Below, piece by piece: positions 1 to 64,000 of a stretch of 64,000 bases of DNA. The translations under genes were made by a program, and so were the position numbers. How positions within the stretch are numbered: position 1 is the stretch's first letter; each line of letters starts with the position of its first letter. The stretch is from Halobellus captivus (GTDB lineage Archaea > Halobacteriota > Halobacteria > Halobacteriales > Haloferacaceae), in NCBI RefSeq assembly GCF_003697845.1, contig NZ_RDQE01000007.1, positions 1 to 64,000 of the forward strand, read 5' to 3'. Below the pieces are notes generated by a model that searched no databases, was not told where the DNA came from, and saw nothing but the letters and a program-made list of their open reading frames with translations.

Positions 1-90
1 CCCATTCCGAACACGGAAGTTAAGCCCACCCGCGTACCGGGAAGTACTGGAGTGAGCGATCCTCTGGGAACCGCGGTCCGCCGCCTACCC
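1..90 (+). rRNA. rrf: 5S ribosomal RNA, 3' part (5' end outside window)
   Basis: The opening bases, with CCGAACACGGAAGTTAAGCCC, GTACTGGAGTG and CTCTGGGAACC, are the conserved core and 3' half of archaeal 5S rRNA. The molecule ends near position 90, before a strong terminator hairpin. The 5' roughly 30 bases are missing at the window edge. It is followed by tRNA-Cys, the standard end of haloarchaeal rRNA operons. The exact 3' end is estimated. Confidence 0.93.
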
Positions 91-114
91 ATTCATCGGG
101 ACCATTCCCGTTCA

Positions 115-146
115 AGCCCACGGACGACGCGTCCGTGGGCTTTTTT
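115..146 (+). terminator. Terminator hairpin after 5S rRNA
   Basis: Perfect 12-bp stem AGCCCACGGACG (115-126) and CGTCCGTGGGCT (130-141) with a 3-base loop, running straight into six T (141-146). It is placed to end transcription of the rRNA operon between 5S and tRNA-Cys. Confidence 0.85.
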
Positions 147-217
147 CATATCTCGCGAGCTGTCCGTCGGTTTCCGACCGCTAGGCTTAAACGCTCGACT
201 GTGGTACGTTCGGTAGC

Positions 218-293
218 GCCAAGGTGGCAGAGTCTGGTCAGACGCAGCGGCCTGCAGAGCCGCCCAACGCCGGTTCAAATCCGGCCCTTGGCT
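218..293 (+). tRNA. tRNA-Cys (anticodon GCA)
   Basis: The acceptor stem GCCAAGG (218-224) pairs with CCTTGGC (286-292), with discriminator T at 293. The anticodon loop CTGCAGA holds GCA. The T arm GCCGGTTCAAATCCGGC is canonical. CCA is not encoded. Synteny 5S-tRNA-Cys is typical of haloarchaea. The accessory region starts right after this gene, so it is a plausible anchor for integration, but no second copy of its 3' end was seen in the window. Confidence 0.96.
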
Positions 294-311
294 CTAACAC
301 TAAACCCTAAA

Positions 312-349
312 GCCCAAGACGACTATCCCTTGGGCGATCTGGATTTTTC
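312..349 (+). terminator. Possible terminator after tRNA-Cys
   Basis: Inverted repeat GCCCAAG (312-318) and CTTGGGC (329-335), followed by a T run near 345-349. A weak 7-bp stem; inferred only from position. Confidence 0.4.
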
Positions 350-447
350 ACCAGTACCTCTATAGTATCTGATAAACTTCATCGGTAACATCAGGACAAT
401 CGTCAACGGGCACTAAACCCAAGGCTTTGTCGGAGCGTGATGTTTAG

Positions 448-777
448 CTAGGCTTCGTCGAGTACCTGCTCCCATAGTCCGGGCAGATTATCGATCCGCT
501 GCCAGCCGACGGTCTCGTCTACGTCTTCCTCGACGACGGTAATCTCCTCGAAGTAGTCGTCGAGTACTTCCGCGCGTTCCATTGCAAGCGGGGGAGAGCA
601 GTAGTCCTCTTCAATCCAGACGGCTTCTCCCGTCTCTGGGTCGAATCGAGCTTTCCCAAGGGCGCGCGTCATCGCGCGACCGAACGGATTCATTGCTTGA
701 ATCTCGCCACTGTCGAGCCGTTTGCGGAGTTCTGCCAGACGATTCCCCGGACGGGCGCGCACGAACCGTTTAGCCAT
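448..777 (-). CDS. Conserved-looking haloarchaeal hypothetical protein
   Basis: A 109-residue acidic protein starting MAKRFVRARPGNRLAEL. A TTG at 807 would extend it by ten residues, but the ATG at 777 is preferred because it begins the basic, well-structured segment. It has no membrane segment, signal peptide or recognised motif. The basic N-terminus (KRFVRARPGNR) could contact nucleic acid or be an unusual feature for a halophile; this is only a guess. It is the first gene after tRNA-Cys and is separated by about 110 bases from the co-directional coupled helicase-nuclease operon, so it could be carried with that operon. I do not recognise the family. Confidence 0.6.
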   Translation of the reverse strand: MAKRFVRARPGNRLAELRKRLDSGEIQAMNPFGRAMTRALGKARFDPETGEAVWIEEDYCSPPLAMERAEVLDDYFEEITVVEEDVDETVGWQRIDNLPGLWEQVLDEA

Positions 778-887
778 AGGTGGATTTTGGTAGTCCTCAC
801 TAATCAACCCTCAGCTGTACTCTACCGTTAGTCGAGGTTAAGCAGGAGTTCGTCGTTCTAAAGGGCGGTAGTGCGGTGATTCGAATC

Positions 888-3800
888 TTACTCTTCGAAT
901 CCAGGGCCGACAGTGAACGAGTCCGAAGCACAGGGAAGCTGATTATGCTGACACCATTGGCAGTGGTCATCGGCGATATACTGGGTGAACGAAAACTCTG
1001 TGATCTGATTCATTGATTCTACCACGTCGTCTTCGACACCTTCCAGCTCGCCCTCACTGAACGCTCGTGACTCGACTTTCGGTCCGATACCCCCCACATA
1101 CGCGTATCCAGCGTGTCTGATTGGTTCTTCATAGAGATCTCGACAGGCTAATAGATAGATGGGGAGCTGCTTGTCGTCCTGTATGTCTCGATGCCGTTCA
1201 GTCGCCTTGTAATCGATGACAATCAGCCCGTCATCCGGCGTCCGATAGACTGCATCAATGAACCCGGTGATTTCGTGTCCGTCGATGTTGAGTTCGAACT
1301 CTCGCTCTGCGTCGACGACCTCGTACTCGGAGAGATCTAACTCGAAGTACCGATCAATACACTCTTTCGCAACTGGAAGGGCATCTTCGTCTCGACGTTG
1401 ACTGGCGAGCCGTTCGCAGATTTCGTACCACTCCTCACGGCGTTGTAGTTCCTTGTTGGCTGCCTGCTCCGCCGTGTCGTGGAAGAGCAATCCGATCGCG
1501 CGCTGGGACACACCACTCCCGCTACTACTCGTCGATTCTCGATAGTCCTGGAATGCGTTGACGACGTAGTCGAGGTAGTGACTGCGTGGACATTCCTCAT
1601 AGGCTGCCAAGGATGTATAGCTGTGAGTGAGCGACGGAGACGGGGTAGATGGCCCGGTCAGTGACTCGATCTGAAGCCGTGAGCGTTCTCTCTCTGTTGT
1701 AAGGTGACTGTTGAGAGATGCTGTTGCGAGTTCCAGCACCCGGCTGCGTGCGATCTCTACTGCGAGCGTGTCACCGTCGTGGACAATGGTCCCGCCGACC
1801 TCACCGACGGTCTCCCGCGCGAGCGTGTCGGTCCAGTCCGCTGACCCATCTGGTAAGCATTCCTGTGCATCACTCCAGATGGGAAGCTGTCCACGTTGTG
1901 GCTGCCACGGGATCCGTGGTGGCAATATCTCGTCGACTACGCTCGGAATCGGGTGAATGCTGTCGTCAGTATCGTCGTCTCCCTCGTGCCCACCTTGTAA
2001 GACGAGAATATCTTCAGCGCGTGTGATTCCGACGTGGAACACGCGCCTGGTTTCTCGGGCATCGCGTGCGACGTAATCTTCAGCAAACACTATAGTCGGG
2101 CCGTCCGATAGCCCTGTTTCGAGAGCATCGTACGCGCGTGAACTCGGAGCCCACTCATCGGCGGTGACCTGCGGGATGAGAACGACTGGGAAATCGAGTC
2201 CTTTGCTCTTGTGGACGGTCATCACGTTGACCGCATCATCGGCAATGTCCGGCTGGCTTGTCGGCGTGGATCCACTCTCATCGAACAGCGAGCCATAGTG
2301 TTCGAGCGACTCGATAAACTCAGGTGTGAGTGGGGGTTGGACGGCGCTGTCGCCGTACTGTTCGATGACATCGTCGAGTTGTGCGAGGTCGCGTCGTTCC
2401 TGCTCGCTGAGGTACCATTCGATGTTCGTACAGCTCTTCAGTTCACGGTACAGGTGGCTGAGGGATGCAGATTCTTTGATGTCGAGGAGCTTGTTGACGT
2501 GCTCGCGGGCTTCTGCAACGCGGTCTGGCTCCTCAAACTCACCGGGCGGGGTTTCACGGAGAGCGTCGACGAGTGGCGTGTCGCCCTCGTTGAGTGTGCG
2601 GAGATCGGCATCGCAGAGTCGGTACCGCATCAGCAGGACGCGATTCCAGCTCACCTCGTCTTCGGGTCGAGCGAGAGACTTGAGGTAGGCTGTCACCGTG
2701 CCGACGCCAATTGATTCTGTGGCAAGATCACCGGCGACCTGGTATGGAATCCCAGCGTCTTCGAACTCTTCTATAACGGGGGTAGCGTGGTCGTTTTTCC
2801 GAACAAGGAGTGCAATGTCTCCTGGACCGTATGCCTTGTCGAGATTATCTGCCGCGCCAGTCAACAGATTCTGGACGACGGTTCGAAGCTGGGGTGCTCC
2901 ATCCCTGTCGTCGTCTTCGTCGGGTAACTCAACGGTAGCGACAGTGTCACCGTCGTACTCCGGTTCGTCGACACGAGTGAGCGTCTTATGCTGTTCACGG
3001 TGGTCCAGCTTCGTGATGGCTTCATTCGCCAAATCGAGGATCGGCTGTCGTGAGCGAAAGTTCTCCTCTAGGGGTTTGTCTGTGAGTGCCGCAAACGCGT
3101 TGTCAAGTTCCTCTGTGATGTTGGCGACGTGTGCGCCCCGCCATTCGTATATCGCTTGATCGTCGTCACCGACGACGAACAGGTTGTCGTCAGTGACCAG
3201 TGACGTGACGAGATCGAACTGAAGGCGATCCGTGTCTTGGAACTCGTCGCAGAACACGTAGTCCCACCGGGCGGCAATCTCGTCACCGACTGGCGAGTCC
3301 ATTAACTCCGCAGTCTTTACGACTAACCCATCGAAGTCGATGAGGTTTCGCTCGTCGAGCTCACGCTCGTACGCGGCATAGCCTGCAGCCAGGTCACGGG
3401 CCGTAAGGCAATCTGAGACAAACGAGTCGAGATGGTCTGTGAGTTCAAGATCAAGATCGTTCGGGATGCCTTTCGGTGCGCTACTGTATCCACCGAGTAG
3501 GTATTTCGGCAGTTTGTACGCGTTATCTGGAAGGTCTCGTTCACCCGCCTCATATGCTTCGAACGCGTCTTCAAGCGCGTCGCAGAGCTCAATAAGACGA
3601 TCAAGGAAGTCGCGTGTGCTGGCTTCGATGCCGGCCGTCCCTAACGCATCCCGTTCCTCAACGAGTTCTTCACGTGTCTCTGGAATCCCACCCAAGACGC
3701 TTGAGACAGAGCGACCACCAAGGTGGTCACTGGCGATGTTCTCGATTCGGTCTGGTAGGTCAGCAAGATCGTATACGCGGTCGGCCGGGCCGAGGAACGC

Positions 3801-4346
3801 GTCGATGTCCTCGGGCGTGATGCCGCTGCGCTTCATCGATCCGATGAAGTTGAGAAGTTTCGAGGCAGCGCCCGATGCATATCCGTCGCCACCGTACACA
3901 TTAGGCTTGACAGATCGGTACTCGATCTCGTCGAGGACATCCAGGACGATGGCGTACTTTTCGGGGTCGGTAGCGATGTCAAAGTCCGGGTCAAGCCCTG
4001 CAGTGTATGCGTAATCGGAGAGAATCTCGTTACAGATCGAGTGATACGTGTACGCGTCGATGTCGTACCCTGCTGTGCCGAGCTTCGCGTTGAGCTTCTC
4101 CCGCATCGAATCTGCCGCGTTATTGGTGAATGTCAACGCAAGAATCCGGTCCGGCGACACATCCTCTTCGTCGATGAGATGCTCGATCTTCCGAACCATC
4201 GTGAACGTCTTTCCCGTCCCTGCCCCGGCAAGCACCCGTATCGGATACTCATCTGCGTCAATGATCTCTCCCTGCTGTGGTTCCGGAGACAACTCGTCTT
4301 CCGGGACCGGGAACCACGACGGGTACTCGGTCTCGTCGCCGCTCAT
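888..4346 (-). CDS. UvrD/AddA-type SF1 helicase fused to Fe-S PD-(D/E)XK nuclease
   Basis: 1152 residues. Superfamily 1A helicase motifs appear in order: Walker A GAGTGKT (residues 41-47), motif II DEFQDT (about 365), GDDDQAIYEWRG (motif III), EENFRS (motif IV), VHKSKGLDFPVV (motif V) and HVGITRAED (motif VI). The C-terminal third is a RecB-like nuclease: ECPRSHY (about 917) gives the first Fe-S cysteine, GFIDAVY and VIDYKAT (about 1025-1050) the catalytic Asp and D-x-K, and CQWCQHNQLPC (about 1131-1141) the other three cysteines. This is the architecture of AddA/AdnB subunits that unwind and degrade DNA ends. The start overlaps the stop of the upstream nuclease gene by 4 bases, so the two are translationally coupled. 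A role in defence or DNA end processing is inferred from context. Confidence 0.9.
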   Translation of the reverse strand: MSGDETEYPSWFPVPEDELSPEPQQGEIIDADEYPIRVLAGAGTGKTFTMVRKIEHLIDEEDVSPDRILALTFTNNAADSMREKLNAKLGTAGYDIDAYTYHSICNEILSDYAYTAGLDPDFDIATDPEKYAIVLDVLDEIEYRSVKPNVYGGDGYASGAASKLLNFIGSMKRSGITPEDIDAFLGPADRVYDLADLPDRIENIASDHLGGRSVSSVLGGIPETREELVEERDALGTAGIEASTRDFLDRLIELCDALEDAFEAYEAGERDLPDNAYKLPKYLLGGYSSAPKGIPNDLDLELTDHLDSFVSDCLTARDLAAGYAAYERELDERNLIDFDGLVVKTAELMDSPVGDEIAARWDYVFCDEFQDTDRLQFDLVTSLVTDDNLFVVGDDDQAIYEWRGAHVANITEELDNAFAALTDKPLEENFRSRQPILDLANEAITKLDHREQHKTLTRVDEPEYDGDTVATVELPDEDDDRDGAPQLRTVVQNLLTGAADNLDKAYGPGDIALLVRKNDHATPVIEEFEDAGIPYQVAGDLATESIGVGTVTAYLKSLARPEDEVSWNRVLLMRYRLCDADLRTLNEGDTPLVDALRETPPGEFEEPDRVAEAREHVNKLLDIKESASLSHLYRELKSCTNIEWYLSEQERRDLAQLDDVIEQYGDSAVQPPLTPEFIESLEHYGSLFDESGSTPTSQPDIADDAVNVMTVHKSKGLDFPVVLIPQVTADEWAPSSRAYDALETGLSDGPTIVFAEDYVARDARETRRVFHVGITRAEDILVLQGGHEGDDDTDDSIHPIPSVVDEILPPRIPWQPQRGQLPIWSDAQECLPDGSADWTDTLARETVGEVGGTIVHDGDTLAVEIARSRVLELATASLNSHLTTERERSRLQIESLTGPSTPSPSLTHSYTSLAAYEECPRSHYLDYVVNAFQDYRESTSSSGSGVSQRAIGLLFHDTAEQAANKELQRREEWYEICERLASQRRDEDALPVAKECIDRYFELDLSEYEVVDAEREFELNIDGHEITGFIDAVYRTPDDGLIVIDYKATERHRDIQDDKQLPIYLLACRDLYEEPIRHAGYAYVGGIGPKVESRAFSEGELEGVEDDVVESMNQITEFSFTQYIADDHCQWCQHNQLPCASDSFTVGPGFEE

Positions 4347-5248
4347 CGTTTCACCTCTGTGGCGAGCCGGTCAGGACACATTTCCCGGTACTCGCAATCC
4401 GGGCACGCTTCCTCGCTGATGATGGCGAACGGTTCCGGGTCGTACGTCTCGCTCGTGATGCCGTCGTGTGCAGCCCGGATGAGTGCCCAGATCGTGTCGT
4501 AGTGTTCCTCGTAGATTTCGGTTGTTTCGCGCGGATACCCCCGCACGGACACGCTGTATCCTGAGGCGGTGCTCTCGAAGGATGTTCTGTTGAGTAGCCC
4601 GTAGAAACTGAACCGCACTTCCATCCCGTCCTCGTAGAACGGTTCGTTCTTCACGCCCTCAATGTACGTCGCCGTCTGGAAGGCGTTCCGAACACGCTTC
4701 GGTTCGTGTGCGTCGCCGTCAAGATGGTCAGCCAAATACTCTGCTGTTCCTGAGGAGATCACCCCCCGTGTATTTCGCTTGTAATCGATGATGTGGAGAC
4801 CATCATCGGTTCGAATGACGTTATCAGCCTTCCCGTGAAGCCCTCTCCCATCGCGTTCACACTCAACCCAGCACTCCGTTGCGACTGAGCGACGTGCGTG
4901 GTCTATCCCATCGCCACCATCCGGCTCGAAGAACGCATCGATAGCAGCCTGGTTCTCGACTCGCTGGTACTCGCAATGCGCAACTGATTCGTAATCGTCC
5001 GGGTTACTGTGTTCGTCCCACTTCTCGTCGAAGATACGCATTGCCCGGGCGTGAATCATCTCGGGGTCATCATCACGCTCGGTCGCATCACACACGGCCT
5101 CGATAGTTTCGTGGTAGATCTTTCCCTGGTTGAGATAAAGCTCAGTTCGAACTGGCGTGTTGATGTCCTGCGGGTAGCTGTACTCGTATTGTCGCGGACA
5201 CGCTGCATACGTCGCCAAGCGAGACGGGGAAAGCGAATCGTCGCTCAT
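4343..5248 (-). CDS. Stand-alone RecB/Cas4-like Fe-S PD-(D/E)XK exonuclease
   Basis: 301 residues. The N-terminal YAACPRQYEYSY (C17) and C-terminal CPDCEYREMC (about 283-291) supply the four cysteines of a Cas4/AddB-type iron-sulphur cluster. Between them, LHGKADNV and HIIDYKRN carry the catalytic Asp and D-x-K of the PD-(D/E)XK fold. Size and layout match Cas4-family and AddB C-terminal nucleases, which cut single strands of unwound DNA. It overlaps both neighbours by 4 bases (stop/start overlaps at 4343-4346 and 5245-5248). No cas1 or cas2 is near, so a Cas4 role in spacer acquisition is unlikely. It most likely supplies the nuclease that the neighbouring AddB-like protein lacks. Confidence 0.88.
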   Translation of the reverse strand: MSDDSLSPSRLATYAACPRQYEYSYPQDINTPVRTELYLNQGKIYHETIEAVCDATERDDDPEMIHARAMRIFDEKWDEHSNPDDYESVAHCEYQRVENQAAIDAFFEPDGGDGIDHARRSVATECWVECERDGRGLHGKADNVIRTDDGLHIIDYKRNTRGVISSGTAEYLADHLDGDAHEPKRVRNAFQTATYIEGVKNEPFYEDGMEVRFSFYGLLNRTSFESTASGYSVSVRGYPRETTEIYEEHYDTIWALIRAAHDGITSETYDPEPFAIISEEACPDCEYREMCPDRLATEVKR

Positions 5249-7320
5249 CGCCGCACCTCTCCATTAGCGAACTCGACGCGCGCCCGTAGCGCTTTCCGAA
5301 GCTCTTCGCCTCGGGTTCCGCTCTTGTCGAGCAGGTCTTGAATCTCACCGAGCTCCGCTTCAACCTCATCAAGTGAAATCGTCACGTCCTGGCTGTTCGC
5401 GCGACGAACATCCGCGAGTGCGTTATCCACCCGTGAAAGCAGGAACTCTTCAGCTGCTTGCTCGCTCGTGATCTGCGGATCAGCATCGTCCGTCACCCAC
5501 GGCAGATCTGCATACGCCGCGGTCAGGAACCGCGACGCCTGCGCACGCTCTTCGAGAGCGGTATCCTCGTATTCGTAAAGACAACAGTACAAGCGCTCTG
5601 TTGCCGCTCCAGCACCGATTGCCAAGCGTCGCCGTGCGTGCTCCGCGTGATACCGTACGAACGGCCGGCTTGACGCTGTCGAGTCCGTCGGGAAAGTTTG
5701 GTTAACACCCGTGTCGCTGAGATCCGTTACGCCTGGATAGTCCGGCATCGACGCAACGCGTTCGTGTGGAAACAGCCGTGTGAGGAAAGGCTCACCGGGG
5801 TACTCGCTGTCTGTGAGATTAATCAGGAACACCGCCTTGAACGAGGTGTTCTTGATCGCTTGCAAGTGATCGACTCTGACACCGCCATCGAGGTCAGTTG
5901 CGCTGGTCTGATTCTGTTGGGACGCGTACTCGTGGGCCCGTTCCAACATTTCTTCGAAGGACTCCCACGTCGCATCGAGAAACGCAGTATCATCCAGGAA
6001 CGCAGCCATTCGAAACGCACGGCGAACGTTTCCGAACTGTGACCGCGCATCGAGTGGTGTCGCCTGCTCCGCGATTCGTTCTTTCAGCCCGGAATCAGTT
6101 GCCCACCACCGTACCGCGTCTTCCAACTGATCCATCTCGCCAACACGAGCTAAGCGATCCGTATCGAGTGCTGGTCCGTGATCAGGTACGTCATCGTCCT
6201 CGTCAGCGGCCAAGTGGCGAGTAACAGCAAGCAGCTCCCTAATCGCGGGATCGTCGCCAAATCCAGTAGTAGTAGCCGACTCTGTTGGGATTCCACTACG
6301 TTCGAACGATTCGATGGTGTCTGTAACGGTACTCCCGCTTTGTTTGGTAGCGACCGCGATGTCGGCGTAGTTCCAGCCCTCTTGCTCGACGAGCTCTTCA
6401 ATCTCGTTCGCAATCGCAGCAAGTTGGTCGCCACCGGAATCCGCAGCGAGCACGGAGACTGATCCGGCATCCGGGTCGTTCACGACAGTTTCTTCCGCGA
6501 AGTACGCAGCCGTGGCGGCCGGGCGAGTTGATGGCTGGACACCGGACGCGCGCTGAGATTCACTGAACGTGACATAGTCCGTGACTGGACCTGTCTCCAC
6601 CCACGTTCTGCGGACACTTGCGTCATCCTCGGCGATACAAACAAGCTCACAGTCTGCCGTGAGCGCGTCGAGATACGCCCGGTCAAGCGGAAAGAATTCC
6701 TCAAATTCGACTGCTAGCACCGCGTCAATATCGACGATGTCGTCGTAGTCCTCGCCCGTGAGGACAGCGAGAGCTTCCGATATGAGTTGCCCCCGCTCTA
6801 TGTGATCGTGTTCAGCAAGCCAATTGTGGAACCCTTCAAGTGCCGTGGTAATTTCCCGGAGTTCTGGCGTCTCACTGGGAGAAATATCCTGCCACGAAAT
6901 CGTTCCCATCACTCGATCTACGTCTTCGATGAACGAGGATTGGTTCGACGCCCGCCGTAGGTATTCTGTCTCCCATTCGTAACCGGCGAGGAATCGATGT
7001 AGGAGTTCACGCCGCAACGCGTCCGAAAGAATCACACGATCGTCCGTCTGATTAAGGACATCCGTCGCGTGCACGACAGGCGATGTCACGTACGGGGTCG
7101 CCGCACCAGGAAGCACCTCGTCCAACGTATCACGGAACGAGTCTGTACTCGTCGGCGCACCTGTGAGAACGAGTACGTCTTCGGAGTCGTATTTGTCGAG
7201 GAGTTTCTTGTATTCATCCTGTGTCGTTTGTCGGACGTTTTCAGCTCCGAACGGCGTGGAAACCAGAGTGCCGTCAAACTCTCGCGGAGATGAGTTAGCT
7301 GTCATATTCGATCTCTTCAT
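5245..7320 (-). CDS. AddB-like protein with degenerate helicase domain
   Basis: 691 residues, first gene of the operon. Its layout follows AddB/RecC-type inactive SF1 helicases. A P-loop position survives as GAPTSTDS (residues 54-61), lacking the GK[ST] needed for ATP binding. A motif II-like segment reads VEFEEFFPLDRA instead of DExx. VDHLQAIKNTSFKAVFLINL resembles motif V. No Fe-S nuclease domain follows; the protein ends after a coiled, charged tail. The nuclease is encoded separately in the next overlapping gene. It probably acts as the non-catalytic partner of the UvrD-nuclease protein. Start is ATG 7320 or 7305; both lie just behind a weak TATA-like CATATTC, which suggests a leaderless mRNA. 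Confidence 0.7.
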   Translation of the reverse strand: MKRSNMTANSSPREFDGTLVSTPFGAENVRQTTQDEYKKLLDKYDSEDVLVLTGAPTSTDSFRDTLDEVLPGAATPYVTSPVVHATDVLNQTDDRVILSDALRRELLHRFLAGYEWETEYLRRASNQSSFIEDVDRVMGTISWQDISPSETPELREITTALEGFHNWLAEHDHIERGQLISEALAVLTGEDYDDIVDIDAVLAVEFEEFFPLDRAYLDALTADCELVCIAEDDASVRRTWVETGPVTDYVTFSESQRASGVQPSTRPAATAAYFAEETVVNDPDAGSVSVLAADSGGDQLAAIANEIEELVEQEGWNYADIAVATKQSGSTVTDTIESFERSGIPTESATTTGFGDDPAIRELLAVTRHLAADEDDDVPDHGPALDTDRLARVGEMDQLEDAVRWWATDSGLKERIAEQATPLDARSQFGNVRRAFRMAAFLDDTAFLDATWESFEEMLERAHEYASQQNQTSATDLDGGVRVDHLQAIKNTSFKAVFLINLTDSEYPGEPFLTRLFPHERVASMPDYPGVTDLSDTGVNQTFPTDSTASSRPFVRYHAEHARRRLAIGAGAATERLYCCLYEYEDTALEERAQASRFLTAAYADLPWVTDDADPQITSEQAAEEFLLSRVDNALADVRRANSQDVTISLDEVEAELGEIQDLLDKSGTRGEELRKALRARVEFANGEVRR

Positions 7321-7418
7321 ACAAATTGTGGTGCCCAGAATATGCCACAGCTATTGTCTGTAGTGGCCTTTCTCCCTGAGCGTATCTGTGTTCGAAATTC
7401 AAACTCATCGATCCAATC

Positions 7419-7610
7419 CTAGAAACGGCTATCGGCTTCAAACGGGACCTTATTCCCGTGAACATCGGTCCAGACGTTATCCAAAAAGGCTTTTACCCCC
7501 GACGCTGTACGATGTCTTGTAAAGCAATTCTCGCAGGTGGCGGGCATAAGCCCCATTCTGTAGGTTTCAACCTGGTCACCTGCCAAATTAATTCCTAATA
7601 GATACATCAC
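7419..7610 (-). CDS. Small protein with C-x2-C, coupled to the NYN gene
   Basis: 63 residues. The GTG start overlaps the TGA of the upstream NYN gene in a 4-base coupling (7607-7610), the best evidence that it is translated. The only visible motif is CENCFTRH (C-x2-C plus His), which could be half a metal site. No membrane segment. It may be a partner or regulator of the NYN RNase; function unknown. Confidence 0.5.
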   Translation of the reverse strand: MMYLLGINLAGDQVETYRMGLMPATCENCFTRHRTASGVKAFLDNVWTDVHGNKVPFEADSRF

Positions 7611-8110
7611 TGCTCGATTTCGCTCGAAATATCGTCAAGGCAGATATATTCATCGGCGGTTCTTCGCAAATCTCCAGACATCGTGTGTTCAAAAGCAGCT
7701 ATTTTCACAACTTTCCCTTGATCTTGAACATATCTCACTGCTCTGAGGAAATCTTTGTCACCCGTAATGACGATGGCCACATCGTACGAGTCATTAAATC
7801 CGCGAGCAATCAGCTCTGTTGCTAACCGGATGTCTGCTTCCTTTTCTTTATAACTCCCTTCTGAGCCACTTAATCTGACAGACTCAACACGAAATCCGTT
7901 TGTTTGAAGGAAGGTGTAAAATCCTTGTTTGCTATCCCTTTCACCGGGTTTGTGAGAGTCGAACCAGTAACCCCGTATTAGATCATACTCCCCGGTCAAC
8001 TCCTCAACCAATTTGTCTACATCATAATTTAATCCATCTTCCCCATAGCTTCTAGCCCCGTTTATTAGGTTCTGAGCGTCGATAAAAAGCATCGCGCGTT
8101 TTTCTACCAT
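7607..8110 (-). CDS. NYN-domain (LabA/DUF88-like) PIN-fold nuclease
   Basis: 167 residues from ATG 8110 (an ATG at 8137 would add nine). FIDAQNL near the N-terminus, EADIRLATEL (about residue 92) and ITGDKDFL (about 114) are the acidic active-site clusters of NYN/LabA proteins, a PIN-fold family of metal-dependent ribonucleases. The protein covers the whole domain and little else. It is followed by a coupled small cysteine protein, and transcribed divergently from the large sacsin-like ATPase. An inverted repeat at 8111-8133 lies right at the start and favours ATG 8110, which would leave that operator untranslated. RNase activity is known for the family; a role in defence is inferred from the neighbourhood. 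Confidence 0.85.
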   Translation of the reverse strand: MVEKRAMLFIDAQNLINGARSYGEDGLNYDVDKLVEELTGEYDLIRGYWFDSHKPGERDSKQGFYTFLQTNGFRVESVRLSGSEGSYKEKEADIRLATELIARGFNDSYDVAIVITGDKDFLRAVRYVQDQGKVVKIAAFEHTMSGDLRRTADEYICLDDISSEIEQ

Positions 8111-8133
8111 AACCGGCCGTTGAACGGCTGGTT
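8111..8133. promoter_or_regulatory. Imperfect inverted repeat at the NYN gene start, possible operator
   Basis: AACCGGCCGTT (8111-8121) and AACGGCTGGTT (8123-8133) match in 10 of 11 positions around one central base. It abuts ATG 8110 of the NYN gene, a good place for autoregulation. Binding factor unknown. The rest of the divergent gap 8138-8310 holds TATA-like TATAT stretches but no gene. Confidence 0.45.
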
Positions 8134-8310
8134 TCATTAAACTACTTGAGGCGCATATTCAGCTATTTACCTTGTATATCTATACGATTCGCCGTTTACG
8201 ATGGTCTGACCTGTCACAGTATAACAATCAGACGAACTTTCATACTGTCACCCTCGAAGTTAGTTGTTATGGCAGTCAGTCTCCTCTCGCCCGTAAAGGT
8301 GCTATGACAG

Positions 8311-11300
8311 ATGAGTGAACAGCACGCTACTCACCAAGTGCCTGGGTTTGTCCCTGAACCGGACGATCTTCGAGCGGTCTTCCAGCGGCATTACGAGAAC
8401 GCGGCTGCGATGAGTGGCGATGATGCATATAGGGACCTGCAGACCGAAGAATCGATTCGTCGGCAGTACACGGCTCGTGTTCTTTTCGAACTGTTGCAAA
8501 ACGCACTTGACCGGGCTGAATCAAAGGTCGCGGTCGAAATCCGGGACGTTGACTGGGGTTCCGCTGAACAGGCGCTTGTTGTTGCTAACGATGGTGTGCC
8601 GATCCGAGTTGATCCGGAGTATGACTATTCGACTCACCGGAAGTTCGGAGAGGAGCGTCGACCGGATTTCAACGCACTCTGTACGCTACACGTATCGAAT
8701 AAGCGCCCTGAGGAGAGCGTCGGGAACAAAGGGGTCGGTTTCCGGTCTGTATTCTGGCTAAACGATTTCGCGCGCGTATGGAGTCGATTTTCTGAATCTC
8801 CCGAATGGTGGGGAATGGAGATGCACCTGCCACTGGATCAAGACACCTGGCAGCAACGGCTCGACTATCGAGAAGTACAGAAGGGTCACTCTGAGTTTCT
8901 TGACTCGACCACGTGTCCATTAGGTGAAGGTGAGCAACGGGCTAGCTTCCATTTTCCACTTCCGTTACGTGCACCAGCACCACCAACTCTTGACGACGCT
9001 TCAGATTTTAGTACGGTTGTAGTCGTTCCAATTGACCCCGGAAAAGAGGATGAACTGCGCGACTCCGTTGAGACATTCCAGCAACGACATCTCAATTTCA
9101 TCGGACTATTCGAGGACCGTCAAAACCTAGATGTCTCGTTTGATGTATGGGGGGAGCAATTTCAGAAATCCACCTGGCCATCAGCGACGCCAGAGGATGC
9201 GAAACGATCGCTCGTATTCTGGGAATCATCCGAATTACAACCACTTGCCGACGAGGCTGAGCACGACGTTTCCACCCCTGGGGCAGCCATCGCCTGGCCT
9301 CGGTCAAAAACCCGCTCTGACGAATTGAAACCAGGACTGTATGGGTATCTCCCCACGCGAATTAAAAGCCCGTTTGGTATCGATTTACAAGGTGACTTCC
9401 ACTTACGAACGGACAGAACAGCGATTCATCTTAATGATGAGACGATCGGTCGTTACAATCGAGCCCTGCTTAGAGCGGCTGCAGAGCTACATCTCCACGC
9501 ACTCTTTGACCACCTCGGTATCTCTGATGAAGATCTCGAATACGAGTGGATTAATCCCGACGAGGTCAGGACAGTCCCAGAGACGGTATCGAATGAAACA
9601 CCCCGAGACGACCTTTGGCAGTTGCTAGATCCAGGGTCAACGAACTCATCAGCCGCTAATATCGTCGTTGACCACCTGGAAGATCTTCTGTTTTCGGATG
9701 CTGGCGTCAAGGATCCGGATCGCTATCGCAAGTGGGCTGAACTCGCTGATGCGTTTTTCGAGCAGCAGGATCAGTGGCCGCTCTCGACGTACGACGAGTT
9801 CTGGGAAGCAGCTGGGAACTGGATTAATCGGACGTGTAAATCCCGTCGAAATTCGGATACATGGCGACGACGTGCCACTGCAATGTGTGATGCAATCCGG
9901 GATATTGAGACCCGGGTTGCACCCATCACTGCAACAAGGGATGAAGACCAGTCAGGTAGAACCGCTGCTGTTCAGCTTCCTCAGCGAGGAACAGCAGGTG
10001 GACAGATACAGACTGAACGACATACGCATCGTCTTTTTATCCGCCGATCGGAGACGACGCAATTGGATCTCCCGCTTGCGCTCCGCGAGTCAGGGCGTGC
10101 CGTGACTTCGTATGAGTTCGCGTCTGGCTTCGATCGTGAGCCGCCGCACCCTCTCGGAGCGAATCAGTTCAACCGCTGGGATGTCCTCGGTGAGCTTCGG
10201 CAACTCCCAAACGATCTCTCCAGTTGGGAGTATAAGCCCCTAGATAGCGACGTAGATCGGGCTGACCGACTACAATCTGAACTGATTCAGTTTGCGATGG
10301 ATCTCTTCGCACTAAGCTCGCAGGGTAGTGCTGCTCCCCCAGCAGAAACGGAGAAATACGGTCCTGGTTGGCGCGCAATTAGAGACGATGTCTATAGCGA
10401 TAATGCGCGGTCCGCCGGTCGTGCGATCGCAACACTGTTTCTCCCGACACTAGATGGACAGTGGGAACCAGCACGTCAACTCACACGAGATCGGGTTGCC
10501 GTCGAAAAACTCCCCTCACTCCCCGAAAATGCGGATCTGGATTCATTCCTCGCGTTCATTGGAGTAACGCCGGAACCGCCCGATCCAGACGATGGGGTTC
10601 GACTCACGTTAGTCGAAGGGGGTGAGGACGGAACGGTTGCGCCCCGCGACGCACCCCCGGTGTTAGTTGCAGCAGGGACGGAGTGGAACCCACTCCGTCT
10701 CGGAACAGAACCTGCGACTTCAGACTCGGTTGATCCGGCTGCGTGGCTACCATCGCTTGATGCAGCTTGGGACTCGTGGCTTGCAGACATCATTGAAGCT
10801 GAACGGAACGAATTAGACGAAGAAAAGCAAGGGCGACGGCCAATCGAGATCCTTCCGGCACTTCGGAATCAAGCCTGGTTCCCAGTCGGTGACGCTGAAG
10901 GGGAAGCAGAACCACCGCTCCTCGTTGAAGACCCACCAGATCGGATTGCACCGGCAGAGCTCACGCTTGTCTCCCGACAACAGCGCCAGTTCCCGTCCGT
11001 ACTCTGGAGTGTGTCGAAGGAAGCTCCACTCTCACAGGAGTTGTTGATCGCCCTTGATTCGGTCAGCGGGACCGATATGGATAGTCTCGGACGAGACGCT
11101 GCAGAACCAGCTTTCAGACTACTGACTCAGGTACATTCACTAACAGCGGATCGGTTAGACGAGATCGAAGAGAATCCACGTGCACGGCAGGCCTTGACTC
11201 GGTTATTTGACCGTCTTCTCAACACGATCAGTCGGGAACACGATCCTGAAGCGGACGACCGAGAGATCCCCATCCTCGGGTATCGACCCGTCGACGAACC

Positions 11301-13245
11301 ACGAGCGCTCGCTGAACGAGGATTAGTGTGGTATGAACCGGACGAAGATGTGTGGATTCCAACGACAAACACCACCCGAGATCAAATGCGCCGGTTCTTC
11401 CCATCGGTGCCGCTGGCTGCAGCGACGATCGGGACTGAGACTCTTCGAGGATATGAGCCACTGGCCGCACGCGAGATTGATATTTCACGTCAGGTGTACC
11501 CAGCCCACCGGGGCAGCGAAGAAGTGGAAGTCGTTCAGAACCTCGAAGAGCAACTTCGACCAATCATCGCACATCTGCTTGCCCTCGCCAGTACGACAAA
11601 CCAAGTTGATATTGACCCGGCGACGGCGGCTGATCGATGGCGAAGCAGCACGATTCGCTACGTTGAGAACGCATGGATCGAATTCCAAGCAACTCTCGGC
11701 GGGGAAGAGTCACTGACTGCAACGCGGTACAAGAACACTCACAATCACGCGCTCTATCTGCAACCGGACCCACCGACGATTATCTTTGATACGCCAGACG
11801 GAACCACAGGTTCACCACCGCTTGATGAATTCGGTGAGCCGTTAGCTAAACTGCTGCTTGAGGATTCCGCTACTGGCGTCGGCCCACTCTTCGGTCAGGC
11901 CCTCAGCGGCTACGAGTCAGATGATGTCAGCCGTGTCGAACGACTCTTGGAGAAACGCGACGCAATCTCCTTGGTTGATGCCTACGAGCGACATCTCCGC
12001 CAACTCGATGATGAAGAACACGAGGAGCTACGTCGCCGGGTGCGGACGGCGCTATCTGAACTCGATATTCGGGTTCGTGACTCGTGGAACCGACTCTCTC
12101 ATGTCGACCCTGATGATGTGGATGTGACCGCGGTTTCATGGTCCTTTACCGCTGCTGATGTGAATGCTGCGTTACGATCGATAGACTTGACAGACGCTCA
12201 GGAGCCGTTCCGGCCACAGTTCTCCTGTGAACAGACACACCGAGCGAAATGGGACGCGTGGTTCACGAAGTGGGAACAACTTATTCCGTTCTTGGAGCAC
12301 CTCATAGAGGAGCACATCGAGGTAGCGTTCTCTGACGATGAACTCGAAGCTCGCTTGCAGGAATACATCACTGAAGATGCGTCTCGACGAGTCGCCTTCG
12401 ACCCCACACGGGCCGTCATCGAATGGCTACGAGGGAATCCATTCGGCGGATCACTCCCTGAAGCGGCGATACCAGCTTACGAAGAACTCGAAGATCGGCT
12501 AATTGAGTTCTCACCGCGGTACGAACCCGTCGAGAACGTGGCAACCACAGAGGATCTCGGCTGGGGTCGACCAAGGTTGTCCGAAGGTGATCCGAACGAA
12601 ACTGAAAACGGAATCGTAGAGATCGAAGACCTCGAATCTGAATGGAAGAATACGAAAGCAGTTGGTGACGATGCCGAGCGAGCGGCCGCATCGTGGATTA
12701 CCAAGCAGACTGTAGAACTTCTCGAAGATGCGAAGGCACGAGGAGAGTTTGATGAGGCTCTGGAGAGCCTTCTATCGGTGATTCCATCCTCGGGCCGGAC
12801 TGCAGAAAATCTGGAACGCGGCCTTCGAGAATGGCACGAAACAGGTAGCGATGAAGCCCTCGAATCCGGTCTCCACATCTCAAGCGTGTGGGATGGTGCA
12901 GGGTACGATATGCTCGGGCTGGAACGCACCGGTGGCGAGATCGAGCCCGTTCGATACGAAATCAAGAGCTTGGGCGATGAAGGTCCTTACAAGGTACATT
13001 TGACCCAAAACCAGCTCCGGGTCTATCGCAAAGTCTTGCACTCATCTGAGACCGACGATACAGAGCAAACCCTGTATCAGGGCTCGTGGCGGCTGTTAGG
13101 TGTTCAATCCGGACGACAAGCTGTGGACCTGACCAGGGAGCTTGACGGACTCCCTGAATTAGTCAATAGCTTCCGGAACCAAGGCTATGGCCACGACGGA
13201 TTAGTCATCTACGTTCAGGATAGCGACGAATCAATCGATCTCTGA
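8311..13245 (+). CDS. Giant sacsin/HSP90-like ATPase with C-terminal DUF3883
   Basis: 1644 residues. The N-terminal GHKL/HSP90-type ATPase has E60-x3-N64 in FELLQNALD, the D-x-G of ANDGVP (95-96) and the lid GNKGVGFRSVF (138-148), as in sacsin-type ATPases. A long middle follows without obvious motifs. The C-terminus carries a DUF3883-like segment around residues 1530-1620 with EPVRYEIKSLG and KVHLTQNQLRVYRK, a fold related to PD-(D/E)XK nucleases. Proteins of this build are common in prokaryotic defence islands and beside BREX and DISARM loci, where the N-terminus is thought to act as a switch. The ATG at 8311 is used; an ATG at 8304 is out of frame. It stands alone, divergent from the NYN gene. 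Confidence 0.82.
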   Translation: MSEQHATHQVPGFVPEPDDLRAVFQRHYENAAAMSGDDAYRDLQTEESIRRQYTARVLFELLQNALDRAESKVAVEIRDVDWGSAEQALVVANDGVPIRVDPEYDYSTHRKFGEERRPDFNALCTLHVSNKRPEESVGNKGVGFRSVFWLNDFARVWSRFSESPEWWGMEMHLPLDQDTWQQRLDYREVQKGHSEFLDSTTCPLGEGEQRASFHFPLPLRAPAPPTLDDASDFSTVVVVPIDPGKEDELRDSVETFQQRHLNFIGLFEDRQNLDVSFDVWGEQFQKSTWPSATPEDAKRSLVFWESSELQPLADEAEHDVSTPGAAIAWPRSKTRSDELKPGLYGYLPTRIKSPFGIDLQGDFHLRTDRTAIHLNDETIGRYNRALLRAAAELHLHALFDHLGISDEDLEYEWINPDEVRTVPETVSNETPRDDLWQLLDPGSTNSSAANIVVDHLEDLLFSDAGVKDPDRYRKWAELADAFFEQQDQWPLSTYDEFWEAAGNWINRTCKSRRNSDTWRRRATAMCDAIRDIETRVAPITATRDEDQSGRTAAVQLPQRGTAGGQIQTERHTHRLFIRRSETTQLDLPLALRESGRAVTSYEFASGFDREPPHPLGANQFNRWDVLGELRQLPNDLSSWEYKPLDSDVDRADRLQSELIQFAMDLFALSSQGSAAPPAETEKYGPGWRAIRDDVYSDNARSAGRAIATLFLPTLDGQWEPARQLTRDRVAVEKLPSLPENADLDSFLAFIGVTPEPPDPDDGVRLTLVEGGEDGTVAPRDAPPVLVAAGTEWNPLRLGTEPATSDSVDPAAWLPSLDAAWDSWLADIIEAERNELDEEKQGRRPIEILPALRNQAWFPVGDAEGEAEPPLLVEDPPDRIAPAELTLVSRQQRQFPSVLWSVSKEAPLSQELLIALDSVSGTDMDSLGRDAAEPAFRLLTQVHSLTADRLDEIEENPRARQALTRLFDRLLNTISREHDPEADDREIPILGYRPVDEPRALAERGLVWYEPDEDVWIPTTNTTRDQMRRFFPSVPLAAATIGTETLRGYEPLAAREIDISRQVYPAHRGSEEVEVVQNLEEQLRPIIAHLLALASTTNQVDIDPATAADRWRSSTIRYVENAWIEFQATLGGEESLTATRYKNTHNHALYLQPDPPTIIFDTPDGTTGSPPLDEFGEPLAKLLLEDSATGVGPLFGQALSGYESDDVSRVERLLEKRDAISLVDAYERHLRQLDDEEHEELRRRVRTALSELDIRVRDSWNRLSHVDPDDVDVTAVSWSFTAADVNAALRSIDLTDAQEPFRPQFSCEQTHRAKWDAWFTKWEQLIPFLEHLIEEHIEVAFSDDELEARLQEYITEDASRRVAFDPTRAVIEWLRGNPFGGSLPEAAIPAYEELEDRLIEFSPRYEPVENVATTEDLGWGRPRLSEGDPNETENGIVEIEDLESEWKNTKAVGDDAERAAASWITKQTVELLEDAKARGEFDEALESLLSVIPSSGRTAENLERGLREWHETGSDEALESGLHISSVWDGAGYDMLGLERTGGEIEPVRYEIKSLGDEGPYKVHLTQNQLRVYRKVLHSSETDDTEQTLYQGSWRLLGVQSGRQAVDLTRELDGLPELVNSFRNQGYGHDGLVIYVQDSDESIDL

Positions 13246-13418
13246 CTCCCAAGGAGAGGTGTTTTTCACAAGTCAGGGTTCTGTAGCTCCGCAATCGGTG
13301 GTTCGGCTCCAATTTGAACTGTATCTCATCATCTACATTCTATTCAACCAGAACAACCTGTTGTTCCGGGAAATGTTATCAGACCAGTGTAGTCCCCGGT
13401 CAGAATTCACACTACCAA

Positions 13419-14126
13419 CTACGGCATTAACCGAACGGACACTAACTCTCTGCCGCTACTTGAATCAGACAGAACCACTAGATTCGCCCCCTGTTTGACC
13501 CCAGCAGTCTTCTTAAGAATAAGTTCGAACACGAACGAATCTCGTCCTGCCGGTGCATGCCCTTCGATACTCGTTTTATTGTCAGATAGATCCACTCCCG
13601 TTATTGCAGAATAGTTCCATACCTCGACGCCGTCCGGAACCGCAAGATCGATCTCGAACTCATCGATATTGGAGCCAGTTGTAATAGGAAACTCTAGAAT
13701 ATACTGGTCGTTATCTAATGTGGCGATGTTTTCGATTTCTTCACCTATCGCTGTCCTTCCGTTTGATGTACGAGCGCGGTATTCGACTTTGATTGAGAAC
13801 GGGGAGTTTTGATGATAGTAGGCGATCGCAGGCGCTGTAAACAGGCTAAGGAGTGTGAGATCTACAAATACACTTTGACCAGCGCCAATTGTTAGTGAGA
13901 TAACGGAAATTAGAAATGTTGTCAGCCACCACCAAGCAGTATTCTTGTAATAGTGTACGAACTCCGTTAATTCGTATCTTAACTCCTTGAAATTTGAGAT
14001 AGGTTCGACGATTAAGAGAATGCCGACAGCGGCACCGACCAGTATTAGGTAGATAAAAATAACTTCCAGAACCTCAATAGTTTGAGGATTCAGAATCTCG
14101 TTCAAACACCTAGCCACCGTTGCCAT
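13419..14126 (-). CDS. Membrane protein with three N-terminal helices and an extracellular or cytosolic beta domain
   Basis: 235 residues. Hydrophobic stretches at about 17-41, 63-81 and 85-104 form two or three transmembrane helices. The remainder (about 105-235) has alternating hydrophobic residues and Gly/Pro turns typical of an Ig-like beta domain. No catalytic motif is visible. It is the last gene of a three-gene operon (gaps of 9 and 32 bases). In multi-gene immune systems a membrane protein at the end of an operon is often the effector; this is analogy only. Family not recognised. Confidence 0.6.
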   Translation of the reverse strand: MATVARCLNEILNPQTIEVLEVIFIYLILVGAAVGILLIVEPISNFKELRYELTEFVHYYKNTAWWWLTTFLISVISLTIGAGQSVFVDLTLLSLFTAPAIAYYHQNSPFSIKVEYRARTSNGRTAIGEEIENIATLDNDQYILEFPITTGSNIDEFEIDLAVPDGVEVWNYSAITGVDLSDNKTSIEGHAPAGRDSFVFELILKKTAGVKQGANLVVLSDSSSGRELVSVRLMP

Positions 14127-14135
14127 CGATACTCC

Positions 14136-14909
14136 CTACACTCCGCCGTGGATCACGTCACGCTCAAAAAGCTGAATCACGTACTCACGGGCGTCAACAT
14201 CTTCGGCATCCAACTGCAGTACTCCCCGTTTGTACCAGACATCTGCGGCTCGGTCACAGAACCAGTACGTTCCCTTCACCTCATCGATAATAGTGCTGTA
14301 GATGTCGATATTGAGGTCCTGTATGCCGTCGACCTCTGACGGAGTATCGACAGCTGAAATGATGTCTTCTATGTCCTCTATGGATCGAAGGTCACTGAAC
14401 TCTGGATTCGTACGTAAGGTTTCGACTGGATCATCGTATTGGAGAACAGAGAGAAGTTTGGCTGCATCATACGTTCCCCCTCGGCCGCGGAGAATCAATG
14501 TTTCAATAGTATCTGCCTCTTCGATAAATCGCCAGAAGGAATCACGTGGGAGCGACAATGCGCGCTGTATCTCGGCAGTGGACGCAAGTTGCTGATTCAG
14601 GTCTGTAAACACATCCTCTGCGTCAACTAGATCCGTGGGGGTCTCTACAAGGAATAGTTCTGATGCGGTCCGGTATTCGTATTCCCCTGTTTGTGTGAAT
14701 GAACCGTTGTTCCGGCTTGGGATCTCGAACGCGAAGGTCCCGGTCAGTTTTATTTGCCCATCGAAGGGATAGTCCGCAACTTCGGGAAAGGATTCCACGT
14801 GTTCACGGTCGATAGACTTGATAGCCACATCAGTCTCAGGCCGGTCACCAAGGTGCTCGGACCAGTATTTTTCAAGTCCCTCTGATCGACCGAGCCTGCT
14901 TGTGGACAT
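14136..14909 (-). CDS. Hypothetical soluble protein, middle gene of three
   Basis: 257 residues, acidic, no membrane segment. The N-terminal half looks beta-rich (QIKLTGTFAFEIP, GEYEYRTASELFLVE); the C-terminal half looks helical, and ends with KGTYWFCDRAADVWYKRGVLQL. No recognised family or catalytic motif. It lies 9 bases upstream of the membrane protein gene and 32 bases downstream of the 348-residue gene, so the three are probably one transcript. Confidence 0.55.
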   Translation of the reverse strand: MSTSRLGRSEGLEKYWSEHLGDRPETDVAIKSIDREHVESFPEVADYPFDGQIKLTGTFAFEIPSRNNGSFTQTGEYEYRTASELFLVETPTDLVDAEDVFTDLNQQLASTAEIQRALSLPRDSFWRFIEEADTIETLILRGRGGTYDAAKLLSVLQYDDPVETLRTNPEFSDLRSIEDIEDIISAVDTPSEVDGIQDLNIDIYSTIIDEVKGTYWFCDRAADVWYKRGVLQLDAEDVDAREYVIQLFERDVIHGGV

Positions 14910-14941
14910 AATGTCGTGAATTTCGCTTCTGTATCCTTTCG

Positions 14942-15988
14942 TTATGACACGTCTTCGGCGGGCACTGATTTTGTACTTTCGTCCATAACCCCTTGGCGCT
15001 TACGTTCATAACGGGCTTTCACATCCTCTGCGTCGAATCGAGGGGGCCAGCCTTCCTCTTCAGCGTTATCCGCCATTGCATCGAAGAATGACGGTGGTGG
15101 ATAACGATCTTCGGGATCGAGGTGTTCCCAGTCGTCGAACAGATTAATCAGTTCGGAGAGGAACCGAAGAGAAACACCCATTCGCCGCAGGTCGCTCAAA
15201 GTACTTAACGGGTTGTCACTAACTTTGACGTGGACCTTCCCACCAAACTCGATTAGTGCTGTTACTTGATGCTCATCAAGTATGAAATCCCCTTGTATAC
15301 CGTCAATCTGTTTACCTGAAAGAATGGGTGCTATTAACAGTACAGACCGCAGTACGTTCTGCGAGTCTTTCACCTGTCCAACACCCATATTATCGCTAGA
15401 ACCTTCGACATCGGCTACGGTTGACGCGCGTTTTATTTTCCGGACACGAAGATCAGAGGACAGTGGTTCGCCTGCGTACTGCTTGTAGAGAATCCATAAA
15501 AAGAAATCAAAGTCGAATGAAACCGAGTCCATCTTCATATCCCCAGAAAGCGCACCCAAAAGGTCAGTCTGCTTTTGTTCAAGCAACCGTTTTTGTCCCT
15601 TGAACATCATTACGCCGTTTACGTAATCCCAATAGATGCGGATCTTGTCGTGATTGGGGTGGAAATACATCTGTTCGTTAGCGTTCTCATCGTATCCCCA
15701 CGTCTCTACCCAGTCCTCGTCAACGTACTCTAGTGCATAGAGACCCCGGGCGAATTTCTCCGTCTTTTCACTCAACTCCGTCATCATTTGGAGCTTCTCG
15801 GGGGTGTCAATTTGTTTGAACCCTTCGTCTGGTTCATTAGGGGTTCCTTCCGTGTACTCATCAAATGCGTCTACGATTTTCTGTGGCGACATGCCGTCGT
15901 CCCCATGAACAGTCGTTTTGAAGAATCCGTTAAACACTAACCACCCAGGATACTCGTATTCATCCTCAACAGTGGTAATATCTGACAT
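14942..15988 (-). CDS. Hypothetical protein, first gene of three
   Basis: 348 residues, soluble, acidic. Notable segments are WLVFNGFFKTTVHGDDG near the N-terminus and FLWILYKQYAGEPLSSDLRVRKIKRAS in the middle. FGGKVHVKVSDNPLSTL lies near residue 250. No P-loop, nuclease or TIR motif was found. First gene of an operon with the 257-residue and membrane proteins. Not recognised; a sensor or regulator role within an unknown system is possible but unsupported. Confidence 0.55.
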   Translation of the reverse strand: MSDITTVEDEYEYPGWLVFNGFFKTTVHGDDGMSPQKIVDAFDEYTEGTPNEPDEGFKQIDTPEKLQMMTELSEKTEKFARGLYALEYVDEDWVETWGYDENANEQMYFHPNHDKIRIYWDYVNGVMMFKGQKRLLEQKQTDLLGALSGDMKMDSVSFDFDFFLWILYKQYAGEPLSSDLRVRKIKRASTVADVEGSSDNMGVGQVKDSQNVLRSVLLIAPILSGKQIDGIQGDFILDEHQVTALIEFGGKVHVKVSDNPLSTLSDLRRMGVSLRFLSELINLFDDWEHLDPEDRYPPPSFFDAMADNAEEEGWPPRFDAEDVKARYERKRQGVMDESTKSVPAEDVS

Positions 15989-16126
15989 ACCGAATCAAGA
16001 GAAGACTGGCTCATAAACTTTTGGCAAAATGACGCGTATTTGCGGGTGACTAATGTTGTTGACGGGTTCTAATTTAGATACGCACTTAGTCCAGATTGAC
16101 GATTGGTGATCAAGGTGTAACCTCGC

Positions 16127-16378
16127 TCAGTTTTCTGATTCCGATGTGTCGTCTATCGGTGGCCGTAAATCCCGCCAGCGGAAGTCAACCGTCTCATCGG
16201 TTTCGAGGGCAACACGGTAAAGCTGTGAATCCCGTTCGTCCGTAGTCACTACCCCCGCATCGTCGGTGAGAACCTTCACAACCTCTCCGTGGTCGCCGTG
16301 GAACCTGCTGTGCTCTGGATCCGTCTCATCAGGAATGTCAACTCGGACACGATCCCCCTCAGCGAACCTCGCCATCAT
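16127..16378 (-). CDS. Small SH3/KOW-like beta-barrel protein
   Basis: About 83 residues from ATG 16378 (ATGs at 16384 and 16375 are also possible). MARFAEGDRVRVDIP, FHGDHGEVVKV and YRVALETDETVDFRWRDLRP have the pattern of small SH3-like barrels found in ribosomal L21e, KOW proteins and haloarchaeal stand-alone homologues. A longer reading frame upstream to 16639 is rejected because it runs through the mcrB start. Divergent from mcrB with an 82-base shared promoter region. Function unknown. Confidence 0.6.
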   Translation of the reverse strand: MMARFAEGDRVRVDIPDETDPEHSRFHGDHGEVVKVLTDDAGVVTTDERDSQLYRVALETDETVDFRWRDLRPPIDDTSESEN

Positions 16379-16460
16379 CTCCATTAGGCGGGGCCAGCTA
16401 CTATAGCATCGTGGATTCACAGGCACGCATTTATGACTCCCTCGTGTCAGTAGGCGAGTA

Positions 16461-19271
16461 ATGAGCGAGGCTGACTCGTCGCTTGATATTGACGCTCTCG
16501 TACAGGAGTACGTCTCCAACAAAGACTGGGAACAAGACAAAGCACACGTCAGGAACACATCCGAGGCCGTACAGACACTTGTCCGTGCGATCGTTGACAC
16601 CGGATCGATCGATGAGTATGCGATGCGAACGGTGTACAACCTGTGTCAGAACGACAATGCGCTGAGTCTGGAAATGAAGAAAGAACGGATCGACGATCTT
16701 GCGATTGACTCAGCCTCGAAGACAGAAATCAACGACTGCATTGAACAAGGGACAGGAATCGTCGGAAAGGGGACGTACTCGGTGCCGATAGAAGGCTACG
16801 AAGAGGAGACCTACGAATTTCTCAAAACGGTGATCGAATCCGATGATAGAGAAACAATCGACGAGGCAGTCGAAGAGTTCGCCGCATTGGATATTGGTGG
16901 AGTTCAAGCCGGTATCATTTCCCCTATTCTGTATTTTGTTCATCCAACAAAATATCCGATCAGTAACGATCGGTCTCGCACTGGTATGGAGAAATATTTC
17001 GGCTACGGGATGTCCAGACAGTTGCGTCAGTATATCGAAGACGCAAACAAATTCCGAACGGTGCGGGATTCCTACCCATTCAATGAGGATTTCCGTCACT
17101 TAGATAGCTTCTTCAATTGGATCGAACAGCAGGATCTTGCCGAACTAGACGAAGCCGAGCTAGAGGGAGACGAAGCCGAGCTAGAGGGTGAATCGGAAGC
17201 TGAACAGTCAGTTGATGACCTCGATATTGACGATGTTTCGTTTTACTGGGTGAACCAGAACCGCGAGGTCGAATTCAATGATGAATTTCTCCGCTCACAA
17301 GATAAGAAGTGGCAACGCGATCTGACGGTCCTCGAAACAGGCGACATCATCTTCCACTACACTAACCAGGCAGTTCGTGCGTGCTCCGTCGTCACGACCG
17401 AAGCACGACTCACCGAGATGGAAGGCGGCGAGTATTATCGCGTCGATGTCGATACAACCCGTCTTGACGAACCGCTCCCACTAGTGGAACTCCGAGAGGA
17501 ACTACAGAACTCCGAAGTACGACAAGAGCAAGAGCGGTATCCACTCGACAAGAACGGGAATGTTATTCAAGCGTATCTTTGCCACCTCACGCCCGAAGCG
17601 GGCCGATACCTGCTTGAGACAGCGGGTATCAACACGTCCAACTTGGTAGCATCACCATCCGAGGCGACGAACTACTTTTGGGCGACAGCCAATCCCTCTA
17701 TCTGGTCCGTCGACGATATTGCTGACGGGAGCGAGATCTTCTATAACGCCTACAACGAGAAGGGGAACAAGAAACGGCTGTTCGACGCATTCAGATCAGC
17801 TGCTCCCGGTGACCGTGTCCTGTTCTACGAGTCTACCCCGGTCAAAGCAATCGTGGCCGAAGGTACGGTAAGCGAGGTAATCCCGCCAGAGCGAGATCAT
17901 CAAGGGGGCACAACGACAGATGAACAACCGGAAACCACCGATAGTGACCAAGAGACGACATCTGATGTTGGTGTTCGAATCCAGTTTGATCGGCGTATTG
18001 AGAGCATCACGTGGGGCGATTTGAATGCGATTCCGGAACTCGAAGATGCGACCCCGATTACGAATGGGGCTCAGGGTAGCTTGTTCCCACTGACGAAAGA
18101 TGAGTACGAGACAATCCTCGCACTGGAAGAGCCTGCAGTAGATGGCGTTAGTCAAGAGGCATTGGACAGGTTCGAACAGAAACTCTCCCCACCGCAGATC
18201 GACGCGCAGATTCCAGAGACGCTCTACTTCGAAGACGACGCTCGACTGCAACGCGAAATCGAAGCGTCGCTTCGTTCTGGCAAACACATCATCTTCACCG
18301 GGCCGCCAGGAACCGGGAAAACCAAACTCGCCAAGGCGGTTTCTGACGGAGCAACGGCCCACGAGCAAGTCGATGGGTACCGATTCACGACAGCCACCTC
18401 AGAATGGACCGCCTTCGACACGATCGGTGGATACGTCCCGTCCACGAATGATGGTGGTCAGGAACTGTTGTTTGAGCCTCGCCTGTTCTTGAAATGCTTC
18501 CGGCAGGACCGAATCGTTAATGAGTGGCTCATTATCGACGAAATCAACCGGTCTGACATCGACAAAGCATTCGGTCAACTGTTCTCCGTTCTCTCCGGTG
18601 ACTCCACGGAACTTCCGTATGAACGCGAGCGCACCGTCGAACTGCTTTCTGTGAGTGACCACGCCAGTGATGGTGAGCTTGCTGAGATCATTGCGAACCC
18701 GGATGCGTTTCCCGTGACGCCGTCGTGGCGTCTCATCGCTACGATGAACACGTATGACAAAACCTCGCTGTATGAGATGTCCTACGCGTTTATGCGCCGC
18801 TTCAATTTCATCCACGTCGGTGTCCCGCCACTCACCACTGACGACGGCGCAGTCCGCACGTCACTCTTGGATCCAGATGCCGACGATAATTACTCGACCG
18901 CATGGCTCGCTGACAACCCCGGACTGCGCCCCGTGCTTGAGGCGTCGTACCCAGTAATTACTGTGCTGTGGCAGCGCATCAACAAACACCGCGTCATCGG
19001 ACCGTCCATCGTCTACGACATCATTCGGTACCTTGACTCCTTTGAGCACGCCGGCGGGACCCAGAGTGAAGCGCTCTCATCAGCCGTTGTCTCGCTCGTG
19101 TACCCGCAGCTCGAAGGGATGCGACCTGAGGATCAAAAACAACTGATTCGCTCGCTCACAGACACCGACGTACCCACCGAAAATGGCGACATCAATCTCG
19201 ACTTGGATGGAGAACGACTGAAGGAGAAAGCTGCTGACTTCTTCGGTATCAATTTCGACGATGACGCGTAG
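16461..19271 (+). CDS. mcrB: McrB-like AAA+ GTPase with two EVE-like domains (type IV restriction)
   Basis: 936 residues. The AAA+ motor has Walker A GPPGTGKTK (about 613-621), Walker B WLIIDEINRSD (about 688-699) and the McrB signature MNTYDKT (about 762-768), with an arginine-finger region MRRFNF. Upstream are two PUA-fold EVE-like domains: one opening DDVSFYWVNQN (about 258-390), the other TNYFWATANPS (about 404-550). EVE domains bind modified DNA bases. The first 235 residues form an unrecognised helical domain. An acidic linker holds a direct duplication of DEAELEG near residue 235. The gene overlaps mcrC by 11 bases. McrB translocates DNA and McrC cuts it, restricting modified foreign DNA. 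TATA-like TTTATG lies about 28 bases before ATG 16461, suggesting a leaderless mRNA. Confidence 0.9.
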   Translation: MSEADSSLDIDALVQEYVSNKDWEQDKAHVRNTSEAVQTLVRAIVDTGSIDEYAMRTVYNLCQNDNALSLEMKKERIDDLAIDSASKTEINDCIEQGTGIVGKGTYSVPIEGYEEETYEFLKTVIESDDRETIDEAVEEFAALDIGGVQAGIISPILYFVHPTKYPISNDRSRTGMEKYFGYGMSRQLRQYIEDANKFRTVRDSYPFNEDFRHLDSFFNWIEQQDLAELDEAELEGDEAELEGESEAEQSVDDLDIDDVSFYWVNQNREVEFNDEFLRSQDKKWQRDLTVLETGDIIFHYTNQAVRACSVVTTEARLTEMEGGEYYRVDVDTTRLDEPLPLVELREELQNSEVRQEQERYPLDKNGNVIQAYLCHLTPEAGRYLLETAGINTSNLVASPSEATNYFWATANPSIWSVDDIADGSEIFYNAYNEKGNKKRLFDAFRSAAPGDRVLFYESTPVKAIVAEGTVSEVIPPERDHQGGTTTDEQPETTDSDQETTSDVGVRIQFDRRIESITWGDLNAIPELEDATPITNGAQGSLFPLTKDEYETILALEEPAVDGVSQEALDRFEQKLSPPQIDAQIPETLYFEDDARLQREIEASLRSGKHIIFTGPPGTGKTKLAKAVSDGATAHEQVDGYRFTTATSEWTAFDTIGGYVPSTNDGGQELLFEPRLFLKCFRQDRIVNEWLIIDEINRSDIDKAFGQLFSVLSGDSTELPYERERTVELLSVSDHASDGELAEIIANPDAFPVTPSWRLIATMNTYDKTSLYEMSYAFMRRFNFIHVGVPPLTTDDGAVRTSLLDPDADDNYSTAWLADNPGLRPVLEASYPVITVLWQRINKHRVIGPSIVYDIIRYLDSFEHAGGTQSEALSSAVVSLVYPQLEGMRPEDQKQLIRSLTDTDVPTENGDINLDLDGERLKEKAADFFGINFDDDA

Positions 19272-20619
19272 CCTGACTGCCGACGCGCTCGTCGACGCCA
19301 CAACTGAAGAACTGGCCACGTATCTTCGGAGCGGTGCGATCAACCCGCGGGTGCTCACGCGGTCACTCGATTACGAAGGCCTCGACATTGACGACTGGGA
19401 TCGAATCAAACGCATCCATTTCTGTCTGAGTGAGGATGTTCACAACTTCATTAGCAAGCTCCCAGAACGAGTCCGCCGGATCAAAACCGAAAATCAACGC
19501 GAACACGTCGACACCCAAGGTGAGGTTCGTGGTTCTATCAATTGGAGTGGGACGTTACGGACGTGGTCAGACAGCGGCTACGCCGATAAGAGCCGATTCG
19601 TCTGCGATACGCCCTATACCGAGTACGACATCGCTGAAAACCGTGTTCTGAAACGTCTACTCTGGCAGGTTCATCGTACCGTCACGACCGATCTCCGCGG
19701 TGTCGAGTATGACTGGCGTCGCCAATATTGGACCGACGACCAGATCGACCACTTTGACCGGCTCTACAAGCAGAACGTCCACCTGAACCGTATCGCTCCC
19801 GGACAGCAAATCTCCGTCACCGACCAAGACCTCACGGCCGCCCGCCGCTCCCGCCTCGACCTGTACACGGAAGCCTACGAACTCCTCGACCGGTACCAAC
19901 GATTACAATCGAATCGATTCGATCCGGACATCACCAAGCTCCTGACCGAGACGCTCATCATTCCAGCATCCACGCCAACGCTCTTCGAACTCTTCTGCAT
20001 CTTCCGGATTCTCCGGTATCTCAACGACGAAACTCCCGGTGTACGACTTCATCCAATCGCCGGTGAAAGTACCGCCTTGGCACAACTCGAAACCGATGAC
20101 CGACGCATCGATATTTTCCACGACCAGAACGGCGCGATCGACTTCCACGAAACCCTTGACCCAGACGTTGTACCCGCCCACCCGACGTTCAAACGCTACC
20201 AAGACGCGCTCGTCGACTATACCAACGCACTTCGCGGGTTGACTGGGAGCGATCAAGATCCTGTTCTGTATCGAGGTCGCCCCGACATCGTTATCGAAAT
20301 CTACGACACGAGTTCCCCAGACGACGACCTCGTCGCCGTGCTTCTCGGCGAAGTCAAGTACTCATCCGCAGCTCAAACATTCCGGCAGGGACTAGAGGAG
20401 TTGGCTACCTACCGACGGTTTGCGTACCACGACGACTACCTCATTGACAATCCAGATCTACCGGTCACTAGTCTCCTCATCACGAACGGGTATTCAACAG
20501 CCGGTACTGCTGACGAGCTCATTCACCTGAACGGGAGCGAGTTACTCACCGACGATGTTGATTTGTTCCGTTCGTTCGCTGCTGATTCATTTCCTGATAG
20601 CCCTACAATCAAGCCGTAA
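19261..20619 (+). CDS. mcrC: McrC-like PD-(D/E)XK nuclease subunit
   Basis: 452 residues, overlapping mcrB by 11 bases and so coupled to it. The C-terminal nuclease core shows GRPDIVIEIYD followed by AVLLGEVKYSS (about residues 336-362), the Asp and E-x-K of the PD-(D/E)XK family. The N-terminal part (TEYDIAENRVLKRLL) matches the DUF2357-like region common in McrC proteins. McrC supplies cleavage to McrB. Length is in the usual McrC range of about 350-450 or slightly above. Confidence 0.88.
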   Translation: MTRSLTADALVDATTEELATYLRSGAINPRVLTRSLDYEGLDIDDWDRIKRIHFCLSEDVHNFISKLPERVRRIKTENQREHVDTQGEVRGSINWSGTLRTWSDSGYADKSRFVCDTPYTEYDIAENRVLKRLLWQVHRTVTTDLRGVEYDWRRQYWTDDQIDHFDRLYKQNVHLNRIAPGQQISVTDQDLTAARRSRLDLYTEAYELLDRYQRLQSNRFDPDITKLLTETLIIPASTPTLFELFCIFRILRYLNDETPGVRLHPIAGESTALAQLETDDRRIDIFHDQNGAIDFHETLDPDVVPAHPTFKRYQDALVDYTNALRGLTGSDQDPVLYRGRPDIVIEIYDTSSPDDDLVAVLLGEVKYSSAAQTFRQGLEELATYRRFAYHDDYLIDNPDLPVTSLLITNGYSTAGTADELIHLNGSELLTDDVDLFRSFAADSFPDSPTIKP

Positions 20620-20734
20620 GTCGACTGAGGTCGAGATATAATGGGTATTGAAACATCTCATATCAGGAGAGTCTCCCAACAATCACATCTCGTCGAACCT
20701 AGTTAGCTCTAGTCGCTACACGGATGGTTCCCCT

Positions 20735-21088
20735 TTACGACTCGTCAGAGGTTTCTAACGTCGCACCATTACCGGCTGGCACGAGTTCCTCATCAAGTTC
20801 ATCGAGTATCTGTTCGAACGAGAATTCGGACTGCGGGTCCTGGGCGACTCGCATCGCCTCAAGATGTCGTTCGGTTTTGGTAAGGCGATGATAAAATATT
20901 CGGTAAAGCTCTTCTTCTTGCTTAGCATCGGCGGCCGCAGCGCGACCGTTTATTTCATACCTTATTTCTGACATCTTCCGAGCAAGATCACTATCGTCAC
21001 TCGATCGATGCGCATCAGTCGTAGTCCCGGTCGTTGAATTGTGTTCTTCTGTTGTCATAGTTTGTTGTTGTGATTCTCGATTGTTCAT
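20735..21088 (-). CDS. Small Ser/Thr-rich hypothetical protein
   Basis: 117 residues from ATG 21088, or 107 from MTTEEHN at 21058. A low-complexity Thr/Ser/Asp N-terminus (about 1-35) is followed by a helical, possibly coiled-coil region ARKMSEIRYEINGRAAAADAKQEEELYRIFYHRL. No family recognised. It stands convergent to mcrC. Confidence 0.5.
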   Translation of the reverse strand: MNNRESQQQTMTTEEHNSTTGTTTDAHRSSDDSDLARKMSEIRYEINGRAAAADAKQEEELYRIFYHRLTKTERHLEAMRVAQDPQSEFSFEQILDELDEELVPAGNGATLETSDES

Positions 21089-21379
21089 CTGCCGGTCTGT
21101 ATGAGTATCGGCCCTTCTGCTGTTCGGACGCGTATGATTGCCCGTCCGCTGGTATTGACTCCGCTTGGAAGCGGCAGCCGTACTCAGGGGTGGGGGTGGG
21201 ATCCGGACTGCTCCCGAAAATTACTATGGATGCGGGGATTCTGCATCCTGAGATTAGTTGGGGTTAGGTGTCCGGTGGTGTGCTTACATTCGTGAAAAAC
21301 GGAAGCTCATTTATATGTCTTGTGGGGATAGGATGATCGCCGGACAGATTGATACGAATACTGTGTAATAGTACAACTT

Positions 21380-22141
21380 ATGAGCGCCTCGCTCGGGGTC
21401 GACTGGGCCGGTGACCACTGGCTTTGCCTCGAACACCGACCCAACTCTGCTGCACCACATCCAGAGACGTACGACTCAATCAAAGACGTGTGGGAAGACT
21501 ACGATGATGGACACGATATTGACCGTCTTTGTATCGACATCCCGATCGGGTTACCAACCGGCCCGAACGAACGTGCCGTCGACAAGGATTGCCGATCGCA
21601 TCTTGACCGTACTTCAACCGTCTTTCGTGTCCCCGTTCGTGAAGCCCTCGAAGCTGACACTCCTGAGGAAGTAAACCAGAAAAGTCGTGCCGCTACGCAA
21701 ACCGAAGAAACAGACGGTGTCGGCGTCCAACCACCTGCCTACGCCATCCGCAACCAGATCCTCGAAGTGAACAACTTCATCGACGACTGTGCACAGGATA
21801 CCACGGACAAACTCTACGAAGTTCACCCAGAACTGTGCTTCACCGTGTTCTCCAGATCACCACCGCAGTATAGCAAGACGACTGCCCACGGTGCCGCTGA
21901 ACGTATCGAAGCCCTCGACACGGTCGTTGACAACGCAGCAGTACTCGTTGGCGCGACACTCACTGCAGTCAAAGACAATATCGACGATGCTGCCGGGATC
22001 GAGGTCGATGACGTACTTGATGCCCTCGCAGCGATGTATACTGCAACTGCACCCGAGAATGAGTTCTGGTTGCTCACCGACGACGCCGACGCGACCCCAC
22101 CGCAACGAATGGCCTATCGTTCCCCCTCAGAGTTAGATTAA
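21380..22141 (+). CDS. DUF429-family protein (RNase H-like fold)
   Basis: 253 residues. SLGVDWAGDHW at the N-terminus, LCIDIPIGLPTG and LYEVHPELCF fit DUF429, a family with an RNase H/RuvC-like fold and conserved acidic residues (D8, D54). The biochemical role is not established; nuclease activity is only suggested by the fold. TATA-like CATTTATATG at 21308-21317 would give a leader of roughly 40 bases. Single gene. Confidence 0.75.
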   Translation: MSASLGVDWAGDHWLCLEHRPNSAAPHPETYDSIKDVWEDYDDGHDIDRLCIDIPIGLPTGPNERAVDKDCRSHLDRTSTVFRVPVREALEADTPEEVNQKSRAATQTEETDGVGVQPPAYAIRNQILEVNNFIDDCAQDTTDKLYEVHPELCFTVFSRSPPQYSKTTAHGAAERIEALDTVVDNAAVLVGATLTAVKDNIDDAAGIEVDDVLDALAAMYTATAPENEFWLLTDDADATPPQRMAYRSPSELD

Positions 22142-22290
22142 GCTGTTGAGAGGGTCACAGAAGACTTCCCACATTAAATAAGAATCGCTCAGTCCAGCCT
22201 CTGAAACTATCGATTCATCCGTAGTCCAATAGCGGTATGCGAGTCTTTGTATGACATTCACTAAGTTGTTAGAGTAGATATGGCTCTGGT

Positions 22291-22569
22291 ATGCCAAGTG
22301 ACGCGAACGATTTTGTGGAGAAGTTAGACTCGTTCAAAGAATTTAGCGACGATAAAGGCGGCCACTACCTTGTAATCCAGTTCGAGGATGACAGCGGCCG
22401 CGTATTCAAGAAACAAGCAAGCGAAGACACTCGTTCAATCGCAGAACTCGAAATCTGTGTAGGACATACGAGAAATGCGATGCGGAGAATCTCCGAAGCA
22501 ACCGACTTTGAATTCAACGAGGATATGAACACTCAGCAGAATCTCCGTCACCTGATGAGGGAAGGCTAA
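22291..22569 (+). CDS. Small hypothetical protein
   Basis: 92 residues: charged, probably alpha/beta, with GGHYLVIQFEDDSGRVFKKQAS in the middle and a helical C-terminus. No recognised family, no membrane segment. Monocistronic. Confidence 0.45.
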   Translation: MPSDANDFVEKLDSFKEFSDDKGGHYLVIQFEDDSGRVFKKQASEDTRSIAELEICVGHTRNAMRRISEATDFEFNEDMNTQQNLRHLMREG

Positions 22570-22678
22570 CGATCTATGGGGGGCCGCCGCTAAATATACA
22601 GGTTCTTTCTAACGACTAACTCTCCTAATTACGGGTGTAAACAACACCTTGGGAATCGTTCTATGACATCCTCTGCTG

Positions 22679-22921
22679 TTAGCTGTCTTCAGTCAGAGTA
22701 ACGTTGCCATCTTCGTCGACGGCGACTCGGTAACCATAGTAAGTGAAGCTAATCACAACAGAGTCTCCCGGGCCTTTGAAGAGATTATCTAACGCATCCG
22801 TATCAATCGCTTCTGCAAGCGGAGTCTCCAGTTCAGTCGGGTCGACATCCAATTCATCAGCGACGGCCTCAACGACTTTCGTACTTGGTGACGGTTCCGT
22901 AGGAGTTCCGTATTCACTCAT
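22679..22921 (-). CDS. HalOD1 output-domain protein
   Basis: 80 residues from MSEYGTPTEP at 22921; an upstream ATG at 22960 would add a poorly conserved stretch. STKVVEAVADELDVDPTELETPLAEAIDTDALDNLF then GDSVVISFTYYGYRVAVDEDGNVTL-like spacing is typical of the haloarchaeal HalOD1 domain, a stand-alone signal-output module. It lies near a histidine kinase gene, but any link is conjecture. Confidence 0.75.
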   Translation of the reverse strand: MSEYGTPTEPSPSTKVVEAVADELDVDPTELETPLAEAIDTDALDNLFKGPGDSVVISFTYYGYRVAVDEDGNVTLTEDS

Positions 22922-23068
22922 CGTTACGCATCTGCCCGTAGATATGTGTTCGTTTGCCATAAAACCCGATATCCGGCTCCTTGGGACCTGAATCTAATTT
23001 TTGTCGATGCGCACATACAGATCTCCGGAGTGCGAGTTGCCATTCTCTGTATTGTGCAAGGCGACATT

Positions 23069-23293
23069 ATGCCGGGAAGGACTCCAAGCACATCAACAGA
23101 CGACGTATTAGCAATCTTCGAAGACAACTCCGACAAGTGCGAACCATTCACCGCTCCGCAAATCGCAAAACAACTTCAGACCGATATACACCGCAATACC
23201 GCTCGGAATTATTTACAAGACCTCGAATCCATAGGTGAACTCCGCACTAAGAAAGTCGGATCCGGACGTGTCTGGTGGAGACCCTGCAAATAA
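23069..23293 (+). CDS. Small winged-helix DNA-binding protein
   Basis: 74 residues from MPGRTPSTSTDD; the longer upstream frame is rejected as it has no halophilic character. FTAPQIAKQLQTDIHRNTARNYLQDLESIGELRTKKVGSGRVWWR is a winged helix-turn-helix. Its stop (23291-23293) abuts the stop of the convergent histidine kinase gene (23294). Confidence 0.65.
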   Translation: MPGRTPSTSTDDVLAIFEDNSDKCEPFTAPQIAKQLQTDIHRNTARNYLQDLESIGELRTKKVGSGRVWWRPCK

Positions 23294-24979
23294 TCATCTC
23301 TTATTCAACGGTGTATGGATCGGTAGCTCGACGACGAAGACCGAACCATTGGGATCTTTGTCTTCGACCCACACCTCACCACCGAATTGATTGGTTAAGA
23401 GATGAACGAGATACAGACCAATCCCAGATCCGGGGCTGTCTAATCCTTTTTCTCCCTTCCCGAAGATCTGGTCTTTCTGGTTATCGGGGATACCAGGCCC
23501 ATTATCTGCAATCCGAACACGAACTGTGTCTGAATCCTCTTCGCAACTAATCGTGACTTCAGGAGTCTCTTTGTCGTTGTGTCGAACCGCATTTTCGAGG
23601 ATATTCCGGAAGACCGAGGAGAGCATCTCGTTTGCCAGTACTGATACGTCGCAGAGTTCACCCGATACCTGAAAGTGAGCATCCGGGAACGAATCACGTA
23701 CTGCGGCGAGTTCCGCATCCAGAAGCGGCTGTAGTTTGATTGGTTCCAATTCAGCATCCGCATCCTCTGAGAGTGACTCAACGAAGTCACGAGCAACCTC
23801 AGTGAACTGAATCACGTGCCGGGACTTCTGTAAGACTCGCTCTAAGGCTTCTTCTCCATCTTCATCGATATGGTCTTCCAGGATTTCGGCCCAGCCCAGA
23901 ATCACCGCCATATCGTTCCGGATGTCATGCCGAACCACGCGATTCAAGGCTTCAAGCTGTTCGGTTTTCTCTTCAAGCCGTTTCCGATACGACTCACGTT
24001 CGGTCACGTCGGTAACTGTCACCAACTGGCCCGTCGTCACCTCACCAGCTAAGAACGGCGTGCTTGACACATCATAATATCGTGTCTCGTCATTCTGCGT
24101 AATCGCCAGCACGTCTTGCTTCGTGAGATGATCCGCAAGTGCTGTATTCACAGCAGTTAGAGGTTTGCCAAACGATTCCTCAAGCCCCGGAAAGAGTCTA
24201 CGGGCTGCTTGGTTGTAATCCCGGACACAGGTATCCTGATCGAGGAAGATCGCCGGTTCGTCTGATTCGCCAGTGAGGCGGATCCCCTCAAACCGCTGTC
24301 TATAGAAAAACAGCGTTCCGACGGCGAAGAGCGCGACGCCAGGCGGCTCATACATTAATGGGTGCAGCCAGTCAATCTGGCCGCCAATGATCGTTGCACC
24401 AGCTGGGAGCCCTGAAAGTCCAACGAGCACGACGAGCGGACGGCTGTCACTGCCAGTATGATAGAATCGCTCCATAAGGACGAAAAATCCGACAGTGATG
24501 GCGGCATATGACAGTCCTAAGACGATCCAGTAGAGCAGTTCATGGTGAATAACGAGATGTGGAAACGGCTCAGTGACCCATTCGGTCGTAAAATAGAGAT
24601 TGTGGAGTGGATTCGTGACTTTGAGCGCGATGAAAAAGAGGAACGTCCCGAGGATAAGATTCCGGAACGGGGCGTGTCGCGGTGGGCGGCCAGTATAGGC
24701 AGCACAAAAGTAGAGCCAGGCCGCGACAGCGACGAATGCGAACACAAACCCAAGAATATAGAACGCAACTTTTCCCGACCGTGTCGGTGCGATGAGGTAG
24801 CCGATGTATCCCCCAGACCACAGGGCGACTGAACCGAGGAAAACAACGAACCCTTCCCGTGTCCCCGGATGCTGGATCTTCCGTGCTTGAGGAATCGCAG
24901 CCACACAGGCAATCGCAGACAGCGCGAAAATGATGAGATGACCGAGAAGAAGTGGGTCTATCATTCTCATAAAAGACAT
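23294..24979 (-). CDS. Membrane sensor histidine kinase
   Basis: 561 residues (starts at 24979, 24970 or 24964 are close together). Seven hydrophobic helices in about residues 8-230 form the haloarchaeal 7TM sensor region. A PAS-like domain follows (DQDTCVRDYNQAARRLFPG to TDVTERE). HisKA carries VVRHDIRND with the phospho-acceptor His near residue 350. The HATPase has NILENAVRHND, ADNGPGIP and SGIGLYLVHLL. It autophosphorylates in response to an unknown signal. No response regulator gene is adjacent, so the partner is elsewhere, as is common in haloarchaea. Confidence 0.9.
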   Translation of the reverse strand: MSFMRMIDPLLLGHLIIFALSAIACVAAIPQARKIQHPGTREGFVVFLGSVALWSGGYIGYLIAPTRSGKVAFYILGFVFAFVAVAAWLYFCAAYTGRPPRHAPFRNLILGTFLFFIALKVTNPLHNLYFTTEWVTEPFPHLVIHHELLYWIVLGLSYAAITVGFFVLMERFYHTGSDSRPLVVLVGLSGLPAGATIIGGQIDWLHPLMYEPPGVALFAVGTLFFYRQRFEGIRLTGESDEPAIFLDQDTCVRDYNQAARRLFPGLEESFGKPLTAVNTALADHLTKQDVLAITQNDETRYYDVSSTPFLAGEVTTGQLVTVTDVTERESYRKRLEEKTEQLEALNRVVRHDIRNDMAVILGWAEILEDHIDEDGEEALERVLQKSRHVIQFTEVARDFVESLSEDADAELEPIKLQPLLDAELAAVRDSFPDAHFQVSGELCDVSVLANEMLSSVFRNILENAVRHNDKETPEVTISCEEDSDTVRVRIADNGPGIPDNQKDQIFGKGEKGLDSPGSGIGLYLVHLLTNQFGGEVWVEDKDPNGSVFVVELPIHTPLNKR

Positions 24980-25119
24980 TCTCTAGCTATCAATAACTGT
25001 TGGTCAAGTACTCTGACAGAGACCGATCTGACCTTCTCTCTGCTAATTGAGATGAGCTACCACTCGCAGTTCAAGCTATAAGCAAAACATATTCCGTTAG
25101 ATGACGACTACGTGTTAGT

Positions 25120-25563
25120 ATGACTGATAAATTATCGCAGGAAGAGATTAACACACTACTTTACGAGTCTGGAGTTGGTGTACTCGCACTTACTGACGGT
25201 ACAGAAGCGTATTCGATTCCAGAATCGTTCGGCTACGACGGTGAGAAAGTGTATTTTCAGTTTGTCTATACCGCTAATAGCAAGAAGATGAGATTCCTCG
25301 AAACGACAGAGACAGCGACGTTGACGGTCTACGACGAAAACCCTACAAGAAGCGTCCTTGTTCAGGGTTCGATTGAACCTGTCCCTGGAGAGGACGAAAC
25401 CAAGGCCGACACAGCAATCGCAGAAAATGCTTCTATTCCAACTCTGAATGTTTACACCGAAACGACCCCAGATGAATTCACAATGGACTACTACCGCTTA
25501 GAACCGACCGCAATATCCGGCCGTCAGTTCAGTGCTTTCACCCCTACTCCTGACGACCGATAG
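25120..25563 (+). CDS. Pyridoxamine 5'-phosphate oxidase-like FMN-binding protein
   Basis: 147 residues. GVGVLALTDGTEAYSIPESFGYDGEKVYF, the split-barrel opening, then RFLETTETATLTVYD and SVLVQGSIEPVP match the PPOX/general stress FMN-binding family. Substrate unknown. Single gene; probably a passenger of the island. Confidence 0.8.
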   Translation: MTDKLSQEEINTLLYESGVGVLALTDGTEAYSIPESFGYDGEKVYFQFVYTANSKKMRFLETTETATLTVYDENPTRSVLVQGSIEPVPGEDETKADTAIAENASIPTLNVYTETTPDEFTMDYYRLEPTAISGRQFSAFTPTPDDR

Positions 25564-25649
25564 GCAAGCGCGTTCTGATGGGTGACCCATGTTTGCCGGT
25601 GTGAGTAGGCTCCTTTCGAATAGTTCTAGGGCACTTCTATTCGTTGTAA

Positions 25650-28241
25650 CTACGAAAAAAGACGCTTGATTCGACTAACGACACTTCCGTCATCGGATTG
25701 CTCTCCAGAATCATCAGCATCCTGTTTATTGGCCTCGACGGAAGTCCTCTTTTTATCCGGCGCTGGCGAGTCAGATGTCTGGGTATCACCTCTGCTTGAC
25801 GGCTCCTCTGTCTCGTCTGTGTTCTCTGAGCCTTCCTGGGACGTTTCGCTGCCCCGGTGCGTGCTCGTCTCGCTCGTCGTTTCTGTTGGTGTACTGGAGT
25901 CGTCAGCTGCATCAGACGCAGTACGGTATTGAGCTACCTTACGGAGCAGTTCTTGGAGTTCGTCCGGTCGGTTACGGTAGACCGGGAACAGCCACCATGT
26001 CCGTTGCAGTGCCTTTGGTGTGAGGGACTCATTCGTGCGGAGTAGTGTCATTGCTGTTTCCCAGTCAGATTCAACGACAGTATCGTGGTCGAAATCAACG
26101 GTATCGAGTAGTGTTTGCACCGCTGATGACGTTAGCCCCTCGACGATCTCATCCATCCGAACCGACCCTTGAACGGTTTCGATTTCAAGATCATCAAGTA
26201 GATCCTGCGCCCACAGTTCGTTTCCGCGGGCCTCAGCACGAGCGAGCAACGCCTCGTCGACGTTCGCCTCGTCGATCGTCGGCTGTTGCCCGATCTTTTC
26301 ACCGAGTTCACGCACCCAGTGCCGCTGCTGGACGTACTGCTTGTCGTCTAACCCTGCGAGGTGATCGTCGCCTTCGGGCACAGCGACGAAGTGATGGAAG
26401 TGTGGCTCCTGATCGCCGTGGCGGCGGAGTACTCGACCCATCCGCTGAACGAGTTGCAGTTTCGTCTTGGTTCCCGAGACGTTAATCCCGACTTCTGCAT
26501 CCGGAACGTCAATCCCTTCGTCGAGAAGTTTTGGCGCGATGAGGACACCGTGATCAGCCGCTGAGAACTGCTCGATCCGGCGATTAACCATCCGGTCCTT
26601 CTTGTTACTAGAGGCGGCGATTTTGCTGTGTACCACGAACACGTTCTCTGTCGCGTCGGCCAACTCCTCACCAAGTTGCTCTGCGGTTTCGATGTCCATA
26701 GCGAACATCACCAACTTGACTCCGTCATCGACGCCGGTGAGGTACTCACGAGCCAGCGTTACTGCACCTTCTATTTTCGGCTGTGACCGGTGCCGGATCC
26801 AGTTGCGACTCTGAATCGCCGCTTGGAGCTGCCCCCATGAGTCCGGCACGTCGTTGAGTTCGAGTTCTGCCGCCCGGTGTGCGCGGATGAAATCACCGAG
26901 GTCCTCAAGCTGGGTGAACGGCACACTCAGCTGGCGGAGCAGTTTCGTTGTCGTGTCGTCGTGTTTGAGTGCTCGGAACTGATTCGTGATGGACTCAGTC
27001 GCCTGTTCCCACTCCTCGCGCTCATACGGATCCAACCCAATCGGATGAACAGTCCACTCGAAATCCGGGATCACTCCATCACGTTGAGCGTCCTGCAGAT
27101 CATACGTATAGACCACTGGCGCGAGGATCTCTTCAAGCCGGTCCCGCTTCGGGTCTGTTTGCTCCCCGATCGTCGCCGATAACCCCATCGCACGGTCGTA
27201 ATTCGGCCGGCGTATCGCCTCGCCGTACCCACCGTCAAGATTCGAATAGTGATGTACCTCATCATAAATCACGAGATCGTATTGATCGGCCAAATCACGG
27301 TCGTAGCGCGGGAGCAGCGACTGAGCGGTGTAAAACTCCACTGTCGCCGTCGAAAACGACAACCTGTCCGGGCGTCCGCTACCGCTGCCTGCCCGAGTCG
27401 TCAATCCAAGCCTGTCTCGGATTTCTCGCTCCCACTGACTGAGGATCGCGTTCGAATGCGCGACGATCATAATCTCCGCATCGTCAGTCTGCGGGGTCTG
27501 CTCAGGGTTCTCCGGCACGTCACCGCACAGGTTAGCGATCGCTGCGATGCCAGCAACCGTCTTCCCCGTCGCCGTCGCCATCTCAAGGATGCCCTCGCCG
27601 TCGCTCGCAAGCCAGTGGTCAAGCCCTTCCCGCTGATTCTCCCAGAGAGACACCATCAGCACAGGTCGGGTCAGTAACGCACGGGCGTCCGCTTTGTCAA
27701 GCTCCTTGAACGCAGTAGTCTGAGCCAGCAACGTTTCGAGCAGGTCCGTCTCGGTCGTCACTGACTGCTGGGCTGCCGTTGCGAACAACTCAAGCAAATA
27801 CAGCCCGCTGCCACGACTAATATGAGACACGTCCAGATCAGACGGATCGTACCGCTCCTGTCGTAGCCGTTTTAAGAGCACGCGTTCCGCTGGACGTGAA
27901 ATCGTCGTGCCGTCCGGAGACCCACCTGCCGACAACTGCTGATTCAAACTGATGATCGCCTTCCGGAACTCGTGGAACTGATCTTCTCGGGTTTCAATCG
28001 GTGTCGTATCGATAAGCCCTGCAACGCGCTCAGATACGAAGCTCCCAAAGAGTTCACCGTAGTACCCCCCGAGAAAGGACCACTCATTCGGGCCGATCGG
28101 GCCTTGGTACCGTGACAGAAGCGCCTTATTGACGATCTCCTCATCAAGTATCGCAAGCTGCTCAATAGTGGGGCGGTCTGCAAGGAAATCATCGCGGTAT
28201 GCGGTAAATGACCAGTACTCAGGATCCCCAAATCGTCGCAC
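25650..28241 (-). CDS. SF2 DEAD/DEAH helicase beside BREX
   Basis: 863 residues. Motifs: NQREGLDHWL (Q-like), Walker A ATATGKTVAG (about 222), DEVHHYS (motif II, about 323), LSATIGE (motif III), and C-terminal domain LLDEGIDVPDAEVGINVSGTKTK with QRMGRVLRRHG (motif VI). The first about 190 residues are an unrecognised domain. The last about 100 residues are a Ser/Thr/Asp-rich linker ending in SVVSRIKRLFS. Helicases of this kind accompany several BREX subtypes (BrxH). It is on the opposite strand from the brx genes and 116 bases from the phosphoesterase gene, so BREX membership is an inference. DNA translocase activity is predicted from the motifs. Confidence 0.85.
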   Translation of the reverse strand: MRRFGDPEYWSFTAYRDDFLADRPTIEQLAILDEEIVNKALLSRYQGPIGPNEWSFLGGYYGELFGSFVSERVAGLIDTTPIETREDQFHEFRKAIISLNQQLSAGGSPDGTTISRPAERVLLKRLRQERYDPSDLDVSHISRGSGLYLLELFATAAQQSVTTETDLLETLLAQTTAFKELDKADARALLTRPVLMVSLWENQREGLDHWLASDGEGILEMATATGKTVAGIAAIANLCGDVPENPEQTPQTDDAEIMIVAHSNAILSQWEREIRDRLGLTTRAGSGSGRPDRLSFSTATVEFYTAQSLLPRYDRDLADQYDLVIYDEVHHYSNLDGGYGEAIRRPNYDRAMGLSATIGEQTDPKRDRLEEILAPVVYTYDLQDAQRDGVIPDFEWTVHPIGLDPYEREEWEQATESITNQFRALKHDDTTTKLLRQLSVPFTQLEDLGDFIRAHRAAELELNDVPDSWGQLQAAIQSRNWIRHRSQPKIEGAVTLAREYLTGVDDGVKLVMFAMDIETAEQLGEELADATENVFVVHSKIAASSNKKDRMVNRRIEQFSAADHGVLIAPKLLDEGIDVPDAEVGINVSGTKTKLQLVQRMGRVLRRHGDQEPHFHHFVAVPEGDDHLAGLDDKQYVQQRHWVRELGEKIGQQPTIDEANVDEALLARAEARGNELWAQDLLDDLEIETVQGSVRMDEIVEGLTSSAVQTLLDTVDFDHDTVVESDWETAMTLLRTNESLTPKALQRTWWLFPVYRNRPDELQELLRKVAQYRTASDAADDSSTPTETTSETSTHRGSETSQEGSENTDETEEPSSRGDTQTSDSPAPDKKRTSVEANKQDADDSGEQSDDGSVVSRIKRLFS

Positions 28242-28357
28242 TACGAATAGTCTTGGACGGTGTCATATATGTGTGATGGTGCGTCTCACTCTCACGATCG
28301 CACAGTTCGTTGAAGCCTCTGACTAGAACAGCATCGCTACGAGAGACGGTTACACAC

Positions 28358-29674
28358 TCATACAGAGTGTTGAGTCGTACTGACCCCATCAGCAGCGAAC
28401 GTCAACTCCGTCACGAATGACTCGTGATCACGGTATGGCTCACTAATCCGTATAGCTGGTCCGGTGTAGAGTACTGGCGTCCCGTCTCTCGCTTGGAATG
28501 AATATCCGTTATCAAAATCATCGTCTTTCGGTCGATGCTCATCCCCGATCAATACACAATCGAACGAGACTCCGGACCGGCTAAGCAACTGATCCAGATC
28601 AATATCAGCAGTCGACCGATCTCGGTACGGTGTGACGCCGTCATGGAGACAGAGCACGTTCGGCTCGGGTGACGACGACCCGAACTGTATATCGGATGGC
28701 TTCCATCCCAGAGGCTTGAACTTCGCAACGTCGTCGATTCCAGTATTGCCCGCTGGAATTCCATACGCGTCAAGCGGCCCGCCAGCAACCGGCGTCGGAC
28801 TCGTCGAGAGTTCCACGAGAGTACCCTTTCTAACCTGCTGTTGTAACCACGCGATCCCATTCTCCGAATTCGTGTGTTGCGGTGCGTATGAATCTCGGTC
28901 GTGTGAGCCTATGATACAGTAGACCGGGATCCCTACCTTGGATAATAGCTCCAACCTCGCCGCAGCGCTGTCGAGAGTTTCCTGGTCAACCTCGTGATCG
29001 ACAATATCGCCCGTATGAATAACCGCTTCAACATCCTGCTCAATCGCAATCGTCACGATTCGTGTGAACGCCTCGGTACTCGACACCTCACTGATCCACG
29101 ACACCGTCTTGCCGCGCCCCGTCACCGCCCGATTCTCATATCCAAGGTGCGTATCACTCACAAACAGCACCGTTACCGCATCGCCCCCTGATCCCTGTCC
29201 TGTATTCTCCCGAGCACGGCGAACACGGGCCGGATCAAGCAATACATCGACACCATCACCCGGCCGATCTGCCGCCGGCTCAGCCGGGAACTCCGCCAAT
29301 AGTGAAATAGCTCGATCAACTTCGTTCGTCGAGACGTGTACCGGGAGCACCTCTCCAGACTCCGGTGCAACCGGGATCACCGCACCGGACGGAACATACT
29401 GTCGATCTTGTGGCCGTGGCTCCGCCACCGTGATTGCTAAAAAATCCGTAATCCGTGACCCATCACCATATCGGCGGACGTACTCTTTCCGCTTCTTATG
29501 GTTCCGCTTATTCTGCTGTTCCCCATAACACGATGCTTCTTCAGCCAACAGCTCTCCATCGTACAAGACTGATTTCACCGCTCGCTTCCACTCCAACTCC
29601 GTCTCCTCAGGCAGCGAGCTATAGAGAACCGAAAGACCGTCATACAACTCCACCAACTCGTTCTCAGCACCCAT
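28358..29674 (-). CDS. Mre11/SbcD-like calcineurin phosphoesterase
   Basis: 438 residues from MGAENELVELYDG at 29674; an in-frame extension to 29791 is less likely. Metal-binding motifs in order are VSDTHLG, HTGDIVDHE, IIGSHDRDS (normally GNHD), LCLHDG and IGDEHRP (normally GHxH). These place it in the two-metal phosphoesterase family with Mre11/SbcD-type nucleases. The N-terminal 150 residues are an additional domain including KNKRNHKKRKEYVRRYGDG-like basic stretch (QQNKRNHKKRKEYVRRYG). No Rad50/SbcC ATPase is adjacent. The neighbouring helicase may be its partner. Divergent from the brx operon with a 117-base shared promoter region. Confidence 0.82.
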   Translation of the reverse strand: MGAENELVELYDGLSVLYSSLPEETELEWKRAVKSVLYDGELLAEEASCYGEQQNKRNHKKRKEYVRRYGDGSRITDFLAITVAEPRPQDRQYVPSGAVIPVAPESGEVLPVHVSTNEVDRAISLLAEFPAEPAADRPGDGVDVLLDPARVRRARENTGQGSGGDAVTVLFVSDTHLGYENRAVTGRGKTVSWISEVSSTEAFTRIVTIAIEQDVEAVIHTGDIVDHEVDQETLDSAAARLELLSKVGIPVYCIIGSHDRDSYAPQHTNSENGIAWLQQQVRKGTLVELSTSPTPVAGGPLDAYGIPAGNTGIDDVAKFKPLGWKPSDIQFGSSSPEPNVLCLHDGVTPYRDRSTADIDLDQLLSRSGVSFDCVLIGDEHRPKDDDFDNGYSFQARDGTPVLYTGPAIRISEPYRDHESFVTELTFAADGVSTTQHSV

Positions 29675-29791
29675 CGTACTCGACAACTCCCTGCCGTGCG
29701 GTGATATTTGTTCCGTACCGAGTCTGATACTACTACGTGCTCCAAGAGTTGAGGCGCTGGTTCTAAGCCATCCCGACTTGAGGATGTACAT

Positions 29792-30439
29792 ATGACCTCA
29801 CACGATCTCGTCGAGGTGTTTACCTCAACACGGCAGAATCTCCGCGAGGCGGAACTGGAAGATGACTTCTTTCTAGATCTTATCGGGTCCCGGTTATTGA
29901 TCGAACGCGTTGGTGAATCGAATAATCGAGGATGGTGGGACTCACGCGTCCTCTCAGAAACTGGCCGAGCAAGACTGGAAGAAGTGACTCCTAAAACCCG
30001 GCTGCAGTCTCAGATCAACCTTGCAATGAAGGTCGGTCGGAAAGCAGAATCGGATGTGCTCCCTGCGGATTCTATCTCGCTGTTTTCGTTCGGTCCAAAG
30101 CTCGAAGCACAACTCGGAGCTGCCATCGAAGACCTCAAAGCTTCCGATGAGCCGTTATTGACTGACCTTGAGGGTCTCTCTGTCCAGTCTCTAGAGACCG
30201 GTTGGGCGGACCCGATTATTGAACAGATGGCATCGAATATCTCCGTCTCTTCCATCTCACTCCAGGATCCAGGAAGTGGTTCTTATCGCATCAGCGAAGA
30301 GGGATACGACCAGTCCGAGATTGAGGCAGAGAAATGGCGACTGCTGGCCACTCTACTGCGTGGCTACGGCCAAAATACGGAACGGCTACACGTCCCGTAT
30401 TACCCACTCAACTCGGAACTTAAATCGGAAAGCGCGTGA
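29792..30439 (+). CDS. brxE: BrxE-like BREX protein
   Basis: 215 residues, first gene of the brx operon, 9 bases ahead of brxA. IERVGESNNRGWWDS, VLSETGRARLEEVTPKTRL and the following INLAMKVGRKAESDVLP, SISLFSFGP fit the pattern I know for BrxE (arginine-led RVGE, WW, Gly-rich segment, PKT/PRT, then a small helical block and a Leu/Phe strand). BrxE is known from type 6 BREX, where its role is undefined. Its presence here together with brxL is unusual. The assignment rests on motif pattern and operon position. Confidence 0.6.
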   Translation: MTSHDLVEVFTSTRQNLREAELEDDFFLDLIGSRLLIERVGESNNRGWWDSRVLSETGRARLEEVTPKTRLQSQINLAMKVGRKAESDVLPADSISLFSFGPKLEAQLGAAIEDLKASDEPLLTDLEGLSVQSLETGWADPIIEQMASNISVSSISLQDPGSGSYRISEEGYDQSEIEAEKWRLLATLLRGYGQNTERLHVPYYPLNSELKSESA

Positions 30440-30448
30440 GGAGTCCCT

Positions 30449-31261
30449 ATGAGCAACGAGCACCTGGAACCTGAAGACGAAGACAACGACGATCAAGCCA
30501 CGAGTCTTGACCCAAAAATCGCCCATCACAGCACCTACATCGACGAGACCAAGCGAATCCTACAGGCATACACCGACTGTGAATCGTACGATGAACTGGA
30601 GCGGATGGTAGTCGAAGACAACATCCTGAACAAAAACACCGACGAGTACCGAACGAACATTCTCCGCGAAGTAACCCGTAGACACATCCCGAGTAAAGAA
30701 GACTACACCGAGACCCCGCTAATGCGGGTACTTTCAGCTGACGTTCGGAGTGATGTAGCCGAATGGTGTCTCTACTACGAGTTCGCCCAAGACCCATTCA
30801 TCCGCCTCATCACGATCGAATTCCTCTATCCCGAGTTCCAGCGCGGCACTCTCTCTATCCAGGCCGAAGACATCGTCACGTTCATCAAATCCATCAAGGA
30901 CGACTATGCTGACCTTCGTGACCGGTCCGACTCGACGATCAATGAGGCAGCAACGAAGTATCTCACTTCACTCAGAAACTTTGGCCTGTTAGAAGGTAGA
31001 CAGCGAAAGGAATTCGCAGTCACCTACATTCCTGACGAAACGATCGCGTACGTCGTGTATCGTCTCTTCGACGACGAGGCTGCATCCGCATCGGACGTGA
31101 TCGAACACGATGACTGGAAACTATTCTTGATGGATGAATCCGAAGTCCAGCGCCGAATCCGCGATATTTCGCCACAGTACATTAACTATGAGAAACGCGG
31201 ATCGACAGAACGATTGAGAATGAAATACGAGACGGTAGACAAGTTGATCGATGCTTTCTGA
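30449..31261 (+). CDS. brxA: BrxA (DUF1819) BREX protein
   Basis: 270 residues. EWCLYYEFAQDPFIRLITIEFLYPEFQRG and TINEAATKYLTSLRNFGLLEG, then a C-terminal DWKLFLMDESEVQRRIRDIS, fit DUF1819/BrxA, a small DNA-binding BREX component. It overlaps brxB by 11 bases. Position between brxE-like and brxB supports the call. BREX blocks phage replication while methylating host DNA. Confidence 0.88.
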   Translation: MSNEHLEPEDEDNDDQATSLDPKIAHHSTYIDETKRILQAYTDCESYDELERMVVEDNILNKNTDEYRTNILREVTRRHIPSKEDYTETPLMRVLSADVRSDVAEWCLYYEFAQDPFIRLITIEFLYPEFQRGTLSIQAEDIVTFIKSIKDDYADLRDRSDSTINEAATKYLTSLRNFGLLEGRQRKEFAVTYIPDETIAYVVYRLFDDEAASASDVIEHDDWKLFLMDESEVQRRIRDISPQYINYEKRGSTERLRMKYETVDKLIDAF

Positions 31262-31820
31262 CTTTCAGACACGACTCGAAGAAGTCGAACGGCTCGTTCG
31301 AGAGGATAGAGAGGACGTCGGAAAGCGAGCGGGAGTTCCATTCATCGTGTTCACGTACGACCCCGCCGATGAAATCGAAGTCGATGAGGAAATTCGGAGT
31401 CTCATCGAGAAGCTGGAGTACCACGACCAAACGGTTGCCGCAATCGATATGCGTGACCTCGTCTTCAGCGTGCTTGAAGAGCGAGGCATCCTCGACAACG
31501 TAATCGACCTTGAACGGCGAGATCGTGAACAGCTGCTCAGCGGATTGAAATCCTCACTACTCGACGACGGCGAAATGGGACAACTGGCATCGGCTATTGC
31601 CACGCAGGCTGAAGACGCAGACACCGTTATCGTGTATCGAATGGGTATCCTGTACCCGTTCGCTAGTGCCTCGACTCTGATGGGGCAGTTGGAGACGAAC
31701 ACACCGGATGAGACCCCGATCGTGTTTTGCTATCCGGCGACCGTTGATGACAAGAGTTTAAGATTCCTCGATGAATCTGAGGGAACATATTACCGCGCGA
31801 AGGTGATCGGACATGAGTGA
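31251..31820 (+). CDS. brxB: BrxB (DUF1788) BREX protein
   Basis: 189 residues. FIVFTYDPADE, AIDMRDLVFSVLEERG, VIVYRMGILYPFASASTLM and TPIVFCYPATVDDKSLRFL are the conserved blocks of DUF1788/BrxB. Overlaps brxA by 11 bases and brxC by 8, so translation is coupled. Exact biochemical role is not known. Confidence 0.9.
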   Translation: MLSDFQTRLEEVERLVREDREDVGKRAGVPFIVFTYDPADEIEVDEEIRSLIEKLEYHDQTVAAIDMRDLVFSVLEERGILDNVIDLERRDREQLLSGLKSSLLDDGEMGQLASAIATQAEDADTVIVYRMGILYPFASASTLMGQLETNTPDETPIVFCYPATVDDKSLRFLDESEGTYYRAKVIGHE

Positions 31821-34800
31821 CACTACTTCTACCTACCAAATCAACGAGATCTTCTACCGGCCGATTAATCGGAAGATCGACCGGGTCGTCAAAGTCGATA
31901 ACGATGACCCGAGCGTCGTCAAGAAAGAACTCGAAGAGTACATCCTCACACCGCAACTCGAACGGCACTTCTCGGACGCCCTAGAGGCCGTCATCGACAC
32001 GGAACACGCCCAAACAGAGGACGTTGGGATGTGGGTTTCCGGGTTCTTCGGATCCGGCAAAAGCCACTTCATGAAGATCCTCGGTCACGTCCTGGAAAAC
32101 CGGGAGTTCGGGGATACCTATGCCGCGGAGATGTTCCGCGATCGGATCGAGGGCAACGAGATGCTCGACGGAGCCGTCTCATCGGTCACGAACAAATTCG
32201 ATTCCGAGGTGTTGATGTTCCAGATCGGCGCGAAGGCCGATGCATCTGGAAGCGAATCCATCACCGAGATCATTCACCGTGAATTCAACACGTCCCGCGG
32301 GTACGCTTCTATGCCCTGGGTCGCCCAGATGGAACAGGAACTCGAATCACGAGGCGTGTACGATGACTTCGTCGCTACCATCGAGTCAAACACCGGGAAA
32401 GACTGGACAGAGGCTCGGAAGGATGCGATGTTTGTGCGGTCGGATATGGAGACCGCGCTGGTAGAGGCGACGGATGAGTTTGACGACGAAGACGACGCAG
32501 CCCGTGCGATCGATGACGTTCAGAACAACGTTCTGATCAACGCTTCGACTCTCGCGGAAGACATCGTCGAGTACGTCGAACAGCAGGAACGCGAAACGGG
32601 GAACAACTCCCGATACTTCGTCTTCATCGACGAAATCTCCCAGTTCATCGGGGATGACGGACAGCTCCTCTTAGAACTCCAGAGTATCGTCGAGGAGTTC
32701 GGCCAGAAAGGCAAGGGGAAGGTGTACCTCGGAGTCACATCCCAAGAACAGCTCCAGCAGCTCATCCCCGGTGTGCTCGAAAAAGAGGCCGAAGAATCGA
32801 AAGTCATCGATCGATTCCCGCACCGGTTCGACCTCACGTCCGAAAACCTCGACAAGGTCGTCCGTGACCGTGTTCTCAGCAAGAAAGGCGACGCCAGGGA
32901 AGCCATCGGGAGTTTGTACGATCAGCACGAAGGCATCCTTTCCGCCAGGTACAAGCTCGATTCCGGTCAGAGTCTAAAACCGATCACGAGAGAGAACTTC
33001 ATCGATTGCTACCCGTTCCTTCCGTACCAGCTCGACATACTCCCGGAAATGTTCAAAGCGCTGGGTAAAGGCTCGGATGACCAACTCGCGGGCAGCGAGC
33101 GAACGCTCATCGATGTCACACAGAGTGTGCTGAAAGACGAGGCCCATCTCTACGACGACGAGCTCGGGGCACTCGTCACGCTCGATATGATCTTCGACGA
33201 GATCAGCAACGACATCCCGAGCAACGATGTCAAATCCATCCGGGAAGCCACACCAAAGAACGCCGATCCAGAAATCGCCAGCCGCGTTCTCAAGTCACTC
33301 TATCTACTCCAACAACTCCCCTGGATCCCGAACACCGCCGACAACATTGCAACCTCTCTCCAGACGGAGCTCGGCCCCACGAAGCAGTTAGAAAGCGACG
33401 TACACGACACGCTCGATGCACTCGTCGAAGCCGGGCTCGTCGGGCGAAGCGAAGAGGGATACCGGTTCCTTCGGGAGACCGAGCGCGAACTCGAAAACGA
33501 AATCAAAAGCATCGAGGTCGGCCCCGGCGACATCCGTCGCTCCTCGAAACGCTTCCTGAACGACATCCTCGACGAAACATCACGCGTCAACTACCAAGGG
33601 AAAACGTTCCAGCTGAATCTGAGCATCGACGGAGAAACCATCACGTCGAACGGACACGTCGATCTCAAAACCTATTCACCGATCCACCAGCGGTACGAAG
33701 ATCTCGACCCGGATGGGCTGAAGACACAGAGTTTCAGTGAAGACGATACGCTGTACTGGATTGCCGACGACGAGAAGCAACACAGCATCTACGAGAAGCT
33801 GAAATCGATCTACCAGATCAACACCGTCGTCAAGTCAAAACGAGGGAACGAACTCAGCCAAGAGGAACAGGAAGCCCTCGGGCAGAAACAGGAAGATCTC
33901 CAACGTCTCCGGAACGAGGTCGAACGCGAGTTCAAACGGAGCTTCCAGCGCGGCACACTCATCTACAACGGAGACACCGAGGAATTCGACACGACAAGCA
34001 CTTCACTTAGCTCGCTCGTGTCGCGGAAGACGAACAACGCCATCCCGAAAGTCTTCTCCAGCTTCAAACACGGATCAGCGACCGTCAAAGACCGCCACAT
34101 TGAGAAGATATTCGGTGATCTCCAAGGCTCGTCGAACCCATCCGTGTTCTCGGACCTCGGCGTCGTCCAGGACGGCGATCTCATCGCAGAGGCCCGCATC
34201 GCTTCCGAAGTCGAAGATGAAATCCAGCGACGCGAGAAGGCCGGAGAGTCCCGCTCTGGAAGCGATCTGATCGACCACTTTGCCGAACCGCCGTACGGGT
34301 GGAGCCGGGAAGTCGTTCGCCTCGCCGCTGCCGTGCTCTTTAGAAACGGATCCGTCATTCCGACGCACAAGGAGCGAACGTACGAGACATATTCTGAGGA
34401 CGGAGCACAGGAGCTGTTCACGCAGGTCACGAAGTTCAAGTCCACGTCGTTCGACGAGCGGGAGACCGTCGATGTCGAAACGCGAACTGATGCGAAGCAG
34501 CTCCTTGACCGGCTCTTCGACCGGAAGGTCAAATCGACCGACCAGGCCGTCGACGAAGGAATTAGAGAGGCAGCCAACGAGTGGGTTTCAACCACGAGCA
34601 CACTCCTCTCGCAACTCCAGCGGGTCGACTTCCCGCTGGCAGACGACATAGAGCAATTCCAGACACGATTAAACAACCTGCTGCAACAGCCCACGTCGGC
34701 CAAGCGCATCAAACAGTTCGTCGATTTCGAAGACGAACTCGAAGACCTCACGAAAACCGCGAAGGATGTGGCCGAATTCTGCGGTGAGACCGGCGGCCAG

Positions 34801-35457
34801 AACCGGCTGGAGACCTACGAAACTATCCAGCGATTCATCACGACTGAGTGGGAGTCTCTCGTCGACGAGGCCGATGACCACGCTGGGCTCGTCGACATCA
34901 GCGACGAAGCGCGTGAAGCTGCTCGACGTGTTGCTGATACGTTAGACACGGAAGGTGTCATCAGCCAGTGGAACAATGTCAAGACTGACTACCGAACTGC
35001 CGCCGAAGCCTTCACGACCACGTACGAATCCCTGTACGAGAAACGCCACGAGACATACACAGAGTCCATCGAAACTGTCCGGGCATATGCTGGGTCCGAC
35101 ATCGAAGAAACCGATCTCAACGCCGCTCTATCCGATCTGACGGAACGGCAGGGAGAAGGAACAGTAGACCTGGACATTACCGATGAAGAGCACATCAACC
35201 CGACGCCGTCACTCCCACGACTCATTGAGCATATCCAAACCGTCGATGCGTACGAGGACGCTGCGAAAACCCAGATCGACGACTTAGAAGACGATGAAGA
35301 AGACGGCACGGTTCGAGAGAGTGTAGACATCGACTCCATCTTCGGATCTATCGTCGTCACTGATCCGGACGACATCGACCAACCAATCTCCGAGCTCCGG
35401 GCAGAAGTCGAGGAACTACTCGATCAGGATGACGACGTAGAGATCCGCTTCCGATAG
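31813..35457 (+). CDS. brxC: BrxC P-loop ATPase of BREX
   Basis: 1214 residues, within the usual BrxC size. Walker A GFFGSGKSH (about 76-84) and Walker B YFVFIDEIS (about 268-276) are followed by KVIDRFPHRFDLTSENLDKVV and the PITRENFIDCYPFLPYQLDILPEMF block typical of BrxC. The C-terminal half (about 650-1214) is largely helical with acidic coiled-coil stretches. BrxC is an AAA+-like ATPase required for BREX defence and modification. Coupled to brxB by an 8-base overlap; followed by a 186-base gap before pglX. Confidence 0.93.
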   Translation: MSDTTSTYQINEIFYRPINRKIDRVVKVDNDDPSVVKKELEEYILTPQLERHFSDALEAVIDTEHAQTEDVGMWVSGFFGSGKSHFMKILGHVLENREFGDTYAAEMFRDRIEGNEMLDGAVSSVTNKFDSEVLMFQIGAKADASGSESITEIIHREFNTSRGYASMPWVAQMEQELESRGVYDDFVATIESNTGKDWTEARKDAMFVRSDMETALVEATDEFDDEDDAARAIDDVQNNVLINASTLAEDIVEYVEQQERETGNNSRYFVFIDEISQFIGDDGQLLLELQSIVEEFGQKGKGKVYLGVTSQEQLQQLIPGVLEKEAEESKVIDRFPHRFDLTSENLDKVVRDRVLSKKGDAREAIGSLYDQHEGILSARYKLDSGQSLKPITRENFIDCYPFLPYQLDILPEMFKALGKGSDDQLAGSERTLIDVTQSVLKDEAHLYDDELGALVTLDMIFDEISNDIPSNDVKSIREATPKNADPEIASRVLKSLYLLQQLPWIPNTADNIATSLQTELGPTKQLESDVHDTLDALVEAGLVGRSEEGYRFLRETERELENEIKSIEVGPGDIRRSSKRFLNDILDETSRVNYQGKTFQLNLSIDGETITSNGHVDLKTYSPIHQRYEDLDPDGLKTQSFSEDDTLYWIADDEKQHSIYEKLKSIYQINTVVKSKRGNELSQEEQEALGQKQEDLQRLRNEVEREFKRSFQRGTLIYNGDTEEFDTTSTSLSSLVSRKTNNAIPKVFSSFKHGSATVKDRHIEKIFGDLQGSSNPSVFSDLGVVQDGDLIAEARIASEVEDEIQRREKAGESRSGSDLIDHFAEPPYGWSREVVRLAAAVLFRNGSVIPTHKERTYETYSEDGAQELFTQVTKFKSTSFDERETVDVETRTDAKQLLDRLFDRKVKSTDQAVDEGIREAANEWVSTTSTLLSQLQRVDFPLADDIEQFQTRLNNLLQQPTSAKRIKQFVDFEDELEDLTKTAKDVAEFCGETGGQNRLETYETIQRFITTEWESLVDEADDHAGLVDISDEAREAARRVADTLDTEGVISQWNNVKTDYRTAAEAFTTTYESLYEKRHETYTESIETVRAYAGSDIEETDLNAALSDLTERQGEGTVDLDITDEEHINPTPSLPRLIEHIQTVDAYEDAAKTQIDDLEDDEEDGTVRESVDIDSIFGSIVVTDPDDIDQPISELRAEVEELLDQDDDVEIRFR

Positions 35458-35592
35458 CTCATACACCGGTATTCGAGATTTTCAGACTGATTTGGATCCC
35501 AGTTGGAACCTCTGAAATCGGCACTCCCACAATTATAAGAGACGCCGACTGCTTTTCCGTGGTATGTCACCGCGGGTGGGAATCACGACACC

Positions 35593-35628
35593 GCACGCCG
35601 TCACCCCATCCGTTTCACAGCGGCGTGC
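35593..35628 (+). promoter_or_regulatory. Inverted repeat in the brxC-pglX gap
   Basis: Perfect 8-bp arms GCACGCCG (35593-35600) and CGGCGTGC (35621-35628) around a 20-base spacer, 15 bases before the pglX start. A TATA-like AATTATAAG lies near 35531-35539. Together they suggest that pglX has its own promoter with an operator or a 5'-UTR hairpin. The gap 35458-35643 holds no gene. Confidence 0.5.
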
Positions 35629-35643
35629 CATCCTCTAATATCC

Positions 35644-38600
35644 ATGTCCACAACCCACGGTCAACCCGGTCTCTCGTCGGATCAACGATCAACAATCCGA
35701 AGCACGATCCTCAGTACACGCCACGCACTTGAAGACGAACTTCGCCGCCAACTCGAAAAATACGGCATCTACGAAGACAAGAGACTCCCGCTGGAGAACC
35801 TGACACACCTCTCCGTTGAAGAGATCGAAACTCGACGAACACTGAATGCAGCAATCGAACGCGAACTCGAATCCACCGAAGGCGACCTAAAGCGGTCAAT
35901 CACCAACTACGTCCGGGAAGCGACGAAGACCTACCTCAATCGATTTGTTGCGCTGAAAACCATCGAGGTTCGCGGTATCATTGAGGAAACCATCACCGAG
36001 CGACCGGAGTACGGCAACCGGTCGTACATACACCACACGGTCGCCGAAATCGCAGGCGAGCTAACCAACGCACCTGACGATGGCTTCGGTACCGCACTCG
36101 AACTTGCGTACCAAGAAATCGGCGCAGAGATTCGGATGATTTTCGAGGAATCCGAACACACCGTCATCGACCTCGATCCACAGGTGCGTGAAGAAGTTCT
36201 CGACAAACTGGATGCCATCGAAAACGAGGCTTGGGAGAGTGACGAGGCTTTAGGTTGGGTCTACCAATACTTCGGAGAAGAAGAACGCGAGGAGATCGAC
36301 GAGCGTGTCGATGAAGAGAACTACAAGATTGCAGGAACAGACATCGCCACGAAGACCCAGCTGTTCACACCGCGCTATATCGTTGAGTGGATGGTCGACA
36401 ATTCGCTTGGACGGCTGTGGCTCGAAATGCAAGGCGAGAGAACTAGTATTAACGATGAGGACAAGTGCTTCTATCTTGCTCCGCTTGAAGACTCGCTGAC
36501 TGACCGCGAGACGAAATCGGTCAAAGAGATCACCGTACTTGACCCGGCTTGCGGAAGTGGTCATATGCTGTTCTATGCTTTCGACGTTCTCTACCAGATG
36601 TATCTAGAAGAGAGTGAAATCGCGGAGAAGTACATCCCACGTGAGATTCTCCGGAACAATCTCTATGGTGTCGATATTGATTCGGGAGCTGCGCAAATCG
36701 CTGCCCTATCCCTCTATCTAAAGGCAAAAGATCAATCGCCGGATGTCGAGATTCCACAGTTGAACATCGTTTCAGCAGATGCAGTGTTAATTAACGGCGA
36801 ACGGAAAAAAGAGATACTTGAACGCTCGGGGTCGGAATTGGAGAGGGAAATCTTAGAGCAGATCTGGAATAGCTTCGGTGACATCCGTGAGTTAGGCAGT
36901 TTGGTTCAGGTCGAAGACCGCATTGATGAGGTTCTCGACGAATACCGAGAAGAATTCGAGGCAACCGGCCAAGCACAATTCACGAGCGGTGGTGGGCTGA
37001 CCTCTCAATCGACATTCGTTGCAGGCGGTGAGGAAGAGTCTTGGGACGAAATCAAGTCCCGGCTAATGCAGAGCGTACAGAACCTCGCTAGTGAAGCGCT
37101 CGAACATAATGACCCAATTGAGGAGATGTTTGCTGCCGAGGTTGGGAAAACAGTAGAACTACTCGATGTTCTGATGGGAGAATACGATACGGTCGTCAGC
37201 AATCCGCCGTATCTACAGAGTAAAAAGATGGGCGAGACGCTCAAGGACTACATCAGAGATCATTACGTGGGGAAATATGATGTCTATGGTGCTTTCATCG
37301 AGCGCTGTCTTTCCTTCTCGTCCGAGGATGGCCACGTTAGTATGGTTACTCCAGAGAATTTTATGTTCCTCTACTACTTCCGTGGACTGCGAAAGAAGCT
37401 TCTAAATGAGAGTTACTTCATAGAGGCTGCTCACCTTTCCAGATACGGTTTCGAACAACAGAAAGACGCATACACCATTCCCTTCGTGCTTAGAGGATCA
37501 GTTCCCTCAGAAGGAGAGTCGTCTCGGTTCTATAGGATGACACATGAGCAAGAGCACTACAAGAACTACGAGCGTAAAATTGCAGGCTTGCGGGAGATCG
37601 CTGAATCCCTTCGCTCTGGAGAGGAACATAACGACGTGTATGTCTTCTCTCAAAGCAGAATCGATGATATTGGTAGGCGGCCATTCCTGTATTGGTTCGG
37701 CGAAGAGACGCTGAGTTTGTTTTCTGAATATCCAAGTGTCGATGATATTGGCGAAGTGAAACAAGGGCTCTCTACCGGCGACGATGATCAATTCGTTCGG
37801 AAGTGGTGGGAGGTGCCAATAGAAGAGATTGGTGATCGATACAAGCGGTTCCAGAAGAGTGGAACAGACTCCGAGTACTACGATTACGCTGAAGACTACG
37901 TAGACTGGGGAGACTCAGGGAAAGATCTGCGTGATGCGGGAGCGAACCTTCGAAACGAAGACTTCTATTTTGAGGAAGGTGTCACCTTCAGAGCATTCGG
38001 GAATCATTTCGTCGGGCGCAAACAACCAGCAGATTCTATCTTCTCGCACAAGTCCCACGCAGTCTTCTCAGATGAACTCTCAGATAAACTTCTCTTAGCA
38101 AATCTCAATTCGACTCTGCACAGGTTCATTGGGAACGGACTCAATCCTGGCTTGAGCTTCGAGGTAGGCGACGCAAAGCGATTCCCGGTGAAAACGGATT
38201 ACGACTATCAGTCAGACATAGAGGAGCTGGTTTCTACTGGCATCCAAGAGCGAGAAGAGCTCTCTCAATTGACAGAGACTAGCGCAGACTTCGACGGTGA
38301 GGAACTCATAACGCTGCTTGAATCGAGTTCAACCGATCTACAGTATGCTGAAGAGGTTAGCAAGGCTCGCATCCTTACTGTCCATGGGATTTCTGACACT
38401 CTCCTCTTCGATGAATATGAGATCTCCTCTGGGACGCAAGAGCAGATGTACGCCAATCTCCCAAAGAACACGTCTGAATACCCTGTGGACCGTAATGTTC
38501 ACGTTGAGTATCCAGAGTTCTTGAACCAGTATCTGGAAGTAGTTGACCTGGAAGACAAAAAGCTTGATTCAGCAATCGAGACTCTCCGATCATTGGACGA

Positions 38601-39363
38601 TGTAACGCTCCGCGAAGCAGCAGAAGCAACTGAGCTCTCCCCGTTAACTGTGGCTCAACTTCGATACGACTACGACCTCTATACTGACGATGAGCAATCA
38701 AGGGCCGCAGGTCGAGTGGTTTCACTAATCGTGGGGTCGTTGTTTGGCCGTTGGGAATCTGGCACCGATATTCCTACACTCGATGATGAGATACTCGCTT
38801 TTGACCACTCGACTACCTCAGTCACAAACCTGTTCTCGAAGGCTCTCAACGAACTATTTCAGGATTCAGCGCAGGCAGAACGCACACTTGAATCCGCTTT
38901 GGGAGATCACCCCGTTAATTGGCTTCGAGAGAATTTCTTCCGGTATCATCATGTCGATGAGTACAAACCGCGAGGTGAGCGGAGCCCTATCTACTGGCAA
39001 CTCGAAAGTCCCAATGGCGGATTTAGTTGCTTCATCTATTACCACGATATAGACGCGAACACCCTTGCGAAGCTCCGTGGCCAGTATCTCGATCCACGGA
39101 TTGACGTACTCGAAAACGAGCTCGAAACACTTAACGCTCAAACTAGCGGTGAGAATCCGGATAAAGAGCTTCTGAAAAGAAAGGAAGATGTCCAAAATGA
39201 GCTTGATGACATCAGAGAATTCCGCAATATCATCGACGAGATGATTGACGATGGCGTTACCGTCGATGTGGAAGATGGCATTTGGGAGAACATCAAGAAA
39301 TGGGATCAGTACGAAGTTCTCGAAACTGGACTGCCCAAGCTGAAATCCAGCTACACAAGATAA
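35644..39363 (+). CDS. pglX: PglX/BrxX adenine-specific DNA methyltransferase
   Basis: 1239 residues. SAM-binding motif I ITVLDPACGSGHML (about 297-310) and catalytic NPPY in VVSNPPYLQSK (about 517-527) identify an N6-adenine methyltransferase. The N-terminal 230 residues form the helical domain typical of BREX-1 PglX. The target-recognition and C-terminal regions (from about residue 590) include a charged coiled coil near the end (LLKRKEDVQNELDDIREF). PglX marks host DNA so that BREX spares it. The 3' two thirds looks more AT-rich than the 5' end and brxC. It is complete, with no frame break, so not phase-off here. Confidence 0.93.
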   Translation: MSTTHGQPGLSSDQRSTIRSTILSTRHALEDELRRQLEKYGIYEDKRLPLENLTHLSVEEIETRRTLNAAIERELESTEGDLKRSITNYVREATKTYLNRFVALKTIEVRGIIEETITERPEYGNRSYIHHTVAEIAGELTNAPDDGFGTALELAYQEIGAEIRMIFEESEHTVIDLDPQVREEVLDKLDAIENEAWESDEALGWVYQYFGEEEREEIDERVDEENYKIAGTDIATKTQLFTPRYIVEWMVDNSLGRLWLEMQGERTSINDEDKCFYLAPLEDSLTDRETKSVKEITVLDPACGSGHMLFYAFDVLYQMYLEESEIAEKYIPREILRNNLYGVDIDSGAAQIAALSLYLKAKDQSPDVEIPQLNIVSADAVLINGERKKEILERSGSELEREILEQIWNSFGDIRELGSLVQVEDRIDEVLDEYREEFEATGQAQFTSGGGLTSQSTFVAGGEEESWDEIKSRLMQSVQNLASEALEHNDPIEEMFAAEVGKTVELLDVLMGEYDTVVSNPPYLQSKKMGETLKDYIRDHYVGKYDVYGAFIERCLSFSSEDGHVSMVTPENFMFLYYFRGLRKKLLNESYFIEAAHLSRYGFEQQKDAYTIPFVLRGSVPSEGESSRFYRMTHEQEHYKNYERKIAGLREIAESLRSGEEHNDVYVFSQSRIDDIGRRPFLYWFGEETLSLFSEYPSVDDIGEVKQGLSTGDDDQFVRKWWEVPIEEIGDRYKRFQKSGTDSEYYDYAEDYVDWGDSGKDLRDAGANLRNEDFYFEEGVTFRAFGNHFVGRKQPADSIFSHKSHAVFSDELSDKLLLANLNSTLHRFIGNGLNPGLSFEVGDAKRFPVKTDYDYQSDIEELVSTGIQEREELSQLTETSADFDGEELITLLESSSTDLQYAEEVSKARILTVHGISDTLLFDEYEISSGTQEQMYANLPKNTSEYPVDRNVHVEYPEFLNQYLEVVDLEDKKLDSAIETLRSLDDVTLREAAEATELSPLTVAQLRYDYDLYTDDEQSRAAGRVVSLIVGSLFGRWESGTDIPTLDDEILAFDHSTTSVTNLFSKALNELFQDSAQAERTLESALGDHPVNWLRENFFRYHHVDEYKPRGERSPIYWQLESPNGGFSCFIYYHDIDANTLAKLRGQYLDPRIDVLENELETLNAQTSGENPDKELLKRKEDVQNELDDIREFRNIIDEMIDDGVTVDVEDGIWENIKKWDQYEVLETGLPKLKSSYTR

Positions 39364-39397
39364 ACGGACGACAAGCCTAAATAAAAATAACAAAGTA

Positions 39398-39916
39398 ATG
39401 ACGGAATTATTCTTGGCCCCAGCATCCAGAAGGGATGACGCGTTTGAAATCTTTCACAGAACGGTCCTCAATGGCATAGAACGAGCAACCTATTCCAATT
39501 ACTCAGACAGCAACTGGGGAGACTATGCCAGCATATGGGGGCTCACGTCGTCTTTTGAATCCTCGTGGCAGAACGTACATAGGGGAGACTGGATTTTATT
39601 CTATACCGATTCGGACCAATATGAGTATGCTGCGAAAGTAGCTGAAAAAGAACATAACCCGCCCCTCGGTGATGCAATTCGCACTGATCTATTAAATGTG
39701 AAAGGTAACGGCGACCGGGATTGGGACTTCCTACTGGTATTAGAAAACCCAGTTTCAGTATCGATCTCTGGCCATAAATTGGCTGACCTACTCGATTATG
39801 GCAACTACTATCCGGTCAGGTTCATTCGGGTAACGGAAAGCCGAATGGAGCATCTTAGGGAAGAATACAACTCTGTGAACGAATTCATTCAGAAGATAAG
39901 AACGGACACCACATAG
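39398..39916 (+). CDS. EVE/PUA-like domain protein inside the BREX operon
   Basis: 172 residues. TELFLAPASRR at the N-terminus, SIWGLTSSFESSWQNVHRGDWILFYTDSDQYEYAAKVAEKE and the later NYYPVRFIRVTE follow the EVE-type PUA fold: short opening strand, tryptophan-containing segment, then a GDWILFY strand. EVE domains read modified bases. The gene sits 34 bases after pglX and 85 bases before pglZ, where standard BREX has none. It might recognise modified phage DNA. The AT-rich composition and position suggest a cargo insertion. The fold call is by pattern only. Confidence 0.6.
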   Translation: MTELFLAPASRRDDAFEIFHRTVLNGIERATYSNYSDSNWGDYASIWGLTSSFESSWQNVHRGDWILFYTDSDQYEYAAKVAEKEHNPPLGDAIRTDLLNVKGNGDRDWDFLLVLENPVSVSISGHKLADLLDYGNYYPVRFIRVTESRMEHLREEYNSVNEFIQKIRTDTT

Positions 39917-40001
39917 CCCAGTCTGAGGTTCTACCAAGTCGATCATAACCGTCAAACCATCCCCGAAACACCAAACAGCCCCCAATTGAAAGGAGAATAC
40001 A

Positions 40002-42428
40002 ATGGGAGATCTCGCGGATAGCATTATCACGGAACTCCGGCAGAAGTTCGATCGCCACCCAGTCTGGGTGTGGTACGACGCTCAGGAGAAATACAAGGGT
40101 GTCCTCAACGAGGTCGAAGCTGATCTCGATGATGTCACACTCGCTCGCTACGATGGCAGTTACTTCGAACTGAAGCGCCGACTCCGTGATGAGGATCCGA
40201 ACTACGAGCAGAACTGGCTGTTCTACATCCCTGAGTCCCGGAACGACGCCGAGTGGTTCCGCGATGTTCACGCGCTCGGCCGACAGTACCGCGTCGGCCA
40301 GGACATCGACGACACTCCGGTGACGCAGTTCCTCGTCGAACACGACGAAGAGATTCCGGACGCGTACGAGGACTGGGGACAGAACCGCGAATACCAGCGT
40401 CTGGCGTTCTTTTGTGTGCTCTTCGAGACTGTAGGCCCAGCAATCGACGAGTGGGTTCGTGACTATCTTTCTGACCCCGAGGACTACCGCGAAGACATCG
40501 AAGATAACGCGATGGCTGATGCCTGGGATGCACAGCTCCGCGAGGAGTACGGCATTAATGCCGGACTGGACCCAAAGGAACTGGCGACCCAACTCCTCTT
40601 CGGAGAGGTGACGAGTCGTGCGCCGACGGCACAGTACGACAACCTCGCTGCAGACGATGCTCAAGCTGCGGCGGAGTTTTGCGACGACTGGCAACAGTAC
40701 ACTCCTGCCGATTTCACTCGATATTCACGGGAGATCGAAGCCGACTACGACCTCACAGAGGCCGTGATCGAATCCGATCAAACCCGATGGAACGCTACTG
40801 CGTTCAAAGGTATCGACACTGGCCTGATTCGGCTCGTGATGGATCGACTTGCTGAGGGAACGTATGCTGATCTTCCGGAGATCGCGGCGGAACTCAATCG
40901 GACAGTCACGAAACGCCGGGACAGCTTCTGGAGCAACGAGGATCTCGTTGATTGGTCGGTGCCTGCTTTGGCGGTTGAGACGCTTCGTCAGATCGGTACC
41001 GTCGATGTCGACGACGCGAAAGCGATGGGTTCGAGAGAGCTTGCGGGACAGTACACGACCGATGACGGCTGGTGGCAGGTTGATGCAGCCTATCGACGCT
41101 ACATCAACGCGACCCAGCAGGCCACATTCCCGTACCCAAAGGAAGCCACGGTGAAACGTCAGGTCACTAATCACTACATGGCCTTCCTTCAGGGTGTCAA
41201 CCGGCCTCTGGCAGAGATTTTGAGCGACGATCCGACACTCGGAACGCCACAGACCTCGTTCTACGAGGAATTCGCTGAGGTCGAAAACGGAACGGCGATC
41301 ATTATCTGTGACGGGCTCCGCTACGAACTTGCTGAAGCCATCCGCGAAAATCTTGGACGAAGAACCGACTTCGAACAGGATCTCTCCGCAGTGAGTGCTG
41401 CACTTCCGTCGATCACCGAGGTTGGGATGGCTGCACACCTACTGGGTGAACTCGGACTTTCACTCGACGACGACGAACTCGTCGTCACCAGCGGCGGTGA
41501 GCAAATGGCTGGAAAAGCGGACCGTGTTGAACGACTCAGTGCTGCGGGCTTCGAGGTCGTCGATATGGACGAGGTTGGCGACATTTCGCTGGAAGAGCTG
41601 ACCGAGTCCGACCCCGTTCCGCGTGTCGTCTACTCCGGCACGATAGACAAACTCGGCGAGAGTCTTGACGACGATGCTGCATTCAGCCAGGTTGCGTCTC
41701 ACGTCGACGATGTCGAACGGACTGTCCAGCGTCTCAAACAGGCCGGCTATACTCGCTTCGTGATCACCAGCGATCACGGGTTCCTGTATACGGACCGGCT
41801 GAATGACGATCACAAAGTCGAGGCTCCTGACCTTGCTCCGGTCGTCAAACGCCGGTTCGCTGCTGCCGACCGTGAAACGCCACTCGTCGATACTGATGAG
41901 TTCGTCGAGATCGATCACGAGGCACTGTCGAAACTCGGCATTGATGGCCCCGAGATCAAGTTGCTATTTCCCCGTAGTGTCGCGTGCTTCAAGTCACGAG
42001 GTGGGAATATGCGCTACTTCCACGGTGGGATTTCGCTTCAAGAACTCCTAGTCCCGTGTCTCACTGTGACCACGGGCGAAATCGAAGAGAGCGCGTCGAT
42101 CAGCTACGATGTCTCGATCCCCGATCCGATTACAAACTCTATACTCACCGTGGAGATTGAGGCTAAGAGTGGGCAAGTCGCCTTCGACCCTGCACCAACA
42201 TTAGAGGTTCGTGCAACCATCAATGATGAGCCGGTCGCAGATCCTGTTACAATGGAGATCTCCCCTGGCGACAATAGCACCCGTGTTCGGCTCAAGCAGG
42301 GAGCCATCTCGGGTGAAGATACGGTCCAATTCGAAGTCGTCGATACTGACACCAGAGAGACGATCACGAGACAGACTGTGAGCCTAGATTTACTATTCGG
42401 AGATGACGATATGGGATTTGACGTGTGA
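40002..42428 (+). CDS. pglZ: PglZ/BrxZ alkaline phosphatase-superfamily protein
   Basis: 808 residues. GTAIIICDGLRYELAEAI (about 433-450) carries the metal-binding Asp, and FVITSDHGFLYTDR (about 586-599) the D-H-G pair of the alkaline phosphatase-like PglZ core. The N-terminal 400 residues are acidic and helical, the C-terminal 110 are beta-rich. PglZ is a core BREX protein with reported nuclease/phosphodiesterase-type activity in some systems. A clear Shine-Dalgarno GGAG at 39992-39995 precedes ATG 40002, unlike the coupled or leaderless starts around it, so it may be translated independently. Confidence 0.92.
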   Translation: MGDLADSIITELRQKFDRHPVWVWYDAQEKYKGVLNEVEADLDDVTLARYDGSYFELKRRLRDEDPNYEQNWLFYIPESRNDAEWFRDVHALGRQYRVGQDIDDTPVTQFLVEHDEEIPDAYEDWGQNREYQRLAFFCVLFETVGPAIDEWVRDYLSDPEDYREDIEDNAMADAWDAQLREEYGINAGLDPKELATQLLFGEVTSRAPTAQYDNLAADDAQAAAEFCDDWQQYTPADFTRYSREIEADYDLTEAVIESDQTRWNATAFKGIDTGLIRLVMDRLAEGTYADLPEIAAELNRTVTKRRDSFWSNEDLVDWSVPALAVETLRQIGTVDVDDAKAMGSRELAGQYTTDDGWWQVDAAYRRYINATQQATFPYPKEATVKRQVTNHYMAFLQGVNRPLAEILSDDPTLGTPQTSFYEEFAEVENGTAIIICDGLRYELAEAIRENLGRRTDFEQDLSAVSAALPSITEVGMAAHLLGELGLSLDDDELVVTSGGEQMAGKADRVERLSAAGFEVVDMDEVGDISLEELTESDPVPRVVYSGTIDKLGESLDDDAAFSQVASHVDDVERTVQRLKQAGYTRFVITSDHGFLYTDRLNDDHKVEAPDLAPVVKRRFAAADRETPLVDTDEFVEIDHEALSKLGIDGPEIKLLFPRSVACFKSRGGNMRYFHGGISLQELLVPCLTVTTGEIEESASISYDVSIPDPITNSILTVEIEAKSGQVAFDPAPTLEVRATINDEPVADPVTMEISPGDNSTRVRLKQGAISGEDTVQFEVVDTDTRETITRQTVSLDLLFGDDDMGFDV

Positions 42429-42528
42429 GTGATCTCGGCTACAACAACGGGCTGTCGTAGTCGAATCCGAGCAGGATTCATTCACTATCTTGAGTTCTCA
42501 CTCCTGATGACCGACACCAATATGCCCC

Positions 42529-42542
42529 CGGCAACATTGCCG
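42529..42542. promoter_or_regulatory. Palindrome just before brxL, overlapping its promoter region
   Basis: CGGCAA-CA-TTGCCG, a perfect 6-bp inverted repeat, ends 7 bases before ATG 42550 and is followed by TTATATAA. Placed as an operator or start-proximal control site for brxL. The rest of the gap 42429-42549 shows no gene. Confidence 0.4.
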
Positions 42543-42549
42543 TTATATA

Positions 42550-44577
42550 ATGACGACTGAGGACGTAGATCGGAAAGCCCTGGATGTCTTCTCCGGGCGC
42601 GTCGTCCGGAAAGACCTTGTTCAGGACATCAAATCCGGGGTAAACGTCCCTACCTACGTTCTCGAATATCTGATTGGACAGTACTGTGCGACTGATGACG
42701 AGGAATCTCTGGAAGAGGGCCTCGAAAAGGTCAAAGAGATTCTGTCAAAGCACTACGTTCGTCCTGACGAGGCCGAATTCGTCAAGAGCGAGGTTCGAGA
42801 GCGGGGACGCTATCGCGTCATTGACAAGGTCACCGTCAGGCTCGATGAACAACAGGACGCCTACATCGGTTCGTTTGTCAACCTCGGTTTGAGCGATGTC
42901 GAGATCAACGAACATCTCGTCAGCAAGCATCCAAAGCTCCTCGGTGGTGGCGTCTGGGCTATCATCGACTTGGAATATCTCCCTGATAATGCGAACAGTC
43001 CAAAGAGCCTCTTCGGCATCGACTCGTTCAAACCCATACAGGTATCGAATCTTGACCTTGACCAACTGAAAGATCGACGTAACGATTTCACGCGCGATGA
43101 ATGGATGGACCTTCTCCTTCAGACCGTCGGCTACGACCCCTCTTCGTTTAGCGACCGCGAGAAACTCCTCTTCTTAGCTCGATGTATCCCGCTCGTCGAG
43201 TCGAATTACAACTACGTCGAATTGGGGCCACGTGGGACGGGAAAGAGCTATCTCTACCGTGAAATCAGTCCCCACTCGATCCTCATCTCCGGCGGTAAAA
43301 CCACCGTAGCAAAGCTCTTCTTGAACCTGAATACAGGACGAATCGGCCTCGTCGGTCGCTGGGATGTCGTTGCATTCGACGAGGTCGGGGGACTCCAGTT
43401 CAGCGATTCGGAAGCCGTCCAGATGCTCAAAGACTACATGGAGTCCGGAAGCTTCTCTCGTGGGACTGAAGAGCTCACCGCCCAAGCCTCGATGGTCTAC
43501 GTCGGAAACATTGACCTCGACGTTGAAGGCGTTCTCAAGAGTTCACACCTCTTTGAACCGTTCCCCGAGGATATGCAGGATCTCGCGCTCATCGACCGAT
43601 TCCACTACTACCTTCCAGGGTGGGAAGTCCCGAAGATGCGGTCCGAGTTCTTTGGCGACCAGTTTGGATTCATCGTCGACTACTTCGCTGAATTCGTCCG
43701 CGAACTTCGCAAGGAGTCGTACGGTGACGCGATTAACGAGGAGTTCGCGTTTGGTGACCATCTGAACCAACGAGACGAAAAGGCAGTACGAAAGACAGTC
43801 TCTGGTCTACTCAAGCTACTTCACCCACATGGCCACTACACGAAAGAAGAGCTCCGAGAGTATCTCGAATTCGCTATGGAAGGTCGTCGTCGAGTCAAGG
43901 AGCAATTGAAGCGGATTGGCGGTATGGAATATCGCGCCGTCGAATTCTCCTACCTTGACCTGGAGACGAAAGAGGAGATCTATGTCTCAGTACCCGAAGA
44001 AGCAGACGAGTCACTCATTCCCCCAGGAACACAGCAGGCAGGAACGGTCTACACAATAGGTGAGAGCGAAGGACGCCACGCACCCTTCCGAATCGAGACT
44101 CAGACACTCCCCGGGTCGGGCAAGACGAACATTTCGGGCACGCCCGGAAAGCGGATGAAAGAGTCGTTCGAAACCGCCTGTGACTATCTCCAGGCGAATA
44201 TGCGGGAACTCAGTCGTGAAGAGACCCTAGATGAATACGACATCAATGTCCAGGTTCTCAACCCCTCTGATGCAAATGAGGGTGGTGAAACGAGCGTCGG
44301 GCTACTCGTAGGTATTGTTTCGGGAATTCTTGACCGGCCAGTTCGGCCACAAACGGTTGTACTGGGATCGATGAGTTTGATGGGCGAATTAGTCTCCGTG
44401 AGTTCGTTGATCGATAAACTCCAGCTGTCTGCGGATTCTGGAGCCAAAACGGTGCTCCTTCCAGCGAAGAACAAAGAAGACTTGCCGAAAATCCCCGACG
44501 AACTCCTCGACCAGCTCCAACTCGTGTTCTACACTAATCCCCTTGATGCGGCTAGTAAGGCGATTGAACTAGAGTGA
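42550..44577 (+). CDS. brxL: BrxL, AAA+ Lon-like BREX protein
   Basis: 675 residues. Walker A ELGPRGTGKSYL (about 224-235), followed by the BrxL-typical HSILISGGKTTVAKLF, and Walker B WDVVAFDEVGGL (about 271-282). The C-terminal Lon-like domain holds EGGETSVGLLVG with a serine near 582 and LIDKLQLSADSGAKTVLLP with a lysine near 622, at the positions of the Lon Ser-Lys dyad. BrxL is the terminal gene of type 1 BREX; published BrxL proteins form DNA-translocating rings. Last plus-strand gene of the operon. It has its own upstream palindrome and TATA-like bases. Confidence 0.93.
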   Translation: MTTEDVDRKALDVFSGRVVRKDLVQDIKSGVNVPTYVLEYLIGQYCATDDEESLEEGLEKVKEILSKHYVRPDEAEFVKSEVRERGRYRVIDKVTVRLDEQQDAYIGSFVNLGLSDVEINEHLVSKHPKLLGGGVWAIIDLEYLPDNANSPKSLFGIDSFKPIQVSNLDLDQLKDRRNDFTRDEWMDLLLQTVGYDPSSFSDREKLLFLARCIPLVESNYNYVELGPRGTGKSYLYREISPHSILISGGKTTVAKLFLNLNTGRIGLVGRWDVVAFDEVGGLQFSDSEAVQMLKDYMESGSFSRGTEELTAQASMVYVGNIDLDVEGVLKSSHLFEPFPEDMQDLALIDRFHYYLPGWEVPKMRSEFFGDQFGFIVDYFAEFVRELRKESYGDAINEEFAFGDHLNQRDEKAVRKTVSGLLKLLHPHGHYTKEELREYLEFAMEGRRRVKEQLKRIGGMEYRAVEFSYLDLETKEEIYVSVPEEADESLIPPGTQQAGTVYTIGESEGRHAPFRIETQTLPGSGKTNISGTPGKRMKESFETACDYLQANMRELSREETLDEYDINVQVLNPSDANEGGETSVGLLVGIVSGILDRPVRPQTVVLGSMSLMGELVSVSSLIDKLQLSADSGAKTVLLPAKNKEDLPKIPDELLDQLQLVFYTNPLDAASKAIELE

Positions 44578-44587
44578 TTCATACTCC

Positions 44588-44824
44588 CTAAGATTCGTCC
44601 ACTAATTCCCACAGCAGAGCGTTTCCGACCTTTCGACTCTCGACATCGCCTTCCTCTTCGAGACTTTGGAGCTTCAGATAAGCAGTTCTTCGGTCGCACC
44701 CCACGTGTTCAGCAACGTCGGTCGTCCCGACTGCACCGAGTTCCTCAAGGACCCGGAGAAAATCATCCCGAGGATACTCCTCGCTAAACCGACCACTGTT
44801 TTCGTCACGCTTCCGATCGCCCAT
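44588..44824 (-). CDS. Haloarchaeal winged-helix regulator
   Basis: 78 residues. DFLRVLEELGAVGTTDVAEHVGCDRRTAYLKLQSLEEEGDVESRKVGNALLWEL is a complete winged helix with helix 3 DRRTAYLKL. It ends 10 bases from the convergent brxL stop and is divergent from the RAMP operon, about 180 bases from its first start. It could regulate either; the leader of the RAMP operon carries three inverted repeats. Confidence 0.8.
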   Translation of the reverse strand: MGDRKRDENSGRFSEEYPRDDFLRVLEELGAVGTTDVAEHVGCDRRTAYLKLQSLEEEGDVESRKVGNALLWELVDES

Positions 44825-44936
44825 ATCTCCGATATTGACCCCGGTTCACTAATGAGTGCTGGGACGGCATCCATTAGTCGAACGTCCAAAGGCTTATGCC
44901 ATTAGCGGTATGACTATTGGATGGAAGCTCAGCCAT

Positions 44937-44984
44937 CGGGCGTTAATCAGGAAACGCCCGGGTGTGGTAGCACCCAGGCTGGGT
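44937..44984 (+). promoter_or_regulatory. Three consecutive inverted repeats in the leader of the RAMP operon
   Basis: IR1: CGGGCGTT (44937-44944) and AACGCCCG (44953-44960), perfect 8 bp. IR2: GGGTG (44960-44964) and CACCC (44971-44975). IR3: ACCCAG (44972-44977) and CTGGGT (44979-44984). IR2 and IR3 overlap and are mutually exclusive as RNA hairpins. The next gene starts at 45008. Could be operator sites, an mRNA structure or a small structured RNA. A frame is open across it from 44921, but it shows no acidic halophile character. Confidence 0.6.
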
Positions 44985-45007
44985 TCAGAATAACCAATCT
45001 CGAACCC

Positions 45008-45517
45008 ATGACGAAATCAACACCACCAAATCAAGAAAGTATCGACAGCGAGCTTATTGAAGACATAAACAAACTGAAACTGTCAGATTTGGCGGAAGGG
45101 GCCGTTATCTGTCAAGTCTGTGACTCTCGAATTTGGGAAGGCGGACGCATTACTGTGTCCGCTTTTCGATCGAAGTCTGATCCGAAATTTAAGATTGAGG
45201 ATGTGTTTTGTCGGGGGCATGGAGATGAGTATAATCGCTCGTGGGATCGATCGCTCCGGGAGCTGGTTGTCCAAGGGCGGGTCGGTACGGTGTCAGACGC
45301 GGCGACGCAGTCGGCGTGGCTGGTTTTACTGGAACCTGAATTGGTTGTCTTCAGTCCGCGGAACACGCTAGAGGCATACACGCTGGATGATGCTGATCCG
45401 GACTCGGGTGCCGATGGTGAGGATGCCCGTGTTGATGTGACTCATTCGGGTGTGGTGACGGAGTCATCTGGCCGTGAGCAGCCGTCGTCGTGGTGTGACA
45501 GTGGTGGTTCGCAATGA
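45008..45517 (+). CDS. Small zinc-finger protein, first gene of the RAMP (HRAMP/type IV-like) operon
   Basis: 169 residues from ATG 45008; an in-frame ATG at 44921 would place the leader hairpins inside the gene and is rejected. C35-x2-C38 in ICQVCDS and C68-x2-H71 in FCRGHGD make a likely four-ligand zinc site. The C-terminal 50 residues are acidic and low in complexity. A small zinc-finger protein ahead of a Cas7-like gene recalls Csf1 of type IV CRISPR systems, the large-subunit equivalent, but the sequence alone does not prove homology. It overlaps the Cas7-like gene by 4 bases. Confidence 0.6.
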   Translation: MTKSTPPNQESIDSELIEDINKLKLSDLAEGAVICQVCDSRIWEGGRITVSAFRSKSDPKFKIEDVFCRGHGDEYNRSWDRSLRELVVQGRVGTVSDAATQSAWLVLLEPELVVFSPRNTLEAYTLDDADPDSGADGEDARVDVTHSGVVTESSGREQPSSWCDSGGSQ

Positions 45518-46509
45518 CGGGGGGATCGGAGTCCCCGTCATTCTCGGTGTGGCACCTTGACGGTGAGTTCGAGCTTCCACCTGTCGATGAGTCGACGTTC
45601 CCGGATCTGTACCTTGACCTTGGGGTGGATTTGCTTGCGCCGGGTGACGGCGTCGTGACTGATCGGCATCACGCTTCTGCGGATCGGTACGAGGCGGATG
45701 ATGCGATGAATCAGATTCGCGGGCAGATCTCCCCGTTCACGTTGTCGGGCTGGTTACGGCACGGGTGTGAACGCGTGTTGCAGATTGCTGGGATGTCGGC
45801 GTGCCATCCGGGTGAGCCGAATGCGGATTATATGCGTGCGGACGTGTATGATCGTGACCTGAGCCAGGGGTACCACGAGAAAGGAGCCTGCGTTGAGACA
45901 GGCGATACCGACGCTGGCTGTGTTGTCTACGAGTTGTTCGGTGGATTCGGTGACAAACCGGGCGAGTTGTTGCGTCGGCCGATTCGGTTCTCGCCGGTTC
46001 GCTCCCAGGTCGATGTTCTCCGTGGTGAGGCCGAGGCGCATTACCGGCAACTGCACACGCAGGTTCGGTCGCGGAACGATGAGGACGGTGGGCAGCCGTT
46101 GCGGCACGCGACTCGGGACGTGGTCGGGAACGTCGAGGGAACGTGGTTGTTGACGCTACGGACACTGAAGCCCGAGTTCGTCGGGTTGTTGCTAGAAGCG
46201 GTTTCGTTGCTCAATTCGAAGAGTGATACGTTTGAGTTCCAGCTCGGTGGTGCGCGGAATTTCGGTGCGGGGATTGCTGATGTGGGTGTGGTGAATCCGC
46301 TGTACACCAAGCGAGAGATCCGTCGCGTGTACAATCGGGCGCAGAACGCCACGAAGGCGATGCAGGAGAAAGACGATGAGTGGCGGAAGACGTGCCGTGA
46401 AGAGTTCACGCGAGCGTTGCAGGCGCGTGTGAGCGATGCTGACGGCGAGCTGAGTGCGGCGATCGATCGTCAGGACAGTGTCGTCGAGGGAGAGCGAGGT
46501 GATCTCTGA
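45514..46509 (+). CDS. Cas7-like RAMP protein
   Basis: 331 residues. SPFTLSGWLRHG (73-84) matches the Cas7/Csm3/Csf2 hallmark of small residues, then SLxGWLR. GELLRRPIRFSPVRSQVD (about 150-167) fits the next conserved Cas7 block. QLGGARNFGAG (about 242-252) is the glycine-rich RAMP loop. Cas7 subunits coat guide RNA in CRISPR effector complexes, so this is the likely backbone. It overlaps the zinc-finger gene by 4 bases and the next gene by 1 base. The Csm3-type catalytic Asp cannot be placed confidently, so target-RNA cleavage cannot be predicted. Confidence 0.75.
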   Translation: MTGGSESPSFSVWHLDGEFELPPVDESTFPDLYLDLGVDLLAPGDGVVTDRHHASADRYEADDAMNQIRGQISPFTLSGWLRHGCERVLQIAGMSACHPGEPNADYMRADVYDRDLSQGYHEKGACVETGDTDAGCVVYELFGGFGDKPGELLRRPIRFSPVRSQVDVLRGEAEAHYRQLHTQVRSRNDEDGGQPLRHATRDVVGNVEGTWLLTLRTLKPEFVGLLLEAVSLLNSKSDTFEFQLGGARNFGAGIADVGVVNPLYTKREIRRVYNRAQNATKAMQEKDDEWRKTCREEFTRALQARVSDADGELSAAIDRQDSVVEGERGDL

Positions 46510-47375
46510 TGAGTGATGCTCGTGACTTTGTGGATGCTGATGCAGTCGGTAAGACGGTTGCTGATCCGATGGTGGCGGTGTATCGCCACGATGTCCACAA
46601 ACTCCGGAATCGGCGGCACGGTTCGGGTGCTGACGAGTATCACGGTGTGCCGGTGAATGAGGCTGTCCCGCGGGGTGCGGATGGTGATGCGGCGTTACTG
46701 AGCCGACCGTCAGGTGAGCCGGAACAGACGGTGGCGAACCACTCGTCACCGTACCGGTTGTCGTTGCTGACGGGCGAGTCCGCGACTGAACCTGGCCGGA
46801 TTGAGGCGGCAGCGGATGGCGGGTTCCGGTCGTTGGTGGTATCTGATGATGCGTCTCGACTGCACGCGACGTGGTTGACGAGCGATGTGGCAGCGGCGTT
46901 CAACGAGTCAGTGTACTATCCGTACACGTCGTTGAAGTACCACGTGCTGCTGGCAGCGGCGTTGTTGTCGGAGTACCGTGCAGGACACAGTTTCGACGAG
47001 TTGTTCTTGACGGTGCGACCGGGTGAGGCAACGGCCGCTGATGCCGGTGTCGAAGCGGCATTAGAGAGTGGTGTGGTGTCGCCGCATCGAACCGTTCTAT
47101 GGTCACCGCTGGTGACGCTGGCTGTGACGAGTGATCCGGGTGATCGGCCGGCGGCGAGGCTCGGGCCGGAGCCGGCGCGGTCGTTTGCGGATGGCTGGTC
47201 ACGCCTGTCGGACCAACCGTTCGACACTGACGGGTCGCGGGCGTTGATGGTGTTGGATTCGCAGCTTCGCCGGCTGCGGTCGTGGTCGACGGCGTTGCAG
47301 TACATTGAGGAGTTCGTTGCGTGGCGTGGTATGCCTGATGCTGGTGCTGCCGATGTAAATCGGGGGTGGCCGTGA
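46509..47375 (+). CDS. Unknown protein of the RAMP operon
   Basis: 288 residues, starting one base into the stop of the Cas7-like gene. The N-terminal half has VAVYRHDVHKLRNRRHG; the centre has TSDVAAAFNESVYYPYTSLKYHVLLAAALLSEYRAG, which is helical. Long acidic and Ala/Gly-rich stretches make fold recognition difficult. Its place between two RAMP genes suggests a structural subunit of the complex (a diverged Cas5- or small-subunit-like protein), but no family motif is clear to me. Confidence 0.65.
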   Translation: MSDARDFVDADAVGKTVADPMVAVYRHDVHKLRNRRHGSGADEYHGVPVNEAVPRGADGDAALLSRPSGEPEQTVANHSSPYRLSLLTGESATEPGRIEAAADGGFRSLVVSDDASRLHATWLTSDVAAAFNESVYYPYTSLKYHVLLAAALLSEYRAGHSFDELFLTVRPGEATAADAGVEAALESGVVSPHRTVLWSPLVTLAVTSDPGDRPAARLGPEPARSFADGWSRLSDQPFDTDGSRALMVLDSQLRRLRSWSTALQYIEEFVAWRGMPDAGAADVNRGWP

Positions 47376-47377
47376 CG

Positions 47378-47746
47378 ATGAGACGCTTCGAATCTCTTCG
47401 TCGCAGGGTTGTGTCGATGCCGGAATACGACGGTATAGACGGGTCTCCTGCCCGGGGCACTGGAAATGGGGTGTGTGCCTCGTGGTGTAGGTGTTCCTGT
47501 GAAGACACTGGAAACGGGGTGTGTAGTTGTCGAGACAGAGGGGCGGCATCACTGCTGCGAGATGCGGTGCCGCTTCGAGATTGGCGGACGATAGGTGTCC
47601 CCGTTGACCCCTGTATTGCGCCGGTAGCGGCGCTGTACGGCTCGTGGCACTGGAAACAGGGTGTGTCTGGACCGCAGTCCGTGGCGCTTCAGTCTCGGAG
47701 ATTACTCGGGATCTGGAGTGGAAACGCAGGGGGTGAGTCAGCGTGA
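47378..47746 (+). CDS. Possible short ORF spanning the repeat-bearing spacer of the RAMP operon
   Basis: 122 codons from ATG 47378, 3 bases after the previous stop; its TGA overlaps the GTG of the next gene (47743). The peptide is Cys/Arg/Gly-rich and not acidic (GTGNGVC occurs twice because the repeats are in frame there), unlike other proteins here. So the open frame may be fortuitous in GC-rich DNA, and the segment may really be a non-coding repeat region. An alternative view is that it keeps ribosomes moving between the two genes. Confidence 0.3.
   Translation: MRRFESLRRRVVSMPEYDGIDGSPARGTGNGVCASWCRCSCEDTGNGVCSCRDRGAASLLRDAVPLRDWRTIGVPVDPCIAPVAALYGSWHWKQGVSGPQSVALQSRRLLGIWSGNAGGESA
47458..47666 (+). 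repeat. Three 19-nt direct repeats CACTGGAAAYRGGGTGTGT inside the RAMP operon
   Basis: Copies at 47458-47476, 47506-47524 and 47648-47666 differ only at two adjacent bases (AT, AC + G/A variation inside the AAAYRGGG core). Centre spacings are 48 and 142 bases (about 3 x 47). A degenerate fourth copy, AGTGGAAACGCAGGGGGTGAGT, lies at 47717-47738 and includes a GGGGGTGA ribosome-binding sequence for the next gene. No copy was noticed elsewhere in the window. The arms CAC and GTG can pair weakly. Regular CRISPR geometry is absent. Confidence 0.8.
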
Positions 47747-48771
47747 CACGAATTCAGCAGGTACTGTTCGAGCTGGAGACGGGGTATCTGGGGCACCCGT
47801 ACTTCGTGACAGGGAACGCGCTCTATCAGGCACTAGCACAGCGTGTCGATGAGTCGATGCGGCGAGGGCTGTGTGTCAGCAACGGTGTGTTCCTGCCGAA
47901 GGCGTACGGGACGCCGCCATCGTGGTACTCTCAGGAATCGTTAGGGAAGGTTGGATTGTCGCTACCGCCGGTCGAGGCGTATGATGATCTGTTCCTGCTG
48001 CGGGATTCGGCGCAGCGTTGGCTAAAGTCGTCGTGGCCACGAGACGCGCATAACGCCCATCCTGTCCAGTCGCACGGTGGGCGGCTTGCGTTCGATTCGG
48101 TCGCGTGGTTTGGTCGCCCGCCAGAGATGCAGACTTCGAAACGATCGGTTCGGTGGTTCGTCCAGTGTTACCTGTCTACGACTGGTTCGCACTCGAAGTC
48201 GGTGCTTCCCGTCGCAGACGAGACGCTGGATGGCCTGCAGGTCGGCGGCGCGCGGAACTACGGGTTCGGTCAGTTGTCGATCGTCGATTCACAACTGATC
48301 GATCTTGAGGCGTTGGACTACGACCGGATCGCAGCAGCTGATGAGCACTCCATTGAGTTGGTGTCGCCGTTCGTCATAGCGACCGACTACCCCGGTGCTG
48401 ATGATCAGTCGGTGCCGTGGTGGTGGGATGTGTCCCGCCCAGCTGCGCCGTCGAGTGCGGCTGACTGTGACCGTAACAATGAGGGTGAGGTGAGTGAAGC
48501 GAGAGGATCCGGGCTACGGCGACGGACGGAACGGCTCGTCGACGATGGAGACGTGTATGACCTAGCGACGATTGACCACGGACAGATTGTCGGGTACGAC
48601 GGATCGGACCCGGTTAAGACGGCGAAGAACGGGGTATCCCGGGTTGGAACGCATTCGCGGTTCGGATTCGGTGAGCTTCGAGTCCGCCCGGCGAGCGATG
48701 ATCGTATCCCGGATCGTGCCGAGCTGATACACGACGTTGAGAAGGCAGATGTCTCAGGGGGTGAAGCGTAG
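47743..48771 (+). CDS. Second RAMP protein (Cas5/Cas6/Csf3-like)
   Basis: 342 residues, GTG start. LQVGGARNYGFGQLSIV (about 165-181) is a glycine-rich RAMP loop nearly identical in core to that of the Cas7-like protein. VGTHSRFGFGELRV (about 301-314) gives a second glycine-rich strand. Two such regions fit a duplicated RRM fold as in Cas5 or Cas6. VQCYLSTTGSHSKSVLPV lies ahead. A His-based Cas6 active site cannot be confirmed, although H57/H120-region histidines occur. It probably caps or processes guide RNA. It overlaps the exonuclease gene by one base. Confidence 0.65.
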   Translation: MTRIQQVLFELETGYLGHPYFVTGNALYQALAQRVDESMRRGLCVSNGVFLPKAYGTPPSWYSQESLGKVGLSLPPVEAYDDLFLLRDSAQRWLKSSWPRDAHNAHPVQSHGGRLAFDSVAWFGRPPEMQTSKRSVRWFVQCYLSTTGSHSKSVLPVADETLDGLQVGGARNYGFGQLSIVDSQLIDLEALDYDRIAAADEHSIELVSPFVIATDYPGADDQSVPWWWDVSRPAAPSSAADCDRNNEGEVSEARGSGLRRRTERLVDDGDVYDLATIDHGQIVGYDGSDPVKTAKNGVSRVGTHSRFGFGELRVRPASDDRIPDRAELIHDVEKADVSGGEA

Positions 48772-49463
48772 TGGTGCTGGAACTGGTCGCGTTCGATATT
48801 GAGACGACTGGGTTCGGTGTCGACGACGAGGTTACTGTAATCGGATTCGCGGTGCCGATGGGCGTCCGCGTGTTCGTCCAGACTGGTAGTCGGGATGCCG
48901 ACGGTGTGGAGAGACGTGTTAGTGATCGCGTGCCTGTACACGTGCAGGTAACGACGCATCCGACGGAGCGAGCGCTGTTTGAAGCAGTGGGATCGTTCAC
49001 TGCGGACCGGCTCCAGGATGATGACGTGTTGCTGGTGGCGTTCAACGGAGAACGATGGAAGGGCGGGTTCGATCTCCCGTTCCTTCGGACGCGCTTGGCA
49101 CGGTTGGAGATTGAGTGGCCGTTCCGTGAGCTCCCGTACGCGGATCTTCTGCCGGTCTTAACGCGGCGATTCAATACGACCGTCACATCCTGTGATGGTG
49201 GTGACGGTGATGTCGTATCTGATGATCAGAGTGACTTAGCAGGCGTCTATGACGTGCTGTGTGATGGCCGGTACAGCGACGTGGATCCGTTCGTCGAGAG
49301 TGGTGAAGCAGTCACAGCGTTCAATGAGGGACGGTTCGCTGACCTAGTGTCTCATAACGTTGCGGATGTGTTGCGGACCCGTGATCTCGGACGGCTTGCT
49401 CAGTGGTATTGCTCGAAATCAGAGTTCTCGGTGAAGTCACTGTCACCGACGGTGCAGAGGTGA
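48771..49463 (+). CDS. PolB-like DEDD 3'-5' exonuclease of the RAMP operon
   Basis: 230 residues, GTG start inside the TAG of the preceding gene. Exo I: AFDIETTGF (D9, E11). Exo II: VAFNGERWKGGFDLPFLRTR (about 88-107), the NxxxFDxPFL pattern of family B polymerase exonucleases. Exo III: SHNVADVLRTRDL (about 194-206), where family B has Y-x3-D; here the first residue is His. The protein covers just the exonuclease domain. Its strict coupling to RAMP genes argues for a role in the same system, such as trimming guide or target nucleic acid. Confidence 0.78.
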   Translation: MVLELVAFDIETTGFGVDDEVTVIGFAVPMGVRVFVQTGSRDADGVERRVSDRVPVHVQVTTHPTERALFEAVGSFTADRLQDDDVLLVAFNGERWKGGFDLPFLRTRLARLEIEWPFRELPYADLLPVLTRRFNTTVTSCDGGDGDVVSDDQSDLAGVYDVLCDGRYSDVDPFVESGEAVTAFNEGRFADLVSHNVADVLRTRDLGRLAQWYCSKSEFSVKSLSPTVQR

Positions 49464-49596
49464 TGCTCGCGTAACTGTGCAACACCGAGTCTGACGGGGA
49501 GCGATGGAAGCGGTCGATCTGATTGAAGCGATCATCCATATGCTGGCCGGAACCGCGCGAACCAATCGAGCAAGCGACCGAAGCTAACAGAAACTG

Positions 49597-50688
49597 ATGA
49601 CACGAGCTGACGGACACCACGAGTTCAGCAACGAATCGAACGAACAAACGACGACGAGTGAGCCAGACGGCGCGGAGACGCGTACGTCTGACTCAGCGGC
49701 GAGCCACGACTATGAGCAGAACCGCGAGAACGCATCGGTAACTCCCGAGACACGCTCTGACGTGTTGGCACGAGACAGTCATCGGTGTCAAGTCTGCGGG
49801 CGAGAAGGTCCAGAGCGAGGTGGTCTGGCGACGTTACACGTTCACCATATCGAGCGTGACCCCGTCGGAGTCGCTGAAAACGACTTGGAGAATCTGACGA
49901 CGCTGTGCCGGTCCTGCCACAGTTGGATTCACCAGCAATCGACGCGTGCAGACGCTCCAGTAACACTCACAGAAGCCGATCTCAGTGTGCTGCTTCCGCA
50001 GGACATCGAGATCTTACGGTACTTGGCTGACGAGGGGCCAGCGCAGACTGGTAAGATCGCGGACTCGTTAACGGCGGAGTTGTCGCCAACGACGGTCCGT
50101 GAACGCCTTGCAGTCCTGATGGGGCTTGACAACCAGGTCGAGACGCGTGACCGGCAGATCGTTGATCAGGATGTCCAGACGGGTGCGTGGGGCTTGACAG
50201 GCCAAATCGAGCATTCTGCGCGTGGTCACATCCCGTCGGATCCGCAAGCGTTGATTCAGCGGGTTGAAGACGAGCAGGTCCGGCAAGCCTTAGAACGCGG
50301 TTGTAACCGGCAGACGGTTATGGACGTGCTTGACATTTCTAGGCGGACGACTTTCCACAAAGAGAAGCGAGCGTGTGCGTATGATTTCCCCCTGGATGCG
50401 TTTCGCCGCGGTGGTCGCGGTGGGCAGCATCCAGGTGGTGACACCACGAGTGAGACAGCCGACGAGGCAGACGTAAATTCGAGTAGTTCCGATGAGCAAC
50501 AACGGCTGGATTCCGTTGGCCACGGTGTCGGAGACAGTACTCCGTCTGACCCTACAGGACTAGGAGAGTCCGTTCAGGGCGATCAAGAAGATAGGGATGA
50601 GTCGACACCGGACGAGGGAAACGTAATGGTCCGCGAGCAGTTACAGACAGCTATTGCGGCGCTACAGCGGATCAACGCAGAGCTGTAG
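49597..50688 (+). CDS. HNH endonuclease with C-terminal helix-turn-helix regions
   Basis: 363 residues. CQVCGREGPERGG, LHVHHIERDP, LENLTTLCRSCHSWIH form the HNH nuclease: zinc cysteines and the catalytic HH/N/H set (about 65-110). Then two winged or simple HTH regions follow (DIEILRYLADEGPAQTGKIADSL; RGCNRQTVMDVLDISRRTTFHKEK), and an acidic Ser/Asp-rich tail. It lies 133 bases after the exonuclease and on the same strand. It may be part of the RAMP system or a stand-alone homing-like or defence nuclease. The gap between shows only a 27-codon frame. Confidence 0.82.
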   Translation: MTRADGHHEFSNESNEQTTTSEPDGAETRTSDSAASHDYEQNRENASVTPETRSDVLARDSHRCQVCGREGPERGGLATLHVHHIERDPVGVAENDLENLTTLCRSCHSWIHQQSTRADAPVTLTEADLSVLLPQDIEILRYLADEGPAQTGKIADSLTAELSPTTVRERLAVLMGLDNQVETRDRQIVDQDVQTGAWGLTGQIEHSARGHIPSDPQALIQRVEDEQVRQALERGCNRQTVMDVLDISRRTTFHKEKRACAYDFPLDAFRRGGRGGQHPGGDTTSETADEADVNSSSSDEQQRLDSVGHGVGDSTPSDPTGLGESVQGDQEDRDESTPDEGNVMVREQLQTAIAALQRINAEL

Positions 50689-50809
50689 TCGTCTAAGAAC
50701 GGACGATACGCGGTCAAATTCCTGTTTTCAACGCTGTTTCTATCACCCTGGGATTTGAATCCAATCTTGAGTTCGCTGAAACAGGTTCCACTGGGAGTGC
50801 GAATTCCGG

Positions 50810-51376
50810 TTAGAGTGGTGTTCCGGTGAGTTCGACTTTAGCGCTGTACTCGAAGTCTCCAGGTGATGCGCTTCGGGCAGCGTTGAAGAGTTTCCCCTGT
50901 ATTTCTCGATCAGGAAGTTCTGTTATTGCGGCGATACGGGTGATTAGGTCTTCGAATTCAAACTCCCAGCCGAGAAGTGGTTCTTCCACATCTGTAGAGA
51001 TGATCTTGTAATCGGCTTTGGATAGGATTCGGTCTCCGCTAAAATCATCCATCCAGTGGCTGACTACTTCGTGGCCTTGTTCTTGGTAGTATGTAGCGAT
51101 GTGCTCAGCTTCTTCGTCTGTGAGCGTGAGGTTGAGTTCTGCGTTGACGAATCTCTTGAGTTCGTCAATATCAACCTCAACTTCACTGATCGTGTAGTCT
51201 GTCCCAATCTCTGATGTTTCTACCCAGCGGCTGTCTTTCGTGCCGTGAGTATACACGATCGCTCTAATGATGAGGTTTCGAGCCTCATCAAGGTAGTAGT
51301 AGCCATATTTATCGAGTTCATCAAGGTCGACTTCGATTTCTGTGCCGTTTGTTTCGATGGTTGTTGTTAGCGTCAT
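50810..51376 (-). CDS. Hypothetical acidic protein
   Basis: 188 residues: MTLTTTIETNGTEIEVDLDELDKYGYYYLDEARNL opening, then helical segments with EAEHIATYYQEQG. No membrane segment, no recognised motif. Alone; convergent with the HNH gene. Confidence 0.6.
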   Translation of the reverse strand: MTLTTTIETNGTEIEVDLDELDKYGYYYLDEARNLIIRAIVYTHGTKDSRWVETSEIGTDYTISEVEVDIDELKRFVNAELNLTLTDEEAEHIATYYQEQGHEVVSHWMDDFSGDRILSKADYKIISTDVEEPLLGWEFEFEDLITRIAAITELPDREIQGKLFNAARSASPGDFEYSAKVELTGTPL

Positions 51377-51818
51377 AGCTGTTGGGTTGTTGTCTTGTTA
51401 GCAACGTGCGAGGGGTGCCCTGTGGGTGTACTGAAACGTGTGCGTATCCAGACAGTCTCACGACTACCTACAAGTGGTAGTCTATTAGCTACGCAGGGTT
51501 ACCGCGGGCTTCCATCGCCAAAGGGAGCTCTGAAACAATAGTAACTATCGGATCGTGACTTAAATACCCTTGGGGAAAGGGGATAATCCACGGTGGACTG
51601 CTTCCGCTTTCGATATTCTATTTCGTCTGCGAAGTCCCCCCGCAGTGAGAAATAAATTATACTTAACATTAACACAGGCCGTCTCACTTAGACTATTACC
51701 ACTAATGTAAACAGTTCCATCCTCTGCCGCGAGCATTTCTCCGATGCTTTCGAATTCTCTCATTGATTCTAGTAACCGATCGTGTTCGTAGAACCAACTT
51801 CGCCTATCAGGGATACCG
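51377..51818. other. 442-bp stretch without a confident gene
   Basis: Holds part of a minus-strand open frame (51560-51916) whose segment DRLLESMREFESIGEMLAAEDGTVYISG looks protein-like, but its N-terminus is basic and overlaps another frame, so it may be a decayed gene. Nothing else is seen. Confidence 0.4.
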
Positions 51819-51941
51819 CTACTCGTCGGCAGAGTCGCCCGACATCTTCGCCGCAGCCTCACGATCCTTGAGAAGCTGCTCTTTGGACTGGCCAGTCGTT
51901 TCGACCAGTTCATCAACGGTTGGGATGTCTTTCAGGACCAT
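51819..51941 (-). CDS. Very short acidic protein
   Basis: 40 residues from ATG 51941: MVLKDIPTVDELVETTGQSK-led, ending AAAKMSGDSADE. The acidic content and the clean helical pattern look halophilic, unlike the upstream part of the frame. It could be a small regulator, an antitoxin remnant, or fortuitous. Family not recognised. Confidence 0.35.
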   Translation of the reverse strand: MVLKDIPTVDELVETTGQSKEQLLKDREAAAKMSGDSADE

Positions 51942-52089
51942 TCTTTCACTCACAGATTTGCCGGTCGAACAATTATTTCGCACAGTCGTACGCAGGGGCC
52001 GCCTCTTCTTAGAGCCAGGCGAAGCCATCGAACAAATGGTTTCTCGTCGACGTAGTCTCCGACGCGGGCCGCGTATGACTCTCGCCGTG

Positions 52090-52869
52090 TCATTCGTTGT
52101 GGGTGGCAAGTAGTTCCTCAATAAGTTGGTACTGGTCGAGGAGATGGGTTATTGTTCGCCCGGATTCTGTGAGGCCGCGGTCTGTGTTCTGTATGACCGG
52201 TGTTGAATGGGCGACATCGTTCCGGAGATCCGTGATTGGGTCGAGTTGGCTGCTTGCTTGATGCCCGGCATCGAAGTCGAGTGCTTGTGATGCAGCGTCG
52301 CTGTTTCCGATGATAGTCACGAGTGTTGAGAATTGGGCGTAGTGAATCGGGTCAAGTGCGACGCCGGCGTCTTTCGCATCAGCGAGGCGTTCGTCGATGG
52401 CGTCCAATATGTCTGGGTGAAGCGGCGTGGTTTCGCGCCAATCTGGCACGTGTTCCTGGATTGTCTTTCGGAAGGCTTGTTCAAGTTGTGAGAGTTTGGT
52501 GTAGAGGTGTTGGTAGACTGGCTCGGTGTTGAGGTCTGCACGGGTGAGTATACCCGTGACTTGGTTTCGGTCCGCGAGATAGTAGAACGGGCGGTCATAG
52601 AGTGCTTCGAGAACTGTGTCGAGTGGGGAGTCGCTGGCGATGAGGACATCGACTGTGAGCGGTTCTGTAATCTCTGCGAGTGACGTGTCTGGCGAGGCTG
52701 TCTCTGCGGCGTCTCGTGTCACGTAGCCAATTGGGCGGCCATCCTCGAACACCGGTGCCGAGTCGTAGTCGCGTTCTGAAAGCCAGTCTGCTGCCGTCGG
52801 AACGTCGTCAGCCGGGCATATTTCTGGGTTTGCGGTAGCAATATTGTCCGCGGTGCAACCGTTGGTCAT
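52090..52869 (-). CDS. CBS-pair protein with C-terminal HEPN-like R-x4-H motif
   Basis: 259 residues. The first about 115 residues are a tandem CBS-type module: CPADDVPTAADWLSERDYDSAPVFEDGRPIGYVTRD, then VLIASDSPLDTVLEALYDRPFYYLADRNQVTGILTRADL. The remaining helical domain contains DLRNDVAHST, giving R216-x4-H221, the catalytic motif of HEPN ribonucleases. CBS pairs bind adenine nucleotides; HEPN domains are RNases common in toxin and defence proteins. A nucleotide-controlled RNase is a reasonable inference. No partner gene overlaps. Confidence 0.75.
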   Translation of the reverse strand: MTNGCTADNIATANPEICPADDVPTAADWLSERDYDSAPVFEDGRPIGYVTRDAAETASPDTSLAEITEPLTVDVLIASDSPLDTVLEALYDRPFYYLADRNQVTGILTRADLNTEPVYQHLYTKLSQLEQAFRKTIQEHVPDWRETTPLHPDILDAIDERLADAKDAGVALDPIHYAQFSTLVTIIGNSDAASQALDFDAGHQASSQLDPITDLRNDVAHSTPVIQNTDRGLTESGRTITHLLDQYQLIEELLATHNE

Positions 52870-52944
52870 GGTTTGTCGTGTGAGGGGAGTGCTGTAATAC
52901 CGACGTTAGATTTATTACTTTCAAAAATTAATAGGACTGTATAG

Positions 52945-53277
52945 ATGCGTAACAAGCATCCATACCTCGTATATGATAGTATTCCATACGACGAGGCATC
53001 CGATCTGTTTCCCGTCTCTTCACTCCCGACCGATGCAGTTGTCCGTAATGCGAATGCTGAAGAACTGATTGAGGCAACGCCTGACGAGGCGATCGTCGCT
53101 GTCGCACCGGTGAGTATGGCAACAGGGTACGCACTGGCCCAAGAACCGCTCACCGCCGTGAAACTCTCTCAGCTATCTGGGACGGGGGCACTGCCAGTGC
53201 CGATGGGGGAATATGAGCTGTTGGTACGAGGCCGTCCACAAACGCGCCACAATCACTCACTTAGTGAATACGCCTGA
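52945..53277 (+). CDS. Hypothetical protein, divergent from the CBS-HEPN gene
   Basis: 110 residues. DEAIVAVAPVSMATGYALAQEPLTAVKLSQLSGTGALPVPMGEYELLVRGRP looks like a small alpha/beta domain. No recognised family. It starts 75 bases from the divergent CBS-HEPN start, so the pair could be co-regulated, even a toxin-antitoxin arrangement; untested. Confidence 0.5.
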   Translation: MRNKHPYLVYDSIPYDEASDLFPVSSLPTDAVVRNANAEELIEATPDEAIVAVAPVSMATGYALAQEPLTAVKLSQLSGTGALPVPMGEYELLVRGRPQTRHNHSLSEYA

Positions 53278-53480
53278 TATTCCCGGGATATGTATGATAC
53301 AGGCGTGCTGTGAGTCTGGCTGCCCGAATGTGACTCTGCTATCGGCCCTTCTGTATTCTCATATCCTGCGCCGAAATACCCGGGTGTTCGATTCACTTTC
53401 CATAGAGAACTCTCCGTTTCGCTATCCAGTTAAACTTCATATGGAAACGGGCACTCGTTTATAATATCCTACTGGCGCAA

Positions 53481-53861
53481 CTACGCTATTGCACCGGTAT
53501 CCTCAGCGACGAATGTCCCTTCCCCGCAGACGGGGCATTGTTCGTCAACAAGTTCATCGATGGTCTTGACCGCGTTTGATCGACACTCCGGACACGCCTT
53601 CTCATCCCGGTCGAGATCTAAATCCACCTGCGCTTCGCAGTGGATACAGAAGCAGTAGGTATTGAACCCGGTGCGACGGTCGATCTCTTCCTGGGACGCG
53701 TCCTCGCCGATCACGTCTCGCGCTCGTCCCATCTCTCCAGGGTGTGGACAATGGATGCGTTCGCCGTCGTCAGCGATTGCGTACATATAGTATCCCCAGC
53801 CGGACGGCATCTCGAACTCACAGTCCGGGTTCGTACAATGGAACTCGAATATCTGGGGCAT
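53481..53861 (-). CDS. Multi-zinc-ribbon protein
   Basis: 126 residues from MPQIFEFHC at 53861; the longer start at 53906 adds an unlikely hydrophobic leader. Metal-site cysteines: FHCTNPDCEF, IHCPHPGE, CFCIHCE, CPECRS and CPVCGEG, so two or three zinc ribbons. Such proteins bind nucleic acid or act as structural partners. The role is unknown. Single gene. Confidence 0.65.
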   Translation of the reverse strand: MPQIFEFHCTNPDCEFEMPSGWGYYMYAIADDGERIHCPHPGEMGRARDVIGEDASQEEIDRRTGFNTYCFCIHCEAQVDLDLDRDEKACPECRSNAVKTIDELVDEQCPVCGEGTFVAEDTGAIA

Positions 53862-54168
53862 CGGGACGAGGTATACTGGGACGACAGTAATCAGTTTCCC
53901 TGACACGAGGCGACTTCGGTTAGACTTCGTTCTGTAGAACCGGACACCCGTCTCTATGTGGGATTACTATTTGATGTAGAGCGTCTTGATCCTCAACCCG
54001 CGTCTATTAGTGAGCTATATTCGGCTCTGTTGAAAGCCCCACGAACGGATAGAGGTGGCGTGGGAAATACAAGGATATATCCAGCACAGCCAACATCGGC
54101 GTGAGCTGCCAATCTCACTCTATCATCACTGCCCAACAATAATGCATCTATGAGAGAGATCAGCAAAT

Positions 54169-54699
54169 ATGCTGATTGACGCGCTTACTAGGGTGTTCGG
54201 GGCTAATCTCCCGATATTCGCCTTGCTGTTCGTTGGGATCGTGGTCGAGAAATACTACGTGTCCAGAGTAACGACATTCACGAACGTTCTCGCGTTGAAT
54301 ATGTCGTTTCTGGGCTTAGAGACAGCACCAAGATTCCTCGTTTGGTACGGTGACCTCGGATTGATTCTTGGAGTGTACGGGATGCTTGCGTATCTTGTAA
54401 ATGCTGAGATCGGGAAGCTGTACCGTGTACCGGCGTTCACGATGTACGCGTCGCTCCCGGTCGCGGTCGTTATCCTCGCGGCACCAACGGATTGGTGGCT
54501 CGCGTTGCTCGTCGCAGGGACAGTGAACTTCGTCGGGGGAGTAGTGCTCGAATCAGAGCTCGGGATTGATGTCGCTCACTGGGGACCTAGGCACGGCGAA
54601 GTAAGTCGGTTCATCGACACCAGGAAAATGGAATTCATCGATCCGTACGGAGTACATCAGCACGTGGATCTCGAACTCGGGAAATTCGAACGACGCTGA
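54169..54699 (+). CDS. Four-helix membrane protein
   Basis: 176 residues. Hydrophobic segments near 14-30, 37-56, 63-82 and 90-128; the cytosolic C-terminus (GPRHGEVSRFIDTRKMEFIDPYGVHQHVDLELG) is polar. No signature of a known transporter. The 262 bases before it (53907-54168) hold no gene. Ends 21 bases from the convergent tail-anchored protein gene. Confidence 0.6.
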   Translation: MLIDALTRVFGANLPIFALLFVGIVVEKYYVSRVTTFTNVLALNMSFLGLETAPRFLVWYGDLGLILGVYGMLAYLVNAEIGKLYRVPAFTMYASLPVAVVILAAPTDWWLALLVAGTVNFVGGVVLESELGIDVAHWGPRHGEVSRFIDTRKMEFIDPYGVHQHVDLELGKFERR

Positions 54700-54720
54700 C
54701 CGTCGCGTTCCAACCGGCGT

Positions 54721-55251
54721 CTACCCCACGATCCCTATGGCTAGTAGCACCTGAACAACCGCGAATAAGATTAGCAGCACCGAAGTGCCGAACATAGCTA
54801 ACTGCAGCCGCTTCGGCTGCCGGATCGACGCGTCGTAATGCGAATTGTCCCACACGTGGAAACTGTACGCTGGGTCAGCTGATTTTGCACGTCCGGATTT
54901 TAATTCTCGGCGGTCGGAACCACTCTTTCCTGACGCCCCACCGGTAGCAATACCGAAAACCCCGTGGCCTTCGTACGCTAGAACTTTCCCACCGACAGTA
55001 ACCGTCGTTTCCTCTCCACGGTCCAAGGGGCCGAACTCGACTTCGTTGGTATGCACTACTTGCATCGGGTTCGTTTCAATTGTCCATGTGAACGCGCTTT
55101 CTTCACTGAAATCGTATTTTGCGTCCTTGTTCCGGATGTGTACGTCGAATTCGGGTTTGTCGCTCGTATAGTAGACCGGGTCCGGTGCTTCGGCGGGTTC
55201 GACATAAAATTCTAACCCGTCAAACACGTCGATTGTTTGTGTTGCTGGCAT
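54721..55251 (-). CDS. Tail-anchored protein with a beta-sandwich domain
   Basis: 176 residues. The first about 95 residues look like an Ig-like sandwich (FYVEPAEAP, PEFDVHIRNKDAKYDF, TTVTVGGKVLAYEG). A Gly/Ser-rich basic linker follows, and a single hydrophobic helix at 148-175 ends the protein. No signal peptide, so the beta domain is probably cytosolic, or exported by an unknown way. Family not recognised. Confidence 0.6.
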   Translation of the reverse strand: MPATQTIDVFDGLEFYVEPAEAPDPVYYTSDKPEFDVHIRNKDAKYDFSEESAFTWTIETNPMQVVHTNEVEFGPLDRGEETTVTVGGKVLAYEGHGVFGIATGGASGKSGSDRRELKSGRAKSADPAYSFHVWDNSHYDASIRQPKRLQLAMFGTSVLLILFAVVQVLLAIGIVG

Positions 55252-55312
55252 ACGAGCCGTGAGGAGAGCAATCGGGTTATATGTACTGTGGCCCGCTCGT
55301 TTTGTAGATCAG

Positions 55313-55672
55313 ATGTCTGATAAAGTGATGAACGACCTTGACTCGGAATGGACCGTTGAGTGGGCGACGCCGAAGCCGCACGATGATGGGGTTCTCGATA
55401 CCTTGGTTTTGAGCCGAGAGAAAGCCAGTGAGTATGGTGACGAGCTTGTCCAATCGTTGCGGGTCGACGGGGAGATACTCCGACGGTGGGGCCTTGATCC
55501 GAACGAACCGTTCGCTTGGATGGTTAAGGATGGTGAGATCGTCACGAAGCAGATTTCGCGGCAATTGTTTGAGCGAGTTGCGGAAAGCGAGCGGGATGGC
55601 GCGTACTATGCCCGCGAGACTCTGAAATATCGAGCGGAACGATGCCTTCGCCAGTCGTCTTCGTACAGGTAG
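55313..55672 (+). CDS. Hypothetical protein
   Basis: 119 residues from MSDKVMNDLDSEW; an earlier ATG at 55259 lies in a basic/hydrophobic stretch unlike the rest. A helical acidic protein with VDGEILRRWGLDPNEPFAWMVKDGEIVTKQISRQLF. No family recognised. Divergent from the tail-anchored protein gene by 61 bases. Confidence 0.55.
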   Translation: MSDKVMNDLDSEWTVEWATPKPHDDGVLDTLVLSREKASEYGDELVQSLRVDGEILRRWGLDPNEPFAWMVKDGEIVTKQISRQLFERVAESERDGAYYARETLKYRAERCLRQSSSYR

Positions 55673-55796
55673 AGGCGGATACCGAGTAGTTCACGGAACC
55701 CGGCTTCCTGGATTGAGAGTGTTTTGGCTCCGATCATTTGTTCCACTCTGAGGTGAACGGTTATCAGACCAAGTTGTGTAAGTGGTAACGAACATT

Positions 55797-58085
55797 ATGG
55801 CGGAGCAGTTTGATCTCCCGCTGGGCGGCAGGTCTAAAACAACGGGACACGTTGAACTCTTCAGGAGCTACGGGCGGTTCGAAACGTACTTTGAGGACGC
55901 TGTCCGGATGCGTGTCGTCACGTACTGTGATTCACCGGAGTTCATCCTTGAACTGTTTGACCGCGTTGAGTCGCTTGAACAATTGGAAGTAGTCGCGGGT
56001 GACGTTGCGGATTATCGGGAGCGACTCATCGATAAACCAGAACTTGCAGATCGGCTTGAACAGCTCAAACGAGACGATAAGTTAGTGATCTATCTTTGCG
56101 AGACGAAAGAAGTACACAGCAAACTCTACCTGATCGAATACAGCGCTGAAAGTGACGACTCGGACGGGAGTGACGAGACTGATGCATCCCAGCAAACTTT
56201 CGAGTGGACCGATTCGGACTCGACTGCAAGTGGCGGTGGAACTGATATAGACGAGTCAGAGGATGCTGCGGAGACAGAGACGGTGCGGCCAGCGACGGCG
56301 ATCGTTGGGTCCCCGAACTTGTCGAGTAACGCGTGGACGCGGCAGGCGAATACCGGGGTCGTATTCGAAACGGCGACGGACACATCGCTGTGGGGCGAGC
56401 TCGTCGATTTCTATGAAGAGCACCGGTCCTACAATAACGACGGCCCGTTTCTCGATGATCTTACGGAGCGGTTGGAACGGACATCTGATGACCGGGCAGA
56501 GGTGGTCTCGCTGTACACTGAGGGGAAGGTGAAGACCCGTGATGAAGTAGGCGAGCTTCACGGACGGCTTGATGAGCGGATTGAGTCAGAGGTGGATGAA
56601 GTCGATCTGGTACTGGGCGATGAGACGGAGCTGAGTGAGGGTGCTGAAGAGAAAGTCGACGAGCAGCAACACGAGTCAGATGACGGTGAGAGTGAGGGAT
56701 CAGCAGAGGATTTAGATCCGGGTGACGAGAGTGAGACGCGAATCAACCTCTCATTGCTGGGGCATAGCGAGGATGCGATTGAGGCGTTGTCTCGAATGAC
56801 TGATTACGACGCGTCTCTCTCCGGTGATTCACTGACGACGACGCCACAGGCGGTCCAGCAGTACAAGCGCGATGTCTATGAGGTGCCGACAATGCGTGTC
56901 CAGCGTGCACAAACAGGTGATAATGCTCCGGTTGAATTCGGGCGTGCACTGAGCTTCCATACTGATGGGCGGGTCTACCGGGTAGGACAGCCGCTGCCTG
57001 ACGATCCAGATGTCGTTGATACCGCCCTGTCCGATTTAGAGGGGTATTTTGAGACGGTCGACAAGTACGGGAATTGCAACGATGAAGACGCCGTGAAAGC
57101 GCACATGACCGAGGCGTTGCTGTGGATGTTTTGGGCACCGTTTGCGAACCGTGATGCAGCATTCTACGATCAGTACGGGATTGACCTTGACAAGGCGCTT
57201 CCGAACCTCTACATCTACGGCGAGTCGGACGCCGGGAAAGGAACATTCGCACAGTTCGTGCTGTCGATGATTAGCGGGGGGCGAGTCGTGAATCCGGTTG
57301 ATGCCGACGAGGTCGGGAAGCGGAAAGTACGGGGAATGCGGTCTGCGAATACTGCGTTCCCTGTCGTCGTCGACGACATCACGAAAGATACCGTGAACCG
57401 GTTGGATACGTTCCGAAACTACTGGGGGAACTGGACGCCGGAAGCGAGCTTCCCGCTGTTCGCATTCATTAGTAACGACAAACGGCCGGATGAGTGGTTC
57501 CGAAATCGCTCGAAGATTTTGCATTTCAACGTGAATTTCGACACGAGCTACAAGGGTGAGGCCGAGGTCAACCGGCTGATCGAGCAGGATAATCCGCTGT
57601 TCCTCTGGTTCACCCACGAAATGCTGACCCGAGAGCTGACGCTTTCGAATGATGACGATGCGTTACGGACGGCACGTGCCGTGATGCTGGAGTTCTACGA
57701 GTATGCTGGTCGTGACGTACCGGAGTGGTTCCCACGACGCCCCGCCGAACAAGAGCATGATGCGGGTCGTGACCGCTGGTTCGATCTGCTCAAGCGAGAG
57801 GATATTACGACGGAAGACCAAGGCGATCGGCTTCGTGTATCGTTCCCTGAAGAGATGTCGACGGATACCTACACGTATGCGCGGGATCCGCCCACCGTTG
57901 CGCGTGTTGAACGCCGTGGACGCGATCTGCTGATCAAATCACCTGCCGAGTTCCTCGACTGGTTGGGAGAGCCGCCAGCTGGCGCTGAATTGGATGGACG
58001 GGTGAGTGAAGGAACAGGAGCGGAAACAAGTGAGTCAGAGAGTAGTGGCGGGGTGATTGGCCGCGTCCGAGGATTGTTCAGCTGA
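55797..58085 (+). CDS. PLD-superfamily nuclease fused to a P-loop NTPase
   Basis: 762 residues from ATG 55797 (a GTG at 55782 is also possible). The N-terminal domain has a single phospholipase D-like motif, VHSKLYLIE (about 104-112), and the companion VGSPNLSSNAW (about 170-180), the pattern of PLD nucleases that dimerise. After a long acidic linker (about 210-330) comes a helicase SF3/AAA-like NTPase: Walker A YGESDAGKGTF (about 473-483), Walker B VVVDDITKD (about 522-530), then FAFISND as a sensor I-like strand. The tail ends in a Ser-rich stretch and VIGRVRGLFS. The combination suggests an ATP-driven nuclease acting on DNA. A defence or replication role is open. Confidence 0.75.
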   Translation: MAEQFDLPLGGRSKTTGHVELFRSYGRFETYFEDAVRMRVVTYCDSPEFILELFDRVESLEQLEVVAGDVADYRERLIDKPELADRLEQLKRDDKLVIYLCETKEVHSKLYLIEYSAESDDSDGSDETDASQQTFEWTDSDSTASGGGTDIDESEDAAETETVRPATAIVGSPNLSSNAWTRQANTGVVFETATDTSLWGELVDFYEEHRSYNNDGPFLDDLTERLERTSDDRAEVVSLYTEGKVKTRDEVGELHGRLDERIESEVDEVDLVLGDETELSEGAEEKVDEQQHESDDGESEGSAEDLDPGDESETRINLSLLGHSEDAIEALSRMTDYDASLSGDSLTTTPQAVQQYKRDVYEVPTMRVQRAQTGDNAPVEFGRALSFHTDGRVYRVGQPLPDDPDVVDTALSDLEGYFETVDKYGNCNDEDAVKAHMTEALLWMFWAPFANRDAAFYDQYGIDLDKALPNLYIYGESDAGKGTFAQFVLSMISGGRVVNPVDADEVGKRKVRGMRSANTAFPVVVDDITKDTVNRLDTFRNYWGNWTPEASFPLFAFISNDKRPDEWFRNRSKILHFNVNFDTSYKGEAEVNRLIEQDNPLFLWFTHEMLTRELTLSNDDDALRTARAVMLEFYEYAGRDVPEWFPRRPAEQEHDAGRDRWFDLLKREDITTEDQGDRLRVSFPEEMSTDTYTYARDPPTVARVERRGRDLLIKSPAEFLDWLGEPPAGAELDGRVSEGTGAETSESESSGGVIGRVRGLFS

Positions 58086-58259
58086 TACTCCTACAATGAC
58101 GGATTGCTCCCTCTTTGAGACGGTTATCGCTGTAGGTCGACGTTGAGAATCAGTTTCGCCTATATCTGGGGAAGAATTCGATTGTAGCGCCCTGAACTGT
58201 CGAACACGAGAAAGGTATTCACCGCGCGCGTTATCTCCATAGATACCTTCACGAGCGGT

Positions 58260-59258
58260 ATGCCTACGATGGATTATGAGGCAGCGGTGAATCGAACATT
58301 AGCGTATATCGAGTCGGCCACCCACATCCACCCCGAAAATAAGCAGCTCATAGCCGAGTATCACCGGGATATGGTTCTTGCAGATATTAGTTCGGCGCAA
58401 CAGCAGAAGGTGCTTGCCCATTTCAAGATCATCACAGATCACGTGGGGCAAACACGGTTCGTGGATCTGGACAAAGAGGCGATCGTTGATTTAGTCGCGT
58501 GGTTGTACACACGTGGAACGTCTTCCTCTACTGTCGTTGATTACAAGCAAGCGATCAAGCAGTTCTGGAAGTGGTTGAATGATGGAGAAGACCCTGAGGA
58601 GACGAAGTGGATTCGACGGGGCCCCGTAGAACAAAAACGGATTTTGCCCCAGAGTCTGCTCACTCCAGCAGATGTTCAAGCCCTATTGGAAGCGTGTCAT
58701 AACGACCGTGATCGTGCATTTGTAGCCGTCTTATGGGAAACCGGAGCGCGGATCGGAGAACTCATCGACCTAGAAGTTGGGCATATCGAACAGACGGGAC
58801 TCGGAAAACAGATGGTTGTCTCGGGGAAAACCGGGTCGCGCCGACTCTTGCTCCTCGAATCTGAATCGTATCTTGAGTCATGGCTAACAGCACACCCGAA
58901 CCAACGCCCTGACGCGCCACTCTGGTGTAAAATCGACACGAAGCAAGGGTCTCCAGATGAGACAATCAGTTACCAGTACATTCGTTTGCGGATTTTAGAT
59001 CGTGCTAGCGAACAAGCCGGGATTCAGAAACCGGTGAATCCGCATCACTTCAGACATAGCCGAGCGACGTACCTGGCGAATTACCTCACTGAAGCGCAGA
59101 TGTGCGCGTGGTTCGGATGGGTTCCAGGCTCCCGAGTCCCAGGACGATATGTACACCTGTCTGGCCGGGATATTGACCAGGCGTATGTATCGATGCTTGA
59201 GAACCCTGGCTATACGCGTCTTCCAGAAGCAGACGGGTCAATAGCGCCGAGTGCTTGA
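58260..59258 (+). CDS. Tyrosine recombinase/integrase (XerC/D-like)
   Basis: 332 residues. The N-terminal SAM-like core-binding domain covers about 1-110. Catalytic residues: R164 (ETGARIGEL), K190 (SGKTGSRR), H262-x2-R265 (HHFRHS), W284 region in place of the second His, and Y297 (GRYVHL). A complete set, so likely active. Probably an integrase of a mobile element in this accessory region. Its attachment site could not be found. Preceded by a 174-base gene-free gap. Confidence 0.92.
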   Translation: MPTMDYEAAVNRTLAYIESATHIHPENKQLIAEYHRDMVLADISSAQQQKVLAHFKIITDHVGQTRFVDLDKEAIVDLVAWLYTRGTSSSTVVDYKQAIKQFWKWLNDGEDPEETKWIRRGPVEQKRILPQSLLTPADVQALLEACHNDRDRAFVAVLWETGARIGELIDLEVGHIEQTGLGKQMVVSGKTGSRRLLLLESESYLESWLTAHPNQRPDAPLWCKIDTKQGSPDETISYQYIRLRILDRASEQAGIQKPVNPHHFRHSRATYLANYLTEAQMCAWFGWVPGSRVPGRYVHLSGRDIDQAYVSMLENPGYTRLPEADGSIAPSA

Positions 59259-59288
59259 TGCGCTGTAGGCGTTTCCCCCGTCGGATCG

Positions 59289-59726
59289 TCACTCGTCCCA
59301 GAAGGCTTTGATTCGGTCATCGAGATCGGTAAGAACGGTTGCGAGTATATCTCGCCAGTCGTCGGGATAGTCGGCATCCTCTCCGGGTGTCGACGCATCT
59401 GGGGGTTGATGGAAGTGCTCGCGGGTGTTATGGTCATTGGGGTGCCGATCCCATCGGCACTCCCACTCGTTACCGGTCTGGTATTGCTCCGAATAATGGA
59501 TGCTGAAGTCGTCGGTCTCGAACCAGCGGATTCGTAGATACGCACGGGTGACGCCGCCTGGAAAGTATCCGAGATCGTAGTCAGCGACGACTGCGTTCGG
59601 CGCGTATTCCGGTCGTGTCTGGATGTCGTCGAACCGATCACTACGGGCGAGGTGGGCAGCAATCCGATCGAGGATTTCTGCATCGATGGGGCCGCGACTG
59701 GGTGGGTCTGCCGTGTCCTCAGGCAT
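59289..59726 (-). CDS. TumE-like candidate toxin
   Basis: 145 residues from MPEDTADPPSRG at 59726. RAYLRIRWFETDDFSIHYSEQYQTGN and then ECRWDRHPNDHNTREHFHQPPDA resemble the DUF6516/TumE toxin pattern: beta strands, then RWDN/HP and an H-x-H near a proline-rich end. The start overlaps the stop of the upstream HTH gene by 8 bases, the arrangement of an HTH antitoxin with its toxin. Homology to TumE is a pattern match at low confidence; the pair itself is common in haloarchaea as I recall. Confidence 0.5.
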   Translation of the reverse strand: MPEDTADPPSRGPIDAEILDRIAAHLARSDRFDDIQTRPEYAPNAVVADYDLGYFPGGVTRAYLRIRWFETDDFSIHYSEQYQTGNEWECRWDRHPNDHNTREHFHQPPDASTPGEDADYPDDWRDILATVLTDLDDRIKAFWDE

Positions 59727-60294
59727 CGACTGGACCGGGCTTGCTACCGGCGACTGGATTGTTTCCGCGTGCTTCGTCGAGGAGCGCGGCTCGCTGTTCG
59801 AGTGTCTCCCACTCGGAGAGCGCTTCCCAAGCTGCTTCGGTGGATAGATTCTGCTCCTGGGTGGCGTCGACGAGGGACACATCGTCCGGGTGCGTTGCAT
59901 CGAACTGCGCTCTGTAGTCTTCGATCTGGGTGAGCGTGTCGTCGAGGGCGTCAACGATCTCCTGCTCGGAGTATTCCTCGCGGATCCGGTCGATGCGTCG
60001 CCACTGGAAGTACGCGTCGTTGCGTTCGTACCGGACTGGACGACCGTCGTGTCGCTGTACCATCCCCATCTCGTCGAACCACTCTAGGTAGTCCCGGGCT
60101 GTCTCGGTGTCACAATCGGCACGATCGGCGATCGTCGAGACCTTCGTCGGCGTCCGCAGTCCGATGACAACGTCGAGGAGCCGCTCTCGGATTGATCCAC
60201 CTTTGAGAAGCGAGTCAGGCGATTCTAATGCGTCGAGATCAGGCGGTGACTCCTCGCCGTCGTATGCATCACCGGGGATGTCTGTGAGATCCAT
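59719..60294 (-). CDS. Haloarchaeal HTH regulator, candidate antitoxin
   Basis: 191 residues. RERLLDVVIGLRTPTKVSTIADRADCDTETARDYLEWFDEMGMVQRHDGRPVRYERN is a winged helix of the haloarchaeal MarR/TrmB-like kind, followed by a helical C-terminus (about 100-191). Overlaps the TumE-like gene by 8 bases. Divergent from the AbiE-like operon. Regulator and antitoxin are both possible roles. Confidence 0.72.
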   Translation of the reverse strand: MDLTDIPGDAYDGEESPPDLDALESPDSLLKGGSIRERLLDVVIGLRTPTKVSTIADRADCDTETARDYLEWFDEMGMVQRHDGRPVRYERNDAYFQWRRIDRIREEYSEQEIVDALDDTLTQIEDYRAQFDATHPDDVSLVDATQEQNLSTEAAWEALSEWETLEQRAALLDEARGNNPVAGSKPGPVDA

Positions 60295-60400
60295 GTGTGG
60301 GGGTCCGTTGCTGTAGCTACTTGCTCTGGCGATATATATCTATGGAACGCTGAATTATTTCTGCTTTAGCTGGGTTCACGACATCGCTGGATAGACCGTA

Positions 60401-60446
60401 TCTCAAAACAAGCAAGATATTTATATATAGGTTTCGTGATTTGAGA
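60401..60446 (+). promoter_or_regulatory. TATA box flanked by inverted repeats, operator of the AbiE-like operon
   Basis: TCTCAAA (60401-60407) and TTTGAGA (60440-60446) flank the AT-rich ATATTTATATATA (about 60417-60429), which lies about 27 bases before ATG 60451. That spacing predicts a leaderless transcript and supports the chosen start. The symmetric arms fit binding of the HTH protein itself (autoregulation). Confidence 0.6.
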
Positions 60447-60450
60447 CAAG

Positions 60451-61401
60451 ATGATCTCTGAACCGGAACTCACCGTCCTCTCATACCTCAGTACCGAGGG
60501 AGTGGATGGCGTGGTACAGCGGGAGTTAGCTGATGCGCTTGAGTGGGATCCGAGTCACACGTCTCGCGTGGTCTCGACCCTTGCCGAGCTCGGGCTGATT
60601 ACCAGAGAGCAGCAACACGGTCGATACCGCGTTTCGTTGTCGAACGCTGAACCGGCTGAACGGTTTGCAGACCTCGCACGTGAATTCCCGCACGTCGATT
60701 TCGCTGGCCTGATTGCTGGGTCGACCATCCAACTCCTGTACCATTTGGATACTGAACGAACGGCTGCGGAACTCACGGATTGGACTGATGTGAGTCGTGC
60801 AACGGTCTACCGGCGACTCAAACAGTTACGAAACGTCGGTATTGTCACGAAACGCGATAGCCGATTTGCACTGACGAGTCAGTTCCAGGGATTGGCTGCG
60901 TTTGCACGGTCGCTGGTACGCCATATGCATCGACAGGAAGCACGCGACCACGCTACTGGTGTCCGTCTCATCTGGATGGATGTTGATGAGTACCTGTTCA
61001 GTTGCCGGACGGACGTGACTGCGTCACTCTTTCATCGGACTGGTCCGGATGCACTCGAACAATACGGAATCCCGCTGTTAACGCGGGAAGAGCAGTACTA
61101 TTTCCGCTCCGAGGATCGAACCGAACTCACTCCGGAAGACCTTGTCTGTCACTTGCTCCTCATTGATGATGGCGCACGGTACAGATCATACTGTCTATTA
61201 CTGATCACAGCCAGTGAGATTGGTGCAGAGGCACTCACGGAGACTGCAGCCCGGTACGATCGAGAATCCGACCTCAACCTCACTGAAACCGTTCAGGCGC
61301 TCTGTACGTACCTCGAAACCAGCGGTGATGTGGCTGGGGAGAAGCTTCCTGAATGGGACACGTTCAAATCGAACGCGGCTGATTACGACATATCTGTATG
61401 A
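60451..61401 (+). CDS. Double winged-helix regulator (AbiEi-like antitoxin candidate)
   Basis: 316 residues. Two DNA-binding domains: EPELTVLSYLSTEGVDGVVQRELADALEWDPSHTSRVVSTLAELGLI (about 3-50), and QLLYHLDTERTAAELTDWTDVSRATVYRRLKQL (about 93-130). The C-terminal half, with TGVRLIWMDVDEYLFSC, is an unrecognised regulatory domain. It overlaps the nucleotidyltransferase by 4 bases, as in AbiEi/AbiEii modules where the HTH protein represses the operon and neutralises the toxin. Confidence 0.7.
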   Translation: MISEPELTVLSYLSTEGVDGVVQRELADALEWDPSHTSRVVSTLAELGLITREQQHGRYRVSLSNAEPAERFADLAREFPHVDFAGLIAGSTIQLLYHLDTERTAAELTDWTDVSRATVYRRLKQLRNVGIVTKRDSRFALTSQFQGLAAFARSLVRHMHRQEARDHATGVRLIWMDVDEYLFSCRTDVTASLFHRTGPDALEQYGIPLLTREEQYYFRSEDRTELTPEDLVCHLLLIDDGARYRSYCLLLITASEIGAEALTETAARYDRESDLNLTETVQALCTYLETSGDVAGEKLPEWDTFKSNAADYDISV

Positions 61402-62234
61402 CGCCTCGCCCCCAGTTCGATGCCGCGTATATCGAGGCCGAACTGCAGGAACTTGGAGCGGCTCTGAACACCGAGGTTACAGCCTTTCTCATCGGTGGCG
61501 GGGCGATGGCGTTCCGAGGACTGAAGGACACGACCAAGGACATCGACTTGGTCGTCACGACCGAGGTGGAGTTCGACCGATTACTCGCCGCATTAGATAA
61601 CCAGGGATACGAGGAAGTCTCAGACCTTGACGAAACGTACCAGCAGTTGGGGGCGAGGTTGTGTGTCGAGAACGACGATGGGTGTCGGATAGATGTGTTC
61701 AATCGGCAGGTTGCCAACAAACTCATCTTCAGCGATGGGATGCAACACCGGAGCGAGGACCATCTCTCATCTGGGCAGTTGTCCGTCCGGTTAACGGCGC
61801 TGGAAGACATCTTCCTATTCAAAGCAGTCGCAAAGCGCCCTGACGACATCGATGACATGAATACACTGGTACAAACGAATCTCGACTTCGACGCCATCGA
61901 GCATGAAACCGCAGCACAGATCGAGTTGCTGAATGGGAAGCAATTTACGACCCATATCCGTGAATCGCTGGATGAATTATACGACCAGTACGAGGTTCAA
62001 ACACCGCTTGAAGAGGTCATTGATGAGTACTACGCGCAGTATATGGATGAGTTAGAAGTCAGACTCGTGTTGAGTGAAGACGAGCCGATGTCCGTTGAGG
62101 CGATTGCAGAGGAACGTGGCCTCGATCTGGATCACGTCGTCGAGCAGTTGGATCAACTCGAAGCCTACGGGTATGTCGAGCAGAGTGATTCAGGCTTTGT
62201 TGATACGGGCAAGCGAGATGCGTTCACCGAATGA
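61398..62234 (+). CDS. Nucleotidyltransferase (AbiEii/DUF6036-like toxin candidate) with C-terminal HTH
   Basis: 278 residues. IGGGAMAFRG (32-41), then KDIDLVV with D48 and D50, and RIDVFNRQ with a third acidic residue form the catalytic core of the DNA polymerase beta-type nucleotidyltransferase fold. RLTALEDIFLFKAVAKRPDD is the matching C-terminal helix. An added C-terminal winged-helix-like segment (MSVEAIAEERGLDLDHVVEQLDQL, about 230-262) is unusual. Proteins of this kind act as toxins that modify tRNA or as part of abortive infection. Confidence 0.75.
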   Translation: MTPRPQFDAAYIEAELQELGAALNTEVTAFLIGGGAMAFRGLKDTTKDIDLVVTTEVEFDRLLAALDNQGYEEVSDLDETYQQLGARLCVENDDGCRIDVFNRQVANKLIFSDGMQHRSEDHLSSGQLSVRLTALEDIFLFKAVAKRPDDIDDMNTLVQTNLDFDAIEHETAAQIELLNGKQFTTHIRESLDELYDQYEVQTPLEEVIDEYYAQYMDELEVRLVLSEDEPMSVEAIAEERGLDLDHVVEQLDQLEAYGYVEQSDSGFVDTGKRDAFTE

Positions 62235-62236
62235 CG

Positions 62237-62584
62237 TTATGAATTGTCAGATGACCCTTTCTCTTGGTGGAGTTCTCTGAGATAGGCGATTGCGGCGACA
62301 CCGACGTTGATCCCCCAGACGTAGTCATCCTCACCGAAGGCGGCCGTCCCGGCCATGCGGTGCGTGTAGCCGTCGACGAGGGTATGCCGGATACAGCTCG
62401 CCACGTCGTCCTCTCCGAATTGGGTGATGGCGTTGGAGATGTACTGGTCGAAATGAGCGTCTGGATGGTTGCGGGGCCGTGGATCAGCAGCTCGTTCGAC
62501 CGCGAGGTCGATGACTGCGTCAATCGATGGATGCGATGTCTTTCCGGTGTTTTCTCGAACCTGGTATTCCCCGTCTGTACACAT
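62237..62584 (-). CDS. Small hypothetical protein
   Basis: 115 residues. HFDQYISNAITQFGEDDVASCIRHTLVDGYTHR and DDYVWGINVGVAAIAYLREL are helical. No recognised family. Its stop is 3 bases from the convergent nucleotidyltransferase stop; it lies 26 bases after the integrase stop on the same strand, so it may share its transcript. Confidence 0.5.
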   Translation of the reverse strand: MCTDGEYQVRENTGKTSHPSIDAVIDLAVERAADPRPRNHPDAHFDQYISNAITQFGEDDVASCIRHTLVDGYTHRMAGTAAFGEDDYVWGINVGVAAIAYLRELHQEKGSSDNS

Positions 62585-62610
62585 ATGTCTACGTTGATTT
62601 CGTAGGTGAA

Positions 62611-63228
62611 TCAGACTTTCAGTAGGTGGTCGTAGATTCGCTCAGTCGTTTGAATGCTTCCGTGGCGCAGTCGGTTCCGAACATCATAGAGCGTGTTCCC
62701 CTTTTCGTCGTTCATCATTCGATATGCCACGCTGTGTCGCAGAGCGTGTGGGGTTACGTCACTGGCGTCGCCCCGACTACCATCGACCTTGTAGGGTTGG
62801 ACACCGGCCTCGTCAGCAACCTTGTGTAGCATATTCCGCACGCCTTGTTCGGAGATCCGATCCGCAGAACGGGACGGGAAGAGACCCGGTGAATCCTTCC
62901 ACCGGGTATTGAGGTAAGCTGAAAGGAGTCTCGTGGTATCGTTTGAGAGGGTGAGTGTTACTGGTGGGGGCGAGTTCTCGTTCGGGTAGTCTTTCTGAAT
63001 CTCCGTAGGAAGATAGAGCTCCTTATTTCCGTTCCGTAGCAGGCTCACGTCGACTTGAACGAGTTCCCCGACCCGCAGCCCAGTATCGTACATAAACGCG
63101 ATGATGGCCTCGTTCCGTTGCTGTAGATATTCTGCTCCAGTCCGATAGGATGCCGAGCGGAGTGTCTCGACTTGGTCTGGTGTCATCCAGACTTTGGCCC
63201 GAACTTTGGAGTTTGCAGATTCACTCAT
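62611..63228 (-). CDS. Catalytic-domain-only tyrosine integrase
   Basis: 205 residues, shorter than the usual 280-330 because the core-binding N-terminal domain is missing. R52 (TGLRVGEL), H161-x2-R164 (PHALRHS), H189 (RLRHGS) and Y199 (RIYDHL) are all present. Archaeal minimal integrases of this kind occur on haloarchaeal plasmids and viruses. Two copies of a 13-bp sequence lie within 100 bases of the start, one in the coding region. Starts at ATG 63228. Confidence 0.85.
   Translation of the reverse strand: MSESANSKVRAKVWMTPDQVETLRSASYRTGAEYLQQRNEAIIAFMYDTGLRVGELVQVDVSLLRNGNKELYLPTEIQKDYPNENSPPPVTLTLSNDTTRLLSAYLNTRWKDSPGLFPSRSADRISEQGVRNMLHKVADEAGVQPYKVDGSRGDASDVTPHALRHSVAYRMMNDEKGNTLYDVRNRLRHGSIQTTERIYDHLLKV
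63202..63214 (+). repeat. 13-bp repeat AACTTTGGAGTTT inside the integrase start
   Basis: Identical to the reverse complement of 63293-63305 over 13 bases and, for its first 11 bases, to 63274-63284. It lies in the first ten codons of the integrase gene, so it could block transcription or be an arm-type recombinase site. Confidence 0.7.
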
Positions 63229-63273
63229 TCTGGTAGCACCTCTTTATATACTGTTATGCGTCTCGACCACCTT

Positions 63274-63305
63274 AACTTTGGAGTCCATAAATAAACTCCA
63301 AAGTT
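63274..63305. promoter_or_regulatory. Perfect 11-bp inverted repeat upstream of the integrase
   Basis: AACTTTGGAGT (63274-63284) and ACTCCAAAGTT (63295-63305) around an AT-rich 10-base spacer CCATAAATAA. A good operator or integrase-binding site about 46-77 bases before ATG 63228. Confidence 0.7.
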
Positions 63306-63861
63306 CATATGACTGGTGTGAACTGAACGGTGTCTCCCACCCTTTACGAATGACTATTTCACCGGTCGACTGTGGAATTGACCGGCCGTCCATCCAGCGC
63401 AATCCGTAGCGCTTTGGACGATTCGGAATAGATAATCAGCACTCAATCTATCTGCTGGTGGCCTATCATTAGACCAATAAACTATACAAAACCCTTCTTC
63501 GAATATATATTGGTTATTTGATTAATCCCGTGTTGTCTACAAGAGAGAAAAATGAATAATTTGGGAGATAGCGCCCCTATTGTTGTTTATAATTCGATAA
63601 TATAGGAGAATACAAAACTGATTTGGGTCGGCCTCTTCGGGCAGTTTTTGCATTTCTCTATATTATGAGTGACCACGTAAACACGTCATTCGGCCGGTTG
63701 CAATATATGACAGAATGTCCTAATGTATTCTTATTTTAACTTCCGCTAATCCATTCGTATTAAACTCTGAGCGTTCCTGATGATGACCCACTTTCTCTGC
63801 TACTGGACAGCCTGATGGTGAGGGTGCCATAGAGATCTTTCAACGGTTTGGGTTCAATAGT
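63306..63861. other. AT-rich, gene-free stretch
   Basis: No acidic halophile-type frame found on either strand. The centre (63481-63540) is about 30% GC by hand count versus about 55-70% in the genes. No iterated repeats of an ORB-type origin were seen. Could be a recombination or attachment region at the edge of an integrated element. Confidence 0.5.
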
Positions 63862-63996
63862 TCAGTCTGTACTAGGTGACTGATTTTTCCATTCATCAGG
63901 CACATCAAACCAGTGGCCTGTAATGTCGCATCTATGGAACTCCATTCCTTCCTCGGTGACCTCAATTGCGCCGATGCTTCGTAGCAGCCGGAACAT
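63862..63996 (-). CDS. Small protein or C-terminal part of a longer gene at the window edge
   Basis: 44 codons from ATG 63996 to TGA 63862: MFRLLRSIGAIEVTEEG-led, then HRCDITGHWFDVPDEW. Acidic and well formed. The frame is open to the window end, so the true start may lie outside. Family not recognised. Confidence 0.45.
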   Translation of the reverse strand: MFRLLRSIGAIEVTEEGMEFHRCDITGHWFDVPDEWKNQSPSTD

Positions 63997-64000
63997 ATTG

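Follow-up and report, generated by a model that had tools for sequence, protein, structure and literature searches.

The window analysed here, a stretch of 64,000 nucleotides from Halobellus captivus, carries an operon with the gene order brxE-brxA-brxB-brxC-pglX-EVEx-pglZ-brxL (Table 1). PADLOC and Pfam identify the gene set of a type 1 BREX system in order, with brxE as an extra gene upstream. The 20.5 kb from 29398 to 49914, operon included, show only 6 mismatches to Haloferacaceae archaeon XH8. XH8 is classed in another genus than the window's genome, and the near-identity of the defence island that the two share points to a recent transfer. A 198-aa gene that follows brxL (44921-45517) has no Pfam match, and relatives of it are found after brxL in several other BREX loci.

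Table 1. Features of the BREX locus and of related cassettes. Positions refer to the window unless a locus is named.
Feature	Position	Strand	Description
McrB-like GTPase	16461..19271	+	One Pfam EVE domain (residues 404-554) plus a weak second
brxE family	29792..30439	+	First gene of the operon; NCBIfam NF033447 BrxE, E 3e-32
brxA	30449..31261	+	Pfam BrxA, E 3.6e-16; PADLOC, E 2e-20
brxB	31251..31820	+	Pfam BrxB, E 5e-17; PADLOC, E 1e-25
brxC	31813..35457	+	PADLOC BrxC, E 4e-180
pglX	35644..39363	+	N6-adenine methyltransferase; PADLOC PglX, E 2e-150; Pfam Eco57I, E 2e-27; NPPY at residue 520
Divergent segment	37300..40250	+	Approximate bounds of swapped cassette: C-terminal half of pglX, EVEx slot, start of pglZ
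EVEx (reader gene)	39398..39916	+	172 aa; predicted YTH/EVE-like; standalone; no nuclease domain
CGAAA, BRE-like	39964..39968	+	38 bp before the pglZ ATG
pglZ	40002..42428	+	Pfam PglZ, E 9e-21; PADLOC, E 1e-61
brxL	42550..44577	+	PADLOC BrxL, E 2e-287
Methyltransferase-EVEx-TBP cassettes without BREX	L096:4194-8233 and L077:7393-13143		EVEx and TBP genes 2 bp apart in both

The open reading frame that we call EVEx begins with an ATG behind the pglX stop codon and ends before the pglZ ATG. The initial annotation had placed a gene at this position, and the gene is real: it has conserved orthologues and is under purifying selection. Its product is conserved in five other records at 54-100% identity, namely XH8 (100%), Halosegnis rubeus (84%), the genomes G062 (67%) and G340 (55%), and a plasmid of Halobaculum roseum (54%). 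A comparison of the window with the 84% copy gives a dN of 0.089 and a dS of 0.85, a ratio of about 0.1. The protein is acidic (pI 4.8), as is usual in haloarchaea. No relatives of EVEx were found in the viral contigs searched; a match in a phage collection was the AAA ATPase of an Archaeoglobus provirus (24%).

Pfam, PADLOC and NCBIfam assign EVEx to no family above their cut-offs. The Pfam EVE model (PF01878) does not match it and matches only 9 of 21 homologues, weakly (best E 0.0013), and NCBIfam PRK00809 reaches E 0.0075, far below the model cut-off. Against the Protein Data Bank, a profile of the 21 members matched the N-terminal domain of Thermococcus gammatolerans (Tg) McrB (6p0f/6p0g, E 2.6e-8; 6ut5, E 6.3e-7), whereas the EVE protein 1wmm was matched weakly (E 0.055); the EVEx sequence alone, used with no family profile, reached only E 0.24 to the Tg McrB-type reader. 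In hhalign, the family aligned to the Tg McrB sequence at 96.5%, and the five standalone members by themselves at 92.6%; two unrelated control sequences gave 0.1% and 0.5%, and the two EVE regions of the McrB encoded in the window 16% and 7%. Residues 5-143 of the profile are significantly similar to the Tg McrB domain, and "WG" and "GDxxLFY" blocks are common to both. Among the 21 homologues, W47, G48, D64 and Y69 are invariant and Y75 and W109 nearly so. The Tg McrB domain adopts a YTH fold and binds DNA containing N6-methyladenine (6mA) (PMC7680126, PMC12707154). The description of EVEx as "EVE-like" in the initial annotation holds at the level of the superfamily, but "YTH-like" is the closer term; its broader claim, that a domain of the modified-base-reader type lies inside BREX, is supported by the profile evidence. 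AlphaFold models of EVEx had low confidence (pLDDT 46 and 40 for inputs of two sequences and one sequence), and a Foldseek search with the first of these poor models returned no significant match, as is to be expected from such a model. The case for a YTH/EVE-type reader, while supported, is thus one of a fold predicted from sequence.

Stretches homologous to EVEx occur in 54 of 196 haloarchaeal relatives (E<=0.001), mainly within larger open reading frames. The domain forms the N-terminus of McrB-like AAA proteins of about 510-540 aa and also of HNH proteins of about 330-350 aa (L006, L010, L012, L015 and L032). One fusion of each kind was compared with NCBIfam; the former resembled McrB (E 2.7e-14) and the latter the phosphorothioate-DNA restriction enzyme HNH family (E 1.5e-22), with neither score reaching the curated cut-off. 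EVEx differs from such proteins in its lack of a partner domain. The Tg McrB domain is part of a protein whose GTPase motor drives a nuclease, whereas EVEx is a separate 172-aa protein encoded behind pglX. The EVE-HNH endonuclease VcaM4I likewise has a reader of the EVE/PUA superfamily, but it reads 5mC/5hmC and cuts (PMC7897488), and EVEx is unfused. The combination of reader and nuclease in one system that characterises type IV restriction enzymes is not found in EVEx. A parallel in architecture is offered by the standalone archaeal EVE proteins already known beside type I restriction-modification and DUF499 systems (PMC7641849), which are also nuclease-free readers near methyltransferase-based defence; those, however, are classical EVE domains, and EVEx has no Pfam EVE match.

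We surveyed the slot between pglX and pglZ in 22 loci whose PglZ proteins are 76-100% identical, with XH8 and both G398 copies counted. The slot was empty in seven, where the two genes are separated by 9-10 bp. It held EVEx in four, a homologue of the TATA-binding protein (TBP) in six (L034, L037, L038, L044, L048 and L049; the three tested by Pfam gave E 4e-18 to 7e-44), a conserved 353-aa protein in two, an SMC-like ATPase in two and an unassigned 128-aa ORF in one. Two more distant plasmid BREX loci also have TBP-like genes in the slot, and four loci with more distant PglZ proteins (about 48%) have larger cargo, with GmrSD-type genes in two (L050, L052). No extra nuclease gene was found in the slot in the window, XH8, L045 or L040. 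Haloarchaeal BREX operons thus carry interchangeable accessory genes, unexpectedly including TBP homologues. That standard BREX has no gene here, as first annotated, is true of the minimal system; among close relatives, 15 of 22 loci have a gene in the slot. Because 18 of the 22 related loci lack EVEx, BREX does not need it, and EVEx is not a core part of the system. TBP homologues occur in the BREX operons of many haloarchaea, mostly in this slot; L097:7078-7626 and L098:8301-8885 (minus strand) are examples outside the 22 loci. The 353-aa protein belongs to no Pfam family and is found in L036, L039 and, in part, L097:8184-8852.

Such a hotspot of unrelated contents, vacant in seven of the 22 loci, raises the question of whether EVEx is merely passive cargo, uncoupled from BREX, in a slot permissive for recombination. 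We consider this quite unlikely: EVEx is on the same strand as its neighbours, has operon-like spacing and is under purifying selection, and it recurs behind methyltransferases in unlike systems. The occupied slots have a further feature in common. At -38 or -37 before pglZ, all 13 occupied-slot loci that were scanned have CGAAA or a one-base variant (CAAAA in L034). This BRE-like element may be part of a promoter that replaces the tight coupling of pglX and pglZ.

A natural comparison is provided by the genome G010, which belongs to the same genus. Outside one segment, its BREX island is about 95% identical to that of the window (about 90-99% per 250 bp). Across that segment (37.3-40.25 kb), nucleotide identity falls from 95-98% to 61-91%, and the G010 slot is empty. 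Compared with this sister island, EVEx and the specificity half of pglX have thus changed jointly. In a pglX tree, the EVEx loci share a single clade of six rows (100/99) with an SMC-like locus, a 353-aa locus and an empty one, whereas they are scattered in the pglZ tree. We conclude that EVEx moves together with the C-terminal part of pglX. It is not restricted to a single target motif, because a near-identical PglX specificity half (L035, 87%) is accompanied by an SMC-like gene instead of EVEx and the EVEx locus L040 has a more divergent half (76%). The idea that EVEx strictly accompanies a single PglX specificity was accordingly rejected, the same half being found with other slot contents. 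Adjacency alone could account for the linkage of EVEx to pglX.

The same genome bears on a second association. The initial annotation had pointed to two EVE domains on an McrB encoded 20 kb away as a sign that both systems target phages with modified DNA. One of these domains is clear (residues 404-554, Pfam EVE, E 1.5e-12); the other (about residues 250-400) matches VcaM4I only weakly (E 0.07). The argument itself fails, because EVEx occurs without this McrB in G062 and G340, whereas in G010 a BREX system with an empty slot has a 100% identical McrB next to it. A dependence of EVEx on the window's McrB was rejected on the same grounds. These facts also weigh on the notion that EVEx is a specificity subunit split off from a type IV (McrBC-like) enzyme whose genes lie elsewhere, its location in BREX being incidental. 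The occurrence of the same domain at McrB N-termini would agree with this, as would G126, in which some 460 bp separate a standalone relative (34%) from the gene of a 1596-aa AAA protein (AAA_5) on the same strand. However, the window's McrB owns an EVE domain and is missing from the two EVEx carriers named above, and we judge this notion very improbable. The standalone relative and the 1596-aa AAA_5 protein (L055:4378-10206, minus strand) are themselves a possible split reader-motor pair.

EVEx is also found where there is no BREX. In Halobaculum roseum, a methyltransferase gene (N6_Mtase/Eco57I, 980 aa) is followed after 33 bp by EVEx and, after another 2 bp, by a TBP gene. In G340, the order is a PLDc-SNF2 helicase, an Eco57I methyltransferase, an opposite-strand ORF, EVEx and, again 2 bp on, a TBP gene; here the methyltransferase is about 1.1 kb from EVEx. 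In the window, XH8, Halosegnis and G062, the upstream methyltransferase is PglX, at a distance of some tens of bp. An N6-adenine methyltransferase gene therefore lies upstream of EVEx in six of six close members. Because EVEx follows such a gene in H. roseum and G340 without BREX, its steady partner is the N6-adenine methyltransferase, not BREX or McrB.

The close EVEx-TBP pairs raise the possibility that the two proteins act jointly in transcription, sensing the state of methylation and regulating the defence operon. Controller proteins regulate restriction-modification systems in comparable fashion. The 2-bp spacing behind methyltransferases in H. roseum and G340, the TBP homologues in the slots of six of 22 BREX loci and of the two distant plasmid loci, and the BRE-like element before pglZ in the 13 scanned loci are all consistent with such a role. 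Nevertheless, the EVEx-bearing BREX loci have no TBP gene in the slot, and the BRE-like element is also present with the SMC-like or 353-aa gene and may do nothing but replace the lost coupling; we think a regulator of this kind improbable. A wider form of the idea, which we also hold to be unlikely though slightly less so, is that EVEx and TBP-family proteins make up a mobile archaeal methylation-state module on N6-adenine methyltransferases (BREX PglX, type IIG-like and helicase-methyltransferase systems), in which the reader would sense 6mA and the TBP homologue would translate this into promoter choice or DNA marking. If true, this module would constitute an epigenetic control layer of BREX that has so far not been described.

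We favour, tentatively and with somewhat less than even confidence, a simpler explanation: that EVEx is a standalone YTH/EVE-type modification reader and an optional accessory of defence systems based on N6-adenine methyltransferases, here BREX PglX, whose target by default is the mark of the neighbouring enzyme. An aromatic pocket formed by W47 and nearby conserved aromatic residues would take up a flipped base that carries a modification, N6-methyladenine being the most likely one, and EVEx would thereby tie the PglX/BREX machinery to DNA according to its methylation state. The default target would be the mark of the adjacent methyltransferase, that is, self or hemimethylated sites, since PglX, in which the NPPY motif is present, fills the cell with 6mA. 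That EVEx reads 6mA is the simplest supposition because it is nuclease-free, is encoded behind a 6mA-writing enzyme and has a 6mA reader as its closest relative. The data establish the gene, its conservation and selection, its homology to reader domains of McrB and HNH proteins and to the Tg McrB domain, the slot, and the association with methyltransferases; we infer the ligand, the partner contact, the outcome and the fold. Points against this explanation are the low confidence of the fold models, the absence of EVEx from 18 of the 22 loci, its imperfect linkage to one PglX specificity half and its acidity, although the last is common among haloarchaeal proteins. In the main variant of this explanation, EVEx would read 6mA or another modification on viral DNA.

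That variant borders on the model of the initial annotation, in which EVEx senses modified bases of viruses and directs BREX effectors to DNA that would escape BREX by itself. Homologous domains are found on type IV restriction enzymes, and modified DNA exists among haloarchaeal viruses: about 30% of G in HVTV-1 is dPreQ1 (PMC6884629), and phiCh1 encodes an adenine methyltransferase (PMC13076061). There is also a precedent. BrxU of Escherichia fergusonii pEFER is, like EVEx, a modification-related gene inside a type 1 BREX operon; it is modification-dependent, and its complementation of BREX against modified phages has been tested experimentally (PMC8565348). The GmrSD-type genes in the same slot of more distant haloarchaeal BREX loci point in the same direction. 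BrxU, however, is a GmrSD nuclease encoded between brxC and pglX, whereas EVEx is non-catalytic and encoded between pglX and pglZ; because it has no nuclease domain, EVEx cannot act alone as BrxU does. Further, EVEx is present where BREX is absent, the coincidence with McrB breaks down across genomes and, if EVEx reads 6mA, the PglX-marked host genome would also be a target. An extension of BREX to modified viral DNA is thus possible but rather unlikely. A reader of 6mA written by PglX is at least as likely as such a sensor, because the nearest solved relative reads 6mA, which is PglX's own mark.

BREX restricts without a classical nuclease, and its way of reading methylation state is an open question. 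A candidate 6mA reader directly behind pglX, with natural empty-site controls on near-identical islands, makes it testable whether BREX can gain a dedicated reader and whether self or viral marks are read. Neither a YTH-like reader in BREX nor an EVEx-TBP-methyltransferase cassette was found in the openly available main texts that were searched. The main text of Bell, Wolf and Koonin (2020), which describes the standalone EVE proteins, does not mention BREX, PglX or PglZ (PMC7641849), and a recent BREX survey lists nuclease accessories, with the words TBP, TATA and YTH absent from its main text (PMC12839542).

The gap between brxC and pglX is also variable among the related loci. In L040 it holds a NucS-like nuclease (6067-7065; Pfam NucS_C, E 5e-8), and L047 has a similar ORF there; L046 has a nuclease of the Mrr type and L034 a second TBP-like ORF.
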